Source of the DNA: Variovorax paradoxus
GTDB lineage: Bacteria; Pseudomonadota; Gammaproteobacteria; Burkholderiales; Burkholderiaceae_C
Direction of reading: 5' to 3'
Assembly (NCBI RefSeq): GCF_018614955.1
Contig: NZ_JAGGNV010000003.1
Span: 186,001-250,000 of the forward strand
DNA length: 64,000 nucleotides
Of this stretch, positions 1 through 64,000 are shown piece by piece; position 1 is the stretch's first letter; the number at the start of each line of letters is the position of its first letter. The notes under the pieces were generated by a model that was not told the DNA's origin, made no database searches, and saw only the letters and a list, made by a program, of their open reading frames with translations. The translations under genes and the position numbers were made by a program.

Positions 1-687
1 GATGCCGATGCCGTCCATGATGGCGCGCTGGCCCCAGGGCTCGCCCACGCAGTAGCCGTCCATGTTGCCCACGCGCATGTTGGCCACCATCTGGGGCGGC
101 GGCACCACGATGTTCTTCACGTCCTTGAAGGGATCGATGCCCGCCGAGGCCAGCCAGTAGTAGAGCCACATCGCATGGGTGCCGGTCGGGAAGGTCTGGG
201 CAAAGGTGTATTCGCGCTTCTCGGTGGTGATCAGCTTGGCCAGCGAAGCGCCGTCGACCGCACCCTTGTCGGCCAGCTTCTTCGACAGCGTGATTGCTTG
301 GCCGTTGTTGTTGAGCGTCATGAGCACGGCCATGTCCTTCTTCGGGCCGCTGATGCCGAGGTGCACGCCGTAGACCAGGCCGTAGAGCACATGGGCCATG
401 TCGAGCTCGCCGTTGACCAGCTTGTCGCGCACGCCGGCCCAGCTCGCCTCCTTGCTCGGCACGATCTTCACGCCGTACTTCTTGTCGATGCCCAGCACCG
501 AGGCCATGACGACGCTGGCGCAGTCGGTCAGCGGAATGAAGCCGATCTTGACTTCTTCCTTTTCGGGCTTGTCCGAGCCCTGGGCCCAGACGGCTGCACG
601 CAGGGCGGGGTCGAGCCCGACTGCGCCGATGGCGGCGGCTTGCAGCACGCGGCGGCGATTCAACTTCGGTTTCAGCAAATCGGTCAT
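1..687 (-). CDS. nrtA: Nitrate/nitrite-type ABC transporter substrate-binding protein (NrtA/CmpA family), 3' end outside window
   Basis: The 229 codons visible on the minus strand encode the N-terminal part of a periplasmic nitrate-binding lipoprotein-like receptor of the NrtA/CmpA family. The N terminus has a Tat-like twin-arginine stretch (NRRRVLQAAAIG) followed by a hydrophobic run and a probable cleavage region near WAQG. It is followed by family-typical text: KIGFIPLTDCASVV, then a segment about a cofactor or ligand pocket (FPTGTHAMWLYYWLASAGID) and NMDGYCVGEPWGQRA. The gene runs off the window start, so its C terminus and the permease/ATPase partners are not seen. It lies downstream of a terminator-bearing leader and a NIT-ANTAR regulator gene, which supports nitrate rather than bicarbonate or taurine as ligand. 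Substrate assignment is inferred from family and context. Confidence 0.85.
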   Translation of the reverse strand, partial: MTDLLKPKLNRRRVLQAAAIGAVGLDPALRAAVWAQGSDKPEKEEVKIGFIPLTDCASVVMASVLGIDKKYGVKIVPSKEASWAGVRDKLVNGELDMAHVLYGLVYGVHLGISGPKKDMAVLMTLNNNGQAITLSKKLADKGAVDGASLAKLITTEKREYTFAQTFPTGTHAMWLYYWLASAGIDPFKDVKNIVVPPPQMVANMRVGNMDGYCVGEPWGQRAIMDGIGI

Positions 688-721
688 GGGGCGAGCTCCG
701 GAAATGAAAAAGACGAAAGAC

Positions 722-794
722 ACAAAACAAAAAAGGCGTCCCGACCGCGCAGGGGCCGCTCGATAACGAGCCCTTGCGGGATGGGGACGCCTTT
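722..794 (-). terminator. Intrinsic terminator in the nrtA leader (attenuator)
   Basis: On the minus strand an 11-bp stem (arms 784-794 and 732-742, AAAGGCGTCCC type) encloses a second internal stem with a CTCG-TTAT-CGAG tip and is followed by a T-rich run at 722-734. It sits about 35 bases upstream of the nrtA start codon. A constitutive terminator there would block nrtA unless it is suppressed, as expected of an ANTAR-controlled attenuator. Confidence 0.8.
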
Positions 795-906
795 GTCCGG
801 TTCGGTGGGTCGCACCCGCCGTTGGATGCCACCTGCCAGAAGACCTTTGCAGGTCTATGCAGGGTTGTTTAGCAAACTGCGTGCCAGCGGTTCGGAGAGG
901 TCGCCT

Positions 907-923
907 GCTATCAAATCGATAGC
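907..923. repeat. Short palindromic element (GCTATC-N5-GATAGC)
   Basis: A perfect 6-bp inverted repeat GCTATC/GATAGC with a 5-base spacer. From memory, GCTATCAAA...GATAGC palindromes are dispersed in intergenic DNA of Comamonadaceae genomes; this family assignment is recalled, not searched. A related half-element beginning GCTATCAAA occurs at 7955-7973 before pnp. Confidence 0.45.
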
Positions 924-1005
924 TGCCGAAGTCCGCGTCGTGAGCAAGGAGGCGCCGAATCCCTTGAACTGCGATCGGAGCACAGTTGTTGTGCGATGCA
1001 CCAAT

Positions 1006-2307
1006 TCAGGGGTGAGGCGCCCGGGATGCCGGCTCGCTGGGCAGGTATTCGGCCATCGAGAGCACCGATTCGGCGACGTCGACCAGCCTGCGGTTCTGGC
1101 TCATGGCCGTCTGGCGCAGCATCTTGTGAGCCTCCTCCTCGCTGAGGCGGCGATGCGCCATCAAGAGGCCCTTGGCGCGTTCGACCAGCTTGCGCTCGTT
1201 GAGGGCCGCGCGCACGGTGTCGAGCTCGTCGCTCATCGCCTGCAGGCGATGCGATTGCTCCTGCACCATCTCCAGAATCGATCGCTCCAGTTGCCGGCCG
1301 TAGGGCGTGGCTGAACCCATGGTTTGCGGGTGGCCCGGCGAGGCTGCAGCGGGCTGCTCGTCGAAGAAGACTGCCGCCGGCGTGCCCGCCTCGCGCGCCA
1401 GCTTGGCCAGCAGCGCGTCGTGCGCCTGCAGCTCGGCCCGGGCCAGGCTCGTTTTCTGTTCGCAGATGCGGCGCAGGTCGGTGGCCAGGCGCTCTTCGAC
1501 CGATTGCATGGCGTCGATGCGCCGGCTGCAGCAGTCGAACCAGGTCTGGCTCAGTTCGGTATCGAGCGCCACGCCGGCGGGTGCCGCGCAGGCGATGCGG
1601 CGCAGCCGTTCCTGCTCGGCCAATTGGGCGGGGGACTGGCTGGCGCGCCAGAGCTCGGCGAGGCCCGTGCCCGAGAACTCGGCGAAGACCTGGAAGCAGC
1701 GCTCCTGCGATTCGATCAGATGCAGCCACTGCTGCTGGCGTGCGCTGTCGTTGTGACCCGAGGCAAAGGCCGCCGCGCCGCAGGCGCGCTCCTGGCCGGC
1801 GAACTCCTTGCCTTGCATGAAATTGAACATGGCCACCAGCTGGCGAGAGATTTCCGGGTCGGTGGCGCCATCTGCGGCCTCGAAGACGACCGCCAGCAGC
1901 CCGGCGATCAGCTTGACGAAGGCGGCCGTTGCCTCGGCCGGGCTGAGTTCCAAGGCACCGACGCGACGGCGCAGCTCGGGCAGGCTCTCGAGGCCCGGCA
2001 ACACCCAGGCGATGCGGCTGAACAGACGCGCACCGTTGCCGATGCGGCCCGCATCGGCCTCGAGCTGATCGAACGAAGCGCGCACCGCTTCTTCCACGCG
2101 CAGGCATTCGGCGATCTGCTCGCTGCGTTGCAAGGCGAAGCGCTGGCCGCGCGACGCCAGCAGCACGTTCGAGATGCCGCGCTCGCGTTGCAGCGCATGG
2201 ACCAGGCGGCCGATCGTGCCGACCAGGGCGCTGGTGCGGGCGAGCTGCTCCAGCGCGTCGATTTCGCAACGCAGGGCGGCAATCAGAAAGCTCAGTCCGG
2301 ATTTCAT
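1006..2307 (-). CDS. nasR: NIT domain/ANTAR domain nitrate-responsive transcription antiterminator (NasR-type)
   Basis: A 433-residue cytoplasmic regulator. Residues about 30-300 match the nitrate- and nitrite-sensing NIT domain (all-helical, with [14 protein letters not shown] near the start). Residues about 355-420 form an ANTAR RNA-binding domain ([16 protein letters not shown], then [20 protein letters not shown]). In Klebsiella NasR this architecture binds leader RNA and prevents termination when nitrate is present. The gene lies directly upstream of, and on the same strand as, the terminator-bearing nrtA leader, so autonomous nitrate control of the transporter is the natural reading. 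The start at 2307 (MKSGLSFL) is preferred to a longer frame with an atypical N terminus. It is divergent from tsaD. The symbol is by analogy. Confidence 0.85.
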
Positions 2308-2379
2308 CGTGGGTGCGACGGCTGCAGAGCCATCCTAAGGACATGCAGCAACATCCGTGCCCCGATACCGTGCGCACCC

Positions 2380-2385
2380 TACACT
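2380..2385 (+). promoter_or_regulatory. Candidate -10 element for a leaderless tsaD transcript
   Basis: TACACT resembles a sigma-70 -10 box and ends 6 bases before the tsaD ATG, so transcription would begin at or next to the start codon. No Shine-Dalgarno sequence is present between it and the ATG. No convincing -35 box is seen at 16-18 bp. Confidence 0.4.
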
Positions 2386-2391
2386 CGTCGC

Positions 2392-3444
2392 ATGTTTGTA
2401 TTGGGAATCGAATCGTCCTGCGACGAGACCGGCGTGGCTCTGGTCGAGTCCGGCGCGAGCGGCTTGCCGCGCCTGGCCGCGCACGCGCTCCACAGCCAGA
2501 TTGCGATGCACCAGGCCTATGGCGGCGTGGTGCCCGAGCTGGCCAGCCGCGACCACATCCGGCGCGTGCTGCCCTTGGCGCAGGCAGTGCTGTCCGAGGC
2601 CGGCCGGCCGCTGGCCGATATCGACGTCGTCGCCTACACGCGCGGGCCGGGGCTGGCCGGCGCGCTGCTGGTGGGCGCCGGGGTGGCCTGCGCGCTGGGC
2701 GCTGCGCTCGGCAAGCCGGTGCTGGGCGTGCATCACCTGGAGGGCCACCTGCTGTCGCCCTTTCTCAGCGCCGATCCGCCCGAGTTCCCCTTCGTCGCGC
2801 TGCTGGTCTCGGGCGGTCATACGCAGCTGATGCGGGTCGACGGCGTGGGGCGCTACGAGCTGCTCGGCGAAACCATCGACGATGCGGCAGGCGAAGCCTT
2901 CGACAAGAGCGCCAAGCTGATGGGCCTACCCTATCCCGGCGGCCCCTGGCTCGCCAAGCTCGCAGAGGAGGGCGACGCCACGGCCTTCAAACTGCCGCGG
3001 CCCCTGCTGCACAGCGGCGACCTCGACTTTTCCTTTGCCGGGTTGAAGACGGCCGTGTTGACGCAGGCCAGGAAGCTCGGCGCCGAGCTCGAAGCGCGCA
3101 AGGCCGATCTGGCCGCCTCCACGCAAGCGGCGATCGTCGACGTGCTGCTGAAGAAATCGCTGGCCGCCATCGAGCGGACGGGGCTGGACCGTCTGGTGGT
3201 GGCCGGGGGCGTGGGTGCCAACCGGGCTTTGCGCGAACAGCTCGATGCGGCATGCGCGAAGCGCGGGGTGCGCGTGCACTACCCCGAGCTGCATCTATGC
3301 ACCGACAACGGCGCCATGATCGCGATGGCCGCCGCGATGCGTCTGCAAGCCGGCCTGGGGCCGGCGAGCGAGCGCTATGCCTTCGACGTCAAGCCGCGAT
3401 GGCCACTGGCTTCCCTCTGCGCGACGGAGCCGCAGTTCGGGTAG
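2392..3444 (+). CDS. tsaD: tRNA N6-adenosine threonylcarbamoyltransferase TsaD
   Basis: A 350-residue ASKHA-fold protein of the Kae1/TsaD family. It transfers the threonylcarbamoyl group to A37 of ANN-decoding tRNAs with TsaB and TsaE. It opens with the family signature [16 protein letters not shown]. The metal-binding HxxxH pair is visible as H115 and H119 (HHLEGH), followed by the SGGHTQL nucleotide-binding strand and, near the C terminus, [12 protein letters not shown]. Length is normal for the family. The start at 2392 is fixed by the conserved N terminus. The upstream sequence lacks a ribosome-binding site and has a -10-like box 6 bases away, so the message may be leaderless. The 3' end overlaps the convergent esterase gene by 56 bp. 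Confidence 0.95.
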
Positions 3445-4132
3445 TCGCGCGCTTCTTGCCGTGCGAGGGCAGGGGCAGCACCTCGAGCACCTTGCGCCAG
3501 AGTTGCGACCACTGCGGCCAGTCGTGGCCGCCTTCGGTGGTGAATACGCGCCCGGCAGGCAAGGCGTCCGCCAGCAGGCGGTGATTGGCCGCAAAGCGGT
3601 CGGCGAGGCCGAAACCCAGGTACAGCGGCGGCAGGCCCTTGGCGGGCTTGGAGGCCGCGTACTGCTGAAGCCAGGGCCAGAGCTTGCGATCGACCTCCAG
3701 GTCCGGCGGCGGGCCTTCGGGCGCCTTCCAGGCACGCAGGCCGCCTGCCTTGTGGATTTCGGCGCCGAGCGGCCGCCGTCCGAGATAGGGGGCCAGCGCC
3801 ACGATGCCGTCGACGGCGCCGGGCTTGGCCAGTTCGTGGATCAGGGCGCCGAAACCGCCGATCGAGATGCCCACCAGCCAGATCGACTTGTAGCCCGTCG
3901 CACGCTGCGGCTGGAGGATGTCGTGATGCAGCCGCTCGATGAAGGTCTGGTCGTAGTAGTACGACACGTCGGCGTCGACGAGCAGGGCGTCGGCCGCCAG
4001 ATCGCGCTCCCGGACCGCGCTGATGAAGCCCTCGCGCTCGAACTCTTCAGGCTTCAGGAACGCGCCCGGAAGGAACACCAGCAAGGTGTCCGACCGTGAA
4101 TCGTCGTGAGCAAGTTTCAAGTGCGTTTTCAT
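3389..4132 (-). CDS. Alpha/beta-hydrolase superfamily esterase
   Basis: A 247-residue protein with an alpha/beta-hydrolase layout. A first strand reads [11 protein letters not shown]. The nucleophile elbow is [10 protein letters not shown] (Ser at about residue 90). A late GGHDWPQW supplies the probable catalytic His, and GFGLADRF is in the right place for the acid. No signal peptide is evident, so it is probably cytoplasmic. The natural substrate cannot be told from sequence. Its last 56 bases overlap the 3' end of tsaD on the opposite strand; the basic tail ([17 protein letters not shown]) is encoded in the overlap and is probably dispensable. Confidence 0.75.
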
Positions 4133-4265
4133 GGCGCTTCGTCGAGCCCCCGAGACTTTTTTCTGCTGCCGCAGTCAAGGTATCGAACGCAAATTAAGAG
4201 GAAAGCATTTGAAAGAACGCCACAAATGTGACGTTTCTGCACTTATTTTGAGTTCAGAAATGAAT

Positions 4266-4294
4266 CGGGCCGGCAACAAAAAGTTACCGGCCCG
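4266..4294 (-). terminator. Terminator downstream of hsp20
   Basis: A stem of CGGGCCGG/CCGGCCCG, continued by A-A-C/G-T-T pairs after one mismatch, closes a 5-base A loop. It sits 43 bases past the hsp20 stop codon. The minus-strand side is followed by a modestly T-rich stretch. The rest of 4133-4337 contains no gene that I can support. Confidence 0.6.
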
Positions 4295-4337
4295 TTTACC
4301 TTTATTTCCTCTTTGGAGCTTCTGAAACAACTTCGTA

Positions 4338-4709
4338 TCAGTTGATGGCGAGCTGCGCGACGTTGCTCACGGGGACCAGCTTGCCCAGTTTCAGGGTCAA
4401 CACGCCGTTCTCGAGCTTGGCTTCGCTGGTGGCGACATCGATGTCCTGCGGCAGTTCATAGGCGGCCTTGAATTGGCGTTTTGCATCTGCCTTGCTTTCG
4501 ATGCGAACCACTGCACCTTCGATGCCGAGCGTCAGGTCTTCGCGCGAGAAGCCCGGAACATCCAGCGTCAGCGTCCAGTTCTTTTCGTCCTGTTCCACAT
4601 TGAGCGAGCGGCGCGCGCTGGAAAAGGCATCGTTCACGAAGCGCTCGAGACTGCGGTCATAAGCGTGTGGCACGAAGCGGGCGGTGCGAATTGCGGGTGC
4701 AAAAAACAT
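4338..4709 (-). CDS. Small heat shock protein, Hsp20/alpha-crystallin family
   Basis: A 123-residue chaperone-like protein. The alpha-crystallin domain spans about residues 38-115, from WTLTLDVPGFSREDL through VVRIESKAD to the hallmark ENGVLTLKLGK. The short C-terminal tail lacks a clear I-x-I motif; PVSNV is the nearest element. Members of the family hold unfolding proteins for refolding by ATP-dependent chaperones. I place the start at 4709 (MFFAPA) because AGGAG lies 9 bases upstream, whereas the longer reading from 4733 has no ribosome-binding site. The gene stands alone with its own terminator. A possible heat-shock -35 (ATTGAAA) lies upstream, but I see no matching -10. Confidence 0.9.
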   Translation of the reverse strand: MFFAPAIRTARFVPHAYDRSLERFVNDAFSSARRSLNVEQDEKNWTLTLDVPGFSREDLTLGIEGAVVRIESKADAKRQFKAAYELPQDIDVATSEAKLENGVLTLKLGKLVPVSNVAQLAIN

Positions 4710-4832
4710 GATGGGAAACTCCTGAATGAACACAACGGGGACAAGAATGTGTGTCCCTTACACTGCGCGGCGTTTCAATCAACACAAGTGCCGCTTGCCA
4801 CCTCATCTAGGCGCGGCGGGAGGCGTTTCAAG

Positions 4833-6119
4833 ATGAGTTTTTCCAGCTTTATTTGGCGCCGCAAGGCCTTGAAATTCACCGCTCTGGCGCTATGCGCGGC
4901 GGCGTTCGCGCCGGTGCACGCTCAGCCTGTGCCGCCGCCGATCCGGCTCGCGCTGGTCGAGAGCATGAGCGGGCCTTTCGCCAATACCGGCGAAGCGGTG
5001 TTCCGCAACCTGCTGTGGGCGGTCGAGCGCGTGAATGCGCGCGGGGGCATCAAGCTGCCCGGCGGCGCCCGGCCGCTGCAACTGGACCGCTACGACAGCA
5101 AGGGCCAGAACGAAGAGGCGCTGTCGGCGTTGCGCGCGGCCATGGACGACGGCGCGCGCATCGTGCTGCAGGGCAACTCCTCGGCCACGGCCGCCGCGCT
5201 GGTAGACGCCATCGAGAAGAACAACGAGCGCGACCCGTCGCGCCGCGTGCTGTTTCTCAACTACTCGGCGGTCGACCCGGCGCTCACCAACGAGCGCTGC
5301 AGCTTCTGGCACTTTCGCTTCGATGCGCACGCCGACATGCGCGTGACCGCACTGATGGACGTACTGAAGAACGACGCCGCGCTCAAGCGCGTCTACCTGA
5401 TCGGGCAGGACTACAGCTTCGGCCAGGCCGTGCTGCGCGAATCGAAGCGGCAGCTCGGTGCGCTGCGGCCCGACGTGCAGATCGTTGGCGACGAGTTGCA
5501 TCCGATGGGCCGCGTGAAGGACTTCGCGCCCTACGCCAGCAAGATTCTCGCGAGCGGCGCTCAGGCCGTGATCACCGGCAACTGGGGCAACGACCTCACG
5601 CTGCTCGTGAAGGCGGCGCGCGAGGCGGGTTTCAGCGGCAGCTTCTACACCTTCTACGGCAATGCACTCGGTGCGCCGGCGGCCATCGGCGACGCCGGAA
5701 TCGGCCGAGTGGTTGCCGTGGCGGACTGGTTGCCGAATGTGCAGACGCGCGAGTCCGAAGCCTTTTACCGCGCCTTCCGCGAGCGCTTCCCCAAGCCGGC
5801 CGAGGACTACGTGCACATGCGCATGCAGTTGCTGGTCGAGTCGCTGGCGCAGGCGATCGAACGCGCCGGCAGCGTCGAGACGGTGGCCGTGGCGCGCGCG
5901 CTCGAAAAGGCCGAGGTCACGCTGGCGGGCCAGCGCGGCCGCATGCGCGCCGCCGATCACCAGTTCCAGCAGAACCTGGTGGTCGGTGTGATGGACAAGC
6001 AGGGCACGCCCGGCGTGAAGTTCGACGTCGAAGGCTCCGGCTACGGCTTCCGCGTCGTAAGGACGATTCCTGCCGAACGCGCCGAGATGCCCACCAGCTG
6101 CAAGATGCAGCGCTCCTGA
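4833..6119 (+). CDS. Branched-chain amino acid type ABC transporter substrate-binding protein (type I periplasmic)
   Basis: A 428-residue exported receptor. The N terminus is a Sec signal peptide (KFTALALCAAAFAPVHAQ), then IRLALVESMSGPFANTGEA, the standard opening of LivJ-like periplasmic binding proteins. GGGAGG-like Shine-Dalgarno sequence lies 9 bases before the ATG. No permease or ATPase genes are adjacent, so it is an orphan receptor, either serving a transporter encoded elsewhere or acting as a sensor partner. It is followed after 19 bases by a PLP aminotransferase, which suggests an amino-acid or amine ligand. Ligand identity is not determinable from the sequence. Confidence 0.85.
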   Translation: MSFSSFIWRRKALKFTALALCAAAFAPVHAQPVPPPIRLALVESMSGPFANTGEAVFRNLLWAVERVNARGGIKLPGGARPLQLDRYDSKGQNEEALSALRAAMDDGARIVLQGNSSATAAALVDAIEKNNERDPSRRVLFLNYSAVDPALTNERCSFWHFRFDAHADMRVTALMDVLKNDAALKRVYLIGQDYSFGQAVLRESKRQLGALRPDVQIVGDELHPMGRVKDFAPYASKILASGAQAVITGNWGNDLTLLVKAAREAGFSGSFYTFYGNALGAPAAIGDAGIGRVVAVADWLPNVQTRESEAFYRAFRERFPKPAEDYVHMRMQLLVESLAQAIERAGSVETVAVARALEKAEVTLAGQRGRMRAADHQFQQNLVVGVMDKQGTPGVKFDVEGSGYGFRVVRTIPAERAEMPTSCKMQRS

Positions 6120-6138
6120 TTTCCAAGGAACAGACACG

Positions 6139-7296
6139 ATGCGCGAAGCCATCCACAACCTCGAAGCCTCCAAGATCCGCGAAGTCGCCAATGCCGGCCT
6201 GGGCCGCAACGACGTGCTGGCCTTCTGGTTCGGCGAGAGCGACGAAGTGACGCCTGAGGTGATTCGCCAGGCGGCGATCGATTCGCTGCAACAAGGAGAA
6301 ACCTTCTACGCCCACAACCTGGGCCTGCCGGAATTGCGCGAGGCCGTTGCGCAGTACATGAGTGCCCTGCACCCAGCGATCGAGGCCGCGCGCATCGCCA
6401 TCACCTCGGGCGGCGTCAATGCGCTGATGCTGGCGGTGCAGGCGCTGGTCGATGCGGGCGATGAGGTGGTGGCGGTCACGCCCGTGTGGCCCAACCTGAC
6501 GGCCCAGCCCGCGATCCTCGGCGCGCGCGTGCGATCCGTGCCGCTGGTGCCGAAGGCAGGGCAATGGACGCTCGAGCTCGACGCGTTGTGCACCGCGGTC
6601 ACCCCGGCGACGAAGCTGCTCATCGTCAATGCGCCCAACAACCCGACCGGCTGGACGCTCACGCGCGCCGAGCAGCAGGCGATCCTCGACCATTGCCGGC
6701 GGACCGGCACCTGGATCCTGGCCGACGAGGTGTACGAGCGACTCTATTTCGACGCCACGCCAAAGGGATGCGCGCCGAGCTTTCTGGACATCTCGACGCC
6801 GGACGACCGGCTCGTCGTCGCCCACAGCTTTTCGAAGAGCTTCCTCATGACCGGCTGGCGCCTGGGCTGGCTGGTGCTTCCGCCGGCGCTGATGGACGGC
6901 ATGGGCAAGCTGATCGAGTTCAACACATCGTGCGCAAGCGTCTTCACCCAGCGCGCCGGCATTGCGGCGCTGGCGCACAGCGAGGAAATCACGCCGAAGG
7001 TGGTCGCGCACCTGAAAGCCTGCCGCGACACGCTGGTGCCCCTGTTGGCCGGCATTCCGGGCGTCCAGGTGGCGCCCGCACGCGGTGGCATGTACGCATT
7101 TTTCAAGCTCGAAGGCTTCGACGACTCGCTGGCCCTGGCCAAGCGCCTCGTGGCGGAAGCGGGGCTCGGGCTGGCGCCCGGCAACGCCTTCGCGCCCGAG
7201 GCGCAAGGCTGGCTGCGCTGGTGCTTCGCGTCGAAGGATCCGCAGCGCCTGGTGCAGGGCGTCGAACGCCTCAAACGCTGGCTTGCGGCGCAGTAA
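6139..7296 (+). CDS. Class I/II PLP-dependent aminotransferase
   Basis: A 385-residue fold-type I aminotransferase. The cofactor-binding lysine is K233 in HSFSKSFLMTGWRLGW. The family NAPNNPTG strand and the DEVYE loop are intact, and a phosphate-cup GGVN lies near residue 90. An R in GWLRWCF near the C terminus is in position to bind substrate carboxylate. The protein resembles aspartate/aromatic aminotransferases, but the exact amino donor is unknown. It is probably co-transcribed with the upstream periplasmic receptor gene (19-base gap), pointing to uptake and transamination of the same compound. That functional link is an inference. Confidence 0.85.
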   Translation: MREAIHNLEASKIREVANAGLGRNDVLAFWFGESDEVTPEVIRQAAIDSLQQGETFYAHNLGLPELREAVAQYMSALHPAIEAARIAITSGGVNALMLAVQALVDAGDEVVAVTPVWPNLTAQPAILGARVRSVPLVPKAGQWTLELDALCTAVTPATKLLIVNAPNNPTGWTLTRAEQQAILDHCRRTGTWILADEVYERLYFDATPKGCAPSFLDISTPDDRLVVAHSFSKSFLMTGWRLGWLVLPPALMDGMGKLIEFNTSCASVFTQRAGIAALAHSEEITPKVVAHLKACRDTLVPLLAGIPGVQVAPARGGMYAFFKLEGFDDSLALAKRLVAEAGLGLAPGNAFAPEAQGWLRWCFASKDPQRLVQGVERLKRWLAAQ

Positions 7297-7330
7297 AGGC
7301 GGGAAACACCGCGGAACCGGCTTTGCCGGG

Positions 7331-7395
7331 CGCTGGTGTTGCCCCCGGTAGGGGGAAGGCGCGCGCGACACGAAGTGCGCGCAGCCTGGGGGCGA
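7331..7395. repeat. REP-like intergenic hairpin element
   Basis: Nested inverted repeats: CCCCC-GGTA-GGGGG at 7342-7355, a GCGCGC...GCGCGC pair, and outer GCCCCC/GGGGGC arms. The layout (TTGCCCCC, hairpin, GGGGGAAGGC, second hairpin, CCTGGGGGC) matches an intergenic repeat I recall as common in Variovorax and relatives. It abuts the rpsO promoter. Family assignment is from memory. Confidence 0.5.
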
Positions 7396-7410
7396 GCTCA
7401 TACTTCGAGC

Positions 7411-7416
7411 TATAAT
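7411..7416 (+). promoter_or_regulatory. Consensus -10 box of the rpsO promoter
   Basis: A perfect TATAAT lies 89 bases before the rpsO start codon, predicting transcription from about 7423 and an approximately 80-base leader, as expected for autoregulated rpsO. The matching -35 position falls in the flank of the REP-like repeat and is not a good consensus. Confidence 0.65.
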
Positions 7417-7504
7417 TCCAAGGCTTTGCATGCCGCAAGGCGCACGGCGGGTGCAGTTCCAGCGCCCGCCGCAAGTCAAACATTCCGGAACAGGAAATCA
7501 TCAA

Positions 7505-7771
7505 ATGATCGCAGCCTCCATCAAGGCGGAAGTTGTCAAGGACAACGCCCGCGCCGCCAACGACACCGGCAGTCCCGAAGTGCAAGTCGCACTGCTGACC
7601 GCCCGTATCAACGAACTCACCCCGCACTTCAAGACGCACGCCAAGGACCACCATGGCCGTCGCGGCCTGCTGCGCATGGTGAGCCGCCGCCGCAAACTGC
7701 TGGACTACCTCAAGTCCAAGGACGCCGACCGCTACACCGCGCTGATCGCCAAGCTGGGTCTGCGCAAGTAA
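7505..7771 (+). CDS. rpsO: 30S ribosomal protein S15
   Basis: An 88-residue basic protein with the full S15 sequence pattern: [44 protein letters not shown] and a C-terminal [10 protein letters not shown]15 binds 16S rRNA helices 20-22 early in 30S assembly and usually represses its own messenger through leader structure. The start at 7505 matches the conserved N terminus; the longer in-frame reading from 7430 is leader. A Rho-independent terminator follows, then pnp, the standard bacterial rpsO-pnp arrangement. Confidence 0.97.
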
Positions 7772-7789
7772 GCCGAATCGCATGCAAGA

Positions 7790-7825
7790 ACGCCTGGGTT
7801 AGTCCGCTAGCTCAGGCGTTTTTTA
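7790..7825 (+). terminator. Intrinsic terminator after rpsO
   Basis: Arms ACGCCTG (7790-7796) and CAGGCGT (7813-7819) close a 16-base loop and are followed directly by six T residues. It separates rpsO from pnp; partial read-through is usual at this locus. Confidence 0.9.
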
Positions 7826-7954
7826 CTTCGGAGCCGCCAAACCAGAGCGAAGCTGTGTCATTCCAACGAAGTTCGCCCCGAATTTCTCTGGAATGGCATC
7901 GTGTTCTGGAAAGCGCTCCGGCCCCGCGGGAACTGTGACTGCCACAGGCAAGCC

Positions 7955-7973
7955 GCTATCAAAACAGGAGCTA
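7955..7973 (+). repeat. Degenerate GCTATCAAA element overlapping the pnp ribosome-binding site
   Basis: GCTATCAAAACAGGAGCTA resembles the palindrome family seen at 907-923, and its AGGAG portion sits 7 bases before the pnp ATG, where it serves as the Shine-Dalgarno sequence. The resemblance may be chance. Confidence 0.3.
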
Positions 7974-7976
7974 AAC

Positions 7977-10268
7977 ATGAGTCTCTTCAACAAAGTCACC
8001 AAGACCTTCCAGTGGGGCGGCAAGACCGTCGTCCTGGAAACCGGCGAAATCGCCCGTCAGGCCAGCGGTGCCGTGATCGTGGACATCGAGGGCACCGTGG
8101 TGCTGGCCACCGTCGTCGCTTCCAAGACCGCCAAGCCGGGCCAGGACTTCTTTCCGTTGACCGTCGACTACATCGAGAAGACCTATGCCGCGGGCAAGAT
8201 CCCCGGCAGCTTCTTCAAGCGCGAAGCCAAGCCCAGCGAGCTCGAGACGTTGACCTCGCGCCTGATCGACCGCCCGATTCGCCCGCTGTTCCCCGAAGGC
8301 TTCTTGAACGAAGTGCATGTGGTGATCCACACGCTGTCGCTCAACCCCGAAGTCGATGCCGACATCGCCGCCATGATCGGCGTGAGCGCCGCGCTGTCGA
8401 TCTCCGGCATTCCCTTCAGCGGCCCGATCGGCGCCGCGCGCGTGGGCTACATCAACGGCCAGTACGTGCTGAACCCGGGCCAGACCGAGCGCAAGGATTC
8501 GCAGATGGACCTGGTCGTCGCCGGTACCGAAGCGGCCGTGCTGATGGTCGAGTCCGAAGCCCTGCAGCTGAGCGAGGAAATCATGCTCGGCGGCGTGGTG
8601 TTCGGCCATGAGCAGGCCAACATCGCGATCAACGCGATCCACGAACTCGTGCGCGACGCCGGCAAGCCGGTGTGGGACTGGCAGCCGCCGGCCGAGGACG
8701 AAGCCTTCGTCGCCAAGGTCAAGGGACTGGCCGAAGAGAAGCTGCGCGCCGTCTATCAGATCCGCAGCAAGCAGGCTCGTACGCAAGCCCTGCGCGAGGC
8801 CAATGCCAGCGTGATGGACGCGCTGAAGGAAAGCGGCGAGCCCTTCGACGCGGGCAAGGTCAACGACCTCCTGTTCGCGATCGAATCGAAGATCGTGCGC
8901 AGCCAGATTCTCTCGGGCGAGCCGCGCATCGACGGCCGCGATACTCGGACCGTGCGCCCCATCGAGATCCGCAACGGCGTGCTGCCCCGCACCCACGGCT
9001 CGGCCCTGTTCACGCGGGGTGAAACCCAGGCGCTGGTCGTGACCACGCTCGGCACCGAGCGCGATGCGCAGCGCATCGACGCGCTGGCCGGCGAATACGA
9101 AGACCGCTTCCTGTTCCACTACAACATGCCTCCCTTCGCCACCGGTGAAGTGGGCCGCATGGGCTCGACCAAGCGCCGCGAAGTCGGCCATGGCCGACTC
9201 GCCAAGCGCGCCCTGGTGGCCTGCCTGCCGACCAAGGAAGAGTTCCCCTACACGATCCGCGTCGTGTCGGAAATCACCGAGTCGAACGGCTCCTCGTCGA
9301 TGGCTTCGGTCTGCGGCGGCTGCCTCTCGATGATGGATGCCGGCGTGCCGATGAAGGCGCACGTGGCCGGCATCGCGATGGGCCTGATCAAGGAAGAGAA
9401 CCGCTTCGCCGTGCTGACCGACATCCTGGGCGACGAGGATCACCTGGGCGACATGGACTTCAAGGTGGCCGGCACGACCAACGGCATCACTGCGCTGCAG
9501 ATGGACATCAAGATCCAGGGCATCACCAAGGAAATCATGCAGGTCGCGCTGGCGCAGGCCAAGGAAGCGCGCATGCACATCCTGGGCAAGATGCAGGAAG
9601 CGATGGGCGAGGCCAAGGCCGAAGTCTCCAGCTTCGCGCCGCGCCTGTTCACGATGAAGATCAATCCCGAGAAGATCCGCGACGTGATCGGCAAGGGCGG
9701 CTCGGTGATCCGGGCGCTGACCGAAGAGACCGGCACGCAGATCAACATCGACGAAGACGGCACCATCACCATCGCTTCGACCGATCCGGCCAAGGCCGAA
9801 GAGGCCAAGAAGCGCATCGAACAGATCACGGCGGAAGTCGAGATCGGCAAGACCTACGAAGGCCCGGTCACCAAGATCCTCGACTTCGGCGCACTCATCA
9901 ACCTGCTGCCCGGCAAGGACGGCCTGCTGCACATCAGCCAGATCGCGCACGAACGCGTCGAGAAGGTGACCGACTACCTGAGCGAAGGCCAGATCGTGAA
10001 GGTCAAGGTGCTCGAGACCGACGAGAAGGGCCGCGTCAAGCTGTCCATGAAGGCGCTGACCGAGCGTCCGGCCGGCATGGAATTCAGCGAGCGCCCGCCG
10101 CGCGAAGACCGCGGCGAGCGTCGCGAGCGTGGCGATCGCCCGCCGCGCGGCGAGCGCGCACCGCGTTTCGACAACGCCGAACGCGGCGAACAAGCTGGCG
10201 AGCAGGCAGTGGCGGTCGATCAGGATCAGCGTCCGCAAGAGCCCAACGGCGGCGACCGCCAGGCCTGA
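7977..10268 (+). CDS. pnp: Polyribonucleotide nucleotidyltransferase (PNPase)
   Basis: A 763-residue 3'-5' phosphorolytic exoribonuclease and RNA degradosome component. Order: first RNase PH domain (about residues 15-230), helical linker, second RNase PH domain (about 310-540, with [17 protein letters not shown]), KH domain ([16 protein letters not shown], about 563-620) and S1 domain (about 622-695, [15 protein letters not shown]). The last 60 residues are a low-complexity Arg/Glu/Gly tail ([19 protein letters not shown]) that is longer than in E. coli and could bind RNA or partner proteins. The start at 7977 has AGGAG 7 bases upstream. PNPase normally autoregulates through RNase III cleavage of its leader; that is family knowledge. 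Confidence 0.97.
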
Positions 10269-10347
10269 GAGGCGAGGGCGGTGACGCCTTTGCCGTCATT
10301 TCACCGTGCGTCCGCTCGCGAGGGCGGGCGCTGCAGCGGAGAAAAGA

Positions 10348-11346
10348 ATGAAAGCCATTGAAATCACTTCGTACGGCGCCCCCGAGGTGCTGCGCGTGGC
10401 CGAGCGTCCCGCGCCAGTCGCGGGTGCAGGTGAACTGCTGATTCGCGTGGCCGCGAGCGGTGTGAACCGCCCCGACGTGCTCCAGCGCACCGGCAACTAT
10501 CCGGTGCCGCCGGGCGCTTCGGATCTGCCGGGGCTCGAGGTCGCGGGCGAGATCGTTTCGGGCGATGTTGCAGCGATGCGCGAGGCCGGCCTCGCGGTCG
10601 GCGACCGCGTGTGTGCGCTGATCGCGGGCGGCGGCTATGCGGAACTCTGCGTGGCGCCGGTGGCCCAGTGCCTGCCGGTGCCCAAGGGATGGAGCGATGC
10701 GGAGGCAGCGACCCTGCCCGAAACCTTCTTCACCGTGTGGAGCAACGTGTTCGATCGCGCGCGCCTGCAGAAGGGCGAGACGCTGCTGATCCAGGGCGGC
10801 TCGAGCGGCATCGGCGTCACGGCCATCCAGCTCGGCAAGGCCTTCGGCGCGACGGTGATCGTGACGGCCGGCAGCGACGACAAGTGCGAAGCCTGCAAGA
10901 AGCTCGGCGCCGACCATGCGATCAACTACAAGACGTCCGATTTTGTCGAAGAGGTCAAGCGCCTCACCGGCGGCAAGGGCGTCGACGTGGTGCTCGACAT
11001 GGTGGCCGGCGCCTACGTGCCGCGCGAGATCGAGTGCATGGCCGAGGACGGCCGGCTCGTGATCATCGCGGTGCAGGGCGGCACGAAGAGCGACTTCAAT
11101 GCGGGCCTGGTGCTGCGACGCCGGCTCACGATCACGGGTTCGACCCTGCGTCCGCGGCCGGTCGCGTTCAAGGGCGCGATCGCGAAGTCCTTGCGCGAAA
11201 AGGTCTGGCCGCTGCTCGAAAGCGGTGCGGTCAAGCCGGTGATCCACAGCACCTTCGCCGCACAGGGCGAGCCCAGCGGCGCAGCGCAGGCTCATGCCTT
11301 GATGGAATCGAACCAGCACATCGGCAAGATCGTGCTGACCTGGTGA
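10348..11346 (+). CDS. NAD(P)H-quinone oxidoreductase, PIG3/zeta-crystallin-like MDR family
   Basis: A 332-residue zinc-free medium-chain dehydrogenase/reductase. The N-terminal GroES-like catalytic domain begins [17 protein letters not shown] and includes [13 protein letters not shown]. The Rossmann NADPH site is [20 protein letters not shown]. No structural-zinc cysteine cluster is present. The sequence matches the PIG3-type quinone oxidoreductases that reduce quinones with NADPH, cytoplasmically. It lies 80 bases after pnp and 11 bases before tpiA, so it probably shares a transcript with tpiA-secG. The start at 10348 follows a purine-rich GGAGAAAAG. Confidence 0.88.
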
Positions 11347-11357
11347 ACGAGACTGCC

Positions 11358-12107
11358 ATGACGAAGAAAAAACTCATCGCCGGCAACTGGAAGATGAACG
11401 GCAGCCTCGCGGCCAACGAGGCGCTGGTGAAGGCGCTGCTTCAGGGCGTCGGCACGCCTTCCTGCGATGTCGCCGTGTGCGTTCCGGCGCCCTACCTGGC
11501 GCAGGTGCGGGCGCTCGTCGCCGGATCGCCGATCGCGCTGGGTGCGCAGGATGTGTCGGCCCAGCCGCAAGGCGCATTCACTGGCGAGCAATCGGCGGCG
11601 ATGCTGAAGGACTTCGGCGTGCGCTACGCGATTGTGGGCCATTCGGAGCGCCGCCAATACCACGGCGAAACCGACGAACTGGTGGCGGCCAAGACGGCCG
11701 CCGCGCTCGCGAACGGCATCACGCCCATCGTTTGTGTCGGCGAAACGCTGGCACAGCGCGAGGCAGGGCAGACTGAGGAGGTCGTCAAGCGCCAGCTCGC
11801 CGCGGTGATCCATGTCAATGGCCACTGCATCAGCGAGATCGTGGTGGCCTACGAGCCCGTCTGGGCCATCGGCACCGGCAAGACCGCGACGCCCGAGCAG
11901 GCACAGGCGGTGCACGCCGTGCTGCGTGCGCAACTGCATCACGCGGCCAGCGAACACGCGGCAGGCATCCGCATCCTCTATGGCGGCAGCATGAATGCCG
12001 CCAATGCGGCCGAGCTGCTGGGCCAGGCCGACATCGACGGCGGGCTGATCGGCGGCGCTTCGCTCAAGGCCCCCGACTTTTTGCAGATCATTGCTGCGGC
12101 ACGCTGA
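11358..12107 (+). CDS. tpiA: Triosephosphate isomerase
   Basis: A 249-residue TIM barrel that interconverts glyceraldehyde-3-phosphate and dihydroxyacetone phosphate. The catalytic residues are all visible: K12 in AGNWKMN, H95 in IVGHSERR and E166 in [11 protein letters not shown], with the phosphate-binding YGGS and GLIGGASL loops near the C terminus. Length is standard. The start at 11358 is fixed by the conserved N terminus. It precedes secG, as in many beta-proteobacteria. Confidence 0.97.
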
Positions 12108-12146
12108 GACCAGCGCAGCCGCGAACGAATTTAGGAGTTAGAACGA

Positions 12147-12572
12147 ATGAACGTGGTCCTCAATATCCTGGTGGGCGTACAGATGCTCACTGCACTCGCG
12201 ATGATCGGCCTGATCCTGATCCAGCACGGCAAGGGCGCGGACATGGGTGCGGCCTTCGGCAGCGGCAGTGCGGGCAGCCTGTTCGGCGCCAGCGGCAGCG
12301 CGAACTTTCTTTCGCGCACCACTGGCGTTCTCGCCGCCGTGTTCTTCGCCTGCACCTTGCTGCTCGCCTATTTCAGCCACGCACGGCCGACGGGCGGCGG
12401 CAGCCTGCTCGAGCGCGCCACGGTCGGTGCGCCGGCGCCGGCACCTGCCGCTTCGGGACCCGCATCGCAGATTCCTTCGGGCAACGCACCCGCTGCGGCA
12501 CCCGGCGCGAATGCACCGGCATCGGCACCTGCTGCACCGGCTTCGGGCGCTGCGCAGATCCCGACCAAGTGA
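12147..12572 (+). CDS. secG: Protein translocase subunit SecG
   Basis: A 141-residue inner-membrane protein of the SecYEG translocon. Two transmembrane segments (about residues 3-22 and 53-75) flank the conserved GKGADMGAAFGSGSAGSLFG loop region. The C-terminal 60 residues are an Ala/Pro-rich low-complexity tail, longer than the E. coli protein, as in other Burkholderiales. TAGGAG lies upstream of the ATG. It is followed by a strong hairpin and then tRNA-Leu. Confidence 0.93.
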   Translation: MNVVLNILVGVQMLTALAMIGLILIQHGKGADMGAAFGSGSAGSLFGASGSANFLSRTTGVLAAVFFACTLLLAYFSHARPTGGGSLLERATVGAPAPAPAASGPASQIPSGNAPAAAPGANAPASAPAAPASGAAQIPTK

Positions 12573-12576
12573 TCCT

Positions 12577-12610
12577 GTCGTTTTCGATGCGGTCGCCGAG
12601 CGAAAACGAC
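12577..12610 (+). terminator. Stem-loop after secG, probable terminator
   Basis: A perfect 10-bp stem GTCGTTTTCG/CGAAAACGAC with a 14-base loop begins 5 bases after the secG stop codon. The following bases (TTCATTTC) are T-rich but not a clean run, so it may terminate weakly and also stabilise the upstream message. Confidence 0.65.
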
Positions 12611-12691
12611 TTCATTTCAGGGTAAACTCTAAAGCTGTCCGGAAAGCCAAAACCCTCTCGGGTTCCTCATGCCATCCGGACACACAAAACC

Positions 12692-12776
12692 GCGGTCGTG
12701 GTGAAATTGGTAGACACGCTATCTTGAGGGGGTAGTGGCGAAAGCTGTGCGAGTTCGAGTCTCGCCGACCGCACCA
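12692..12776 (+). tRNA. tRNA-Leu (anticodon GAG)
   Basis: An 85-base cloverleaf with CCA encoded. The acceptor stem GCGGTCG/CGACCGC is perfect. The D-loop contains GGTAGACAC. The anticodon stem CTATC/GGTAG closes loop TTGAGGG, giving anticodon GAG. A variable arm (TGGCGAAAGCTG region) marks it as a class II tRNA, and the T-arm is GCGAG-TTCGAGT-CTCGC. It lies between secG and nuoA, a position I recall as common in Burkholderiales. Confidence 0.97.
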
Positions 12777-12782
12777 AATCTC

Positions 12783-12812
12783 GTCGGCAGGAAGCTTCAT
12801 CTTCCTGTCGGC
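12783..12812 (+). promoter_or_regulatory. Stem-loop between tRNA-Leu and nuoA
   Basis: Twelve-base arms at 12783-12794 and 12801-12812 pair with only two G-T wobbles around a 6-base loop. No T run follows, so it is not a normal terminator. It starts 6 bases after the tRNA CCA and ends 21 bases before the nuoA start, and could help tRNA 3' processing or protect the nuo messenger 5' end. Function is inferred. Confidence 0.5.
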
Positions 12813-12833
12813 GTCAAGCGGTAAAAGACCCCG

Positions 12834-13193
12834 ATGAACCTCGATTCCTACCTTCCCGTCCTGTTGTTCATCCTGGTCGGAGTCGGTGTCGGCGTCGCAC
12901 CGCAGGTTCTCGGTTACATCCTCGGCCCCAACCGGCCCGACGCTCAAAAGAATTCGCCCTACGAATGCGGCTTCGAGGCCTTCGAAGACGCGCGCATGAA
13001 GTTCGACGTTCGCTACTACCTCGTGGCGATTCTCTTCATCCTTTTCGACCTCGAAATCGCCTTTCTCTTCCCGTGGGCGATCGCGCTCAAGGAAATCGGT
13101 CCGGTCGGCTTCTGGGCCATGATGATTTTTCTCGCCATCCTCGTCGTGGGCTTCGTCTACGAGTGGAAAAAGGGCGCGCTCGACTGGGAATGA
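12834..13193 (+). CDS. nuoA: NADH-quinone oxidoreductase subunit A
   Basis: A 119-residue inner-membrane subunit of complex I with three transmembrane helices. The conserved inter-helix loop carrying [20 protein letters not shown], which becomes accessible in the deactive enzyme in mitochondria, is intact. It is the first gene of a complete 14-gene nuo cluster and follows tRNA-Leu by 57 bases that contain a stem-loop. Confidence 0.97.
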
Positions 13194-13208
13194 CAAGGAA
13201 TCCGCAAA

Positions 13209-13688
13209 ATGGCCATTGAAGGCGTCATGAAGGAAGGCTTCGTCACCACCACCTACGACTCGGTGGTGAACTGGGCCAAGACCGGATCACTGTGGCCGAT
13301 GACCTTTGGTCTGGCCTGCTGTGCCGTGGAAATGATGCATGCGGGTGCCGCGCGTTACGACATCGACCGCTTCGGCATGCTATTTCGCCCGAGCCCGCGC
13401 CAATCCGACCTGATGATCGTGGCCGGCACGCTGTGCAACAAGATGGCGCCGGCGCTGCGCAAGGTCTACGACCAGATGCCCGAGCCCCGCTGGGTGCTGT
13501 CGATGGGCTCGTGCGCCAACGGCGGCGGCTACTACCACTACAGCTACTCGGTGGTGCGTGGCTGCGACCGCATCGTGCCGGTCGACGTCTATGTGCCGGG
13601 CTGCCCGCCGACCGCCGAGGCGCTGCTCTACGGAATCATCCAACTCCAGCAGAAGATCCGCCGCACCAACACGATCGCGCGTGCCTGA
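13209..13688 (+). CDS. nuoB: NADH-quinone oxidoreductase subunit B
   Basis: A 159-residue peripheral-arm subunit that carries the terminal [4Fe-4S] cluster N2 next to the quinone site. The four ligands are visible: adjacent C37 and C38 ([10 protein letters not shown]), C102 (MGSCANGG) and C132 ([11 protein letters not shown]). The N terminus is short, as in other proteobacterial NuoB. It lies 15 bases after nuoA. Confidence 0.97.
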
Positions 13689-13701
13689 GAAGCGAAAGAC
13701 G

Positions 13702-14310
13702 ATGACCGACTTTGCCATTTCTCCCGAGGCATTGCAGACCCAGATCACCGAAACGCTCGGCCCCAAGGCCAAGAGCGTCACGCTCGCGCTCGGCGAAGTG
13801 ACGGTGGTGGTCGGTGCGGCCGACTATCTGGAAGCTGCGACCCTGCTGCGCGATGCGCCCGGCTGCCGCTTCGAGCAATTGATCGACCTTTGCGGCCTCG
13901 ACTACTCCGACTACCGCGAAGGCGAGTGGGAGGGCGAGCGCTTCTGCGTGGTGACGCACCTGCTTTCCGTGAGCCTCAACCAGCGCGTGCGCCTCAAGGT
14001 GTTCGTGCCGAACGAAGACCTGCCGGTGATCGATTCGCTGACCGGCATCTGGAACGCCGCCGGCTGGTTCGAACGCGAAGCCTTCGACCTCTACGGCATC
14101 GTGTTCGAAGGCCACGACGACCTGCGCCGAATCCTGACCGACTACGGCTTCATCGGCCACCCGTTCCGCAAGGACTTCCCGGTGTCCGGTCACGTCGAGA
14201 TGCGCTACGACGCGGAGCAGAAGCGCGTGATCTACCAGCCGGTTTCGATCGAGCCGCGCGAGATCACGCCGCGCGTGATTCGCGAAGACAACTACGGCGG
14301 ATTGCACTGA
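13702..14310 (+). CDS. nuoC: NADH-quinone oxidoreductase subunit C
   Basis: A 202-residue peripheral-arm subunit, separate from NuoD rather than fused as in E. coli. The 30-kDa subunit signature ERRAFDLYGI-like segment is present as [21 protein letters not shown], followed by the HPFRKDFP motif. I place the start at 13702 ([10 protein letters not shown]), 13 bases after the nuoB stop; the longer frame from 13558 runs inside nuoB. Confidence 0.95.
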
Positions 14311-14317
14311 AACCGAC

Positions 14318-15571
14318 ATGGCCGAAATCAAGAACTACACGCTGAACTTCGGACCCCAGCACCCCGCAGCGCACGGTGTGCTGCGCCTGGTGCTCGAGCT
14401 CGACGGTGAAGTCATCCAGCGCGCCGATCCGCACATCGGGCTCCTGCACCGCGCAACCGAGAAGCTCGCCGAAACGCGCACCTATATCCAGTCGCTGCCC
14501 TACATGGACCGGCTCGACTACGTCTCGATGATGAGCAACGAGCACGCGTACTGCCTCGCGATCGAGCGGCTCATGGGCCTCGACGTGCCCATCCGCGCAC
14601 AGTACATCCGCGTGATGTTCGACGAGATCACGCGCCTCCTGAACCACCTGCTGTGGCTGGGTGCGCACGGCCTGGACTGCGGTGCGATGAACATGCTCAT
14701 CTACTGCTTCCGCGAGCGCGAAGACCTGTTCGACATGTACGAGGCGGTCTCGGGCGCGCGGATGCACGCGGCCTACTATCGGCCTGGCGGCGTCTACCGC
14801 GACCTGCCGGACGCGATGCCGCAGTACAAGGTCAGCAAGATCAAGAACGCGAAGGCGATCGAGCGTCTCAACGAAAACCGCCGCGGCTCGCTGCTCGACT
14901 TCGTCGACGATTTCTGCAAGCGCTTCCCGAAGATGGTCGACGAGTACGAGACGCTCCTCACCGACAACCGCATCTGGAAGCAGCGCACCGTCGGCATCGG
15001 CGTGGTCACGCCCGAACGCGCGCTGAATCTCGGCTTCACCGGCCCGATGCTGCGCGGCTCGGGCGTCGAGTGGGATCTGCGCAAGAAGCAGCCCTACGAG
15101 GTCTACGACCGCATGGACTTCGACGTGCCGGTCGGCAAGACCGGCGACTGCTACGACCGCTACCTCGTGCGCGTCGAGGAAATGCGCCAGGCCAACCGCA
15201 TCATCCAGCAGTGCTCGGCCTGGCTGCGCGCCAACCCGGGCCCGGTGATCACCGACAACCACAAGGTCGCGGCGCCGGCGCGCGAATCGATGAAGGCCAA
15301 CATGGAGGAGCTGATCCACCATTTCAAGCTCTTCACCGAAGGCTTCCATGTGCCCGAAGGCGAGGCCTATGCCGCCGTCGAGCACCCCAAGGGCGAGTTC
15401 GGCATCTATCTCGTGAGCGATGGCGCCAACAAGCCCTACCGTCTGAAGATCCGCGCACCGGGCTTCCCGCATCTGGCGGCGCTCGACGAGATGGCGCGCG
15501 GCCACATGATTGCCGACGCGGTCGCGGTGATTGGCACCATGGACATCGTGTTCGGCGAGATCGACAGGTGA
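14318..15571 (+). CDS. nuoD: NADH-quinone oxidoreductase subunit D
   Basis: A 417-residue, 49-kDa-type subunit that with NuoB forms the quinone-binding chamber. It starts with the family pattern [20 protein letters not shown] and contains the [12 protein letters not shown] motif, both lining the quinone pocket, and ends with a conserved GEIDR. No extension or frameshift is apparent. Gap to nuoC is 7 bases. Confidence 0.97.
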
Positions 15572-15579
15572 GCGAACGA

Positions 15580-16100
15580 ATGACCACCCACAGCAGCAAC
15601 CAGGCGCCGCTTTCGGCCGTCACGCTGGAGCTTTTTGCGCGCGAGGTCGCCAAGTACCCGCCGGCAGGCAAGCAGTCGGCCGTCATGGCCTGCCTCGCGA
15701 TCGTGCAGAAGGACGAAGGGTTCGTCAGCGTGCAGCGCGAGCGCGAGATCGCCGCCTACCTCGGCATGGCGCCGATCGCGGTGCATGAGGTCACGACCTT
15801 CTACAACATGTACAACCAGCAGCCGGTGGGCAAGTTCAAGCTCAACGTCTGCACCAACCTGCCGTGCCAGCTGCGCGACGGCGCGGTGGCGCTGGCCCAT
15901 CTCGAGAAGAAGCTCGGCATCCACATGGGCGAGACCACGCCGGACGGCATGTTCACGCTGCAGCAGAGCGAGTGCCTCGGCGCCTGTGCCGATTCGCCGG
16001 TGATGCTGGTCAACGACCGCACCATGTGCAGCTTCATGAGCAACGAAAAGCTCGATCAGCTGATCGACGGCCTGCGCACTTCGACGACGGAGGGCGCGCA

Positions 16101-16104
<4 letters not shown>
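15580..16104 (+). CDS. nuoE: NADH-quinone oxidoreductase subunit E
   Basis: A 174-residue thioredoxin-like subunit that holds the [2Fe-2S] cluster N1a. The four cysteine ligands are C91 and C96 (CTNLPCQL), C132 and C136 (CLGACADSP). AGGTGAG, formed at the end of nuoD, lies 8 bases before the chosen ATG; an in-frame GTG at 15568 overlapping the nuoD stop is a possible alternative. The stop overlaps the nuoF start as ATGA. Confidence 0.95.
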
Positions 16105-17444
<1,340 letters not shown>

Positions 17445-17465
17445 GCGCGAATAACACATACATAT

Positions 17466-19619
17466 ATGGTTGAAATCGAACTCGACGGCAAGAAGGTCGA
17501 AATCGTCGAAGGCAGCATGATCATGCATGCGGCCGACAAGGCGGGCACCTACATCCCGCACTTCTGCTATCACAAGAAGCTCAGCATCGCGGCCAACTGC
17601 CGCATGTGCCTGGTCGACGTCGAAAAGGCGCCCAAGCCCATGCCGGCCTGCGCCACGCCGGTGACGCAGGGCATGATCGTGCGCACCAAGAGCGACAAGG
17701 CGATCAAGGCCCAGCAGTCGGTGATGGAGTTCCTGCTGATCAACCATCCGCTCGATTGCCCGATCTGCGACCAGGGCGGTGAATGCCAGCTGCAGGACCT
17801 GGCCGTCGGCTACGGCGCTTCGTCCTCGCGCTACGAAGAAGAAAAGCGCGTGGTCTTCCACAAGGACGTGGGCCCGCTCATCAGCATGGAAGAGATGAGC
17901 CGCTGCATCCACTGCACGCGCTGCGTGCGCTTCGGCCAGGAAGTGGCCGGCGTGATGGAGCTCGGCATGTCGCATCGCGGCGAGCATGCCGAGATCGAGA
18001 CCTTCCTCGGCGATTCGGTCGACTCCGAGCTCTCGGGCAACATGATCGACCTCTGCCCCGTGGGCGCGCTCACGAGCAAGCCCTTCCGCTACAGCGCCCG
18101 CACCTGGGAGCTCTCGCGCCGCAAATCGGTGAGCCCGCACGATTCGACCGGCGCCAACCTGATCGTCCAGGTCAAGAACAACCGCGTGATGCGCGTGGTG
18201 CCGCTCGAGAACGAAGACGTCAACGAATGCTGGATCGCCGACCGCGACCGCTTTTCGTACGAGGCACTGAACGGCCCCGAGCGCCTGACCCAGCCCATGC
18301 TGAAGCAGGGCGGCCAGTGGCAGCAGGTCGACTGGCAGACCGCGCTCGAGTACGTGGCCAACGGTCTGAAGCAGATCAAGGCCGATCATGGCGCGCAGAG
18401 CATCGGTACGCTCGCGAGCCCGCACAGCACGCTCGAAGAGCTGCACCTGGCCAGGCTGCTGACGCAGGGTCTGGGCAGCGCCAACATCGACTACCGGCTG
18501 CGCAACGCCGAGTTCAACGCCTTCGAAGGCGTGCGCTGGCTCGGCACCTCGATTGCATCGCTCTCGCAACTGCAGCGCGCGCTTGTGATCGGCAGCAACC
18601 TGCGCAAGGACCATCCGCTGTTCGCGCAGCGTATCCGCCAGTCGGTGCGCAAGGGTGGCGTGCTGAGCGCGCTGACCTCGCCCGAACTGCTGGCCGACGA
18701 CGAAGCCTGGGCCATGCCCGTGGCAAACGCCGTGCGCGTGCCGGCGCAGGACTGGGTGGACGCGCTGGCCGAGATCGCCGGCGCCGTGGCCGCCAGCACC
18801 GGCGCCGCGGCGCCCGTGGCCGGCAGCGACGCGCCTGGCGATGCGGCCAAGGCCATTGCGGCGTCGCTGCTCGGCGGCGAGCGCAAGGCCATCCTGCTCG
18901 GCAATGCGGCCGCCCACCATGCCGAAGCCGGCGCGCTGCTGGCGCTGGCGAACTGGATCGGCGCCCAGACCGGGGCCAGCGTCGGCTATCTCACCGAGGC
19001 CGCCAACACGATCGGTGCGCAGCTGGTCGGCGCGCTGCCCAACGAAGGCGGGCTGAATGCGGGAGAGATGCTGGGCGGCGCGCTCAAGGCGGTGCTGTTG
19101 CTCAACACCGAACCGGTGTTCGACTCGGCCGCCGGTACCGCCGCGGCCGACGCGCTCACGCACGCCCAGATGGTCGTGACGCTGAGCCCCTTCAAGGCCA
19201 ACCTCGAATTCAGCGACGTGCTGCTGCCGATCGCGCCCTTCACCGAAACGCCGGGCACCTTCGTCAACGCCGAAGGCCGCGTGCAGAGTTTCCATGCGGT
19301 CGTGAAGCCGCTGGGCGAAGCGCGTCCGGCCTGGAAGGTGCTGCGCGTACTGGCCAACCTGCTGGGCCTGTCGGGCTTCTCCTTCGAATCGACGGCCGAG
19401 GTGCTGGCCGACATCGGCGCAGGCGCCAGCGTGCCGGCCGACAAGCTGAGCAACGGCACCGCAGCCCGCCTCGACGGCGAACGCGCCTCCCATGCCGCGC
19501 CGCCGGTCGTTGCTGGCATCTACCAGCTCGATTCGATCGTTCGCCGCGCACCGTCGCTGCAACTGACGGCCGATGCGCGTGCAACGCAAACCGTCGCCGC
19601 GCAGGAGGTGCTCGCATGA
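17466..19619 (+). CDS. nuoG: NADH-quinone oxidoreductase subunit G
   Basis: A 717-residue subunit with an N-terminal ferredoxin-like domain: [2Fe-2S] ligands in [19 protein letters not shown], then cluster ligands in [14 protein letters not shown] and [11 protein letters not shown], followed by a molybdopterin-oxidoreductase-like region without cofactor function. The N7 cluster motif of the longer E. coli-type NuoG is absent: the corresponding stretch reads [12 protein letters not shown]. It is therefore the mitochondrial/alpha-beta type. The C-terminal half is Ala-rich and less conserved. Its TGA overlaps the nuoH ATG by 4 bases. Confidence 0.96.
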
Positions 19620-20692
19620 TCGACACCCTGCACGGCTTCGGCCAGGGCCTGGTCGCGGCGCACTGGTGGACCGGCCTTGCGTGGCCGGTGATCTGGACCC
19701 TGATCAAGATCGTCGTCGTGGTGCTGCCGCTGATGGGTGCGGTGGCCTACCTCACGCTGTGGGAGCGCAAGGCCATCGGCTTCACGCAGATCCGCCTCGG
19801 CCCCAACCGCGTCGGCCCGCTGGGCTTGCTGCAACCCATCGCCGACGCGCTCAAGCTCCTGACCAAGGAAATCATCCTGCCCACGGTCGCGAACAAGGGC
19901 TTGTTTCTGCTCGGGCCGATCATGACCATCATGCCGGCGCTGGCCGCTTGGGCCGTGATCCCGTTCGGCCCCGATGTCGCACTGGCCAACATCAATGCCG
20001 GCCTGCTGTTCGTCATGGCCATCACCTCGCTCGAGGTCTACGGCGTGATCATCGCGGGCTGGGCCTCGAACTCGAAGTACGCCTTCCTCGGCGCGCTGCG
20101 CGCCTCGGCGCAGATGGTCAGCTACGAGATCGCAATGGGCTTCTGCTTCGTCGTCGTGCTCATGGTCTCGGCCAGCCTCAACATGACCGACATCGTGATG
20201 GGGCAGGGCAAGGGGCATTTCGCCTCGATGGGCATCGGCTTCCTGTCGTGGAACTGGCTGTCGCTGCTGCCGATCTTCCTCGTCTACTTCATCTCGGGCC
20301 TGGCCGAAACCAACCGCCATCCCTTCGACGTGGTGGAAGGCGAATCGGAGATCGTCGCCGGCCACATGATCGAGTACTCGGGCATGAGCTTCGCGATGTT
20401 CTTCCTGGCCGAGTACGCCAACATGTGGCTGGTCTCGATCCTGTGCGCCGTGCTGTTCCTCGGCGGCTGGCTGCCTCCCTTCGACTTCCTCGGCTTCATC
20501 CCGGGCTGGATCTGGCTGGGCATCAAGACCTTCGTCGTAGTCACCATGTTCCTGTGGGTCCGCTCGACTTTCCCGCGCTTCCGCTACGACCAGATCATGC
20601 GGCTCGGCTGGAAGATCTTCATTCCGGTCACGCTCGTGTGGCTGGTGGTGGTCGGCGCCTGGATGCAGACCCCGTACAACATCTGGAAATAA
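19616..20692 (+). CDS. nuoH: NADH-quinone oxidoreductase subunit H
   Basis: A 358-residue membrane subunit with about eight helices at the junction of the two arms; it completes the quinone chamber. Family hallmarks are [21 protein letters not shown] (first cytoplasmic loop) and [20 protein letters not shown], whose acidic residues start the proton path. AGGAGG lies upstream within nuoG, 4-base overlap. Confidence 0.97.
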
Positions 20693-20703
20693 CTGGAATC
20701 GCC

Positions 20704-21222
20704 ATGTCTGCGCACACCGCAACCTCGCCGGCGCCGTTCTCGCTCAAGGACTTCCTGTCCAGCTTCATGCTGGTCGAGTTGTTCAAGGGCCTTGCGCTCA
20801 CCGGCAAGTACGCCTTCAGCCGCAAGATCACCGTGCAGTTTCCCGAAGAGAAGACGCCGCTGTCGCCGCGCTTCCGCGGCCTGCATGCGCTGCGCCGTTA
20901 CGAGAACGGCGAGGAGCGCTGCATCGCCTGCAAGCTCTGCGAGGCGGTCTGCCCGGCGCTTGCGATCACCATCGAATCGGACGTGCGCGACGACGGCTCG
21001 CGCCGCACCACGCGCTACGACATCGACCTGACCAAGTGCATCTTCTGCGGCTTCTGCGAGGAGAGCTGCCCGGTCGATTCCATCGTCGAGACCCACATCT
21101 TCGAATACCACGGCGAGAAGCGCGGCGACCTGTACTTCACCAAGGACATGCTGCTGGCGGTCGGTGACCGCTACGAAAAAGAAATCGCTGCCAACAAGGC
21201 GGCGGATGCCAAGTACCGCTGA
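20704..21222 (+). CDS. nuoI: NADH-quinone oxidoreductase subunit I
   Basis: A 172-residue ferredoxin-like subunit with clusters N6a and N6b. The two 8-iron motifs are complete: C73, C76, C79, C83 ([12 protein letters not shown]) and C112, C115, C118, C122 ([12 protein letters not shown]). I chose the ATG at 20704, 11 bases after nuoH; longer readings run inside nuoH. Confidence 0.97.
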
Positions 21223-21261
21223 GGCGGGACGGCCCGATCCTCACAAAAACGAACCCGATCC

Positions 21262-21909
21262 ATGGACGTCAAGACCGGCCTGTTCTATCTGTTTGCCGCG
21301 GTGCTGCTTTTCGCGGCCTTCCGTGTCATCACCGCGCGCAACCCCGTGTATGCCGCGCTCTACCTGGTGCTTGCATTCTTCCAGGCATCGGCCATCTGGC
21401 TGCTGCTGCGCGCCGAGTTCCTGGCGATCTCGCTGGTGCTCGTCTACGTGGGCGCGGTGATGGTGCTGTTCCTGTTCGTCGTGATGATGCTCGACATCAA
21501 CGTCGATGCGCTGCGCGAGGGCTTCTGGAAGCACTTTCCGCTCGCGGCCGGCGTCGGCGCGCTGATCGCGCTCGAAATGGCCGCGGTGCTGATGGGCGGC
21601 TTCCGTCTCGCCGAGCCGAAGACCGCCATGGCCTCCGGGCCCGGCACTTCCAACACGCTCGAACTCGGCAAGCTGCTCTACACCGAATACCTCTACCCGC
21701 TGGAGATCGCTGCCGTCATCCTGCTGGTCGCCATCGTCGCGGCCATCGCGCTCACGCTGCGCACCCGCAAGGACAGCAAGTACGTGAACCCGGCCGACCA
21801 GGTGCGCGTGAAGGCGCGCGACCGCGTGCGCATCGTGCAGATGCCCGTCACGCGCGCGGCGCCGCCTGTCGCTCCAGAAACACCGGCAGCCGGGGAGACC
21901 AAGGCATGA
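21262..21909 (+). CDS. nuoJ: NADH-quinone oxidoreductase subunit J
   Basis: A 215-residue membrane subunit with five predicted helices. The conserved third helix [19 protein letters not shown], which holds the pi-bulge involved in coupling, is intact. The last 45 residues are a hydrophilic Arg/Pro-rich cytoplasmic tail. The stop overlaps nuoK by 4 bases. Confidence 0.95.
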
Positions 21910-22214
21910 CGCTCACGCTCGGACACTTCCTCTCGCTGGGTGCGATGCTTTTCGCGCTCTCGGTGATCGGCATCTTCCTCAACCGCAAGAACCTGATCGT
22001 GCTTCTGATGTGCATCGAGCTGATGCTGCTCGCGGTCAACGTGAACTTCGTCGCCTTCTCGTACTTCCTGGGCGACATGCATGGCCAGATCTTCGTGTTC
22101 TTCATCCTGACCGTGGCCGCGGCCGAGTCGGCCATCGGGCTGGCGCTGCTGGTCCTCTTGTTCCGCAACAAGTCGAACATCAACGTCGACGAGCTCAACG
22201 CGCTCAAGGGCTAG
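21906..22214 (+). CDS. nuoK: NADH-quinone oxidoreductase subunit K
   Basis: A 102-residue MrpC-like subunit with three helices. The functionally essential glutamates are visible in [11 protein letters not shown] and in [14 protein letters not shown]. Overlaps nuoJ by ATGA. Confidence 0.96.
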
Positions 22215-22223
22215 GACTGACAT

Positions 22224-24260
22224 ATGAGCGCAACACTTTCCGCATCCGCACTGCTGGCCGTGCCGCTGGCGCCCCTGGTCGGCTCCGTGCTGGCTGGCCT
22301 GTTCGGCACCAAGTTCGGCGGCAACCATATCGGCCGCCGCGTCACGCATTCGCTGACCATCCTCGGCGTCTTCGTCTCCTTCGTGATCTCGGCCATGACG
22401 CTCAAGAGCGTGGTGGCCGACGGCGCCCGCTTCAATGCCACCATCTACGAATGGATGGTGGTCGGCGGCCTCAAGATGGAAGTCGGCTTCCTGGTCGACG
22501 GCCTCACCGCGATGATGATGTGCGTCGTGACCTTCGTCTCGCTGATGGTGCACATCTACACCATCGGCTACATGGAGGAAGACGAGGGCTACAACCGCTT
22601 CTTCGCCTACATCTCGCTCTTCACCTTCTCGATGCTGATGCTCGTGATGAGCAACAACATGCTGCAGCTGTTCTTCGGCTGGGAAGCTGTGGGCCTGGTG
22701 TCCTATCTGCTGATCGGCTTCTGGTACAACAGGCCGAGCGCGATCTTCGCCAACCTCAAGGCCTTCCTGGTCAACCGCGTGGGCGACTTCGGCTTCATCC
22801 TCGGCATCGGGCTGATCGCCGCCTACGCCGGCACGCTGAACTACGCCGAGGCCTTCGCCAAGGCCGACGCACTCGCCAAGCTGAGCTTCCCCGGCACCGA
22901 GTGGATGCTGATCACCGTGATCTGCATCTGCCTGTTCATCGGCGCGATGGGCAAGAGCGCGCAGTTCCCGCTGCACGTCTGGCTGCCCGACTCGATGGAA
23001 GGCCCGACCCCGATCTCGGCGCTGATCCATGCGGCGACCATGGTGACGGCCGGCATCTTCATGGTGGCGCGCATGTCGCCGCTGTTCGAGCTGAGCGATA
23101 CGGCGCTTTCCTTCGTGCTCGTGATCGGTGCCATCACCGCGCTCTTCATGGGCTTCCTGGGCATCATCCAGAACGACATCAAGCGCGTGGTCGCCTACTC
23201 GACGCTCTCGCAGCTCGGCTACATGACCGTGGCGCTGGGCGCCTCGGCGTACTCCGTCGCCGTGTTCCACCTGATGACGCACGCCTTCTTCAAGGCGCTG
23301 CTGTTTCTCGGCGCCGGCTCGGTGATCATCGGCATGCACCACAACCAGGACATCCGCTGGATGGGCGGCGTGCGCAAGTACATGCCGATCACCTGGATCA
23401 CCTCGCTCGTGGGCTCGCTGGCGCTGATCGGCACGCCGCTGTTCGCGGGCTTCTACTCCAAGGACAGCATCATCGAAGCCGTGCACGAAAGCCATCTCTG
23501 GGGTGCCGGCTTCGCGTACTGGGCGGTGCTGGCGGGCGTCTTCGTCACGGCCTTCTATTCGTTCCGCATGTACTTCCTGGTGTTCCACGGCAAGGAGCGC
23601 TACGACCAGAATCCCGAGAACAATCACCACGGCGACGATGCGGAGCCGGATCCGCACGGCCATCACCACGATCACAGCGTACCGCACGAGTCGCCCTGGG
23701 TGGTCTGGCTGCCGCTGGTGCTGCTGGCCATCCCCTCGGTCGTGATCGGCTACATGACCATCGATCCGATGCTCTTCGGCGGCTTCTTCAAGGACGCGAT
23801 CATCGTCGACGAGAGCAAGCACCACGCGATGAAGGAGCTGACCGAGGCCTTCCACGGCCCGATGGCGATGGCCCTGCACGGCCTCACTGCCGCGCCGTTC
23901 TGGCTCGCGCTGGCCGGCGTGGTGATGGCCTGGTACATGTACCTCGTCAATCCGGCGCTGCCGGCGGCCATCAAGCGCGCCTTCGGCCCCGTCCATCGGC
24001 TGCTCGACAACAAGTACTACATGGACTGGATCAACGAGCACCTCATCGCGCGCGGCACGCGCGCGCTGGGCACCGGCCTCTGGAAGGGCGGGGACCAGGG
24101 AGTCATCGACGGCGCCATCGTCGACGGCTCGTGGAAGGCGATCGGCCGCGTCGCCGGCGTCGTGCGCTGGATGCAGTCCGGCTACATCTACCACTACGCG
24201 TTCGCGATGCTGATGGGCATCTTCCTCCTCATGACGTACTTCGTCTGGTTCAACAGGTAA
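22224..24260 (+). CDS. nuoL: NADH-quinone oxidoreductase subunit L
   Basis: A 678-residue Mrp-antiporter-like proton-pumping subunit at the distal end of the membrane arm, with about 16 helices plus a C-terminal lateral helix. Recognisable parts include FFGWEAVGLVSYLLIGFW, the antiporter-core MGKSAQFPLHVWLPDSMEGP and the KRVVAYSTLSQLGYM segment. Residues about 465-495 form a cytoplasmic or periplasmic loop rich in His and Asp (NNHHGDDAEPDPHGHHHDH), more pronounced than in E. coli. Confidence 0.96.
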   Translation: MSATLSASALLAVPLAPLVGSVLAGLFGTKFGGNHIGRRVTHSLTILGVFVSFVISAMTLKSVVADGARFNATIYEWMVVGGLKMEVGFLVDGLTAMMMCVVTFVSLMVHIYTIGYMEEDEGYNRFFAYISLFTFSMLMLVMSNNMLQLFFGWEAVGLVSYLLIGFWYNRPSAIFANLKAFLVNRVGDFGFILGIGLIAAYAGTLNYAEAFAKADALAKLSFPGTEWMLITVICICLFIGAMGKSAQFPLHVWLPDSMEGPTPISALIHAATMVTAGIFMVARMSPLFELSDTALSFVLVIGAITALFMGFLGIIQNDIKRVVAYSTLSQLGYMTVALGASAYSVAVFHLMTHAFFKALLFLGAGSVIIGMHHNQDIRWMGGVRKYMPITWITSLVGSLALIGTPLFAGFYSKDSIIEAVHESHLWGAGFAYWAVLAGVFVTAFYSFRMYFLVFHGKERYDQNPENNHHGDDAEPDPHGHHHDHSVPHESPWVVWLPLVLLAIPSVVIGYMTIDPMLFGGFFKDAIIVDESKHHAMKELTEAFHGPMAMALHGLTAAPFWLALAGVVMAWYMYLVNPALPAAIKRAFGPVHRLLDNKYYMDWINEHLIARGTRALGTGLWKGGDQGVIDGAIVDGSWKAIGRVAGVVRWMQSGYIYHYAFAMLMGIFLLMTYFVWFNR

Positions 24261-24287
24261 GCGCAAAGCGCCGGAGATAAAACAAAA

Positions 24288-25763
24288 ATGGGTTTGTTGA
24301 GCCTTGCCATCTGGGTGCCGATCGCGTTCGGCGCCGCGCTGCTGGCCTTCGGTAAAGACGAGCATGCGAACGGCGTGCGCTGGGTCGCGCTGGTCGGTTC
24401 GATCGCGAGCTTCCTGGCCACCATTCCGCTGTACACGCGCTTCGAGAACGGAACCGCCGCGATGCAGTTCGTCGAGAAGGGAAGCTGGATCGAGCGCTTC
24501 AGCATCCACTACCACATCGGCCTCGACGGCCTGTCGCTGTGGCTGGTGCTCTTGACCGCGTTCATCACGGTGATCGTGGTGATCTCCGCGTGGGAGGTGA
24601 TCACCGAGCGCGTCAACCAGTACATGGGCGCCTTCCTGATTCTCTCGGGCCTCATGATCGGCTCCTTCTCGGCGCTCGACGGCATCCTGTTCTACGTCTT
24701 CTTCGAAGCCACGCTGATCCCGATGTACCTGATCATCGGCATCTGGGGCGGTCCCAACAAGATCTACGCGGCCTTCAAGTTCTTCATGTACACGCTGCTC
24801 GGCTCGCTCCTGATGCTGGTCGCGCTGATCTATCTGTACAACAAGTCGGGCGGCAGCTTCGACATCCTGAGCTGGCACAAGCTGCCGCTCAGCGCGAGCG
24901 CGCAGACCTTCCTGTTCTTCGCCTTCTTCGCGGCCTTCGCAGTCAAGGTTCCGATGTGGCCGGTCCACACCTGGCTGCCCGACGTGCACGTCGAAGCGCC
25001 CACGGGCGGCTCGGCCGTGCTGGCCGCGATCATGCTGAAGCTCGGCGCCTACGGCTTCCTGCGTTTCTCGATGCCGATCGCGCCCGACGCCGCGCACGAA
25101 TGGGCCTGGCTCATGATCGGGCTGTCGCTGATCGCCGTGATCTACGTCGGCCTGGTGGCGCTGGTGCAGCAGGACATGAAGAAGCTGGTGGCCTATTCGT
25201 CGGTGGCGCACATGGGCTTCGTGACGCTGGGCTTCTTCATCTTCAACGATCTCGGCGTGTCGGGCGGCATCGTGCAGATGATCGCGCACGGCTTCGTCTC
25301 GGGCGCCATGTTCCTTTGCATCGGCGTGCTCTACGACCGCGTGCACTCGCGCCAGATCGCCGACTACGGCGGCGTGGTCAACACCATGCCCAAGTTCGCT
25401 GCCTTCGCGCTGCTGTTCGCCATGGCCAACTGCGGCCTGCCCGCCACCGCCGGCTTCGTGGGCGAGTGGATGGTGATCCTGGGCGCGGTCAAGGCCAACT
25501 TCTGGCTCGGCCTGGGCGCCTCCACGGCGCTGATCTTCGGCGCCGCCTATACGCTGTGGATGTACAAGCGCGTCTACCTCGGGCCGGTGGGCAACGACCA
25601 TGTGAAGGAACTGAGCGACATCAATGCGCGCGAATTCCTCATGCTGGCTTTGCTCGCGGCCGCGGTGCTGTGGATGGGCATCTATCCCAAGCCCTTCACC
25701 GATGTGACGAATGCCTCGGTGGCCGAACTGCTGCGCCACGTGGCGACTTCCAAGATACCTTGA
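24288..25763 (+). CDS. nuoM: NADH-quinone oxidoreductase subunit M
   Basis: A 491-residue antiporter-like proton-pumping subunit with 14 helices. Markers are YHIGLDGLSLWLVLLTAF, the glutamate helix FVFFEATLIPMYLIIGIWGG (written YVFFEATLIPM here), and KVPMWPVHTWLPDVHVEAP. Length is normal. It follows nuoL by 27 bases. Confidence 0.97.
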   Translation: MGLLSLAIWVPIAFGAALLAFGKDEHANGVRWVALVGSIASFLATIPLYTRFENGTAAMQFVEKGSWIERFSIHYHIGLDGLSLWLVLLTAFITVIVVISAWEVITERVNQYMGAFLILSGLMIGSFSALDGILFYVFFEATLIPMYLIIGIWGGPNKIYAAFKFFMYTLLGSLLMLVALIYLYNKSGGSFDILSWHKLPLSASAQTFLFFAFFAAFAVKVPMWPVHTWLPDVHVEAPTGGSAVLAAIMLKLGAYGFLRFSMPIAPDAAHEWAWLMIGLSLIAVIYVGLVALVQQDMKKLVAYSSVAHMGFVTLGFFIFNDLGVSGGIVQMIAHGFVSGAMFLCIGVLYDRVHSRQIADYGGVVNTMPKFAAFALLFAMANCGLPATAGFVGEWMVILGAVKANFWLGLGASTALIFGAAYTLWMYKRVYLGPVGNDHVKELSDINAREFLMLALLAAAVLWMGIYPKPFTDVTNASVAELLRHVATSKIP

Positions 25764-25787
25764 GTCCAAGCTGAACAAGAGAACGAG

Positions 25788-27275
25788 ATGATTGACAAAC
25801 TCAGCTGGATGACGATCTACCCCGAGGCGGTGCTGCTGGTCATGGCTTGCATCATCGCGCTGGTCGATCTGTCCACCACCAGCACGCACCGCACGCGCAC
25901 TTACGTGCTGACGCTGCTCACGCTTGCCGTGGTGGCCGTCCTCACCGGGCTCCAGGCCGCCGAGGGCAAGACCCACTACGGCTTTGCCGGCATGGTCGTG
26001 AGCGACCCGATGGGCAACTGGCTCAAGTGCTTCGCCACGCTGGCGCTGATGGCCACGCTGGTCTACGGCCGGCCTTATGCGGCCGATCGCGGCATGCTGG
26101 GCGGCGGCGAGATGTTCACGCTGAGCATGTTCGCCTTGCTCGGCATCTTCGTGATGATCTCGGGCAGCAACTTCCTTCTGATCTACCTCGGGCTCGAGCT
26201 GCTCACGCTGTCGAGTTACGCGCTGGTCGCGCTCAGGCGCGACAACGCGGTGGCCAGCGAAGCCGCGATGAAGTACTTCGTTCTCGGGGCCATGGCCAGC
26301 GGCTTCCTGCTCTACGGCATGTCGATGATGTACGGCGCGACCGGCTCGCTCGACACCAACGAGGTGTTCAAGGCCATCGCGAGCCGCAAGGTCAACCATC
26401 AGGTGCTGGTGTTCGGCCTGGTGTTCATCGTTGCCGGCCTGGCCTTCAAGGTCGGTGCGGCGCCGTTCCACATGTGGGTGCCCGACGTCTACCAGGGCGC
26501 GCCGACCGCGGTCACGCTGATGATCGGCGCTGCGCCCGAGCTGGCGGCCTTCGCCATCATCATCCGCCTGCTGGTGGAAGGCCTGCTGCCGCTCGCGATC
26601 GACTGGCAGCAGATGCTCGCCTTGCTCGCCATCGCGTCGCTCTTGGTCGGCAACCTCGCGGCCATCGCGCAGACCAACCTCAAGCGCATGCTGGCGTATT
26701 CGACCATCGCGCAGATGGGCTTCATGCTGCTGGGCCTGGTGGCGGGCGTGGTCAACAACAACACCTACAACGCGCAGTTCGCCTACAGCGCCTCGATGTT
26801 CTACATCGTGACCTATGTGCTGACCACGCTGGCGAGCTTCGGCATCATCCTGCTGCTTGCACGCGAAGGCTTCGAGAGCGAGGAGATCACCGATCTCGCC
26901 GGCCTCAACCAGCGCAGCCCGCTCTACGCCGGCGTGATGGCGGTGGCCATGTTCTCGCTGGCGGGCGTGCCGCCGCTGGTCGGCTTCTATGCCAAGCTGG
27001 CCGTGCTGCAGGCGCTGATCGCATCGGGGCAGGGCATCTACATCGCGCTGGCCGTGTTCGCGGTCGTGATGTCGCTGATCGGCGCCTTCTATTACATCCG
27101 CGTGGTCAAGGTCATGTACTTCGATGCGCCGGTCACCGCGAGCACGGTGTCTGCGCCGCGCGACGTGCGGGCGGTGCTGACGGTCAACGGCGCGCTGATC
27201 CTGATCCTCGGCATCGTGCCGGGTGGCCTCATGACGCTCTGCGCGCAGGCCATCGTGGCCACGCTGGCGAACTAG
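25788..27275 (+). CDS. nuoN: NADH-quinone oxidoreductase subunit N
   Basis: A 495-residue antiporter-like proton-pumping subunit with 14 helices, closing the nuo gene set. Conserved elements include [40 protein letters not shown] and [19 protein letters not shown]. Twelve bases separate it from the DUF2818 gene. Confidence 0.97.
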
Positions 27276-27287
27276 GCATCATCCTAG

Positions 27288-27593
27288 GTGTCGCAGGGCG
27301 CATCGGTCTGGGTCGTGCTGCTGGTGGCGCTGGCGGCGGCCAATCTGCCCTTCGTCAACGAGCGGTTGTTCGGGCTGGTGCCGCTCTCGGCACGCACCAA
27401 GTCGCTGGGCCTGCGACTGGCCGAACTCTTGCTTCTCTATTTCGTGGCCGGCGGCGTCGGCCTCCTGTTCGAGCGCCGCGCCGGCCAGATCGCGCCGCAG
27501 GGATGGGAGTTCTACGCCGTCACCGGTGCGCTCTTCATCGTGCTGGCCTTCCCCGGTTTCACCTGGCGCTACCTGCTCAAGCATCGGAAATGA
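27288..27593 (+). CDS. DUF2818 family small membrane protein
   Basis: A 101-residue protein with three hydrophobic segments (about residues 6-24, 43-61 and 73-93) and a basic C terminus (KHRK). I recall DUF2818 as a beta-proteobacterial family found directly behind nuoN. The start is a GTG at 27288, only 12 bases past nuoN, so it is almost certainly co-transcribed with the nuo genes. A role as an accessory or assembly factor of complex I is suggested only by this linkage. Confidence 0.8.
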   Translation: MSQGASVWVVLLVALAAANLPFVNERLFGLVPLSARTKSLGLRLAELLLLYFVAGGVGLLFERRAGQIAPQGWEFYAVTGALFIVLAFPGFTWRYLLKHRK

Positions 27594-27594
27594 C

Positions 27595-28185
27595 ATGGAC
27601 GACGCACATCTGAGGGAAGAGGGCACGAACAGCGAGCTGCTGTTCAAGGGCAACTTCCTGCACGCCAAGCGCGACACCGTGCGCCTGCCCGACGGCAAGA
27701 GCGCGACGCGCGAATACGTGATCCACCCGGGCGCGGTGGTGGTGGTGCCTCTGCTCGACGACGGCCGCGTCGTGCTCGAGCGGCAATACCGCTACCCGAT
27801 CGGCCGCGTGATGACCGAATTTCCGGCCGGCAAGCTCGATGCCGGCGAAGACCCGCTTGTCTGCGGCCAGCGCGAGCTGCTCGAGGAAACCGGCTACAGC
27901 GCGCGCGAATGGGCCCACGCCGGCGCCATGCACCTGGCGGTGGCGTACTCGACCGAGATCATCCATATCTACTTCGCGCGCGGCTTGTCGCTCGGCGACC
28001 GGCAGCTCGACCACGGTGAGTTCCTCGACGTCATCACGGCCACGCCGGACCAACTGTTCGGCTGGTGCCGCGACGGCACCGTGTCCGACGCGAAGACGCT
28101 GACCTGCACGCTGTGGCTGCAAAACGTCCTGTCGGGCGCATGGGCGCTCGATTGGCAAAGCCCTGCCTTGCCCGCCGGCGGCTGA
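27595..28185 (+). CDS. NUDIX hydrolase, ADP-ribose pyrophosphatase type
   Basis: A 196-residue cytoplasmic NUDIX enzyme. The Nudix box occupies about residues 79-101, from GKLDAGED through RELLEETGY, with the metal-binding REXXEE glutamates intact. The upstream ERQYRYPIGRVMTEFPAG pattern is that of ADP-ribose pyrophosphatases (NudF-like), which hydrolyse ADP-ribose to AMP and ribose-5-phosphate. The ATG lies immediately after the DUF2818 stop, so it is part of the distal nuo transcript. An NADH-metabolism housekeeping role fits the context. Confidence 0.88.
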   Translation: MDDAHLREEGTNSELLFKGNFLHAKRDTVRLPDGKSATREYVIHPGAVVVVPLLDDGRVVLERQYRYPIGRVMTEFPAGKLDAGEDPLVCGQRELLEETGYSAREWAHAGAMHLAVAYSTEIIHIYFARGLSLGDRQLDHGEFLDVITATPDQLFGWCRDGTVSDAKTLTCTLWLQNVLSGAWALDWQSPALPAGG

Positions 28186-28189
28186 TAAT
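28184..28189 (+). promoter_or_regulatory. Possible -10 element for a leaderless DUF1178 transcript
   Basis: GATAAT overlaps the NUDIX gene stop codon and ends 6 bases before the DUF1178 ATG. There is no Shine-Dalgarno sequence in between. No -35 box is clear, so this is a weak call. Confidence 0.3.
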
Positions 28190-28195
28190 CCGGGC

Positions 28196-28633
28196 ATGAA
28201 GGTCCTCAACCTCCAATGCGCCCACGGCCACGGCTTCGAGGGCTGGTTCGCGTCCAACGAGGCGTTCGAGACGCAGCTCGCCGGCGGCCTGGTGTCGTGC
28301 CCGATCTGTGCCGACACGGCCATCACCAAGCTGCTTGCCGCGCCGCGGCTGAACCTCGGCAGCCCCAAGCCGCCCGCCGAAACGCCGAGCGTCCCTGCCG
28401 CCGAAAGCTCGCCCGAAGCGCGCTGGATGCGCGCGGTGCGCGAGGTGATGGCCAAGACCGAAGACGTCGGCGAACGCTTCGCCGACGAGGCCCGCAAGAT
28501 GCACTACGGCGAGGCCGAGGAGCGCGGCATCCGCGGCCAGGCCTCGCGTGAAGAGGCGCAGACCCTGCTCGACGAGGGCATCGCGGTGTTCTCGCTGCCC
28601 ATCCCGCCCGCCCTTAAAGAAACCCTGCAGTAG
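28196..28633 (+). CDS. DUF1178 family protein
   Basis: A 145-residue cytoplasmic protein of unknown function. The N terminus has a zinc-ribbon-like pattern, C8 with HGHGFEGWF and then a SCPIC pair at about residues 36-39. The C-terminal half is helical and charged (EVMAKTEDVGERFADEARKMHYGEAEERGIRG). It resembles DUF1178 proteins of alpha- and beta-proteobacteria. It is convergent with the ABC exporter gene, 9 bases away. Confidence 0.8.
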   Translation: MKVLNLQCAHGHGFEGWFASNEAFETQLAGGLVSCPICADTAITKLLAAPRLNLGSPKPPAETPSVPAAESSPEARWMRAVREVMAKTEDVGERFADEARKMHYGEAEERGIRGQASREEAQTLLDEGIAVFSLPIPPALKETLQ

Positions 28634-28642
28634 GGCCTGCCT

Positions 28643-30427
28643 TCAGGCTGCAAATTGCAATGCCGCGAGGCGCGCGTAGACGCCGTTCTGCGCGACCAGC
28701 GTCGCATGCGTTCCCTGTTCCACGATGCCGCCGTGGTCGAGCACCACGATGCGGTCGGCCTTCTGTACCGTAGCGAGCCGGTGCGCGATGACCAGCGTGG
28801 TGCGGCCCACCATCGCCGATTCGAGCGCGGCCTGCACCATGCGCTCGCTCTCGGCGTCGAGCGCGCTGGTAGCTTCGTCGAGCAAGAGGAGCGGCGGATT
28901 CTTGAGCATTGCGCGTGCGATCGCGATGCGCTGGCGCTGCCCGCCCGACAGGCGCACGCCGCGCTCGCCGAGGAAGGTGTCGTAGCCCTCGGGCAGCGCT
29001 TTCAGAAAGCCGTCGGCGAAGGCGGCGCGCGCTGCGGCGTGGACTTCTTCGACGCTCGCATCGGGTCGCCCGTAGCGGATGTTCTCCAGCGCACTGGCCG
29101 AAAAGATCACCGCGTCCTGCGGCACCAGCCCGATGCGCGTGCGCAGTTCGTCGAGCGACAGCTCCGCCAGCGAAGTGCCGTCGAGCATGATGCGGCCCGA
29201 TTGCGGGTCGTAGTAGCGCAAGAGCAGCTGGAACACCGTGCTCTTGCCCGCGCCGCTCGAGCCCACCAGCGCCACGGTTTCGCCCGGCGCCACGGCGAGG
29301 CTGAAGTCGCGCAGCGCCGGGGTGCCGGGCCGTGAGGGGTAGTGGAAGGTGACGCCCTCGAAGCTGACCGCGCTGCCGGCGGCCGGAACGAGCGCCTTGG
29401 CCGGCCGGGCCGGCGAGACGATGACCGGCCTGGCGTGCAGCAGTTCCATCAGGCGCTCGGTGGCGCCGGCCGCGCGCAGCAGGTCGCCGTAGACCTCGCC
29501 CAGCACCGCGGCGGCGCTGGCCAGGATGATCACGTAGACCACCGTCTGCCCGAGGTGGCCGGCCGTGATGTCGCCGCGCAGCACGGCCTGCGTGCCCTGG
29601 TACAGGCCCCACAGCAGCGCGGCCGAGGTCGCGATGATGATGAACGCCACCAGCACCGAGCGCGCTTTGGTCCGGCGCACGGCGGTGCGAAAGGCGTTGT
29701 CGGTGGAGGCGTCGAAGCGGGCGGCTTCTCGCGCTTCGGCCGTGTAGCTCTGCACCACGGGAATCGCATTCAGCACCTCGGCCGCGATGGCACTCGAATC
29801 GGCCACGCGGTCCTGGCTGGCCCGCGAAAGCCGGCGCACGCGGCGGCCGAACCACATGCTCGGCAGCACCACCAGCACCAGGATGCCGAGCACCTGCACC
29901 ATCACATAGGGATTGGTCCAGATCAGCATGGCCAGCGCGCCGCTGCCCATCACCGCGTTGCGCAGCCCCATGCTGAGCGAGGAGCCGACGACGGTTTGCA
30001 CCAGCGTCGTGTCGGCCGTCAGCCGCGACAGCACCTCGCCGGTCTGCGTGGTCTCGAAGAAGGCCGGGCTTTGACGCAGCACATGGGCGTAGACCGCATT
30101 GCGCAGGTCCGCCGTGACGCGCTCGCCGAGCCAGCTCACGGTGTAGAAGCGCGCCGCGGAGAAGATGCCGAGCGCGACGGCGACGGCGAAAAGGGCGAGG
30201 AAATGCTCCCGCAGCGCCATGGCCTGGGCGCCGCGGTCGGAGGCGATCAGGCCGCCGTCGATCAGGCCGCGCAGGGCCAGCGGAAACACCAGGGTGGTCG
30301 CCGCCGCCAGGACCAGAAACACGGCAGCCAGCAGGATCTGGATGCGGTAGGGGCGAAGAAAAGGGGTCAGCCCGGTCAGCGATTTGGGAGAGCCCTTGGC
30401 AAGCGAGGGCGAAGCAGGGGAAACCAT
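28643..30427 (-). CDS. MsbA-type ABC exporter, fused permease and ATPase
   Basis: A 594-residue half-transporter. The N-terminal six-helix domain covers about residues 30-320. The ATPase domain has Walker A GSSGAGKST, signature LSGGQRQRIAIARAML, Walker B LLLLDEATSALD and switch His in VIAHRLATVQ. It should act as a homodimer in the inner membrane. Substrates of such exporters range from lipid A and lipids to drugs and are not predictable here. The start at 30427 (MVSPASPS) is preferred over a longer reading that would run through the divergent marR promoter. It is divergent from the MarR-efflux operon, and the shared 76-base gap holds the MarR palindrome, so both sides may be MarR-controlled. 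Confidence 0.88.
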   Translation of the reverse strand: MVSPASPSLAKGSPKSLTGLTPFLRPYRIQILLAAVFLVLAAATTLVFPLALRGLIDGGLIASDRGAQAMALREHFLALFAVAVALGIFSAARFYTVSWLGERVTADLRNAVYAHVLRQSPAFFETTQTGEVLSRLTADTTLVQTVVGSSLSMGLRNAVMGSGALAMLIWTNPYVMVQVLGILVLVVLPSMWFGRRVRRLSRASQDRVADSSAIAAEVLNAIPVVQSYTAEAREAARFDASTDNAFRTAVRRTKARSVLVAFIIIATSAALLWGLYQGTQAVLRGDITAGHLGQTVVYVIILASAAAVLGEVYGDLLRAAGATERLMELLHARPVIVSPARPAKALVPAAGSAVSFEGVTFHYPSRPGTPALRDFSLAVAPGETVALVGSSGAGKSTVFQLLLRYYDPQSGRIMLDGTSLAELSLDELRTRIGLVPQDAVIFSASALENIRYGRPDASVEEVHAAARAAFADGFLKALPEGYDTFLGERGVRLSGGQRQRIAIARAMLKNPPLLLLDEATSALDAESERMVQAALESAMVGRTTLVIAHRLATVQKADRIVVLDHGGIVEQGTHATLVAQNGVYARLAALQFAA

Positions 30428-30468
30428 GACTTCGATTCTAGCCAACGCTTGCCGCCTCAAAGGCAGCC

Positions 30469-30497
30469 TTGACAATAGTTGTCGCGACAACTAATAT
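30469..30497 (+). promoter_or_regulatory. marR/efflux operon promoter with embedded palindromic operator
   Basis: TTGACA (30469-30474) and TAATAT (30492-30497) are spaced by 17 bp, an almost ideal sigma-70 promoter. The spacer and first bases of the -10 contain a perfect 18-bp palindrome, TAGTTGTCGCGACAACTA at 30476-30493, a typical MarR-family operator size and position. A repressor bound there would occlude RNA polymerase. The predicted start point coincides with the marR ATG at 30504. Confidence 0.85.
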
Positions 30498-30503
30498 CGC
30501 GCC

Positions 30504-31034
30504 ATGTCCGATTCCCAAAGCCCAGGGGCCGTACCGCCGGCCGCCGCCGATTTCTACAAGCCGGAGAACTACCAGGCCGAGGAAAGCGTCGGTCACATGA
30601 TGCGCCGCATCACGACCCTTGTGAGCCAGGCGGTTGCCAGCGACATGTGGGAGCCGGGCGCGCCCACCTTTCCGCAATGGGCACCGCTCTACAAGCTCCA
30701 TCTGGGCCACGCCACCACCGTCGCGGAACTCGCGCGCGAGTGCCAGCTCGACACCGGTGCGATGACGCGCCTGCTCGACCGCCTCGAAGCCAAGGGCCTG
30801 TGCCGGCGCGTGCGCTCCATATCCGACCGGCGCGTGGTCAACATCGAACTCACCGACGAGGGCCGCGCCGCCGCGCGGCAGGTGCCCCATGTCCTGTGCC
30901 GCGTGCAGAACGAGGCGCTCGCCGGCTTCACCCATGAGGAGTGGGTGCAGCTCAAGGGCTATCTGCGCCGCATCCTCGACAACGCACAGGCCGTTGCGGC
31001 CCGTGGAGAAAAAGATGAATCCGCTTCTTCCTGA
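30504..31034 (+). CDS. MarR-family transcriptional regulator of the efflux operon
   Basis: A 176-residue regulator. The winged helix-turn-helix occupies about residues 70-135 (TTVAELARECQLDTGAMTRLLDRLEAKGLCRR, then the wing SISDRRVVNIELTDEGR). The flanking N- and C-terminal helices form the dimer interface. It is the first gene of an operon with an outer-membrane factor, an EmrA-like adaptor and an EmrB-like pump, so it probably represses the operon and responds to the pump's substrates, as EmrR does. The ATG lies 6 bases after the -10 box with no Shine-Dalgarno, predicting a leaderless messenger. Its 3' end overlaps the next gene by 20 bases. Confidence 0.9.
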   Translation: MSDSQSPGAVPPAAADFYKPENYQAEESVGHMMRRITTLVSQAVASDMWEPGAPTFPQWAPLYKLHLGHATTVAELARECQLDTGAMTRLLDRLEAKGLCRRVRSISDRRVVNIELTDEGRAAARQVPHVLCRVQNEALAGFTHEEWVQLKGYLRRILDNAQAVAARGEKDESASS

Positions 31035-32487
31035 GTTCGCGCGCCGCCGCGCGATCACCATGGCCGCTGCGCTGGCGGTTCTCGTTCTGGCCGGTTGCGC
31101 CGACATGGCGCACATCGATTCGCACGCGAAGCTGCGCGATGCCGATTCACTGGGGCTGGCGAGCGCGCAGGCCACGCCTGCCGTCGACAGCCAATGGTGG
31201 CTCGGCTTCGGCGAGGCGCAGCTCAATGCCCTGGTCGACCAGGCCCTGCAAGGCAATCCCAATCTGCAGGTCGCGCATGCGCGCCTCGCCCGCGCGCAGG
31301 CCTCGACCGCCATCGCCGAAGCGGCCGGCAAACCGAAGGTCGACGGCGCGCTCGATCTCACGCGGCAGAAGTTCAGCGGCAACTACATCTACCCGGCGCC
31401 GCTCGGCGGCTCGATCCAGGAGACCGGCACGCTGCAGCTCAATGCCAGCTGGGAGCTCGATTTCTTCGGCAAGAACCGCACCGCGATCGAGGCCGCCATC
31501 GGCAGCGCGAACGCCGCGGCCGCCGATGCCGACGCCGCCCGCGTCCTTTTGGCCAGCAACGTCGCACGCGGCTACTTCCAGTGGGCGCGGCTGACCGACC
31601 AGCTGGCCGTGGCGAAGCGCACGCTGGCGCAGCGCGAAGAAACGTTGAAGCTGGTGCGCGACCGCGTCTCCGCCGGGCTCGACACGCGCCTCGAACTGCG
31701 CCAGAGCGAAGGCGGCCTGCCGCAGGCGCGCCAGCAGATCGAGGCCCTCGGCGAACAGATCGCCCTCGCGCAGCACGCGCTCGATGCGCTGGTCGCCAAG
31801 CCGAATGCGACGCAGGGCCTGGCTCCGCCGGCGCTCGGCGGCATCCGGCCGATCGCGCTGCAGCCCACGATCCCGGCCGACCTGCTGGGACGGCGCGCCG
31901 ACATCGCGGCCGCGCGCTGGCGCGTCGAAGCCGCGACCAGCGATGTCGCGAACGCGAAGACGCAGTTTTATCCGAACATCAACCTCGTGGCCTTCGCCGG
32001 CTTCTCGAGCATCGGCTTCGACAACCTGGTCAAGTCCGGCAGCCAGCAGTGGGGCGTGGGCCCGGCCATCCGGCTGCCGATCTTCGAAGGCGGCCGGCTG
32101 CGCGCCAACCTGCGCGGCAAGGCCGCCGATCTCGACGCCGCGATCGAGAGCTACAACGCCTCCGTGCTCGATGCGGTGCGCGACGTGGCCGACCAGGTCG
32201 CCAGTGCGCAATCGGTGGCGCGCCAGCAGGCCGAGCAGCGCGATGCGCAGAGCGCGGCCGAAGCCGCCTACGACATCGCTGTGCAGCGCTACGGCGCCGG
32301 CCTCGGCAACTACCTCAATGTGCTGACCGCAGAGACCTCCGTGCTCGCGCAACGCCGCGAAGCGGTCGAGCTCGCCGCACGCGCGCTCGACACGCAGGTC
32401 GGCCTGGCCCGCGCGCTGGGCGGCGGCTGGCAGCCCGCCGCTTCGACCACCGCTGCGGCCGGCACGACATCGACTTCGCATCCCTGA
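31015..32487 (+). CDS. NodT/TolC-family outer-membrane efflux lipoprotein
   Basis: A 490-residue outer-membrane factor. The lipoprotein signal peptide ends in the lipobox LVLAGC (Cys at about residue 23). Two repeats of the outer-membrane efflux domain follow, with the helical-barrel patterns WELDFFGKNRTAIEAA and QFYPNINLVAFAGFSS, and the duplicated DLLGRRADIAAARWRVEAA motif of NodT proteins. It should form the trimeric exit duct for the adjacent EmrAB-like pump. Translation starts inside the marR coding region after GGAG, consistent with coupling. Confidence 0.92.
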   Translation: MNPLLPEFARRRAITMAAALAVLVLAGCADMAHIDSHAKLRDADSLGLASAQATPAVDSQWWLGFGEAQLNALVDQALQGNPNLQVAHARLARAQASTAIAEAAGKPKVDGALDLTRQKFSGNYIYPAPLGGSIQETGTLQLNASWELDFFGKNRTAIEAAIGSANAAAADADAARVLLASNVARGYFQWARLTDQLAVAKRTLAQREETLKLVRDRVSAGLDTRLELRQSEGGLPQARQQIEALGEQIALAQHALDALVAKPNATQGLAPPALGGIRPIALQPTIPADLLGRRADIAAARWRVEAATSDVANAKTQFYPNINLVAFAGFSSIGFDNLVKSGSQQWGVGPAIRLPIFEGGRLRANLRGKAADLDAAIESYNASVLDAVRDVADQVASAQSVARQQAEQRDAQSAAEAAYDIAVQRYGAGLGNYLNVLTAETSVLAQRREAVELAARALDTQVGLARALGGGWQPAASTTAAAGTTSTSHP

Positions 32488-32501
32488 CGAAAGACATTTC
32501 C

Positions 32502-33824
32502 ATGGACAGCAACGACAACACCGACACGACCGTCCCCCCGGCCCAACCCGTCGCCGAGGCAACGCCTTCCAGCAACAAGCGCCGCCGTGCGCTGACCGCG
32601 CTCGCCTCGGTGGTGGTGCTGGCCGGCGCCGGCTGGGGCCTCTACGAATGGCTGGTCGCGAGCCACTACGAATCGACCGACAACGCCTACGTGCAGGGCA
32701 ACGTGATTCAGATCACGCCGCAGATCGGCGGCACCGTGATGGCCATCATGGCCGACGACACCGACCTCGTGAAGGCCGGAGAGCCGCTGGTGCAGCTCGA
32801 TCCGGCCGATGCCAAGGTCGCGCTCGACCAGGCCGAGGCCGCGCTCGCGCAGACTGTGCGCCAGGTGCGCACGCTCTACGCCAACAACGGCTCGCTGGCC
32901 GCGCAGGTCACGCTGCGCCAGTCCGACATCGTCAAGGCGCAGAGCGACATCGCGCGCGCCCAGGACGACCTGAAGCGCCGCCAGGCCCTCAGCGGCAACG
33001 GTGCGGTGTCGAAGGAAGAGCTCAACCACGCCGAGACGACGCTGGCCAACGCGAAGAGCGCGCTCGCGGCGGCACAGGCCGGCGTGGTCTCGGCGCGCGA
33101 ACAGCTCGCGAGCAACCAGTCGCTGACCGAAGGCACCAGCGTCGAGCAGCACCCGAGCGTGCTCGCCGCCGCCGCCAAGGTGCGCGAGGCCTACCTCGCG
33201 ACGCAGCGCGTCGCGATGCCGGCGCCGGTCGAAGGCTATGTGGCCAAGCGCACCGTGCAGCTCGGCCAGCGCGTCGCGGCCGGCACGCCGATGATGTCGA
33301 TCGTGCCGCTGAACCAGGTGTGGGTCGACGCCAACTTCAAGGAAGTGCAGCTGCGCAACATCCGCCTCGACCAGCCGGTGAAGCTCACGGCCGACGTGTA
33401 CGGCAAGAAGGTCGAATACACCGGCCGCGTCGCCGGCCTCGGCGTTGGCACCGGCGCCGCCTTCGCGCTGCTGCCGGCGCAGAACGCCACCGGCAACTGG
33501 ATCAAGGTGGTGCAGCGGGTGCCGGTGCGCATCGCGCTCGACGCCGAGCAGCTCAAGGCCAATCCGCTGCGCGTGGGCCTCTCGATGGATGCCGAGATCG
33601 ACGTCACGCAGAAGGGCGGCAAGATGCTCGCCGACGCGCCGCGCGCCAGCGCGCTGGCGCAGACGCAGGTCTACAGCCGGCTCGACCAGGGCGCCGACGC
33701 CGAAGTGCAGCGCATCATCGCGGCCAACATGGGCCGCGGCGCGGCGCTCGCGAGCACGGCGCGGCCCGCGGGCAGTGCCGCATCGGCGGCGGGCGCGGCG
33801 CCCTCGCAGATCAACCCGATCTGA
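32502..33824 (+). CDS. emrA: EmrA/HlyD-family periplasmic adaptor
   Basis: A 440-residue membrane-fusion protein. An N-terminal cytoplasmic stretch precedes a single transmembrane anchor (about residues 30-48). This is followed by a biotinyl-lipoyl domain half (YVQGNVIQITPQIGGTV), a long coiled-coil hairpin (about 100-210), the second lipoyl half (MPAPVEGYVAKRTVQLGQRV) and a beta-barrel region. The C-terminal 60 residues are Ala-rich, and include QVYSRLDQGADAEVQRI. It bridges the EmrB-like pump and the NodT-like duct. Gap to the upstream gene is 14 bases. Confidence 0.9.
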   Translation: MDSNDNTDTTVPPAQPVAEATPSSNKRRRALTALASVVVLAGAGWGLYEWLVASHYESTDNAYVQGNVIQITPQIGGTVMAIMADDTDLVKAGEPLVQLDPADAKVALDQAEAALAQTVRQVRTLYANNGSLAAQVTLRQSDIVKAQSDIARAQDDLKRRQALSGNGAVSKEELNHAETTLANAKSALAAAQAGVVSAREQLASNQSLTEGTSVEQHPSVLAAAAKVREAYLATQRVAMPAPVEGYVAKRTVQLGQRVAAGTPMMSIVPLNQVWVDANFKEVQLRNIRLDQPVKLTADVYGKKVEYTGRVAGLGVGTGAAFALLPAQNATGNWIKVVQRVPVRIALDAEQLKANPLRVGLSMDAEIDVTQKGGKMLADAPRASALAQTQVYSRLDQGADAEVQRIIAANMGRGAALASTARPAGSAASAAGAAPSQINPI

Positions 33825-33841
33825 TCGGCGGCTGGCGCACG

Positions 33842-35404
33842 ATGGCGACCGCTTCGGCTCCTCCCGCACCCCTGCCGCCGCTCGAGGGTTCCGCCCGGCT
33901 GTGGGGCACGATCGCGCTGTCGGCCGCGACCTTCATGAACGTGCTCGACACGTCGATCGCCAACGTCTCGCTGCCGGCCATCTCTGGCGACCTCGGCGTG
34001 AGCTCGACGCAAGGCACCTGGGTCATCACCAGTTTCGCGGTGGCCAACGCCATCGCGGTGCCGCTCACCGGCTGGCTCACGCAGCGCTTCGGCCAGGTGC
34101 GCCTGTTCATGGCCAGCGTGCTGCTGTTCATCATCAGCTCCTGGCTCTGCGGGCTGGCGCCCAACATGACGACGCTGATCGCCTTCCGCGCGCTGCAGGG
34201 CTTCGTCGCCGGGCCGATGATTCCGCTGTCGCAGACCCTGCTGCTGTCGAGCTACCCGAAGGCCAAGGCCGGCCTCGCGATGGCGATGTGGTCGATGACC
34301 ACGCTGGTCGCGCCCGTGATGGGGCCGCTGCTCGGCGGCTGGATCACCGACAACATCTCCTGGCCCTGGATCTTCTACATCAACATTCCGGTGGGCCTGC
34401 TCGCCGCCGGCATCACCTGGGGCATCTACCGCAAGCGCGAGAGCACGACGCGCAAGGTGCCGATCGACGCGATCGGCCTGGCGCTGCTGGTGCTGTGGGT
34501 GGGTTCGCTGCAGCTGATGCTCGACAAGGGCAAGGAGCTCGACTGGTTCCATTCGCCGGAGATTGTGGCGATGGCGGTGGTGGCGGTGGTCGGCTTCGCC
34601 TTCTTCCTGGTCTGGGAGCTGACCGACAAGCACCCGGTGGTCGACCTCTCGCTCTTCAAGCGCCGCAACTTCTGGTCGGGTGCACTGGCGACGGCGGTGG
34701 CCTACGGGCTGTTCTTCGGCAACGTCGTGATCCTGCCGCTGTGGCTACAGCAGTACATGGGCTACACGGCGACGCAGGCCGGTATGATCATGGCGCCGGT
34801 GGGTCTGCTCGCGATCGTGTTCTCGCCGATCGTCGGCCTCACGGTCGCCAAGATCGATCCGCGCCGCTACGCCACCTTCTCCTTCCTGGTGTTCGCGCTG
34901 GTGCTTTGGATGCGCTCCAACTTCAACACGCAGGCCGACTTCTGGACCATCATGATCCCGACCGTGATCCAGGGCGTGGCGATGGCCTTCTTCTTCATTC
35001 CGCTGGTGACGATCACGCTGTCGGGCCTTGCGCCGGACCGCATCGCGGCGGCCTCGGGGCTGTCGAACTTCGCACGCATCACCGCGGGCGCCATGGGAAC
35101 ATCCATCGCCACCACGGTGTGGGAGAGCCGCGCCGCGCTGCATCACGCGCAGCTGGTCGAGTCGGTCAACCAGGGCAATGCGGCCGCGAGCAGCGCCATG
35201 GCCGGGCTGGCCGGCAGCGGCTTCAGTACCGAGCAGGTGCTGGGCCAGCTCAACCGCATCGTGGACCAGCAGTCCTTCATGCTGGCCGCGAACGACGTGT
35301 TCTATGCATCGGCCGTGCTGTTCCTGCTGCTGATCCCTTTTGTCTGGCTGGCAAAGCCGACGCGCGCCGCGGGCGCCTCTGATGCCGCCGCGGGCGCGCA
35401 CTGA
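33842..35404 (+). CDS. emrB: DHA2-family (EmrB/QacA) major facilitator drug efflux pump
   Basis: A 520-residue inner-membrane transporter with 14 predicted helices. The DHA2 signatures are visible: FMNVLDTSIANVSLPAISG in helix 1, GWLTQRFGQVRLF in loop 2-3 and the motif-C-like VAPVMGPLLGGWI in helix 5. It exports hydrophobic compounds using the proton gradient, through the adjacent adaptor and outer-membrane duct. Last gene of the MarR-controlled operon. No terminator with a T run is seen after it, but a large inverted repeat lies at 35492-35535. Confidence 0.92.
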   Translation: MATASAPPAPLPPLEGSARLWGTIALSAATFMNVLDTSIANVSLPAISGDLGVSSTQGTWVITSFAVANAIAVPLTGWLTQRFGQVRLFMASVLLFIISSWLCGLAPNMTTLIAFRALQGFVAGPMIPLSQTLLLSSYPKAKAGLAMAMWSMTTLVAPVMGPLLGGWITDNISWPWIFYINIPVGLLAAGITWGIYRKRESTTRKVPIDAIGLALLVLWVGSLQLMLDKGKELDWFHSPEIVAMAVVAVVGFAFFLVWELTDKHPVVDLSLFKRRNFWSGALATAVAYGLFFGNVVILPLWLQQYMGYTATQAGMIMAPVGLLAIVFSPIVGLTVAKIDPRRYATFSFLVFALVLWMRSNFNTQADFWTIMIPTVIQGVAMAFFFIPLVTITLSGLAPDRIAAASGLSNFARITAGAMGTSIATTVWESRAALHHAQLVESVNQGNAAASSAMAGLAGSGFSTEQVLGQLNRIVDQQSFMLAANDVFYASAVLFLLLIPFVWLAKPTRAAGASDAAAGAH

Positions 35405-35491
35405 TCAAGCTCTCTTGCAAGCACCTGACGCTGGTTGCAGTGCAGCATAGGCATTTGCCCCAGTAGGCAAGTTTGGTTACCGCTGCAAACA

Positions 35492-35535
35492 ATGCGGTCC
35501 GCGCAACCATGGTGGTGCGCTCGGATGGACCGCAT
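35492..35535. repeat. 44-bp imperfect inverted repeat upstream of livG
   Basis: Outer arms ATGCGGTCC and GGACCGCAT are perfect. The interior GCGCA-ACCATGGT-GGTGCGC is itself nearly palindromic, and one 6-base asymmetric insertion (TCGGAT) interrupts the right side. It ends 39 bases before livG. It could terminate emrB transcription or regulate livG; neither is shown. The rest of 35405-35574 shows nothing else. Confidence 0.5.
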
Positions 35536-35574
35536 GACTGATTCTTCCTGCAAGCACACGGGCGACCGCGCGAG

Positions 35575-36345
35575 ATGAGCGACATCATTCTCGAAACACG
35601 CCAGCTCACCAAGGAATTCAAGGGCTTCACCGCAGTCAGCAAAGTCGATCTGTCGGTCGTCCGCGGATCGATCCATGCCTTGATCGGCCCCAACGGCGCC
35701 GGCAAGACGACCTGCTTCAACCTGCTCACCAAGTTCCTCGAACCCACCTCGGGCACCATCCTGTTCAACGGGCAGGACATCACCAGCGAGCGCCCGGCGC
35801 AGATCGCGCGGCGCGGCATCATCCGCTCGTTCCAGATCTCGGCCGTGTTCCCGCATCTGACGCTGCTCGAGAATGTGCGCCTGGGCCTGCAGCGCGCGCT
35901 CGGCACCTCCTACCATTTCTGGAAGAGCGAGAAGTCGCTGATCCCCCTCAACGACCGTGCGCGTGCGCTGCTGGCCGAAGTCGGCCTCGAAGACCTTGCC
36001 GACGAGCAGACGGTGAACCTGCCCTACGGCCGCAAGCGCGCGCTCGAGATCGCGACCACGCTCGCGATGGAACCCGAGCTGATGCTGCTCGACGAGCCCA
36101 CGCAGGGCATGGGCCACGAGGACGTGCACCGCGTGGCCGAGCTCATCAAGCGCGTGTCGGCCGGCCGCACCATCCTGATGGTGGAGCACAACATGAGCGT
36201 GGTGTCGACCATCGCCGACACCATCACGGTCCTGCAGCGCGGCGCCGTGCTGGCCGAGGGGCCGTATGCCGAGGTCTCGAAGAATCCGCAGGTGATGGAA
36301 GCCTACATGGGCACCGCCGACGGCCAATTGCAAGGAGCGCACTGA
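35575..36345 (+). CDS. livG: Branched-chain amino acid type ABC transporter, ATP-binding protein LivG
   Basis: A 256-residue cytoplasmic ATPase. Walker A is GPNGAGKTTCFN. The short signature NLPYGRKRALEIATTL replaces the usual LSGGQ, as normal for LivG. Walker B is LMLLDEPTQGMG, with HNMSVV for the switch His. It begins a livG-F-J-H-M gene set in which the ATPases come first. Ligand class of the transporter is discussed under the binding protein. Confidence 0.92.
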   Translation: MSDIILETRQLTKEFKGFTAVSKVDLSVVRGSIHALIGPNGAGKTTCFNLLTKFLEPTSGTILFNGQDITSERPAQIARRGIIRSFQISAVFPHLTLLENVRLGLQRALGTSYHFWKSEKSLIPLNDRARALLAEVGLEDLADEQTVNLPYGRKRALEIATTLAMEPELMLLDEPTQGMGHEDVHRVAELIKRVSAGRTILMVEHNMSVVSTIADTITVLQRGAVLAEGPYAEVSKNPQVMEAYMGTADGQLQGAH

Positions 36346-37056
36346 ATGAGCGCTCCTGCACTCGAAATCAAGGACCTGCACGCCTGGTACGGCGAGTCGC
36401 ATGTGCTGCACGGCGTGGACATGGTGGTGCAGCCCGGCGAGGTGGTCACGCTCCTGGGGCGCAACGGTGCGGGGCGCACCACCACGATGCGCGCCATCCT
36501 GGGCCTCACCGGCGCGCGCAAGGGCAGCATCAAGGTCCATGGCACCGAAACCATCGGTATGGCCACGCACCGCATCGCGCACCACGGCATCGGCTACTGC
36601 CCGGAAGAACGCGGCATCTTCGCAAGCCTGTCGGCGGAAGAGAACCTGATGCTGCCGCCCGCGCTGAAGGGGGCCGAGAAGGGCATGTCGATCGACGAGA
36701 TCTACGCCATGTTTCCCAACCTGGCCGAGCGCCGCAACAGCCAGGGTACGCGCCTGTCGGGCGGCGAGCAGCAGATGCTGGCGGTCGCGCGTATCCTGCG
36801 TACCGGCGCCAGGCTGCTTCTGCTCGATGAAATCTCCGAAGGCCTGGCGCCGGTGATCGTGCAGGCGCTGGCCCGCATGATCCACACGCTGCGCGGCAAG
36901 GGCTACACCGTGGTCATGGTGGAGCAGAACTTCCGCTTCGCGGCGCCGCTGGCCGACCGCTTCTACGTCATGGAGCACGGCCGCATCGTCGAAAAGTTCG
37001 GTGCCGCCGAGCTCGACGCCAAGATGCCGGTGCTCCACGAACTGCTCGGCGTCTGA
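36346..37056 (+). CDS. livF: Branched-chain amino acid type ABC transporter, ATP-binding protein LivF with Arg in Walker A
   Basis: A 236-residue ATPase. The signature LSGGEQQMLAVARIL and Walker B LLLLDEISEGLAP are normal. The Walker A loop reads GRNGAGRTTTM: the invariant phosphate-binding lysine is an arginine (codon CGC). In most ABC proteins this change abolishes ATP hydrolysis, which would leave LivG as the only fully active ATPase of the heterodimer. I have an impression that R-type Walker A occurs in some Burkholderiales LivF proteins but cannot verify it. The ATG directly follows the livG stop. Confidence 0.9.
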   Translation: MSAPALEIKDLHAWYGESHVLHGVDMVVQPGEVVTLLGRNGAGRTTTMRAILGLTGARKGSIKVHGTETIGMATHRIAHHGIGYCPEERGIFASLSAEENLMLPPALKGAEKGMSIDEIYAMFPNLAERRNSQGTRLSGGEQQMLAVARILRTGARLLLLDEISEGLAPVIVQALARMIHTLRGKGYTVVMVEQNFRFAAPLADRFYVMEHGRIVEKFGAAELDAKMPVLHELLGV

Positions 37057-37104
37057 GTGCGCACCGCTATTTTTCGTCCGCTTCAACCCACACCAGGAGA
37101 CACC

Positions 37105-38301
37105 ATGAAAGCGAAACTCAAGATCGTTGCCCTCATGCTCGGCGCCGCCGGCCTCGCCACGCACGCCGTGCAGGCACAGGAGAAGGTCGTCATCGGCTAC
37201 ATCAGCGACTTGTCGGGCCTCTATGGCGACCTGGAAGGCAAGGGCGGTGCAACGGCCATCCAGATGGCCATCGACGACATGGGCGGCAAGGTGCTCGGCC
37301 AGCCGGTGGAAGTGCTGAGCGTGGACCACCAGAACAAGCCCGACATCGCCGCTTCCAAGGCACGCGAATGGATCGATACCGCGGGCGCCACGATGATTTT
37401 TGCAGGCACCAATTCCGGCGTCGCGCTGGCCACGGCCAAGGTGGCGCAGGAGAAGAAGCGGGTGTTCTTCACCAACGGGGCTGCCACCTCGGCACTGACC
37501 AACGCCCAGTGCAGCCCCTACACCGTGCACTATGCCTACGACACCGTCGCGCTGGCCAAGAGCACCGGTGGGGCCGTGGTGGAGACCGGCGGCAAGAGCT
37601 GGTTCTTCCTGACGGCGGACTACGCCTTCGGTCACGCGCTCGAAGCGGATACCGCCAAGGTGGTCAAGGCCAAGGGCGGCACAGTCGTCGGCGGCGTGAA
37701 GGCGCCGCTCAATGCGTCGGACTTCTCGTCCTTCCTGCTGCAGGCGCAAAATTCCAAGGCACAGGTGCTGGGCCTGGCCAACGCCGGGGGTGACTTCATC
37801 AACTCGATGAAGGCGTCCAAGGAGTTCGGCATCGACAAGAGCATGAAGGTTGCCGGGTTGCTGGTGTTCCTGACCGACGTCAAGAGCTTGGGCCTGCCCG
37901 CCACGCAGGGTCTGCTGCACACCACCAGCTGGTACTGGGATGCCGACGACGAGTCGCGCAAGTGGGCCGCGCGCTACGAAGCCAAGACCAAGAACAAGCC
38001 GACCGACATCCAGGCTGCAGACTACTCTGCGACCATGACCTACCTCAAGGCCGTCGAAGCCGTGAAGTCGACCGATGCCGACAAGGTGATGGCGCACCTC
38101 AAGAAGACGCCGATCAACGACTTCTACGCCAAGGGCGTGATCCGTGCCGATGGACGCATGGTGCACGACATGCTGCTGGCCGAGGTCAAGAAGCCGTCCG
38201 AATCCAAAGGTCCCTGGGATCTGCTGAAGATCGTCAAGAAGGTGCCGGGCGATCAGGTCTACACCACGAAGGAAGAAAGCACTTGCGCGCTCTGGAAGTA
38301 G
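37105..38301 (+). CDS. ABC transporter substrate-binding protein, LivJ-like
   Basis: A 398-residue periplasmic receptor with a Sec signal peptide ending THAVQAQ, then KVVIGYISDLSGLYGDLEG. It belongs to the type I periplasmic binding fold used by branched-chain amino acid and aromatic-acid importers. Two late cysteines (NAQCSPYT and STCALWK) may form a disulfide, a feature I associate with the subgroup that binds non-amino-acid ligands. AGGAGA precedes the ATG. It sits between the ATPase and permease genes. With an SMP-30 lactonase at the end of the operon, a sugar acid or carboxylate ligand is possible. Confidence 0.87.
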   Translation: MKAKLKIVALMLGAAGLATHAVQAQEKVVIGYISDLSGLYGDLEGKGGATAIQMAIDDMGGKVLGQPVEVLSVDHQNKPDIAASKAREWIDTAGATMIFAGTNSGVALATAKVAQEKKRVFFTNGAATSALTNAQCSPYTVHYAYDTVALAKSTGGAVVETGGKSWFFLTADYAFGHALEADTAKVVKAKGGTVVGGVKAPLNASDFSSFLLQAQNSKAQVLGLANAGGDFINSMKASKEFGIDKSMKVAGLLVFLTDVKSLGLPATQGLLHTTSWYWDADDESRKWAARYEAKTKNKPTDIQAADYSATMTYLKAVEAVKSTDADKVMAHLKKTPINDFYAKGVIRADGRMVHDMLLAEVKKPSESKGPWDLLKIVKKVPGDQVYTTKEESTCALWK

Positions 38302-38313
38302 GGTTCGCGCTGC

Positions 38314-38335
38314 GGGCGGCCGGGCACGGCCGCCC
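38314..38335 (+). promoter_or_regulatory. Intra-operon stem-loop after the binding-protein gene
   Basis: GGGCGGCCG and CGGCCGCCC form a perfect 9-bp stem with a 4-base loop, 12 bases after the receptor stop codon. A second, smaller GGGGC-TTCG-GCCTC hairpin follows at about 38355. No T run is present. Such structures protect the 3' end of receptor messages so that receptor outnumbers permease, as at malE-malF. Confidence 0.6.
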
Positions 38336-38378
38336 TCTCGAATAAGAAAGAAACCGGGGCTTCGGCCTCATTGCATCC

Positions 38379-39254
38379 ATGAACATTTCCCTTCCTGCCT
38401 TGTTGAGCCAGCTCCTTCTGGGGCTGGTCAACGGGTCGTTCTACGCGATCCTGAGCCTCGGGCTGGCGGTGATCTTCGGTCTGCTCAACGTCATCAACTT
38501 TGCGCACGGCGCGCTGTTCATGATGGGGGCGGTGCTGTCGTGGATGGCGATGAACTATTTCAACATCAACTACTGGGTCATGCTGGTGGTGGCGCCGCTG
38601 ATCGTCGGCGTCTTCGGCGTGCTGATCGAGCGCTTGCTGCTGCGCTGGATCTACAAGCTCGATCATCTCTACGGCCTGCTGCTGACGCTCGGCCTCACGC
38701 TGTTGATCGAAGGCGGGTTCCGCTCGGTGTACGGTGTCTCCGGACTCGCCTACAGCACGCCGGAAGCGCTCAGCGGCGGCACCAACCTGGGCTTCATGTT
38801 CCTGCCCAACTACCGCGCCTGGGTGGTGGTTGTGTCGCTGGTCGTGTGCTTCGCCACCTGGTATGCCATCGAAAAAACCCGGCTCGGCGCCTACCTGCGC
38901 GCCGGCACGGAGAATCCGCGCCTTGTCGAGGCCTTCGGCGTCAACGTGCCCTTGATGGTGACGCTGACCTACGGCTTCGGCGTCGCGCTGGCGGCATTCG
39001 CCGGGGTGCTCGCGGCGCCCGTCATCCAGATCTCCCCGCTGATGGGGCAGAACCTCATCATCATCGTGTTCGCCGTGGTCGTGATCGGCGGCATGGGGTC
39101 GATCATGGGCGCCATCCTCACCGGGCTCGGGCTGGGGGTGATCGAGGGTCTGACCAAAGTGTTCTATCCCGAGGCGTCGGCTACCGTCGTCTTCCTGATC
39201 ATGGTGGTGGTGCTTCTCATCCGCCCCGCCGGCCTGTTCGGCAGCGAAAAATGA
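38379..39254 (+). CDS. livH: Branched-chain amino acid type ABC transporter permease LivH
   Basis: A 291-residue inner-membrane permease with about eight helices. LGLAVIFGLLNVINFAHGALFMMG and the coupling-loop region ENPRLVEAFGVNVPLMVTLTYG are characteristic. It pairs with LivM. The TGA overlaps the livM ATG by 4 bases. Confidence 0.92.
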   Translation: MNISLPALLSQLLLGLVNGSFYAILSLGLAVIFGLLNVINFAHGALFMMGAVLSWMAMNYFNINYWVMLVVAPLIVGVFGVLIERLLLRWIYKLDHLYGLLLTLGLTLLIEGGFRSVYGVSGLAYSTPEALSGGTNLGFMFLPNYRAWVVVVSLVVCFATWYAIEKTRLGAYLRAGTENPRLVEAFGVNVPLMVTLTYGFGVALAAFAGVLAAPVIQISPLMGQNLIIIVFAVVVIGGMGSIMGAILTGLGLGVIEGLTKVFYPEASATVVFLIMVVVLLIRPAGLFGSEK

Positions 39255-40237
39255 AGAAGATCTCCACTGTTGTCTACGCCGCACTGCTGCTGGCGCTCGT
39301 CGCCGCGCCGTTCGTCGGCTTCTATCCCGTCTTCGTGATGAAGGTGCTGTGCTTCGCGCTCTTCGCGTGTGCCTTCAACCTGCTGCTGGGCTACACCGGC
39401 ATGCTGTCCTTCGGCCATGCCGCCTTCCTCGGCAGCTCGGCCTATGTGACGGGGCATGTCATCAAGATGTGGCATTTCACGCCCGAACTCGGGCTCATCG
39501 CAGGCACGCTGATGGGCGCACTGCTGGGGCTTGTGTTCGGCTGGCTGGCCATCCGCCGCCAGGGCATCTACTTCTCGATGATCACACTGGCGCTGGCCCA
39601 GATGATGTACTTCGTGGCCCTGCAGGCGCCGTTTACCGGCGGCGAGGACGGTCTGCAGAGCGTGCCGCGCGGCAAGCTCTTCGGGCTCATCGACCTGAGC
39701 AACGACCTGACCATGTACTACGTCGCCCTGGTGATCGTGGTCGCGGCCTTCCTGCTCATCGCGCGCACCGTGCACTCGCCGTTCGGGCAAGTCTTGAAGG
39801 GCGTCAAGGAGAACGAACCGCGCGCCATCTCGCTGGGCTACGACGTGAGCCGCTTCAAGCTGCTGGCCTTCGTGATCTCGGCCGCGCTCTCGGGCCTGGC
39901 CGGCTCGCTCAAGACACTGGTGCTGGGCTTCGCCTCGCTGTCCGACGTGCACTGGACCGCCTCGGGGCAGGTGATCCTGATGACGCTGGTCGGCGGCCTC
40001 GGCACGCTCTCGGGCCCGCTGGTCGGATCGGCCGTGGTGGTGCTGCTCGAGAACAAGATCGGCGACTTCGGGCACCTGATGGCGCGGCTCACCACCATCG
40101 ACTGGTTCAACACCCTCGGCGAGTCGGTCACCATGGTCACCGGCCTGATCTTCGTGATCTGCGTGCTGGCCTTCCGGCGCGGCATCATGGGCGAGATCAT
40201 TGCTTTCGTCGACCGGCGGAAGGCGCCGCGTGCGTAG
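39251..40237 (+). CDS. livM: Branched-chain amino acid type ABC transporter permease LivM
   Basis: A 328-residue inner-membrane permease with about nine or ten helices. It contains the LivM-typical CAFNLLLGYTGMLSFGHAAFLG, RRQGIYFSMITLALAQM and the coupling motif GVKENEPRAISLGYDVSRFK. The start is fixed by the ATGA overlap with livH. It is followed after 8 bases by an SMP-30-type gene that is probably in the same transcript. Confidence 0.92.
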   Translation: MKKISTVVYAALLLALVAAPFVGFYPVFVMKVLCFALFACAFNLLLGYTGMLSFGHAAFLGSSAYVTGHVIKMWHFTPELGLIAGTLMGALLGLVFGWLAIRRQGIYFSMITLALAQMMYFVALQAPFTGGEDGLQSVPRGKLFGLIDLSNDLTMYYVALVIVVAAFLLIARTVHSPFGQVLKGVKENEPRAISLGYDVSRFKLLAFVISAALSGLAGSLKTLVLGFASLSDVHWTASGQVILMTLVGGLGTLSGPLVGSAVVVLLENKIGDFGHLMARLTTIDWFNTLGESVTMVTGLIFVICVLAFRRGIMGEIIAFVDRRKAPRA

Positions 40238-40245
40238 GGCGATCG

Positions 40246-41184
<939 letters not shown>

Positions 41185-41205
41185 GCGCGTTGCCTGATCA
41201 CGCAT

Positions 41206-42219
41206 TCATAGCCATTCGCGGACACTCGCGGCCATGGCGCTCGTGGAAATGCCGTAGCGTTCGTGAAGCGTCGGCAGGGCGCCGGCGTCGAGGAAGGCGT
41301 CGGGCAGCGCGACCTGGCGGAATGTTCGGGCCACCCCGTTGCGCATGAGCAGGCTCGCCACCGCTTCGCCAAGGCCACCGATCACCGAATGGTTCTCGGC
41401 GACGACGACCAGGCGGTCGAATCGTTTCGCCTCGGCGAGGATGGTTGCATCATCCAGCGGCTTGATCGTCGGCACGTGCAGCACGGCGACATCCACATTG
41501 TCGGCGCGCAACTTGTCGGCCACCTCGAGGGAGCGCATGGTCATGAAGCCGCTCGAGATGACGAGCACATCGCGGCCGTCGAGCAGGAGCTTGGCCTTGC
41601 CGAGCTCGAACTGGTAGTCGTACTCGTCAAGCACCAGAGGCACTTGGCCGCGCGGCAGCCGCATGTAGACGGGACCCTGGTGCGCGGCGATCTGCGGCAC
41701 GGCCTGCTCGATATCGAGAGCATCGCAAGGATCGACGATCGTCATGCCCGGAATGCCGCGCATCAGTGCCAGGTCCTCGGTCGCCTGGTGGCTGGGCCCG
41801 TAGCCGGTGGTGAGCCCGGGCAACGCACAGCACAGCTTCACGTTGAGGTTTTCTTCCGCGATCACCTGGTGCACGAAATCGAAGGCGCGGCGCGTGCCGA
41901 ACACCGCGTAGGTGGTGGCAAAGGGAACGAAGCCTTCCTTGGCGAATCCGCCAGCGGCCGCCATGAGCAGTTGCTCCGCCATGCCCATCTGGAAGAAGCG
42001 TTCCGGGTAGGCTTGCGCGAAGAGATGCAGGTCGGTGTACTTGGCCAGGTCGGCCGTGAGGCCGACGATCTCGGGTCGCGACTCCGCCAGGTCGACCAGC
42101 GCCTTGCCAAATGGCGCCGCCTTGACGCGCTGCCCTTCGGATGCGATGGAGGCGATCATCGCCGAGGTCTTCAGGCGCGGCTTCTGTGCGGTGTCGGCGG
42201 TCGTGTTGCTCGGGTTCAT
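41206..42219 (-). CDS. Transketolase-like enzyme, C-terminal (pyrimidine-binding) subunit
   Basis: A 337-residue protein equal to the second half of transketolase. It has the Pyr domain with the catalytic glutamate in MGMAEQLLMAAAGGFAKEG, the conserved PFATTYAVFGTRRAFD segment and LTTGYGPSHQATEDLALMRGI, and the transketolase C-terminal domain from about residue 205. An N-terminal extension of about 35 residues is polar. The start overlaps the upstream N-terminal subunit by ATGA. The two subunits form one thiamine-diphosphate active site. Split transketolases occur in specialised carbohydrate catabolism, including apiose and sulfosugar routes, so it need not act in the pentose phosphate pathway. 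Confidence 0.9.
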   Translation of the reverse strand: MNPSNTTADTAQKPRLKTSAMIASIASEGQRVKAAPFGKALVDLAESRPEIVGLTADLAKYTDLHLFAQAYPERFFQMGMAEQLLMAAAGGFAKEGFVPFATTYAVFGTRRAFDFVHQVIAEENLNVKLCCALPGLTTGYGPSHQATEDLALMRGIPGMTIVDPCDALDIEQAVPQIAAHQGPVYMRLPRGQVPLVLDEYDYQFELGKAKLLLDGRDVLVISSGFMTMRSLEVADKLRADNVDVAVLHVPTIKPLDDATILAEAKRFDRLVVVAENHSVIGGLGEAVASLLMRNGVARTFRQVALPDAFLDAGALPTLHERYGISTSAMAASVREWL

Positions 42220-43052
42220 GCCGCGGCTCCTTGCGCTTGGTCGAGGTGATCGATGGCCTGTTGCCATTCCGGCGGATCGACGCGTATGAAATGGTTCTTC
42301 TCGCGTTGCTCGAGGAAGGGCACGCCCTTGCCCATCAGCGTGTCGCAGAGAATCACGCGCGGCTTTGCTTCGGGCAGCGCACGCGCCGTGTCGAATGCGG
42401 CCTTGACCGTCGGCAGGTCGTTGCCGTCGACGCGCTGCACGTGCCAGCCGAAGGCGGCCCATTTGTCGACGAGCGGCTCGAAGGCCATGATCTTGGAAGA
42501 CGGGCCGTCGGCCTGCTGGTTGTTGATGTCCACCAGGCAGATCAGGTTGGCAAGGCCATGGTGGCTGGCCGCCATCGCCGCTTCCCATGTCGAGCCTTCG
42601 TCCAGTTCGCCGTCGGACATCGAGTTGTAGACGAAGGCCGGGTTGCGCTTGAGCCGCAGGGCCAGCGCCATGCCCACCGCGATCGGCAAGCCCTGACCCA
42701 GCGAGCCGCCGGACATCTCCATACCGGGCGTGTAAGTCGCCATGCCGGACATCGGGAGCCGGCTGTCGTCGCTGCCGTAGGTTTCCAGTTCCTCTTCGGG
42801 GATGATCCCGGCCTCGATCAATGCCGCGTAGAACGCGATGGCGTAGTGCCCATGCGAAAGGAGGAAGCGATCGCGCGATTCCCACTGAGGGTCATCGGGC
42901 CGGTACGTCATCGCGTGGCCGTATGCGGTGGCCAGAACGTCGGCATAGCCGAGAGCCTGGCCGACATAGCCTTGGCCTTGCACCTCGCCCATGCGCAGGG
43001 CGTAGCGCCGAATGCGGTAGGCGCGCTCGGAAAGAGGGGATTGATCAGACAT
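42216..43052 (-). CDS. Transketolase-like enzyme, N-terminal (thiamine-diphosphate) subunit
   Basis: A 278-residue protein equal to the first half of transketolase. The diphosphate- and metal-binding motif runs from SDGELDEGSTWEAAM to LVDINNQQ (about residues 140-170). The SGGSLGQGLPIAVGMAL loop is intact. It overlaps the C-terminal subunit gene by 4 bases, so the two are made in equal amounts. Located in the operon after the TRAP transporter genes. Confidence 0.92.
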   Translation of the reverse strand: MSDQSPLSERAYRIRRYALRMGEVQGQGYVGQALGYADVLATAYGHAMTYRPDDPQWESRDRFLLSHGHYAIAFYAALIEAGIIPEEELETYGSDDSRLPMSGMATYTPGMEMSGGSLGQGLPIAVGMALALRLKRNPAFVYNSMSDGELDEGSTWEAAMAASHHGLANLICLVDINNQQADGPSSKIMAFEPLVDKWAAFGWHVQRVDGNDLPTVKAAFDTARALPEAKPRVILCDTLMGKGVPFLEQREKNHFIRVDPPEWQQAIDHLDQAQGAAA

Positions 43053-43091
43053 GATGGTCCTTCTTGAAAGACGGAGGAGAGGGGGAGCGCT

Positions 43092-44351
43092 TCAGCGAAT
43101 GGTGAGCCAGGGCAGGTATGCAAAGCCCAGCAGCAGCCCGATCGCCACGAAATAGAACGGGATCAACTCCTTCACCACGTCCCCGATGCGCACCTTGGCG
43201 ATCGTGCTGGTGATGAACAGCGTGGTGCCTATGGGCGGGTGATAGAGGCCGATCGAAAGGTTGACGATCATCATGATCCCGAGCTGCACGGTGTCCATGC
43301 CTACCGCGGCGGCGAGCGGCACGAACATGGGCGTGAGGAGAAGCACGGCTGCCGGCAAGTCGATGAACATGCCGGTGGCCAGCATGATCAGGTTCATCGC
43401 CAGGATGATCAGCCAGGGCGACTGCAGCGTTTCCCTGGCAAAGCGCGTGAACTCGGCCGGCAGTTGCTCGTAGGTCACGATCCAGCCAACGACGCTGGAG
43501 GCCATGATGATCAGGAGCACCACGCCGGTGGAGATTCCCGCTTCGATCGCGGCGGTCTTGATCTTCGCGAGCGTGAGATCCTTGTAGACCAGGCCCGAGA
43601 CGACCAGCGCATACAGCGTGGACATCACGCTCACCTCGGTCGGTGTCGCGATTCCGAAGCGCAGGAAGACGATGATCAGCACCGGCATCATCAGCGCGGG
43701 GGCCGCTTGTGCGAGCAGCCGCCAGAACGCAGGCCACTCGAACGGTGTCGTGTCGCGTGGGAAGTTGCGGCGACGGCCCTGCACGTAGCACACCGCCATG
43801 AAGCCCGCGCACATCAGCAGCCCGGGCAGGATGCCTGCCACGAACAGTGCGCCGATCGAGGCCCCCGAGACCAGCGCATACACGATCATCGGGATGGACG
43901 GCGGGATCAGGATGTCGATCGTCGCTGCTGCAGCCAGCGTGCCGGCCGCGAAGGGCGCCGGATAGCCGAGCTTCTTGAGCCACGGGATCAGCATCGAGCC
44001 GATCGCCGAGGCGTCGGCGACTGCCGAGCCCGAGACACCGCCGAAGATGGTCGACGACAGCACCCCGACCTGGGCCGGACCGCCGTGAACGCGCCCGATC
44101 ATCATGGACAGCAGGCTCACCAGGCTCTGGCCGAGCCGGCCGCTGACCATCAGTGCGCCCGTCATCATGAAGAAGGGAATGGCAATCAGCGGAAAGCTTT
44201 GCGTTTGCGAAATCATCTGCTCGACCGCCAGGTGCACGGGCACCTTGTCGATGATCAGAAGTCCGCCGACGGAGGCCAGGACCAGCGCGTGCGCAATCGG
44301 AATCGACAGCAGCGCGGTGACGATGAAGAGGCCAATGATGAGTGCGGTCAT
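43092..44351 (-). CDS. dctM: TRAP transporter large permease, DctM family
   Basis: A 419-residue inner-membrane subunit with about 12 helices, the sodium-coupled transport component of a tripartite ATP-independent periplasmic transporter. Family patterns include IPFFMMTGALMVSGRLGQSLV, GGVSGSAVADASAIGSMLIPW and LLTPMFVPLAAAVGMDTVQLG. It sits 2 bases after dctQ and is separated from the transketolase genes by 39 bases. Confidence 0.95.
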   Translation of the reverse strand: MTALIIGLFIVTALLSIPIAHALVLASVGGLLIIDKVPVHLAVEQMISQTQSFPLIAIPFFMMTGALMVSGRLGQSLVSLLSMMIGRVHGGPAQVGVLSSTIFGGVSGSAVADASAIGSMLIPWLKKLGYPAPFAAGTLAAAATIDILIPPSIPMIVYALVSGASIGALFVAGILPGLLMCAGFMAVCYVQGRRRNFPRDTTPFEWPAFWRLLAQAAPALMMPVLIIVFLRFGIATPTEVSVMSTLYALVVSGLVYKDLTLAKIKTAAIEAGISTGVVLLIIMASSVVGWIVTYEQLPAEFTRFARETLQSPWLIILAMNLIMLATGMFIDLPAAVLLLTPMFVPLAAAVGMDTVQLGIMMIVNLSIGLYHPPIGTTLFITSTIAKVRIGDVVKELIPFYFVAIGLLLGFAYLPWLTIR

Positions 44352-44353
44352 GG

Positions 44354-44866
44354 CTAGGCTCCGTGCGCAAGGGCTTCGGCGTCAGGCTCCTGGACGCCGG
44401 CGCTGCTCCACAGTGCGGGCAGCTTGCACAAGGTCACCACGCTCAGCAGCCCGAAGCCCAGCATCAGGGCCCACACGCTGACCGAGCCGGGAACCTGCAG
44501 CATGGGGCTGCGTTCGTCTGCGGCGATCTCCATCAGGGGCCAGGCCGCCACCGCCAGCGATGCATACAGCGCCGCGACGGTCAGGGATCCGCCAGCCAGA
44601 ACCCAGCGGCGCGTCGCGCCCAGCTTCTGCGTGAACATGACGACCGCGATGTGCGAGCCGTGCTGGGCCGCCAGCACGACGCCAGCCATGATCATCCAGG
44701 GGAACATCAGTTCCGGCAGCTCGGATGCCGATGCGAGACTGGTTCCCGCGACGTAGCGCAGGCCCACGTTGATGCTCAGGATCAGGAACACGACGGTCAG
44801 CGTGACGTAGAGCACACCGCGACACGCTCCACCTATGCATCGGTCAAGGAAAAGAAGGAACGACAT
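44354..44866 (-). CDS. dctQ: TRAP transporter small permease, DctQ family
   Basis: A 170-residue inner-membrane subunit with four hydrophobic helices. The conserved ELPELMFPWMIMAGVVLAAQHGSHI pattern of DctQ proteins is present as ASELPELMFPWMIMAG followed by HIAVVMF. It pairs with DctM. A 111-base gap (44867-44977) with no gene or obvious structure separates it from dctP. Confidence 0.92.
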   Translation of the reverse strand: MSFLLFLDRCIGGACRGVLYVTLTVVFLILSINVGLRYVAGTSLASASELPELMFPWMIMAGVVLAAQHGSHIAVVMFTQKLGATRRWVLAGGSLTVAALYASLAVAAWPLMEIAADERSPMLQVPGSVSVWALMLGFGLLSVVTLCKLPALWSSAGVQEPDAEALAHGA

Positions 44867-44977
44867 ATCAATACCCTTCGAAGAAGGACGCGCGCTGCGG
44901 CGCAGTCATGAACTCGGGACGACAGACGTCACCGCAGCGCGTTGCAGCGCTGCGTCGTTCGCCTGCCTTCGGACGCA

Positions 44978-45955
44978 CTACTGCGCTTGCTGGACGACGC
45001 GCTTGACGAAGTCGCCGGCCGGTCCTGAGCCCCATTTCGTGTAGACGGACTTCGTCGCTTCGACGAAGGCCTTGCGATCCACCGTGTCGATCTGCACGCC
45101 CTTGGCTTTCAGTTCGGTGGTCAGCTTTTCGTCGGCTTCCTTGGAGAGCTTTCGCTGCATCTGCGTCGCATCGGCCGCCGCTTCGGTGAAGACCTTCTGG
45201 TCGGCCGGGCTCAGCCGCTCCCATGAACGCTTGCTCATCACGAAGGGGTTGGCTTCGTACTTGTGGCCGGTCAGCGAGAGGTACTTCTGCACTTCATAGA
45301 GCTTGGCCGACGCGATGTTGGTCAGCGGGTTCTCCTGTCCGTCGACCACGCCCTGCTGAAGCGCCACGTAGAGCTCCGAGAACTTGATCTGCTGCGCGTC
45401 TGCGCCGAGCGCCTGCATGATGTCCATGGTCATGGTGTCGGGCGGGGTGCGGATCTTCAGGCCCTTGATGTCTGCTGGCGTCTTGATCGGCCGCTTGTTG
45501 TTGGTGACGTGGCGGATGCCGTTGTCCCAATAGCCCAGCACGACCATGCCCTTGGCGGCCGTCCGCTTGGACAGCTCTTCGCCCACCGGCCCGTCGAGCA
45601 GCTGCCAGGCCTTCTGGATATCGGTGAACAGGAATGGCAGGCCCAGTGCCGCGTACTCGGGAACCACGTTGGCCATCGCGCCCTGGCTGTTGGCGGATAT
45701 GTCCAGCGTTCCCGAGCGCAAGGCGGTGATCATCGCGGCGTCGTCGCCGAGCTGGGCGGAGTGCGCTACCTGAATCTCGAAGCGTCCGCTGGTCTTCGCC
45801 TTGATGGCCTCGGCGAACTTCACGGCCGCCTCATGCCGTGGGTTGCCCGGCGCGGCGCCGTGGCCGAAAGTGAGCTTGGTGGGCGCCTGCGCGAAGGCAA
45901 GGCTTCCAGTCGTGACGAGTGCGCCGATGAGGACGGCGATGTTTCTGCGCTTCAT
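44978..45955 (-). CDS. dctP: TRAP transporter substrate-binding protein, DctP family
   Basis: A 325-residue periplasmic receptor with a signal peptide ending SLAFAQAP. The DctP-family core reads LTFGHGAAPGNPRHEAAVKFAEAI. The ligand carboxylate-binding arginine region is KIRTPPDTMTMDIMQALGA (about residues 168-186). DGQENPLTNI is intact. The arginine suggests an acidic ligand, although polyol and sugar-binding DctPs exist. The start at 45955 (MKRRNIAVL) gives a proper signal peptide; the longer frame adds non-secretory sequence. Confidence 0.93.
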   Translation of the reverse strand: MKRRNIAVLIGALVTTGSLAFAQAPTKLTFGHGAAPGNPRHEAAVKFAEAIKAKTSGRFEIQVAHSAQLGDDAAMITALRSGTLDISANSQGAMANVVPEYAALGLPFLFTDIQKAWQLLDGPVGEELSKRTAAKGMVVLGYWDNGIRHVTNNKRPIKTPADIKGLKIRTPPDTMTMDIMQALGADAQQIKFSELYVALQQGVVDGQENPLTNIASAKLYEVQKYLSLTGHKYEANPFVMSKRSWERLSPADQKVFTEAAADATQMQRKLSKEADEKLTTELKAKGVQIDTVDRKAFVEATKSVYTKWGSGPAGDFVKRVVQQAQ

Positions 45956-45984
45956 GGTTGTCTCCGGTGTTGTGATGGGGTGAA

Positions 45985-46734
45985 TCAGTGAATCAACATG
46001 CCGCCGTTCACGTCGAGCGTGATACCGGTGCAATAGCTCGACAGGTCGCTCGCGAGAAACAGGCAGGCGCCGGCGACGTCATCGGGCGCGCCGATCCGTC
46101 CGAGCGGAATCTCGCCGGCGATCTGCGCCTTGCGCTCTTCGGTCAACTTGCCCTTGCTGATGTCGGTGCCGATCAGCCCGGGCGTGATCGAGTTGACGCG
46201 GATGCCGTCGGTGCCGAGTTCACGTGCCATTGCACGCGCAAGACCCAGCACGCCGGCCTTGGCGGCCGAATAGTGGGGACCTCCGAGAATCCCGCCGCCG
46301 CGCTGCGCAGAGACCGACGAGATGCAGATGATCGAGCCGCTGCCTTGACGCTGCATGGCGGGAATGGCGGCCTGCGAGAAAAGCAGCGTGCCGCGCAGGC
46401 TGACATCGAGTACGGCGTCGTAGTCGGCACCGGAGATGTCCACCGTCCTGCGTGGCTGCGTGATGCCGGCGTTGTTGACGAGGATGTCGAGCCGTCCGAA
46501 CTTTTCGAGCACGCGCGCCACAGCGGACTCGACTTCGGGCTTGTTGGTGACGTCGGCAACCAGCCCCAGGTGGCCGTCGCCGAGGGTGGCGGCGACCTGC
46601 GCGGGCGCGGCGGCTTCGAGGTCCGTGATGACGACGTGAGCGCCTTGCGATGCCAGCAGGCGCGCAGTGGCGAATCCGAGGCCGTTGAGGCCGGCGCCTC
46701 CGGTGATGAGGGCGACGCGATCGGTTAGCAACAT
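45985..46734 (-). CDS. Short-chain dehydrogenase/reductase
   Basis: A 249-residue classical SDR. The cofactor motif is TGGAGLNGLG near the N terminus, with D at the end of strand 2 (VVITDLEA) favouring NAD(H). NNAG, the catalytic Ser in ICISSVSAQ and the YSAAK pair are all present. It is the first gene of the SDR-dctPQM-transketolase operon. I infer that it oxidises a polyol or sugar acid, or reduces a keto compound, to supply the transketolase substrate. The start at 46734 has GGAGAC upstream. Confidence 0.9.
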   Translation of the reverse strand: MLLTDRVALITGGAGLNGLGFATARLLASQGAHVVITDLEAAAPAQVAATLGDGHLGLVADVTNKPEVESAVARVLEKFGRLDILVNNAGITQPRRTVDISGADYDAVLDVSLRGTLLFSQAAIPAMQRQGSGSIICISSVSAQRGGGILGGPHYSAAKAGVLGLARAMARELGTDGIRVNSITPGLIGTDISKGKLTEERKAQIAGEIPLGRIGAPDDVAGACLFLASDLSSYCTGITLDVNGGMLIH

Positions 46735-46774
46735 GGACTGTCTCCGTAGTAGTGGTGAGCGGGTGTGTGGGGTA

Positions 46775-46803
46775 ACTATCGATGGAGTGATGCATGAAGA
46801 CAA
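46775..46803 (-). promoter_or_regulatory. Candidate promoter of the SDR-TRAP-transketolase operon
   Basis: On the minus strand TTGTCT (46798-46803) and GATAGT (46775-46780) are spaced by 17 bp. Transcription would begin near 46768, leaving a leader of about 34 bases with a GGAGAC ribosome-binding site. It lies in the 119-base gap shared with the divergent lysR gene, where a LysR-type activator would bind. I could not assign one clear T-N11-A box. Confidence 0.45.
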
Positions 46804-46853
46804 ACGACACTTCGTCAGCGATGAGTGAATCGCGTTCATAAAGGGTTTACCCG

Positions 46854-47759
46854 ATGCGATCGTCGTTTCCCCCACTGAGCTGCCTGCTTGCCTTCGAGGC
46901 TGCGGCTCGCCGCGCAAGCTTCAGCGCGGCCGCCATCGAGCTGCACCTGACGCCCTCGGCGGTGAGCCACCAGATCGCCAAGCTGGAGGAGCTGCTCGGC
47001 GTGCGGCTGTTCGAGCGTTCGGCGCGCAGCATCGAGCTGACCGAAGCCGGCCGCGAATACATGAGCCGCGTCTCCGGCGCGCTCGACGCGATCAGCTCAG
47101 CAACCGACAACGCGCGCAAGGGCGTTCGCAACGCGCTGTATGTCCACGCGGCGCCGAGCTTCGCGAGCCTGTGGCTCATGCCGCGACTGGCCGATTTCGC
47201 GCGGGCGCACCCCGGCATCGCACTCTCGTTGTCGTCGTCCGTCGTTCACTCCGACTTTGCGAGCGGACAGGTCGACATCGACATTCGATACGGCGTACCG
47301 AACTGGCCGCATCTCAACGTGCAACCCGTGTTCGAGGAACGGATTCAGCCGATGGCGAGCCCGGCGTTCATCGAAAGGCATCGCATCGAGAACCCTGCAG
47401 ACCTGCTGAACCTTCCGTTGATCCAGTCTGTCGTCAACGTCGTGCAATGGGGCGATTGGTTCCGCAGCCGCAAGATCGCGTTCTCGAGCGGGCAGTTCGC
47501 TTTCCGCTTCGATCGAACATCCATGGCCCTCGATGCCGCGGTGCAAGGGCTGGGCATTGCCCTGGACAGCTCATCGGTGGCAGCGGGCCACCTTCACCAG
47601 GGCCGATTGAGAAAGGTCTTTGACGAACGCTGGTGCTTGAAGGTTCATGCGCACTTCCTGGTATGCCCCCAGCGTCACTTGCAGCGCAGCGAAGTGACGA
47701 ACTTCATCGAGTGGATGCGGGAACAGGCGGTCGAGCCGGAGAGCGCGGTCGTTCCGTAG
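46854..47759 (+). CDS. LysR-family transcriptional regulator, GcvA-like
   Basis: A 301-residue regulator. The N-terminal helix-turn-helix is LPPLSCLLAFEAAARRASFSAAA-type, here FPPLSCLLAFEAAARRASF followed by LHLTPSAVSHQIAKLEELLG. Residues about 95-300 form the periplasmic-binding-like effector domain. The GcvA subgroup is recognised by the HLTPSAVSHQI pattern. It is divergently transcribed from the SDR-TRAP-transketolase operon and is the obvious candidate regulator of that operon. A GGGTTTACCC near-palindrome sits just before its ATG and could serve autoregulation. Confidence 0.9.
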   Translation: MRSSFPPLSCLLAFEAAARRASFSAAAIELHLTPSAVSHQIAKLEELLGVRLFERSARSIELTEAGREYMSRVSGALDAISSATDNARKGVRNALYVHAAPSFASLWLMPRLADFARAHPGIALSLSSSVVHSDFASGQVDIDIRYGVPNWPHLNVQPVFEERIQPMASPAFIERHRIENPADLLNLPLIQSVVNVVQWGDWFRSRKIAFSSGQFAFRFDRTSMALDAAVQGLGIALDSSSVAAGHLHQGRLRKVFDERWCLKVHAHFLVCPQRHLQRSEVTNFIEWMREQAVEPESAVVP

Positions 47760-47786
47760 AAAGAGTCGCGCGCGATTCCGCCTTTG

Positions 47787-48830
47787 CTACATCCGCAGCG
47801 CCTGCGCATAGCCCGTCATCTCGAGGTAGCCGCGGCCGACGCGTCGCCCGCTCGCGTCCTGCAGATCGCTCAGTCCTTCCCAGTAGACGGCACCGGTCGA
47901 ACCCCGGCTGTCGAGCTCCTGGTCGTCGAGCAGCGCCTGTACCCTGAAGGCGCCGGCCGGCGTCTGGATGCGCCATCGGATCGGGTAGGCCGCGCGCGTG
48001 CGCGGGCTGGTCCAGGTGCTTTCGGGGTCGAAGCGCAGTTCGTCGGAGCCGAACACGCGCAGCGTTCCGTCGGCGCTGCGCAGCGACCCGCCGAACCACA
48101 GGGCCGATCCGTCGCGCCGCCGGATGCGAAAGGCCATCAGCGCGCCGCCGTCGTCGAGGTTCATGCCGATCCAGTCCCAGCCCGCCGCGTCGGGATGCAG
48201 GTAGGCCTCGCTCCACTCGTGGTCGAGCCATGCCTTGCCTTGCACGTCGAAGCCGCGGCCCTGCAAGGTGAGCCGGCCCTGCGCCGCGAGCTGCGGTTCG
48301 CTGTAGTAGTAGCTGGCCTGTTCGGCCTCGGGCCCCTTGCGCGACAGGCCGTCCTTGCCTTGCAGCAGCACCGGCTGGGTGGGTGAGAAGCGCAGGTCGA
48401 GCCCGAAGCCTTCAGCCGGCAATCTGGCCGTATAGCCCCGGGCGTCGCGCTTCAGCGTCCAGTTGCGCAGCCGGACGTCGGTGTCCTCTTCGGCGGCCGA
48501 CGCCACGCCGAAGCCGGCGCGCGCGATGCGCTGGTCGTGCCAGAGCTTGCGGCCTTCGAGGTCGGTGAGGGCAGCGTGCGCGAAGATCAGCTGCCGCGCC
48601 GCGAAGTGCGAGCGCATCGACTGCGTCGCAACGACCCGCGAGCGGAAGAAGGTGAGCTGGAAGCCGAAGTCGCGCGCACCGGCCTGGGCGTGGCCCGTGA
48701 TGTACCACCACTCGGTGCGCAGATCCGGATGGCTGCCGAAGTCGCGCGGAAACTGCTGCATGCGCGGCGGCAGCGCCCAGGCCGCCGGCGCCGCGAGCGC
48801 CGACAGGAGCACTGCTCGGCGCGACAGCAT
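47787..48830 (-). CDS. AttH/CrtC-like lipocalin-domain exported protein
   Basis: A 347-residue protein with an N-terminal signal (SRRAVLLSALAAPAAWALP, arginine pair compatible with Tat). The body carries the conserved blocks of the AttH/carotenoid 1,2-hydratase-like lipocalin family: HPDLRTEWWYITGH, FFRSRV, FAHAALTDLEGRKLWHDQR and AWLDHEWSEAYLHPDAAGWDW. These form two consecutive beta-barrels. Family members are usually encoded beside an FtsX-type permease and an ATPase; here a matching permease lies about 9 kb away. Two bases separate it from the cysteine-synthase-like gene upstream. Carotenoid hydration is unlikely without carotenoid genes nearby. Confidence 0.82.
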   Translation of the reverse strand: MLSRRAVLLSALAAPAAWALPPRMQQFPRDFGSHPDLRTEWWYITGHAQAGARDFGFQLTFFRSRVVATQSMRSHFAARQLIFAHAALTDLEGRKLWHDQRIARAGFGVASAAEEDTDVRLRNWTLKRDARGYTARLPAEGFGLDLRFSPTQPVLLQGKDGLSRKGPEAEQASYYYSEPQLAAQGRLTLQGRGFDVQGKAWLDHEWSEAYLHPDAAGWDWIGMNLDDGGALMAFRIRRRDGSALWFGGSLRSADGTLRVFGSDELRFDPESTWTSPRTRAAYPIRWRIQTPAGAFRVQALLDDQELDSRGSTGAVYWEGLSDLQDASGRRVGRGYLEMTGYAQALRM

Positions 48831-48832
48831 GC

Positions 48833-49903
48833 TCAACTCGCCAGAAGTGCGTCGACGCGCCGTTGCGCCGCGCTGCAATCGCCGAAGGCGTTCGCCACCC
48901 ACGCCGCATCGTGGTAGCTCGGCAGGTAGCGCTCGCCCGCGTCGCACAGCAGCGAGAGGATCGAGCCTTGCCGCCCCGCCGCGCGCATCTCGTCGGCCAG
49001 CGCCAGCATGCCGATGAAGTTGGTGCCGGTCGACGGGCCGACCTTGCGGCCCAGCAGCGCCGAGAGCGCGCGCATCGCGGCCACCGAGTCGGTGTTCGGC
49101 ACTTCGATCATGCGGTCCACCAGCGAAGGGATGAAGCTGGCTTCCACGCGCGGCCGTCCGATGCCTTCGATGCGCGAGCCCGGCGCCGTGAGCGTCGCAT
49201 CGCCGGTCGCGTGGTAGGCCGCGAACACCGAGCCCTCGGGATCGACCACGCAGACCTGCGTGTCGTGGCAGCGGTAGCGCACATAGCGCCCGATGGTCGC
49301 GCTGGTGCCGCCGGTGCCGGCGCCGACCACGATCCACGCGGGCACCGGATGCCGCTCGTGGCCCATCTGCTGGAACATGCTCTCGGCGATGTTGTTGTTG
49401 CCGCGCCAGTCGGTCGCGCGCTCGGCGTAGGTGAACTGGTCCATGTAGTGGCCGCCCGCGCGCTCGGCCAGCGAGCGCGCTTCGTTGTAGACCTCCGCCG
49501 CGTGATCCACGAAATGGCACTGGCCGCCGTAGAAGGCGATCTGCGCGATCTTCTCGGGCGATGTGCTCTTCGGCATCACGGCGATGAAGGGCAGACCCAG
49601 AAGCCGCGCGAAGTAGGCCTCGCTCACCGCGGTCGATCCGCTCGAGGCCTCGACGACCGTGGTGCGCTCGCCGATCCAGCCGTTGCACAGCGCGTAGAGG
49701 AAGAGCGAACGCGCGAGCCGGTGCTTGAGGCTGCCGGTCGGGTGCGTCGATTCGTCCTTGAGATAGAGGTCGATGCCGTGCGCGGCGAAGGCCGGCAGCG
49801 GCAGCGGGATCAGGTGCGTGTCGGCGCTGCGCTGGTAGTCGGCCTCGATGCGGCGGATCGCGCTGCCGAGCCAGGGGCTGCCGGGTGGGGAGGCATGGGT
49901 CAC
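48833..49903 (-). CDS. PLP-dependent cysteine synthase/cystathionine beta-synthase family protein
   Basis: A 356-residue fold-type II PLP enzyme. The cofactor lysine is K60 in [11 protein letters not shown]. The substrate loop is [14 protein letters not shown], and the phosphate-binding loop is [12 protein letters not shown]. The N terminus and several loops differ from CysK/CysM, so it may use a different acceptor or act as a beta-replacing enzyme other than O-acetylserine sulfhydrylase. It is tightly coupled to the AttH-like gene (2-base gap) and follows the DipZ-like gene by 27 bases. A thiol-producing activity would fit the neighbourhood. Confidence 0.85.
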
Positions 49904-49930
49904 GCCGACGAGTCTACAAGCCCTGTGCGT

Positions 49931-51721
49931 TCAACCGAAGGTGAACGCATAGGCCTGCGCGCCGGCATCGAGGAATTCGATCTCGAACAGGCGCTCCTTC
50001 GCGGATGGCGACTGGCGAACCAGCTGGTAGAGCCGCTGCGCGTCGATCGTTCCGTTGCCCTGGGCGTCGATGTCGGACCCATGGTCCGAGAGCGGCGGCT
50101 TGCCGTCCACGAGCACCCTGAAGCGCACGGGCTTGCCGTCGGCCGAGGGACCGAGCACCAAGTGCAGATCGCGCGCATGGAAACGGTAGGCGATGCGGCC
50201 GTTGGCGCGGTTCGCGACCGCGCGCTCGCGCTCCACGGTCCAGTCGCCGGCGAGCGCCCATTGGTTCGTTCGCAGCGAAGCGGCAGCCTGGTAGGCGTTC
50301 GCGCGATCGTTCGCGATGCCGCCCGGCGAGGCGAAGCTGTGCGTGCGTTCGTAGCCCAGATAGGTTTCTCCCGACAAAGCGGGTGTCGAGCCCGGCGCGG
50401 CCTGGACGCCTTCGCCCTGCGGAGCGACCAGATCGGATGGAACATTGCGCCCAGCCTCGGCCAGCAGTTGCTGGATGATTCGTTCCAGTTTCTCGTACCG
50501 GTTCTCGCCGAACTGGTGATGGCGGATGCGCCCCTCGGCATCGATGAAATAGAACGCGGGCCAGGCCTGGTTGTCGAAGCCGCGCCAGATGGCGAAGTCG
50601 TTGTCGATGGCGACCGGGAAGTCGATGCGAAGGTCCTTGGTCGCCCGGCGCACGTTGGCAGGGCGCTTCTCGAAGGCGAACTCGGGCGCGTGCACGCCGA
50701 TGACCACCAGGCCCGCATCCTTGTACTTCTCCGCCCATGCGCGCAGGTAGGGCAGGGTGCGCAGGCAGTTGATGCACGAATAGGTCCAGAAGTCGACCAG
50801 CACCACCTTGCCGCGCAGGCCTTCGGTCGTCAACGGGGCGGAGTTGATCCACTCGGTCGCGCCGGCGAGTGAAGGAAAGATACCCTCGATGCCGAGCGTT
50901 CGCGCGGGTGCCGGTTCGCGGGCGGCTGCCGTCGGGATCAGGCCGGTTTCTTCGACGGAGACACTCGCATCGGCGCGCGGCGGCGTCGGCTTCTGGAAGC
51001 CGCTCTTTTCGACCAGCGCCTGTTCCAGCGCCGACGTGGTGCCGACCGAAAGCCGCGCGAGCAGGCCGGTGTCCAGGCCCAGCGCGATGGCGCCCACACC
51101 CACCAGCACCGCCGCGCCGGCAGCGCGCCGGATCCATTCGCCCGTGTGGAGCGATCCCTTCAAGGCCGCGAACACGCGCCCGCCGAAAAGCAGCGCTGCC
51201 GCCAGCGAGGTGCATGCGCCGGCGGCATAGGCCAAGAGCAGCAGCGAGGTGCCGACGCTGGCGCCGTTGAGTGCTGCGCCGGTGAGGATCAAGCCGAGGA
51301 TCGGACCGGCGCAGGGCGCCCAGAGCAGGCCAGTGCCCACGCCCAGCACCAGCGGCGAGAGAACCGATGGCCGTGCGGCAGACCCGTCAGCCTGGGCGTT
51401 GGAGAGCCGGATGCCGAGCGCGACCAGCGGCCTGCTCAGGCGGTGGGCCAGGCTCGGGAACAGCAGCGTGACGCCGAACACCGCCAGCAGCGCGATCGCT
51501 GCGTAGCGCCCGTACTGGTTGAGCTCGACCACCCAGCCGCCGCCCACCGCGGCTAGCGTGGCGATGGCGGCAAAGGCCAGCGCCATGCCGAAGAGAAGGG
51601 GCAGGCCGTGCGAGCGGAACGGCCGATCGGCGCGCGCGAACACGAAGGGCAGCACCGGCAGGATGCACGGGCTCAGGATGGTGAGCACGCCGCCGAGGTA
51701 GGCCACGATGAGGAGGAGCAT
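49931..51721 (-). CDS. DipZ-type fusion: CcdA-like membrane domain plus TlpA-like thioredoxin domain
   Basis: A 596-residue inner-membrane protein. Residues about 1-235 form a CcdA/DsbD-beta-like domain of six or more helices with its redox cysteines visible in LSPCILPVLPF and LLWAPCAGPILG. Residues about 280-425 are a periplasmic TlpA/AhpC-like thioredoxin domain with active site WTYSCINC. The C-terminal 170 residues are a beta-rich domain (HARDLHLVLGPSADGKPVRFRV) found in DipZ proteins. The protein should pass electrons from cytoplasmic thioredoxin to periplasmic targets. The thioredoxin domain closely resembles the stand-alone protein at 54820-55380. It follows the histidine kinase by 25 bases. 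Confidence 0.9.
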   Translation of the reverse strand: MLLLIVAYLGGVLTILSPCILPVLPFVFARADRPFRSHGLPLLFGMALAFAAIATLAAVGGGWVVELNQYGRYAAIALLAVFGVTLLFPSLAHRLSRPLVALGIRLSNAQADGSAARPSVLSPLVLGVGTGLLWAPCAGPILGLILTGAALNGASVGTSLLLLAYAAGACTSLAAALLFGGRVFAALKGSLHTGEWIRRAAGAAVLVGVGAIALGLDTGLLARLSVGTTSALEQALVEKSGFQKPTPPRADASVSVEETGLIPTAAAREPAPARTLGIEGIFPSLAGATEWINSAPLTTEGLRGKVVLVDFWTYSCINCLRTLPYLRAWAEKYKDAGLVVIGVHAPEFAFEKRPANVRRATKDLRIDFPVAIDNDFAIWRGFDNQAWPAFYFIDAEGRIRHHQFGENRYEKLERIIQQLLAEAGRNVPSDLVAPQGEGVQAAPGSTPALSGETYLGYERTHSFASPGGIANDRANAYQAAASLRTNQWALAGDWTVERERAVANRANGRIAYRFHARDLHLVLGPSADGKPVRFRVLVDGKPPLSDHGSDIDAQGNGTIDAQRLYQLVRQSPSAKERLFEIEFLDAGAQAYAFTFG

Positions 51722-51746
51722 GGTGTTTCTCGATGAGCGCGGGCGT

Positions 51747-53063
51747 TCAGGCCGCGCCGGGTTTGAACAGGGTCACGCGGGCCTCGAGCCCGCCTTCGCT
51801 GCGGTTCTGCAAACTGAGCTCCGCGCCCATCGCCATCGCGAGCTGGTGCGCGATGGCGAGTCCGAGGCCCGTACCGCCGGTGCTTCGGTTGCGCGAGCTT
51901 TCGACCCGGTAGAAGGGCTTGAGTACGGCTTCCAGCTCGTCGGGCGGGATGCCCGGCCCGTTGTCGAGCACCGCGATGACCAGCCGGTCCGCATCGGCCT
52001 GCACCCGCACGCGCACCTCGCTGCCGAACTTCAGCGCGTTGTCGACCAGGTTGACGAGGATCCGGCGCAGGGCATTGGGGCGCGTCACGATCGGCGCGTC
52101 GATGCGTCCCTCGAGCAGCACCTGCTGGCCGGAGTCCTCGTAGTCGCCGACCATGCTCTCGAGCAACGCGTCGGCATCGACGCGCAAGGGCGGCTCCGTG
52201 GCGCCATGCAACGTGCGCGCATAGGTGACGCCTTCCCTCACGAGCGCATTCATGGCGTCGAGGTCCTGCCGGAACTTCAGCTGGTCGCGCTCGTTGTCCA
52301 TCATCTCGGTGCGCAGCCGCATCCGGGTGATCGGCGTCTGCAGGTCGTGCGAGATCGCAGCCAGGATCTCCACGCGTTCGGCCATGTAGCCGGAGATGCG
52401 CCGCTGCATCGCGTTGAAGGCGCGTGCCGCGTGCGCCACCTCGGTGGGGCCTTCTTCCTCGAGGTTGCGGGCCTTCAGGTCGGGCCCGAGCTCGTCCGCT
52501 GCCGCGGCGAGCCGGGCCAGCGGGCGCGTGACGAGCCGCACCGCGAACCAGGCGCAGACGGCCAGCACCGCGAGCTGGACCGCGAGCACCCACATGACCC
52601 AGTCCGACACCGGCATGCCGACGCGTCTCGCGTCGACGATCACCGGGCTGCCGTCCGCCAGCTTCACCTGGATCCGAAGGCCTTCGGTCGGTTCGGCGAC
52701 CTGCGCCACCTTCACGACCTCGAAGGGATGCAGCGCATTGACGATGGCGGCGGCGAACTCCTGCGCCACCGGCGTCGCGGGCTCCGGGCCCGTGACGCTG
52801 CCGCCCAGCACGAAACGGTAGTTGCGCCGCTCCAGCCGGCCGAGCCAGCTCGCGCGCTCGGCGGCGGGCAGGCGATCCAGCAGGGCGATCGAGCTCGCGA
52901 TGTCGCGTTCGATGCCGCTCATCATCAGCTCGCGCAGCGCCATGCCGCGCTCATAGCGGATCGCCGCGAAGGTCAGCAGCTGCGCGATCGCGAGGCCGAC
53001 CACGATGATCAGCGTCACGCGGGAGAACAGCGAGCGGGGGACGAGGCGGTGCATGGTGGGCAT
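51747..53063 (-). CDS. Sensor histidine kinase, EnvZ/OmpR-partner type
   Basis: A 438-residue membrane sensor. Helix 1 is at about residues 15-33, a periplasmic domain covers about 34-160 and helix 2 about 163-183 (WVMWVLAVQLAVLAVCAWFAV), followed by a HAMP linker. The phosphoacceptor His is in ISHDLQTPITRMR. The ATPase domain has N, G1 and G2 boxes: NLVDNALKFG, DNGPGIPPDEL and GGTGLGLAIAHQ. The periplasmic domain has no obvious metal or cysteine motif. The likely partner regulator is encoded divergently beyond the Ohr gene. It heads a minus-strand series with dipZ, the cysteine-synthase-like gene and the AttH-like gene. Confidence 0.92.
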   Translation of the reverse strand: MPTMHRLVPRSLFSRVTLIIVVGLAIAQLLTFAAIRYERGMALRELMMSGIERDIASSIALLDRLPAAERASWLGRLERRNYRFVLGGSVTGPEPATPVAQEFAAAIVNALHPFEVVKVAQVAEPTEGLRIQVKLADGSPVIVDARRVGMPVSDWVMWVLAVQLAVLAVCAWFAVRLVTRPLARLAAAADELGPDLKARNLEEEGPTEVAHAARAFNAMQRRISGYMAERVEILAAISHDLQTPITRMRLRTEMMDNERDQLKFRQDLDAMNALVREGVTYARTLHGATEPPLRVDADALLESMVGDYEDSGQQVLLEGRIDAPIVTRPNALRRILVNLVDNALKFGSEVRVRVQADADRLVIAVLDNGPGIPPDELEAVLKPFYRVESSRNRSTGGTGLGLAIAHQLAMAMGAELSLQNRSEGGLEARVTLFKPGAA

Positions 53064-53161
53064 GGATCCGGTTATATGCCTGCGTTCACCCGAAATCGCT
53101 TTCGCGTGTATTGCAGTGTGTCGGGCAGCGAAGGGCGACATGAGATCCTTGGTGTGAGTGA

Positions 53162-53194
53162 CCCGGCCTGCCTGTTCGGCACGGACAGGCCGGG
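53162..53194 (-). terminator. Hairpin terminator after the Ohr/OsmC gene
   Basis: Arms CCCGGCCTG and CAGGCCGGG are perfect, and the inner bases extend the stem. It lies 16 bases past the ohr-type gene stop on the minus strand. A T run is lacking, so termination is likely but perhaps partial, allowing some read-through into the kinase gene. Confidence 0.55.
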
Positions 53195-53210
53195 TGAGTG
53201 GGAAGCCGAC

Positions 53211-53630
53211 TCAGACCAGGTTGATCTCGACGCCGATGTTGCCCCGTGTGGCCTTCGAATACGGGCAGGTCTGGTGCGCGGCATCCACCAGGGCCCGCGC
53301 GACCTCGTGCTCCACGCCCGGCAGGCTCACGTTGAGGCGGGCCTGGAGAAAGTAGGCGCCGTCCGTGGTGCCCAGGTCGACTTCGGCGTCGACGGCCGTG
53401 TCGGCCGGCAGCTTGATCTTCCTCTGGGCGGCCGCGAGCCCCATCGCGCCGATGAAGCAGGCCGACCAGCCGGCAGCGAACAACTGCTCGGGGTTGGTGC
53501 CGGTGCCTGCGGCGCCGGGCGAAGAGAGCTTGATGTCCAGGCGGCCGTCGGTGCTGCGGGACTCGCCGTCGCGACCGCCCGAGGAGGTGTGGGTCTTGCC
53601 GGTGTAGAGAACTTTTTCGATGCGGGTCAT
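53211..53630 (-). CDS. ohr: Organic hydroperoxide resistance protein, Ohr/OsmC family
   Basis: A 139-residue cytoplasmic thiol peroxidase. The two catalytic cysteines of the family are visible in GWSACFIGAMG (about residue 60) and QTCPYSKATRGN (about residue 124), with the LYTGKTHT N terminus and R in SGGRDG-SRS. Ohr reduces organic and lipid hydroperoxides and is recycled by lipoylated proteins. The start at 53630 follows AAGGA. The usual MarR-type regulator OhrR is not adjacent. Instead the gene lies between a histidine kinase and its probable response regulator, and a candidate regulator-binding site lies 106 bases upstream. Confidence 0.92.
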   Translation of the reverse strand: MTRIEKVLYTGKTHTSSGGRDGESRSTDGRLDIKLSSPGAAGTGTNPEQLFAAGWSACFIGAMGLAAAQRKIKLPADTAVDAEVDLGTTDGAYFLQARLNVSLPGVEHEVARALVDAAHQTCPYSKATRGNIGVEINLV

Positions 53631-53932
53631 GTGTATTTCCTTGGAGAATGGAGGGGGAGAACGCTTGCTTGTCGCCAACCGGAAAAGCTGACGGCGCGAT
53701 TGTTGGCGTCGAACACCTCGAAGACCGCGGACTCGGTATGCCTGTGTATCCGGGCTGTCTTTCACAACAGTAAATTTCACTGTCGTCGCCGGCATCGCTT
53801 TCCGGCACCCGGGCGCCGCGAAACACAATGTCGTGGCCCGCAGCGCCGGATACTTGGCCATACAAAGGAGTCGATTCCGGCGCAGGAGCGGACTACATTG
53901 CGCTTGCAACACCTGCTCGATGCCGCACTGCC
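53631..53932. promoter_or_regulatory. Divergent control region between ohr and the response regulator gene
   Basis: This 302-base gap contains no gene that I can support. It holds the GTAT direct-repeat site at 53736-53750 and an ACAGT-N7-ACTGT inverted repeat at 53767-53783. The remainder is ordinary GC-rich sequence. Both genes must be transcribed from it, in opposite directions. Confidence 0.6.
53736..53750. promoter_or_regulatory. Candidate response-regulator site 1 (GTATGCCTGTGTATC)
   Basis: Two GTAT half-sites lie in direct orientation 10 bp apart, the geometry used by OmpR/PhoB-type regulators. A copy differing at one base (GTATGCCTCTGTATC) lies at 55466-55480, upstream of the TlpA-like gene. 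A weaker version (ATATGCCTGCGTTC) is at 53074-53087, just before the kinase gene. Confidence 0.5.
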
Positions 53933-54673
53933 ATGACTCCCAAGACCTCCGACCACATCCTCATCGTCGACGACGATCGCGAGATCCGCGAACTGCTCAC
54001 CACCTACCTGGTCAAGAACGGCCTGCGCGTGGTCGCGGTGCCGACCGGCCGGCACATGCGCGTCGCGCTGGAGGAATCGGGCCCCTTCGACCTGATCATT
54101 CTCGATTTGATGTTGCCGGGCGAGGACGGGCTCACGCTGTGCCGCGACCTGCGCACGGGCAAGTACAAGGCCACGCCCATCCTGATGTTGACGGCGCGCA
54201 GCGAGGAGGCCGACCGGATCCTCGGCCTCGAGATGGGCGCCGACGATTACCTGGCCAAGCCCTTCTCCGCCCGGGAGCTGCTCGCGCGCATACGCGCCGT
54301 GATGCGCCGCACCCGGATGCTGCCTCCCAACATGCACTCGACGGAGTCGGCGAAGAAGCTGGCTTTCGGCGAATGGCACGTAGACACCACCGCGCGGCAC
54401 CTGCTCGACGCGAGCGGCACGATGGTCGCGCTGAGCGGCGCCGAATACCGGCTGCTGCGCATCTTTCTCGATCACCCGCAGAAGGTGCTCAGCCGCGACC
54501 AGCTGTTGAGCCTGACGCAGGGCCGGGAAGCGGAGCTCTTCGAGCGCTCGATCGACCTGCTCGTGAGCCGGCTGCGCCAGCGGCTGCGCGACGACGCGCG
54601 CGAGCCGAGGTACATCAAGACCGTGCGCAGCGAAGGCTACGTGTTCGCATCGGCGGTGGAGGCGGTCGACTGA
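53933..54673 (+). CDS. OmpR-family two-component response regulator
   Basis: A 246-residue regulator. The receiver domain has the acidic pair and phosphoacceptor in HILIVDDDREI and LIILDLMLPGEDG, and the conserved Lys in GADDYLAKPF. The C-terminal winged helix (about residues 145-240) includes LSGAEYRLLRIFLDHPQKVLSR-type sequence and ends RYIKTVRSEGYVF. I chose the ATG at 53933 (MTPKTSDH) because it begins the receiver fold. The gene is divergent from ohr and the kinase, an unusual split layout for a two-component pair. Confidence 0.92.
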   Translation: MTPKTSDHILIVDDDREIRELLTTYLVKNGLRVVAVPTGRHMRVALEESGPFDLIILDLMLPGEDGLTLCRDLRTGKYKATPILMLTARSEEADRILGLEMGADDYLAKPFSARELLARIRAVMRRTRMLPPNMHSTESAKKLAFGEWHVDTTARHLLDASGTMVALSGAEYRLLRIFLDHPQKVLSRDQLLSLTQGREAELFERSIDLLVSRLRQRLRDDAREPRYIKTVRSEGYVFASAVEAVD

Positions 54674-54692
54674 GCCGACCACACCGAGCCGG

Positions 54693-54818
54693 CTAGCTGC
54701 GGACGCGCTTTTCGGGCCCCGCGCGCTGACGGGCCGTGATGCAGTGGCAGCTCGTCGGATTGCGGATCTCGTGCGAGATGCCGCCCGCCAGGAAGAGCAG
54801 GGCAAGCCAGATCTTCAT
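54693..54818 (-). CDS. Possible 41-residue small exported protein
   Basis: A 41-codon ORF begins with an ATG one base after the stop of the TlpA-like gene and ends with TAG. CAGGAG-like sequence is present at the end of the upstream gene (AGGAGCC on the opposite strand is not usable), so initiation would depend on coupling. The product starts MKIWLALLFLAGG, a hydrophobic signal-like stretch, and then contains SCHC, a Cys-X-Cys pair. It then becomes basic. There is no family I recognise. It could be a chance ORF in high-GC DNA. Confidence 0.3.
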   Translation of the reverse strand: MKIWLALLFLAGGISHEIRNPTSCHCITARQRAGPEKRVRS

Positions 54819-54819
54819 C

Positions 54820-55380
54820 TCAGGAGCCCGCGGGCGACTGCTGCGCAAGAAGCGCCTGGATCTTCTTCTCGGTCTCGCCGTAGCGCCCCTCGCCGAAATG
54901 CGAGTAGACGACCTTTCCCTGTTTGTCGATCAGGTAGACGGCAGGCCAATACTGGTTGTTGAAAGCCTTCCAGGTCGCGTAGCTGTTGTCCTGGGCGACG
55001 GCGTGCTTGATCTGCAGTTTCTTGATGGCGTCCTGGACGTTCTTGGTCGATTTCTCGAACGCGAACTCCGGCGTGTGCACGCCCACCACGACCAGGCCCT
55101 GGTCCTTGTACTTCTCGTGCCATTCCTTGACGTAGGGCAGGTGGTTCAGGCAGTTGATGCAGGTGTAGGTCCAGAAGTCGATGAGGACCACCTTGCCGCG
55201 CAACTCTTCCATCTTCAGCGGCTGGGAGTTGAGCCAGGTGTCGATCTTCTGGAACTCCGGTGCCGAGCGGGTCGCGCCGGCAGCGGCGTCGCCGCCGAGC
55301 GGAGGCGCGGCGAAGGTGAGGGCGGCCACCGACGCTGCGGCGGCCACGGCGAGGGGAAGTGCGATGGATCGGATGTTCAT
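54820..55380 (-). CDS. TlpA-like periplasmic thioredoxin-family protein
   Basis: A 186-residue exported redox protein. A signal peptide (MNIRSIALPLAVAAAASVAALTFA) leads into a thioredoxin fold. The active site is WTYTCINC (CxxC at about residues 82-85), and a cis-proline-containing YWPAVYLID. It closely resembles the thioredoxin domain of the DipZ-like protein at 49931-51721 over more than 100 residues, so one probably arose from the other by duplication. It may be the soluble acceptor of electrons from that protein. The start at 55380 is chosen to begin the signal peptide. A GTAT direct-repeat site lies 86 bases upstream. Confidence 0.9.
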   Translation of the reverse strand: MNIRSIALPLAVAAAASVAALTFAAPPLGGDAAAGATRSAPEFQKIDTWLNSQPLKMEELRGKVVLIDFWTYTCINCLNHLPYVKEWHEKYKDQGLVVVGVHTPEFAFEKSTKNVQDAIKKLQIKHAVAQDNSYATWKAFNNQYWPAVYLIDKQGKVVYSHFGEGRYGETEKKIQALLAQQSPAGS

Positions 55381-55465
55381 GGTGATTTCCTTCGGGTGAG
55401 CGATGAGACTTGGCTTCGGAACGAACGGATTCTTGGCCACGTTCGGCCTCTCAAGTGCCCATCGC

Positions 55466-55480
55466 GTATGCCTCTGTATC
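55466..55480. promoter_or_regulatory. Candidate response-regulator site 2 (GTATGCCTCTGTATC)
   Basis: Same 15-base pattern as at 53736-53750 with one substitution, including the 10-bp GTAT spacing. It lies in the 194-base gap before the TlpA-like gene. A third GTATC at 55532-55536 is nearby. No gene or other structure is apparent in 55381-55574. Confidence 0.5.
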
Positions 55481-55574
55481 GGCGCGAGAAATCCACACAC
55501 TACGTTTCGCAGCCGGGCTTTTGTACCCCGTGTATCTGCCGACGCTCATGTGCAGGTACTTGCGGGACAGCACA

Positions 55575-56369
55575 CTAACCAGAGCCTGTCATCAGCTTGA
55601 TGCCGCCCAGGGCGATCAGCACCATGCCGAGCGCTGCAGCCAGACGGTCCCCGCGAGGCAGCAATTTCTCGAGCGCGACGGCGATCGAAAGCGCGGCGAC
55701 CCAGGCGAGGTTCATGACCCCGCCGACGAACAGCAAGGCCATCAACGCCCAGCAACAGCCCACGCAGAACAGGCCGTGCCGCGCCCCCATGACGAAAGCA
55801 CCATACGCGCCGGGGCGCCATTCTCCGAGCAGGAAGCCCAGCGGCGTTCGACAGCGCGAAAGACACATGCGCTTGAGGCGCGAGAACTGGTAGACGCCGG
55901 CGATCAGCAGCAGCGCGCCGGTCAGCAACGGCGACGTGCTGAGGATCATCGGGTCGATCCAGCCCGGGAGCTGAAGCGCCCACTGTGCGGCTGTGGCACC
56001 CGCGCTGAAGGCGAACCAGACTGTCAGATAGGCGGCGACGAAGCTGCGCGCCCGCGCCATGTCCCCGCTGGGCGCGCTCATGTTGACGAAAGTCAGGACC
56101 ATCGGCATGGCCGAGGGCAGCATCATCGCGGCCATCATGACCGCCCACATGGACCAGATGGCGAGCATGTTGGACGCGGTCCAGCTCGACGAGGCGGGCA
56201 TGGTCAGTTGCGCAAAAGGATGGCCCATGTCGATCGCGATCCAGGCCAGGAATGCCCAGGCCATCAAGGCGAGCGCGAGGATCCCGATCGCCCACCTCGG
56301 CTGCCGCGCAATGAGAGCGACAGTGCTTTGCGGCGGCCTGTCCGCCGAATCGCGCCTCTCCTGTGCCAT
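55575..56369 (-). CDS. DUF2182 family multi-spanning membrane protein
   Basis: A 264-residue protein with six or seven hydrophobic helices. The family carries conserved Met- and Trp-rich helices (WSMWAVMMAAMMLPSAMPMVLTF) and cysteine elements, seen here as RMCLSRCRTPLGF and HGLFCVGCCWALMALLF. These residues suggest metal or thiol chemistry in the membrane, but no function is established to my knowledge. The start at 56369 is supported by AGGAGG 7 bases upstream; a TTG at 56390 is less likely. It is divergent from the DUF1326 gene, a pairing I recall from other genomes. Confidence 0.85.
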   Translation of the reverse strand: MAQERRDSADRPPQSTVALIARQPRWAIGILALALMAWAFLAWIAIDMGHPFAQLTMPASSSWTASNMLAIWSMWAVMMAAMMLPSAMPMVLTFVNMSAPSGDMARARSFVAAYLTVWFAFSAGATAAQWALQLPGWIDPMILSTSPLLTGALLLIAGVYQFSRLKRMCLSRCRTPLGFLLGEWRPGAYGAFVMGARHGLFCVGCCWALMALLFVGGVMNLAWVAALSIAVALEKLLPRGDRLAAALGMVLIALGGIKLMTGSG

Positions 56370-56520
56370 CGATAGCCCTCCTGTGCGCAACCGCTATTCG
56401 ATCCAACACCTGTCCCGGACGATCCGCGCCTCGCGGCGGCCTGTCAACCCGGCCGCTTGCAGGCACCCGGCGATCGGCATAGCATTCTCTTGGCGGCGCC
56501 TTCTGTCGGGGAGAATCCTG

Positions 56521-57135
56521 ATGACCAACTGGCATGTAGACGGCGAGTACATGGAAACATGCAACTGCGCCTTTCTCTGTCCCTGCATCACCTCCAACCT
56601 CACGGCACGGCCGACCGAGGGTGATTGCAAGGCCGCGTTCGCGATGCGCATCGACAAGGGCGAGAAGGACGGCGTGAAGCTCGAGGGCCTGTCATTCATC
56701 GTGCTGATGCATTCGCCCGGCGCAATGGGCGACGGCAACATCACGGTCGGGCTGATCGTCGACGACCGTGCTTCGGATCCGCAGGCCGAGGCGATCGCTG
56801 CCATTGCGACAGGAGCGGCTGGCGGCCCGATGGCGGCGCTCGGGCCGCTCGTCGGCCGTGTCGCAGGCGTCGAACGGCGGCCGATTCACTTCGACGTCGA
56901 CGGGCTGAAGCGCACGGTGCGCGCCGGCGAGCTGGTCGACCAGGCGTGCGTGGGCATCGCGAGCGCGGTGGCGCCCGACCAGGCCATCGGCGTGGACAAC
57001 ACGGCCCACCCGGTGAACAGCCGGCTGTCGCTCGCCAAGGCGACGCGCAGCAGCATGCACGCGTTCGGCATCGACTGGGACGACGCGACCGGCACGCGCA
57101 ACGGACACTTCGCGCCGTTCTCGTGGGCCGGGTAG
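56521..57135 (+). CDS. DUF1326 family protein with N-terminal cysteine cluster
   Basis: A 204-residue protein without a signal peptide. The N terminus holds the family's cysteine motif METCNCAFLCPC, with another Cys at about residue 41 (EGDCKAAFA). These are candidate metal or iron-sulfur ligands or redox thiols. The rest is a beta-rich domain (LSFIVLMHSPGAMGDGNITVGLIVDD). Function is unknown. It is divergent from the DUF2182 gene, which suggests the two products work together. A weak promoter (TTGCAG, 17 bp, TAGCAT) lies at 56457-56485. Confidence 0.83.
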   Translation: MTNWHVDGEYMETCNCAFLCPCITSNLTARPTEGDCKAAFAMRIDKGEKDGVKLEGLSFIVLMHSPGAMGDGNITVGLIVDDRASDPQAEAIAAIATGAAGGPMAALGPLVGRVAGVERRPIHFDVDGLKRTVRAGELVDQACVGIASAVAPDQAIGVDNTAHPVNSRLSLAKATRSSMHAFGIDWDDATGTRNGHFAPFSWAG

Positions 57136-57171
57136 TTCACCCGAGCGCTGGGTAAGCCACCGGCATCCCCA

Positions 57172-58050
57172 TTGATCAATTTCGGACGAAGATACTCAGC
57201 GGAACGGCTCCTGAAGAGTGCGGTCTTCACCAAGCTTTTCTTCCCGCTGTTCACACAGCGGGCGGCCGAAAAGTATCCGCAGTTCGTCGTCTTTTCCTCC
57301 GACCTGATCGGCCAGGGCATCAACCTGTACGGCTACTGGGAGCACGAGGAACTCGCGGCGCTGGCGCAGTGGCTGAAGGACCACCATGTCGTCGGGGGCG
57401 CGATGCTCGATGTGGGAGCGAACATCGGCAACCACAGCGTCTTTCTCGCCCGGCACTTCGACGTCGTCCACGCGGTGGAGCCTTCTCCTAGGACCTTCGG
57501 CGTGCTCCTGATGAATGCTTCGCTGGCTTCCAATATCCAGTGCCATCAGATCGCGGCGTCGGACAGGAACGGGTTGGCCGCATTCCGCCTGGAGACCGTG
57601 AACGTCGGGTACTCCCGCATCGTCGACGCCCCGCTGAGCGACAGCACCATCCAGGTGAGGTGCTGGAAGCTGGACGACTATTTCCAGGAAGTGAAGGACA
57701 TCCGCCTGGTCAAGATCGATGTCGAGGGGCACGAAGCGCAGGCCATCAAGGGCATGGAAGGAATCCTGCGCAAATGCTCGCCCGTCGTCGTGTTCGAACA
57801 GCACTTCAGCGCGTTCAAGGACGGCAAGTCGGAGGCGATCGAGCTGCTCAAGGAGAACGGCTACACGGAGTTCTACTTCGTCGACAGGGTTCCTTCGACG
57901 CAACGGGGAGGACGTACGTCCAAGCTCTGGTTCTTTCTCTGTTCGCTCCTCATGGGCTTCAGGCTTGTCGTCAAGAAGCGGACGGAGTTGGAGCCGGCCT
58001 TCTACGAGATGCTGATAGCCAAGAAGGCGGTCGTCACCAGTCTTCCTTGA
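57172..58050 (+). CDS. FkbM-family SAM-dependent methyltransferase
   Basis: A 292-residue methyltransferase. Motif I is MLDVGANIGNHSVFLAR (about residues 80-96), the acidic end of strand 2 is AVEPSPRTF, and the FkbM hallmark is RLVKIDVEGHEAQAIKGME. A hydrophobic stretch near the C terminus (LWFFLCSLLMGFRLVV) could associate with membrane. The only early start in frame is a TTG at 57172, with no strong ribosome-binding site, so the true start may differ. Codon use and GC appear lower than in neighbouring genes. FkbM enzymes methylate sugars or glycans, but no glycosyltransferase lies nearby. The 3' end overlaps the convergent permease gene by 17 bases. Confidence 0.8.
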   Translation: MINFGRRYSAERLLKSAVFTKLFFPLFTQRAAEKYPQFVVFSSDLIGQGINLYGYWEHEELAALAQWLKDHHVVGGAMLDVGANIGNHSVFLARHFDVVHAVEPSPRTFGVLLMNASLASNIQCHQIAASDRNGLAAFRLETVNVGYSRIVDAPLSDSTIQVRCWKLDDYFQEVKDIRLVKIDVEGHEAQAIKGMEGILRKCSPVVVFEQHFSAFKDGKSEAIELLKENGYTEFYFVDRVPSTQRGGRTSKLWFFLCSLLMGFRLVVKKRTELEPAFYEMLIAKKAVVTSLP

Positions 58051-60565
58051 CCGCCAGCACCGCATCGCGCGCGGCCGCCGCGCGGCCCGCCAGCCAGGCG
58101 GTGACGGTGCCGGCCGCCACCACCGCGGCGCACAGCGCGGCCAGGCGCGCCCACGGCACCAGCAGGTCCATGGTCCAGTGGAAGCTCTGCGGGTTGACCA
58201 CGTGCACCAGCACCACCGAGACCGCGAGCCCGAGCACCAGGCCGGCCAGCGCGCCGATGGCGGTCCACGCCGCGCCTTCGCCGGCCACCACCGCGAGCAC
58301 CTGGGCGCGCGTGAAGCCCAGGTGCGCGAGCAGCCCGAACTCCTTGCGCCGCGCCAGCACCTGCGCGCTGAAGCTGGCCGCGATGCCGAACAGGCCGATG
58401 CCGATCGCCACCGCCTGCAGCCAGTAGGTGACGGCGAAGCTGCGGTCGAAGATGCGCAGCGAGGTCGCGCGCAGCTGGCCGACGGAGGCGATCTCGATCG
58501 GCTCGGCGGCGGCGGCCGCGCGCACCGCCCGCTGCACCTGCGCCTCCGATGCATCCGGCGCAAGCCACAGCGAGATGTCGCTCACGCTGCGGTCGCCGGT
58601 CAGGCGCTCGAAGTCGCGCGCATCCATGGTGATGGCGCCGAACTGCCGCACGTAGTCGCGCCACACGCCGGCGACGAAGAAGCGCTGGCCGCCGCCGAAG
58701 GCCCTGGCCAGCGCTTCGAACTCCGTGCCCGGCTTCGCGCCGTAGAGCTCGACCATCGCCTCGCTGACATAGATGCGGATCTGTCCTGCGGGCACCGGCA
58801 GTGCTGCACCGAGCAAGGGCAATGAGCGCGATGCTTCATCCTCCATGTTGCGCGAGATCAGCGTGACCGCCGGCCGCGTCGGATCGAGCAGCAGCGCGCG
58901 CGTGCGCAGCGTGCCGGTGCGCGCCACGCCGGGCAACTGCGCGAGCGCCTGCACGAAGGCCGGCGTGAAGGCGGCCTGCTCGCTCTGGCTCGAGCTGCCG
59001 GCCGTGGCGCTGCGTACATAGAGATCGGCCGGCAGCACCACGTCGAGCCAGCGCGTGACCGACTCGCGAAAGCTTGCGACCATCACCGTGAGCGCCACCG
59101 CGAGGCTCAGGCTGGCGACCACGCCGCTGACGGCCACCGCCGCCGTGCCGCGCATGCGCCGGGCGCGCTCGATCGCGAGCATCGGCAGCACGCGGCGTTC
59201 GAACAGCGGTGCGAGCCGGTCGTAGAGCAGCGCGATCAGCCAGGGCAGGGCGGCGATGCCGCCGACCAGCAGGAAGCCCACCGAGAGATAGGCCGCGATC
59301 GGGATGCCGAAGACCGCCGGCGCCGTCGCCAGCCCCGCACCGGCCGCGATCAGCAGCAGCGCCAGATTGTGCGCGCCGCTTTGCGCAGGCGCGGCGCCCA
59401 GGCCCTTGAGCGTCTGCGCCTCGGGCAGCGCCTGGGCGGCGCGCGCGGGCCACCAGCCACCGACCGCCGCGGCAAGCAGGCCGAGGCCGCCGTAGAGCAG
59501 CGCGGCAGCCGAGCTCCAGCGCAAGGTCGGTGCCACGCCTTCGAAATAGCCGCCGCCAAGGTCGCCGCCCAGCACGCGCAGCGCGAAGGCCGCGAGCGCG
59601 GTGCCGAGCGCAATGCCGGCGACGCTGCCGATGAGGCCCAGCACCAGCGATTCGGCCAGCACCAGCCGCAACCGCTCGCGCGGCGTGAGGCCCAGCACGC
59701 CCAGCAAGGCGAACTGCTGCGCGCGCTTGGCGACGCTGAGCGCCAGCACCGAGAACACCAGGAAGGCGCCGGTGAACAAGGCCACCAGCGCGAGCACCGT
59801 GAGGTTCACGCGGTAGGCGCGCGAGAGATTGCTCACGCGCTCGGCCGCATCGCCAGGTTCGGCGATCCGGATGCCGGCGGGCCAGCCCTGCGACGCCTGC
59901 AGCGAACGGATGAAGGCCGCGCGGTCGATGCCGGGCGCGAGCCGCAGGTCGATGCGCGTGAGCTGGCCGGCACGGCCGAAGAGATCTTGCGCGGCGCCGA
60001 TGTCCATCACCGCCAGCGCGCTGCCGCCGGCCGCCACCTGGCCGGCCACGCGCAGTGCGTGCTGCTGCGCGCCGATGCGCAACTGCACCGTGGTCGCCGT
60101 TTCGCCGAGCGCGGTGCGCGCAGCGGCATTGAGGAACAGCGTGTCCGGCGCGAACAGCGCGAAGCGGTCGGCGTCCTTCGCCGGCTGCGGCATCAGCGCG
60201 GGCGCGATCGTGGGCAGCACCAGTGCATCGACGCCGATCACGCGCAGCGCGATGCGGCGCCCATCGCCCGCGAGCGCCACGGCCTGCGATTCGAGCACCG
60301 GGCTGGCCAGCGTCACCTGCGGATGCTGCGCCACGCGCGCGAACACGGCCTCGTCGAAGCCGCCTTGCGCCGCGCGCAGCTCCAGGTCCGGCTGGCCGTT
60401 GACCGAGCGCACGGCGCTCGCGAACTCGTCGAGCGCCGACGCGTTGATGAGTTGCACCGAGAAGGCCAGCGCCACGCCCAGCATCACCGCGAGCACGGCG
60501 GCCGCGTTGCGCCAGGGATGGTGGCGCAGTTCCTGCCAGGAAAAGGTACGAAGAAGCGCTCGCAT
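58034..60565 (-). CDS. FtsX/MacB-like ABC transporter permease (large, AttF/AttG-type)
   Basis: An 843-residue inner-membrane protein with two FtsX-type units, each of about four helices, and two large periplasmic domains (about residues 45-240 and 510-690). Helix groups are at about 15-37, 250-375, 420-490 and 720-830. Such permeases move lipids or lipoproteins or couple ATP hydrolysis to periplasmic work, and need a separate ATPase. None is adjacent: the upstream gene encodes a sigma factor. AttH-like lipocalins are the usual partner, and one lies at 47787-48830 on the same strand. The start at 60565 (MRALLRTFSW) is typical. Confidence 0.85.
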   Translation of the reverse strand: MRALLRTFSWQELRHHPWRNAAAVLAVMLGVALAFSVQLINASALDEFASAVRSVNGQPDLELRAAQGGFDEAVFARVAQHPQVTLASPVLESQAVALAGDGRRIALRVIGVDALVLPTIAPALMPQPAKDADRFALFAPDTLFLNAAARTALGETATTVQLRIGAQQHALRVAGQVAAGGSALAVMDIGAAQDLFGRAGQLTRIDLRLAPGIDRAAFIRSLQASQGWPAGIRIAEPGDAAERVSNLSRAYRVNLTVLALVALFTGAFLVFSVLALSVAKRAQQFALLGVLGLTPRERLRLVLAESLVLGLIGSVAGIALGTALAAFALRVLGGDLGGGYFEGVAPTLRWSSAAALLYGGLGLLAAAVGGWWPARAAQALPEAQTLKGLGAAPAQSGAHNLALLLIAAGAGLATAPAVFGIPIAAYLSVGFLLVGGIAALPWLIALLYDRLAPLFERRVLPMLAIERARRMRGTAAVAVSGVVASLSLAVALTVMVASFRESVTRWLDVVLPADLYVRSATAGSSSQSEQAAFTPAFVQALAQLPGVARTGTLRTRALLLDPTRPAVTLISRNMEDEASRSLPLLGAALPVPAGQIRIYVSEAMVELYGAKPGTEFEALARAFGGGQRFFVAGVWRDYVRQFGAITMDARDFERLTGDRSVSDISLWLAPDASEAQVQRAVRAAAAAEPIEIASVGQLRATSLRIFDRSFAVTYWLQAVAIGIGLFGIAASFSAQVLARRKEFGLLAHLGFTRAQVLAVVAGEGAAWTAIGALAGLVLGLAVSVVLVHVVNPQSFHWTMDLLVPWARLAALCAAVVAAGTVTAWLAGRAAAARDAVLAVKEDW

Positions 60566-60590
60566 GGAGCTTGCGATTCTGCGCGCTCGC

Positions 60591-61832
60591 TCAAAGCCGT
60601 TCGGCTTGCGCGGCCAGGTAGGCGCGCACCGCCGGGCTGGTGCTGAGGCCGGCCGCGCGCGCATAGGCCTCGCGGGCTGCGGCCGGCTCGCCGGTGCCGC
60701 CGAGCAGGTGGGCGCGCGCGGCCCAGTAGGGCTGATAGCTCGCGACTTCTGCGATGGCGATGGCATCGAGCGCCTGCAGGCCCGCGGCCGGGCCTTCGGC
60801 GATCGCCACCGCGCAGGCACGGCTCACGCGGGCGCCGATGCTCGGGCGCCATGCGAGCAGCCCGTCGTAGAGCGCGACCAGCGCATCGGGCGGAACCTGC
60901 GCGCCCAACCGGCGCGCGCAGTGGGCCGACTGGATCGCGGCTTCCATCTGGTAGGCACCAAGCGACTTCAGGGCCGCTGCATGCTGCAGCACCTGTTCGG
61001 CCTCTTGGCGCATCGCATGATTCCAGCGCGCAATGTCCTGCACGTCGAGCGGCACGTAGTCGCCGCCTGCGCCGCGCCGGGCGGCGGCACGGCTCTCGCA
61101 GAACAGCATCAGGGCCAGCAGCCCATGCGGCTCGGGCTCGCGCGGCATCAGGCCGCACAGGATGCGGCACAGCTCGATGGCTTCGCCGGTGAGGCCGCGC
61201 TGCGCCGCGTCGGCGCCGTCGACGTCGTCCCAGCCGGTGCCGTAGGCCGCGTAGATGCCATCGAGCACGTCCTGCAGCCGCTGCGCCAGATCGCGCGTCT
61301 GCGGAAATTCGAACGGAATGCCGGCCGCGCGAATGCGTGCCTTGGCCCGCACCAGGCGCTGGCCGAGCGTGGAGGGCGCGACCAGAAAGGCGCCCGCCAT
61401 GCGCGCCGCATCGAGCCCGAGCACGGTCTGCAGCATCAGCGGCGCGCGCGCCGCGGCGTCGATGGCCGGGTGCGCGCAGACGAAGAAAAGGCGCAAGCGC
61501 TCGTCGGGCACGGCGTCGCCGCCGGAAGTGTCGGCGGCGAATTCGTCGGCCAGCAGGAGCAGGCTCTGCGCGGCCTCGTCCTGCACGCGGCGGTGGCGCC
61601 ACGCATCGAGGGTGCGGTTGCGCGCCACGCTGAGCAGCCAGGCCTCGGGCTGGTCGGGAATGCCTTCGTGCGGCCAGCGCTCGAGGGCGCGCGCGAAAGC
61701 ATCGGCCAGCGCATCTTCCGACGCGGCGATGTCGCGCGTGCGCGCCGAGAGGATCGCGACCAGCCGGCCATAGGACTGGCGCGCGGCCTTCTCGGCAGCC
61801 TCGTGCGCCGCGTGGATTGACGGGCCCGTCAC
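60591..61832 (-). CDS. ECF-type RNA polymerase sigma factor with long C-terminal domain (DUF6596-like)
   Basis: A 413-residue sigma-70-family protein. Region 2 spans about residues 12-85 (ASEDALADAFARALERWP and EAWLLSVARNRTLDAWRHRR) and region 4 about 120-180 (MLQTVLGLDAARMAGAFLVAPSTLGQRLVRAK). A long helical, TPR-like C-terminal domain follows, typical of sigma factors paired with YCII/DGPF proteins. The start is a GTG at 61832 overlapping the YCII stop as GTGA, so translation is coupled. No anti-sigma factor is visible; the C-terminal domain and the YCII protein may take that role. Confidence 0.88.
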   Translation of the reverse strand: MTGPSIHAAHEAAEKAARQSYGRLVAILSARTRDIAASEDALADAFARALERWPHEGIPDQPEAWLLSVARNRTLDAWRHRRVQDEAAQSLLLLADEFAADTSGGDAVPDERLRLFFVCAHPAIDAAARAPLMLQTVLGLDAARMAGAFLVAPSTLGQRLVRAKARIRAAGIPFEFPQTRDLAQRLQDVLDGIYAAYGTGWDDVDGADAAQRGLTGEAIELCRILCGLMPREPEPHGLLALMLFCESRAAARRGAGGDYVPLDVQDIARWNHAMRQEAEQVLQHAAALKSLGAYQMEAAIQSAHCARRLGAQVPPDALVALYDGLLAWRPSIGARVSRACAVAIAEGPAAGLQALDAIAIAEVASYQPYWAARAHLLGGTGEPAAAREAYARAAGLSTSPAVRAYLAAQAERL

Positions 61833-62185
61833 ATCTCGGGTGCGTAGAACACCGGACGCACCTCGACGCCGCCGGTGGTGGCGCAGGGCGCGCGCGCGGC
61901 CCACTCGAGCGCGGCGTCGAGGTCGGGCACCTCGATCACGAAGTAGCCCCCGAGCTGCTCCTTGGTGTCGGCGAAGGGGCCGTCCTGCACTTGCCGCTTG
62001 TCGCCGCGCACGCGCAGCGTGGTGCCGGTCATCGGCGGATGCAGGCCGTGGCCGTTCTGCACGATGCCCGCCTGGCGGATCGCGCCGACGTAGTCCATCC
62101 AGCCGGCGCGGTAGGCCTGTGCCGCCGCCTCGTCGCGCTGGTCGAACTCGGATTGGGGTTGATAGAACAACAGCATGTATTGCAT
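61829..62185 (-). CDS. YCII/DGPF-domain protein
   Basis: A 118-residue ferredoxin-like-fold protein of the YciI family. The DGPF signature appears in VQDGPFADTKEQLGGYFVIE, and MQYMLLFYQ is the standard start. Such proteins are regularly encoded directly before a long sigma factor of the type found here, and a regulatory partnership is presumed. The start at 62185 is chosen from the conserved N terminus. Confidence 0.9.
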   Translation of the reverse strand: MQYMLLFYQPQSEFDQRDEAAAQAYRAGWMDYVGAIRQAGIVQNGHGLHPPMTGTTLRVRGDKRQVQDGPFADTKEQLGGYFVIEVPDLDAALEWAARAPCATTGGVEVRPVFYAPEM

Positions 62186-62419
62186 GGGGAAGCTCCGTTC
62201 TTGAAAAGAAAGACGTCGAGCAGGATCGCTCAACCCAATGACGGCCGGCAATAAGGCATTTCGACAGCGGCCTGTGCAGTATTTGCGAATAGCGAAGTAG
62301 TTCGGCAGGAACGTTGCGAGCTGTGTACATACATATAGAAACACAAACAAACAACAAATAACATCGCGCCCGTTTCGCCGTCACACCAAGCACGGCGCGG
62401 GTTTTCAAGAGGGTTGGGA
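62186..62419. promoter_or_regulatory. Divergent intergenic region with an AT-richer core
   Basis: This 234-base gap separates the YCII gene and the DUF11 protein gene. The stretch at about 62320-62365 is markedly A-rich for this genome, with TACATACATATAG and AAACAAACAACAAATAAC, and probably contains the promoter of the DUF11 gene. I cannot place -35/-10 boxes with confidence. No ORF is supported. Confidence 0.4.
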
Positions 62420-64000
62420 ATGCTCCGAATTTTCAAAGGGCCGATCGGTCGGTTCAGCCGCCGCATGGCTGTTTCGTTCCTCTTCGCGATGGCGGGGGCG
62501 GCGCAGGCGCAGCTGACGATCTCGTCGGTGACCGACACGCCCGATCCGGTTTCGGCGGGGGGCACCGTGACCTACACGGTGGGGATCAGTGAAGTCAACG
62601 GCCTGCCGGTCACCGGCGGTGCTTTCAGCTTCGACGTTCCGGCCAACGGCGTGTACGCCGGTCCGGGCAGCTTTCCGCCCGGCGTGTCGTGCGCGGGGAT
62701 GGCTGCCAACCAGGCCGGGCCGGGCACCTTGAGCTGTACCGGCGTCAACCTCACTGCAAACCAGACGGCGCTGATTTCGTTCCTGGTCCGTTCGACGACC
62801 ACTGCCGCGGGCTCGATGCAGGTCACGGCCACGGTTCCAGGCGGCTCCCAGAGCCAGTCGACCACGGTCAATGCCGGCGCCGACCTCAGCGCCACCATCA
62901 CCGGTCCCGCGACCGCGCCTGCAGGCAGCACGCAGGTGTTCCAGATCCGTGTCGACAACCTGGGCCCGGATGCATCGCCGGGCTCGACGCTGAGTTACTC
63001 GATTCCCCCCGGCTTCACGATTCCGACGCCGCCGGCCGGCTGTTCGATCGGCGGCTCGACGCTCACCTGCACGGTCGGCGCTCTGGCGCTGAATGCGAAC
63101 AGGATCTTTTCGGTCAGCGGCGTCGTCTCGGCCGGTAACGGCTCGACGCTGACCCATGCGGCATCGGTCACGGCCGGCGGCGGCGTGGGCGATGGGGTCT
63201 CGACCAACAACTCGGCCACGTTCAACACCTCGGTGACGCCGGGCAGCGCGATCTCGGTCGACAAGACCAAATCGGTGCCCGACCCCGTGGTGACGGGCAG
63301 CGATTTCAACTTCCTGCTCGATGCGCGCTACAGCGGCGACTATCCCGCAGGCGTGCAACTGACCGATCCGATCCCCGCCAACTTCTGCGTGGTGGGGCCG
63401 ACGAACTTCACGTCGGGCGCCTGGACTTGCACCGCGTCGAGCAGCTGCCCCACGGCAGGCGCCACGCTGTCGTGCACGCGCAGCGGCAGCGGCGCCGCCG
63501 GCTACAACCAGACGCTCGGCATCGTGACGGTGCCGGTGCGTGCGCTGACGCCGATCGTCGGCGTCAACAACACCGCGACCGTGTCGGCGCCCGGCGTGAC
63601 ATCGGCCAACGGCACGGTGGCCACCACGGTGACCGATCCGATCTCCGACCTGCGCGCCAACAAGAGCAAGAGCTGGCCGCAGGCGGCGATTCCGGTCAAC
63701 CAGGTCTTCGACTACGGGCTCTCGACCACCAACCTCGGGCCGACCGCCTTCCCCGCCACCGGCACCATCACGCTGACGGACAACCTGCCTGCCGGGCTGC
63801 AGGTCAACAGCATCTCTGCGCCTGCCGGATTCGCCTGCGTGCCGAGCGGCGCGCTGCCGCTCGCAGGTCCCGCGACCATCACCTGCACCAGCACCAACGT
63901 CGCGCTCGGGGTCAACGCGACCACGCCCCTGATCACGGTGAACGCGCAGGCAACGACCACGGGCGCGACGCTGACCAACAACATGTGCGTCAGCAGCGCC
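62420..64000 (+). CDS. Secreted DUF11-repeat protein, C terminus beyond window
   Basis: The 527 visible codons encode a signal peptide (RRMAVSFLFAMAGAAQAQ, cleavage after AQA) and then at least four related beta-sandwich repeats of about 100-120 residues, each opening with a PxPVxxG-type strand (DTPDPVSAGGTVTYTV, ATAPAGSTQVFQIRV, SVPDPVVTGSDFNFLL, AAIPVNQVFDYGL). Three of them contain a VxxNLGP or similar DUF11 turn. Each repeat carries a cysteine pair, probably a disulfide. Gly, Thr and Ser dominate. Such proteins in beta-proteobacteria are surface or exported proteins, often ending in an IPTL-CTERM sorting signal, which cannot be checked here. GAGGG lies before the ATG. Confidence 0.85.
   Translation, partial: MLRIFKGPIGRFSRRMAVSFLFAMAGAAQAQLTISSVTDTPDPVSAGGTVTYTVGISEVNGLPVTGGAFSFDVPANGVYAGPGSFPPGVSCAGMAANQAGPGTLSCTGVNLTANQTALISFLVRSTTTAAGSMQVTATVPGGSQSQSTTVNAGADLSATITGPATAPAGSTQVFQIRVDNLGPDASPGSTLSYSIPPGFTIPTPPAGCSIGGSTLTCTVGALALNANRIFSVSGVVSAGNGSTLTHAASVTAGGGVGDGVSTNNSATFNTSVTPGSAISVDKTKSVPDPVVTGSDFNFLLDARYSGDYPAGVQLTDPIPANFCVVGPTNFTSGAWTCTASSSCPTAGATLSCTRSGSGAAGYNQTLGIVTVPVRALTPIVGVNNTATVSAPGVTSANGTVATTVTDPISDLRANKSKSWPQAAIPVNQVFDYGLSTTNLGPTAFPATGTITLTDNLPAGLQVNSISAPAGFACVPSGALPLAGPATITCTSTNVALGVNATTPLITVNAQATTTGATLTNNMCVSSA

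Follow-up and report, generated by a model that had tools for sequence, protein, structure and literature searches.

The island at positions 47787 to 57135 of the window, the 64,000-nucleotide stretch of Variovorax paradoxus DNA that was analysed, probably holds two independent systems lying side by side (probability of about 0.6). System A would be an envelope thiol/peroxide regulon and system B a copper pair formed by DUF2182 and DUF1326. The original prediction had placed all of these genes, along with a cysteine-synthase-like enzyme, in one two-component-controlled thiol/oxidant system. That proposal is supported for the histidine kinase, response regulator, DipZ, TlpA and Ohr, which recur together and have an operator candidate in common, and is not supported for DUF1326, DUF2182 and the enzyme, here named Cds1-like.

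Gene content and arrangement of the island

All of the families originally named were present and intact as judged by profile matches and gene calls. The ohr, kinase, dipZ, cds1 and crtC genes form a run on a single strand, with 2 to 69 bases between neighbours. At the head of the ohr-HK-dipZ run, ohr (53211..53630, minus strand) encodes an Ohr-type organic hydroperoxide reductase that passes TIGR03561 with 164.2 bits against a cut-off of 88.85. The Ohr family has two active-site cysteines, and the sequence contains the SACF and TCPYS cysteines. The sensor histidine kinase, HK (51747..53141, minus strand; Pfam HAMP, HisKA and HATPase_c), was compared in an alignment of 21 relatives and possesses two transmembrane segments, a cysteine-free periplasmic part and an EnvZ/CpxA-like core. 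DipZ (49931..51721, minus strand; PF17991 173.1 bits, Redoxin 46.6 bits) consists of a CcdA/DsbD-like membrane portion with six hydrophobic segments and a weak DsbD_TM match (20.4 bits, cut-off 27.1), a thioredoxin domain and a C-terminal Thioredoxin_10 domain. The OmpR-type response regulator gene, RR (53933..54673, plus strand; PF00072 and PF00486), is divergent from ohr, and tlpA (54820..55380, minus strand; Redoxin 62.7 bits) converges on it. The TlpA-like thioredoxin carries a CINC motif and a single N-terminal hydrophobic segment, and shares 57.1% identity over 140 aa with the DipZ thioredoxin domain. The genes for DUF2182, a PpoB2 family membrane protein (55575..56369, minus strand; PF09948 225.1 bits, cut-off 28.7), and DUF1326 (56521..57135, plus strand; PF07040 176.6 bits, cut-off 25) are mutually divergent.

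The enzyme encoded at 48833..49903 (minus strand) is indeed a PLP enzyme, but its best model, matched over nearly the full length, is the Cds1 L-cysteine desulfhydrase NF052478, the best cysteine synthase model giving only 137.7 bits. Its 568.6 bits fall below the equivalog cut-off of 600; the product is therefore described as Cds1-like and not filed as Cds1, and its activity is a prediction. A CrtC/lipocalin gene, absent from the earlier list of families, lies in the range as well (47787..48830, minus strand; PF07143 202.5 bits, PF17186 145.7 bits). This last gene of the run starts 2 bases after cds1. CrtC/lipocalin was not found in 80 DipZ loci and is encoded alongside cds1 in two loci (L270 and L271). 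Cds1 and the kinase are at most 20 kb apart in only 3 of the 56 genomes holding both, and membership of Cds1 in the system is not supported. Both cds1 and crtC are local additions to the run.

Recurrence of the kinase and regulator with DipZ, TlpA and Ohr

Of the 80 DipZ loci fetched, 21 contain HK and RR beside DipZ; RR is present in every HK-positive locus and a separate tlpA gene in 11 of the 21. Ohr was found in 11 and was absent from 10 of the HK-positive loci, compared with its presence in 2 of the 59 HK-negative loci (p=2e-6). Two clusters of alpha/beta hydrolases follow the kinase in the same manner, cluster one in 10/21 HK-positive versus 0/59 HK-negative loci (p=2e-7) and cluster two in 8/21 versus 1/59 (p=5e-5), with relatedness ignored in all three p values. 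Because the gene caller overlooks genes, the cluster counts are lower bounds. Within the genus, 79 of 101 genomes encode an HK homologue (E <= 1e-60), while HK is rare in Rhizobiales (2/150 genomes). The expected recurrent neighbourhood was thus recovered for kinase/regulator, DipZ, TlpA and Ohr; the DUF2182/DUF1326 pair was absent from all 80 DipZ loci as fetched.

An operator candidate common to the system A genes

The operator candidate GTATGCCTnTGTATC occurs as perfect copies in both the ohr/regulator promoter and the tlpA promoter. The divergent ohr/regulator promoter contains the copy GTATGCCTGTGTATC (53736..53750, plus strand, score 28.9) and a second, weaker candidate with 3 mismatches (53849..53863, minus strand, score 22.4), and the copy GTATGCCTCTGTATC (55466..55480, plus strand, score 30.4) is located 86 bases from the tlpA start. 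The training set of the scoring matrix left out the window sequence. The motif was first chosen by eye from the window, and the two window sites are therefore not independent evidence. Across the whole genome there are four perfect copies, no copies with one mismatch and four with two mismatches; against this, the reversed pattern also has four matches within 2 mismatches. Outside the window, the third perfect copy lies between two alpha/beta hydrolase genes whose products match both HK-linked clusters (54-73% and 36-40% identity), and a further perfect copy lies beside a cupin gene. The N-termini of these hydrolases and the cupin resemble those of exported proteins.

Conservation of the site was assessed in 20 other Variovorax/Methylibium HK loci, two of which (L009 and L276) are one contig, leaving 19 distinct loci. 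Of these, 18 carry a copy with no more than 2 mismatches, and 32 of the 33 copies in total lie within 450 bases of the start of RR, ohr, HK, tlpA or a hydrolase. Only 3 of the nine other HK loci (eight Rhizobiales, one Cupriavidus) carry the motif with up to 2 mismatches, and it was not found in L067. The 59 HK-negative DipZ loci, spanning 1.2 Mb, yielded three copies, two of which precede dipZ in an incomplete contig (L014). A stretch like ACACTACGTTTCA is conserved after many of the sites and could be a promoter; the operator candidate might be a promoter element, or the site of another regulator, that these genes merely have in common. This is improbable, as the sites follow the presence of HK and regulator across loci and are nearly lacking elsewhere in the genome.

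The recurrence of kinase, regulator, DipZ, TlpA and Ohr, together with an operator candidate conserved in the genus, makes it likely that a two-component pair controls an envelope thiol/oxidant system here. The membrane kinase would sense an envelope signal and the OmpR-type regulator would bind the direct repeat, switching on ohr-HK-dipZ, its own gene and tlpA, as well as the two alpha/beta hydrolases and the cupin elsewhere in the genome. In this small clade cds1 and crtC would be switched on by read-through. Electrons are predicted to cross the membrane through DipZ and to reach both its thioredoxin domain and TlpA for the reduction of periplasmic thiols, and Ohr would clear organic hydroperoxides. 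The predicted regulon and a defined operator candidate turn a loose list of thiol genes into a testable unit, and the operator candidate adds to it two hydrolases and a cupin from outside the window.

Copper, and not oxidants, would be the signal if system A were a DsbRS-like two-component system that induces Dsb genes. DsbRS of Pseudomonas aeruginosa is reported, in the part of the article available, to be a copper sensor that induces dsbDEG (PMC10141476), and CusS is among the Foldseek matches of the HK AlphaFold2 model (pLDDT 73.2), as is EnvZ, the best being the CpxA core. However, these matches represent the common catalytic core, and no copper gene was recognised near any of the four perfect operator copies. 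The DipZ-adjacent kinases in the Pseudomonas loci fetched are only 25-28% identical to HK, in clusters that carry MsrB and MsrA genes. A copper-sensing system of this kind is rather unlikely.

Separation of the DUF2182/DUF1326 pair from system A

DUF1326 and DUF2182 had been proposed as effectors of the same regulator. In its favour, one relative (G473) keeps the arrangement of the window with a DUF1326 that is 98% identical, another (G508) retains a truncated DUF2182 remnant at the same place, and tlpA is the next gene downstream of DUF2182, at a distance of about 195 bases and on the same strand. These observations are outweighed by the distribution of the pair, its promoter and its decay. 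The pair lies beside the kinase in only one of five relatives holding a close homologue; two have the pair and no kinase match (G458 and G432), one has pair and kinase on different contigs (G451) and in one they are 832 kb apart (G516). The core island is intact in G508 while the pair is lost or truncated. The promoter of the pair is without an operator, its best score being -3.7 against 28.9 and 30.4, and on motif evidence the predicted regulon leaves out both genes. With the pair also missing from the 80 DipZ loci and keeping its own pairing across class, phylum and plasmids, it is very improbable that the whole island forms one system, and a joint system that includes DUF1326/DUF2182 and Cds1 was rejected. 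Two systems side by side remains the preferred reading.

DUF2182 and DUF1326 instead form a near-obligate pair with one another. Within the class, each family occurs in 16 of 185 genomes, and these 16 are the same for both; in the phylum DUF2182 is present in all 28 genomes bearing DUF1326, the genes being adjacent at 39 of 42 places. The pair also occurs on plasmids of other phyla. In 2 of the 6 DUF2182 genomes without DUF1326, a tyrosinase gene directly precedes DUF2182 (L201 and L202). No tyrosinase was present among the ten genes scanned in the window, where the partner of DUF2182 is DUF1326. Further partners were sought among 192 (104 + 88) of 256 neighbouring genes, 64 having been left out by hand with no strict rule. 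Judged by the 25 most frequent of 137 neighbour families in one set and of 68 in the other, no third conserved partner appeared except in the dmdA setting and in a single lineage, comprising seven Rhizobium-like loci with CDP-alcohol transferase and FAD genes beside the pair. No copper protein family was found among these most frequent families. DUF1326 relatives were absent from viral contigs in two protein scans, and viral contigs fetched by two motif scans gave no DUF1326 by profile among the matches listed.

Copper and sulfur readings of the pair

The hydrophobic segments of DUF2182 indicate a polytopic membrane protein, and its invariant residues in 32 aligned sequences include W75, M78, M83, P89, K166, C173, C202, C206 and E234. 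DUF1326, in which no hydrophobic or membrane segment was found, has five invariant cysteines (C14, C16, C20, C22 and C36) in 34 of 34 aligned sequences and likewise in every row of a larger set. No solved structure matched the pair with confidence, and a single-sequence model of DUF1326 was unusable (pLDDT 37.6). Pfam now names PF09948 'PpoB2, Copper chaperone', and PpoB2 is reported, in the portion of the article available, to pass copper to tyrosinase (PMC2855505). The literature search returned a role only for PpoB2 within the DUF2182 family and nothing under the names DUF2182, PF09948, DUF1326, PF07040 or COG5588; the available sections of PMC10746254 and PMC10936201 do not mention the pair.

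The two-gene module may handle copper, and the best reading would make DUF2182 a Cu(I) carrier in the membrane, rich in Met and Cys, and DUF1326 a cytosolic five-cysteine acceptor with which it exchanges copper. More tentatively, the pair could be a general metal-handling unit, with DUF1326 a new kind of copper acceptor, that extends from Pseudomonadota to Actinomycetota and haloarchaea, partly on plasmids. In roseobacters it would then be an overlooked component of the DMSP demethylation pathway, built into its operon.

The dmdA operon setting speaks for sulfur metabolism no less than for copper. Of the 10 phylum genomes whose DMSP demethylase scores over cut-off, 8 have DUF1326 at most 1.7 kb from it, with DinB encoded in 6, an AcuI-like protein in 7 and GntR in 6 of these 8 loci. 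In one genome of the window's class (G108), DUF1326 adjoins a DmdA-like gene (373.6 bits, cut-off 410), and on a Marinovum plasmid the pair lies by DmdA and SBP56. Of 13 genomes with long-form SBP56, 11 have DUF1326 (hypergeometric p=3e-10, uncorrected for relatedness). The pair might thus serve the binding, transport or oxidation of small sulfur compounds, methanethiol or another volatile thiol, and not copper delivery as such. This is possible but doubtful. All eight demethylase cases come from one family. DmdA over cut-off is missing from 20 of the 28 DUF1326 genomes, long-form SBP56 from 17 and both from 14, and neither occurs in the window genome. Copper is favoured by PpoB2 and the tyrosinase neighbours. 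Methanethiol oxidase (SBP56) as a universal client of the pair was rejected, only 11 of the 28 DUF1326 genomes having the long form and the window genome none. The two readings, copper and thiol, can be reconciled, since SBP56 is itself reported, in the part of the source available, as a copper enzyme (PMC5739008). For this widespread, uncharacterised pair, its place in the dmdA operon and the tie to a copper-chaperone family provide two concrete hypotheses.

Comparison with known systems

The literature search found nothing on the kinase-regulator system of system A among the matches listed. The dsbDEG genes encode a DsbD-type electron carrier and thioredoxin-like envelope partners. As far as the available part of the DsbRS report describes, system A resembles DsbRS-dsbDEG in that a two-component pair would control such a carrier and such partners, and differs in its Ohr, alpha/beta hydrolases, cupin and operator candidate, a comparison made at the level of gene content. 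The Burkholderia-like and Pseudomonas MsrB-DipZ-MsrA loci also have a kinase and regulator adjoining dipZ, as in the window, but the kinase is another one (about 25-29% identity) and methionine sulfoxide reductases replace Ohr. For system B, PpoB2 of Marinomonas mediterranea (COG5486) is the protein after which Pfam names PF09948, the family of the window DUF2182. PpoB2 is encoded with a tyrosinase, whereas the window DUF2182 is paired with DUF1326, and the likeness is at the level of the Pfam family.

Gene content and recurrence of the two-component core

The window belongs to a 7.0 Mb genome (G000; positions 186001-250000 of its contig C59), and the best matches of its DipZ (49931–51721, minus strand) in named genomes come from Variovorax, with identities mostly between 77 and 80%. 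The gene list of the original prediction was borne out by gene content, with three corrections. The PLP enzyme (48833–49903, minus) is Cds1-like, not cysteine-synthase-like; DUF2182 (PF09948; 55575–56369, minus) has since been renamed PpoB2, copper chaperone, in Pfam; and the run ohr-HK-dipZ-cds1-crtC, where HK is the sensor histidine kinase (51747–53141, minus), closes with a CrtC/lipocalin gene (crtC; 47787–48830, minus) that had been missed. An FkbM methyltransferase gene (57172–58050) overlaps the end of a convergent gene (58034–60565) judged by eye to encode an FtsX-like permease.

The core idea of a two-component envelope redox system is supported by the recurrence of HK, its OmpR-type regulator RR (53933–54673, plus), DipZ, TlpA (54820–55380, minus) and Ohr (53211–53630, minus), together with a shared operator candidate. 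Recurrence was scored in the best 80 of 568 DipZ relatives from one scan, taken together with at most 10 kb of flanking sequence on either side, some being truncated by contig ends, with HK counted at 45% identity or above. HK was present in 21 of the 80 loci (12 Variovorax or Methylibium, eight Rhizobiales and one Cupriavidus), accompanied by RR in all 21 and by a separate TlpA in 11. With relatedness ignored in each Fisher test, Ohr was found in 11/21 HK-positive against 2/59 HK-negative loci (p = 2e-6), one cluster of alpha/beta hydrolases in 10/21 against 0/59 (p = 2e-7) and a second in 8/21 against 1/59 (p = 5e-5). A different kinase, about 25–29% identical to HK, was present in 30 of the 80 loci, mainly Burkholderia-like and Pseudomonas; MsrB was found in 38 and MsrA in 31. 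Around DipZ in L066, L078 and similar loci of these two groups, a non-HK kinase-regulator pair, MsrB and MsrA recur. At E ≤ 1e-60, 79 of the 101 genomes in the genus sample contained HK, including two whose matches reached just 43 and 51% identity. Using a Mesorhizobium kinase as query, 2 of 150 genomes of a Rhizobiales sample contained HK at E ≤ 1e-80, and HK is therefore accessory there.

HK carries two membrane segments, and its periplasmic part, some 120 residues long, lacks cysteine, which makes a cysteine switch in the sensor appear unlikely. Its predicted structure (pLDDT 73.2) best matched the CpxA core, with CusS and EnvZ below. TlpA is 57% identical to the thioredoxin domain of DipZ. 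The DipZ and TlpA families reduce periplasmic disulfides and the Ohr family removes organic hydroperoxides; in the proposed working of the system, DipZ and TlpA would provide the first activity and Ohr the second.

A shared operator candidate

The sequence GTATGCCTnTGTATC is common to the tlpA and ohr/RR promoters and forms a candidate operator. Because the motif was first picked by eye in the window, its two copies there are not independent evidence. Besides the two perfect copies, three copies with three mismatches occur in the window; shuffled sequence gave a mean of 1.45 matches. Twenty other Variovorax or Methylibium HK loci were searched, two of which are the same contig, leaving 19 distinct loci. 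Copies with no more than two mismatches occur in 18 of the 19; of 33 such copies in all, 32 lie within 450 bases of a gene start (RR, ohr, HK, tlpA or hydrolase). In 1.2 Mb of sequence from the 59 HK-negative DipZ loci, three such copies were found, two of which precede dipZ in L014, a short contig that may hide a kinase. Nine other HK loci gave copies with at most two mismatches in three only, before dipZ/hydrolase, ohr and cupin genes. A matrix built from 24 distinct training sites, none from the window or its two closest relatives, scored the window sites at 30.4, 28.9 and 22.4; the next-best scores were 12.0, near the HK start, and 9.3.

Genome-wide, G000 contains four perfect copies (0.013 expected from base composition), a further four with two mismatches and none with one, and the reversed-motif control gave four matches with at most two mismatches. 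Two of the perfect copies fall outside the window. One, on contig C79, sits between two alpha/beta hydrolase genes, separated from one by a 127-residue frame; these hydrolases match the two HK-adjoining clusters of other genomes at 54–73% and 36–40% identity. The other, on contig C36, adjoins a cupin gene. At that locus (L450), opposed copies with 0 and 2 mismatches stand at 7354 and 7476 beside the cupin gene, with a divergent gene opposite. By eye, the N-termini of the hydrolases and the cupin resemble those of exported proteins. The strongest evidence that the genes beside the operator candidate make up the probable regulon of RR comes from this agreement between the motif and the gene neighbourhoods.

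Genes that do not travel with the core

The original prediction had also placed the DUF pair, DUF2182 and DUF1326 (PF07040; 56521–57135, plus), and the cysteine-synthase-like enzyme in the thiol/oxidant system; the distribution of these genes argues against both placements. Six-frame reading frames of 60 aa or longer from the 80 DipZ loci, searched with profiles or phmmer, contained no DUF1326, DUF2182, Cds1 or CrtC. A close DUF1326 homologue (at least 74% identity) is present in 6 of the 101 genus genomes, the window genome counted, and in four of the five relatives it is apart from HK: 832 kb away in G516, on a separate contig in G451, and in G458 and G432 with no HK match in the genome. In the fifth, G473, about 4.7 kb separate the two. 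The operator matrix reached a maximum of -3.7 in the DUF2182/DUF1326 intergenic region, and of 11.8 in the pair surroundings of four other Variovorax genomes and a Polaromonas plasmid, at a site in L280 more than 6 kb away from the pair. The Polaromonas pair is the closest in the plasmid collection (75.5%) and has the divergent layout of the window, among insertion sequences; neither kinase nor DipZ is annotated in the 16.6 kb around it. Cds1 occurs in 62 of the 101 genus genomes, 56 of which also carry HK, and by coordinate comparison, cross-contig distances being undefined, it lies less than 20 kb from HK on the same contig in 3 of the 56 (G000, G473 and G508).

G508 keeps the run crtC-cds1-dipZ-HK-ohr-RR-tlpA, with DUF2182 reduced to a 97-residue end and DUF1326 absent from its place beside the run. 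At this locus (L271, 11583–13182), an alpha/beta hydrolase of an HK-linked cluster lies between tlpA and the truncated DUF2182, with operator copies nearby, and LysR, short-chain dehydrogenase and tautomerase genes flank the island (13255–15276). Dehydrogenase and tautomerase clusters, related by eye to the latter genes, also occur in L007, L008, L036, L041 and L079.

The DUF1326-DUF2182 pair

In a class sample of 185 genomes, DUF1326 and DUF2182 had an identical distribution, both occurring in 16, with at least one adjacent copy in 14 of these; 17 of 22 DUF1326 places adjoined DUF2182, one a partial DUF2182. A phylum sample, which shares some genomes with the class sample, the window genome among them, contained DUF1326 in 28 of 249 genomes, all 28 with DUF2182, and the two were adjacent at 39 of 42 places. 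G000 itself carries three pairs. The pair is also found on Streptomyces, Nocardioides and Natrinema plasmids; on a Chroococcidiopsis plasmid DUF2182 is not annotated beside DUF1326. DUF1326 has five invariant cysteines (C-x-C-x3-C-x-C...C) and no hydrophobic segment, and the DUF2182 alignment shows invariant Met, Cys, Lys and Glu.

DmdA, the DMSP demethylase, scored over its cut-off in 10 of the 249 phylum genomes, and in eight of these, all of one apparently roseobacter-like family, DUF1326 lies 68 to 1,684 bases from it. DinB accompanies six of the eight, an AcuI-like gene seven and a GntR regulator six; in one tested locus, DmdA and AcuI were both over their cut-offs. DUF2182-DUF1326 adjoin dmdA, often with acuI, in L223, L224, L232, L234, L237, L241-L243 and L210. 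In G108, of the window's class, DUF1326 adjoins a DmdA-like gene scoring just under the cut-off, with DUF2182 29 kb off. The annotation of a Marinovum plasmid labels both pair genes 'involved in DMSP breakdown', with SBP56 nearby; the available portions of the DMSP literature make no mention of the pair.

DUF2182 is present in 34 phylum genomes, in two solely below the family cut-off, and six lack DUF1326. In two of the six, G287 and G371, a tyrosinase gene directly precedes DUF2182, and in G329 a DUF899 gene adjoins it; the remaining members are divergent or weak. In L201 (7860–10329) and L202 (2896–5205), the tyrosinase gene directly before DUF2182 encodes a DUF7868 domain, and DUF1326 is absent.

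Comparison with known systems

The tyrosinase-DUF2182 order of L201 and L202 is that reported, in the text available, for ppoB1-ppoB2 of Marinomonas, whose PpoB2 reportedly delivers copper to its tyrosinase (PMC2855505). In the accessible parts of the literature, a role within the DUF2182 family was found only for this protein. From this family role and the motif, we infer that the pair may handle copper.
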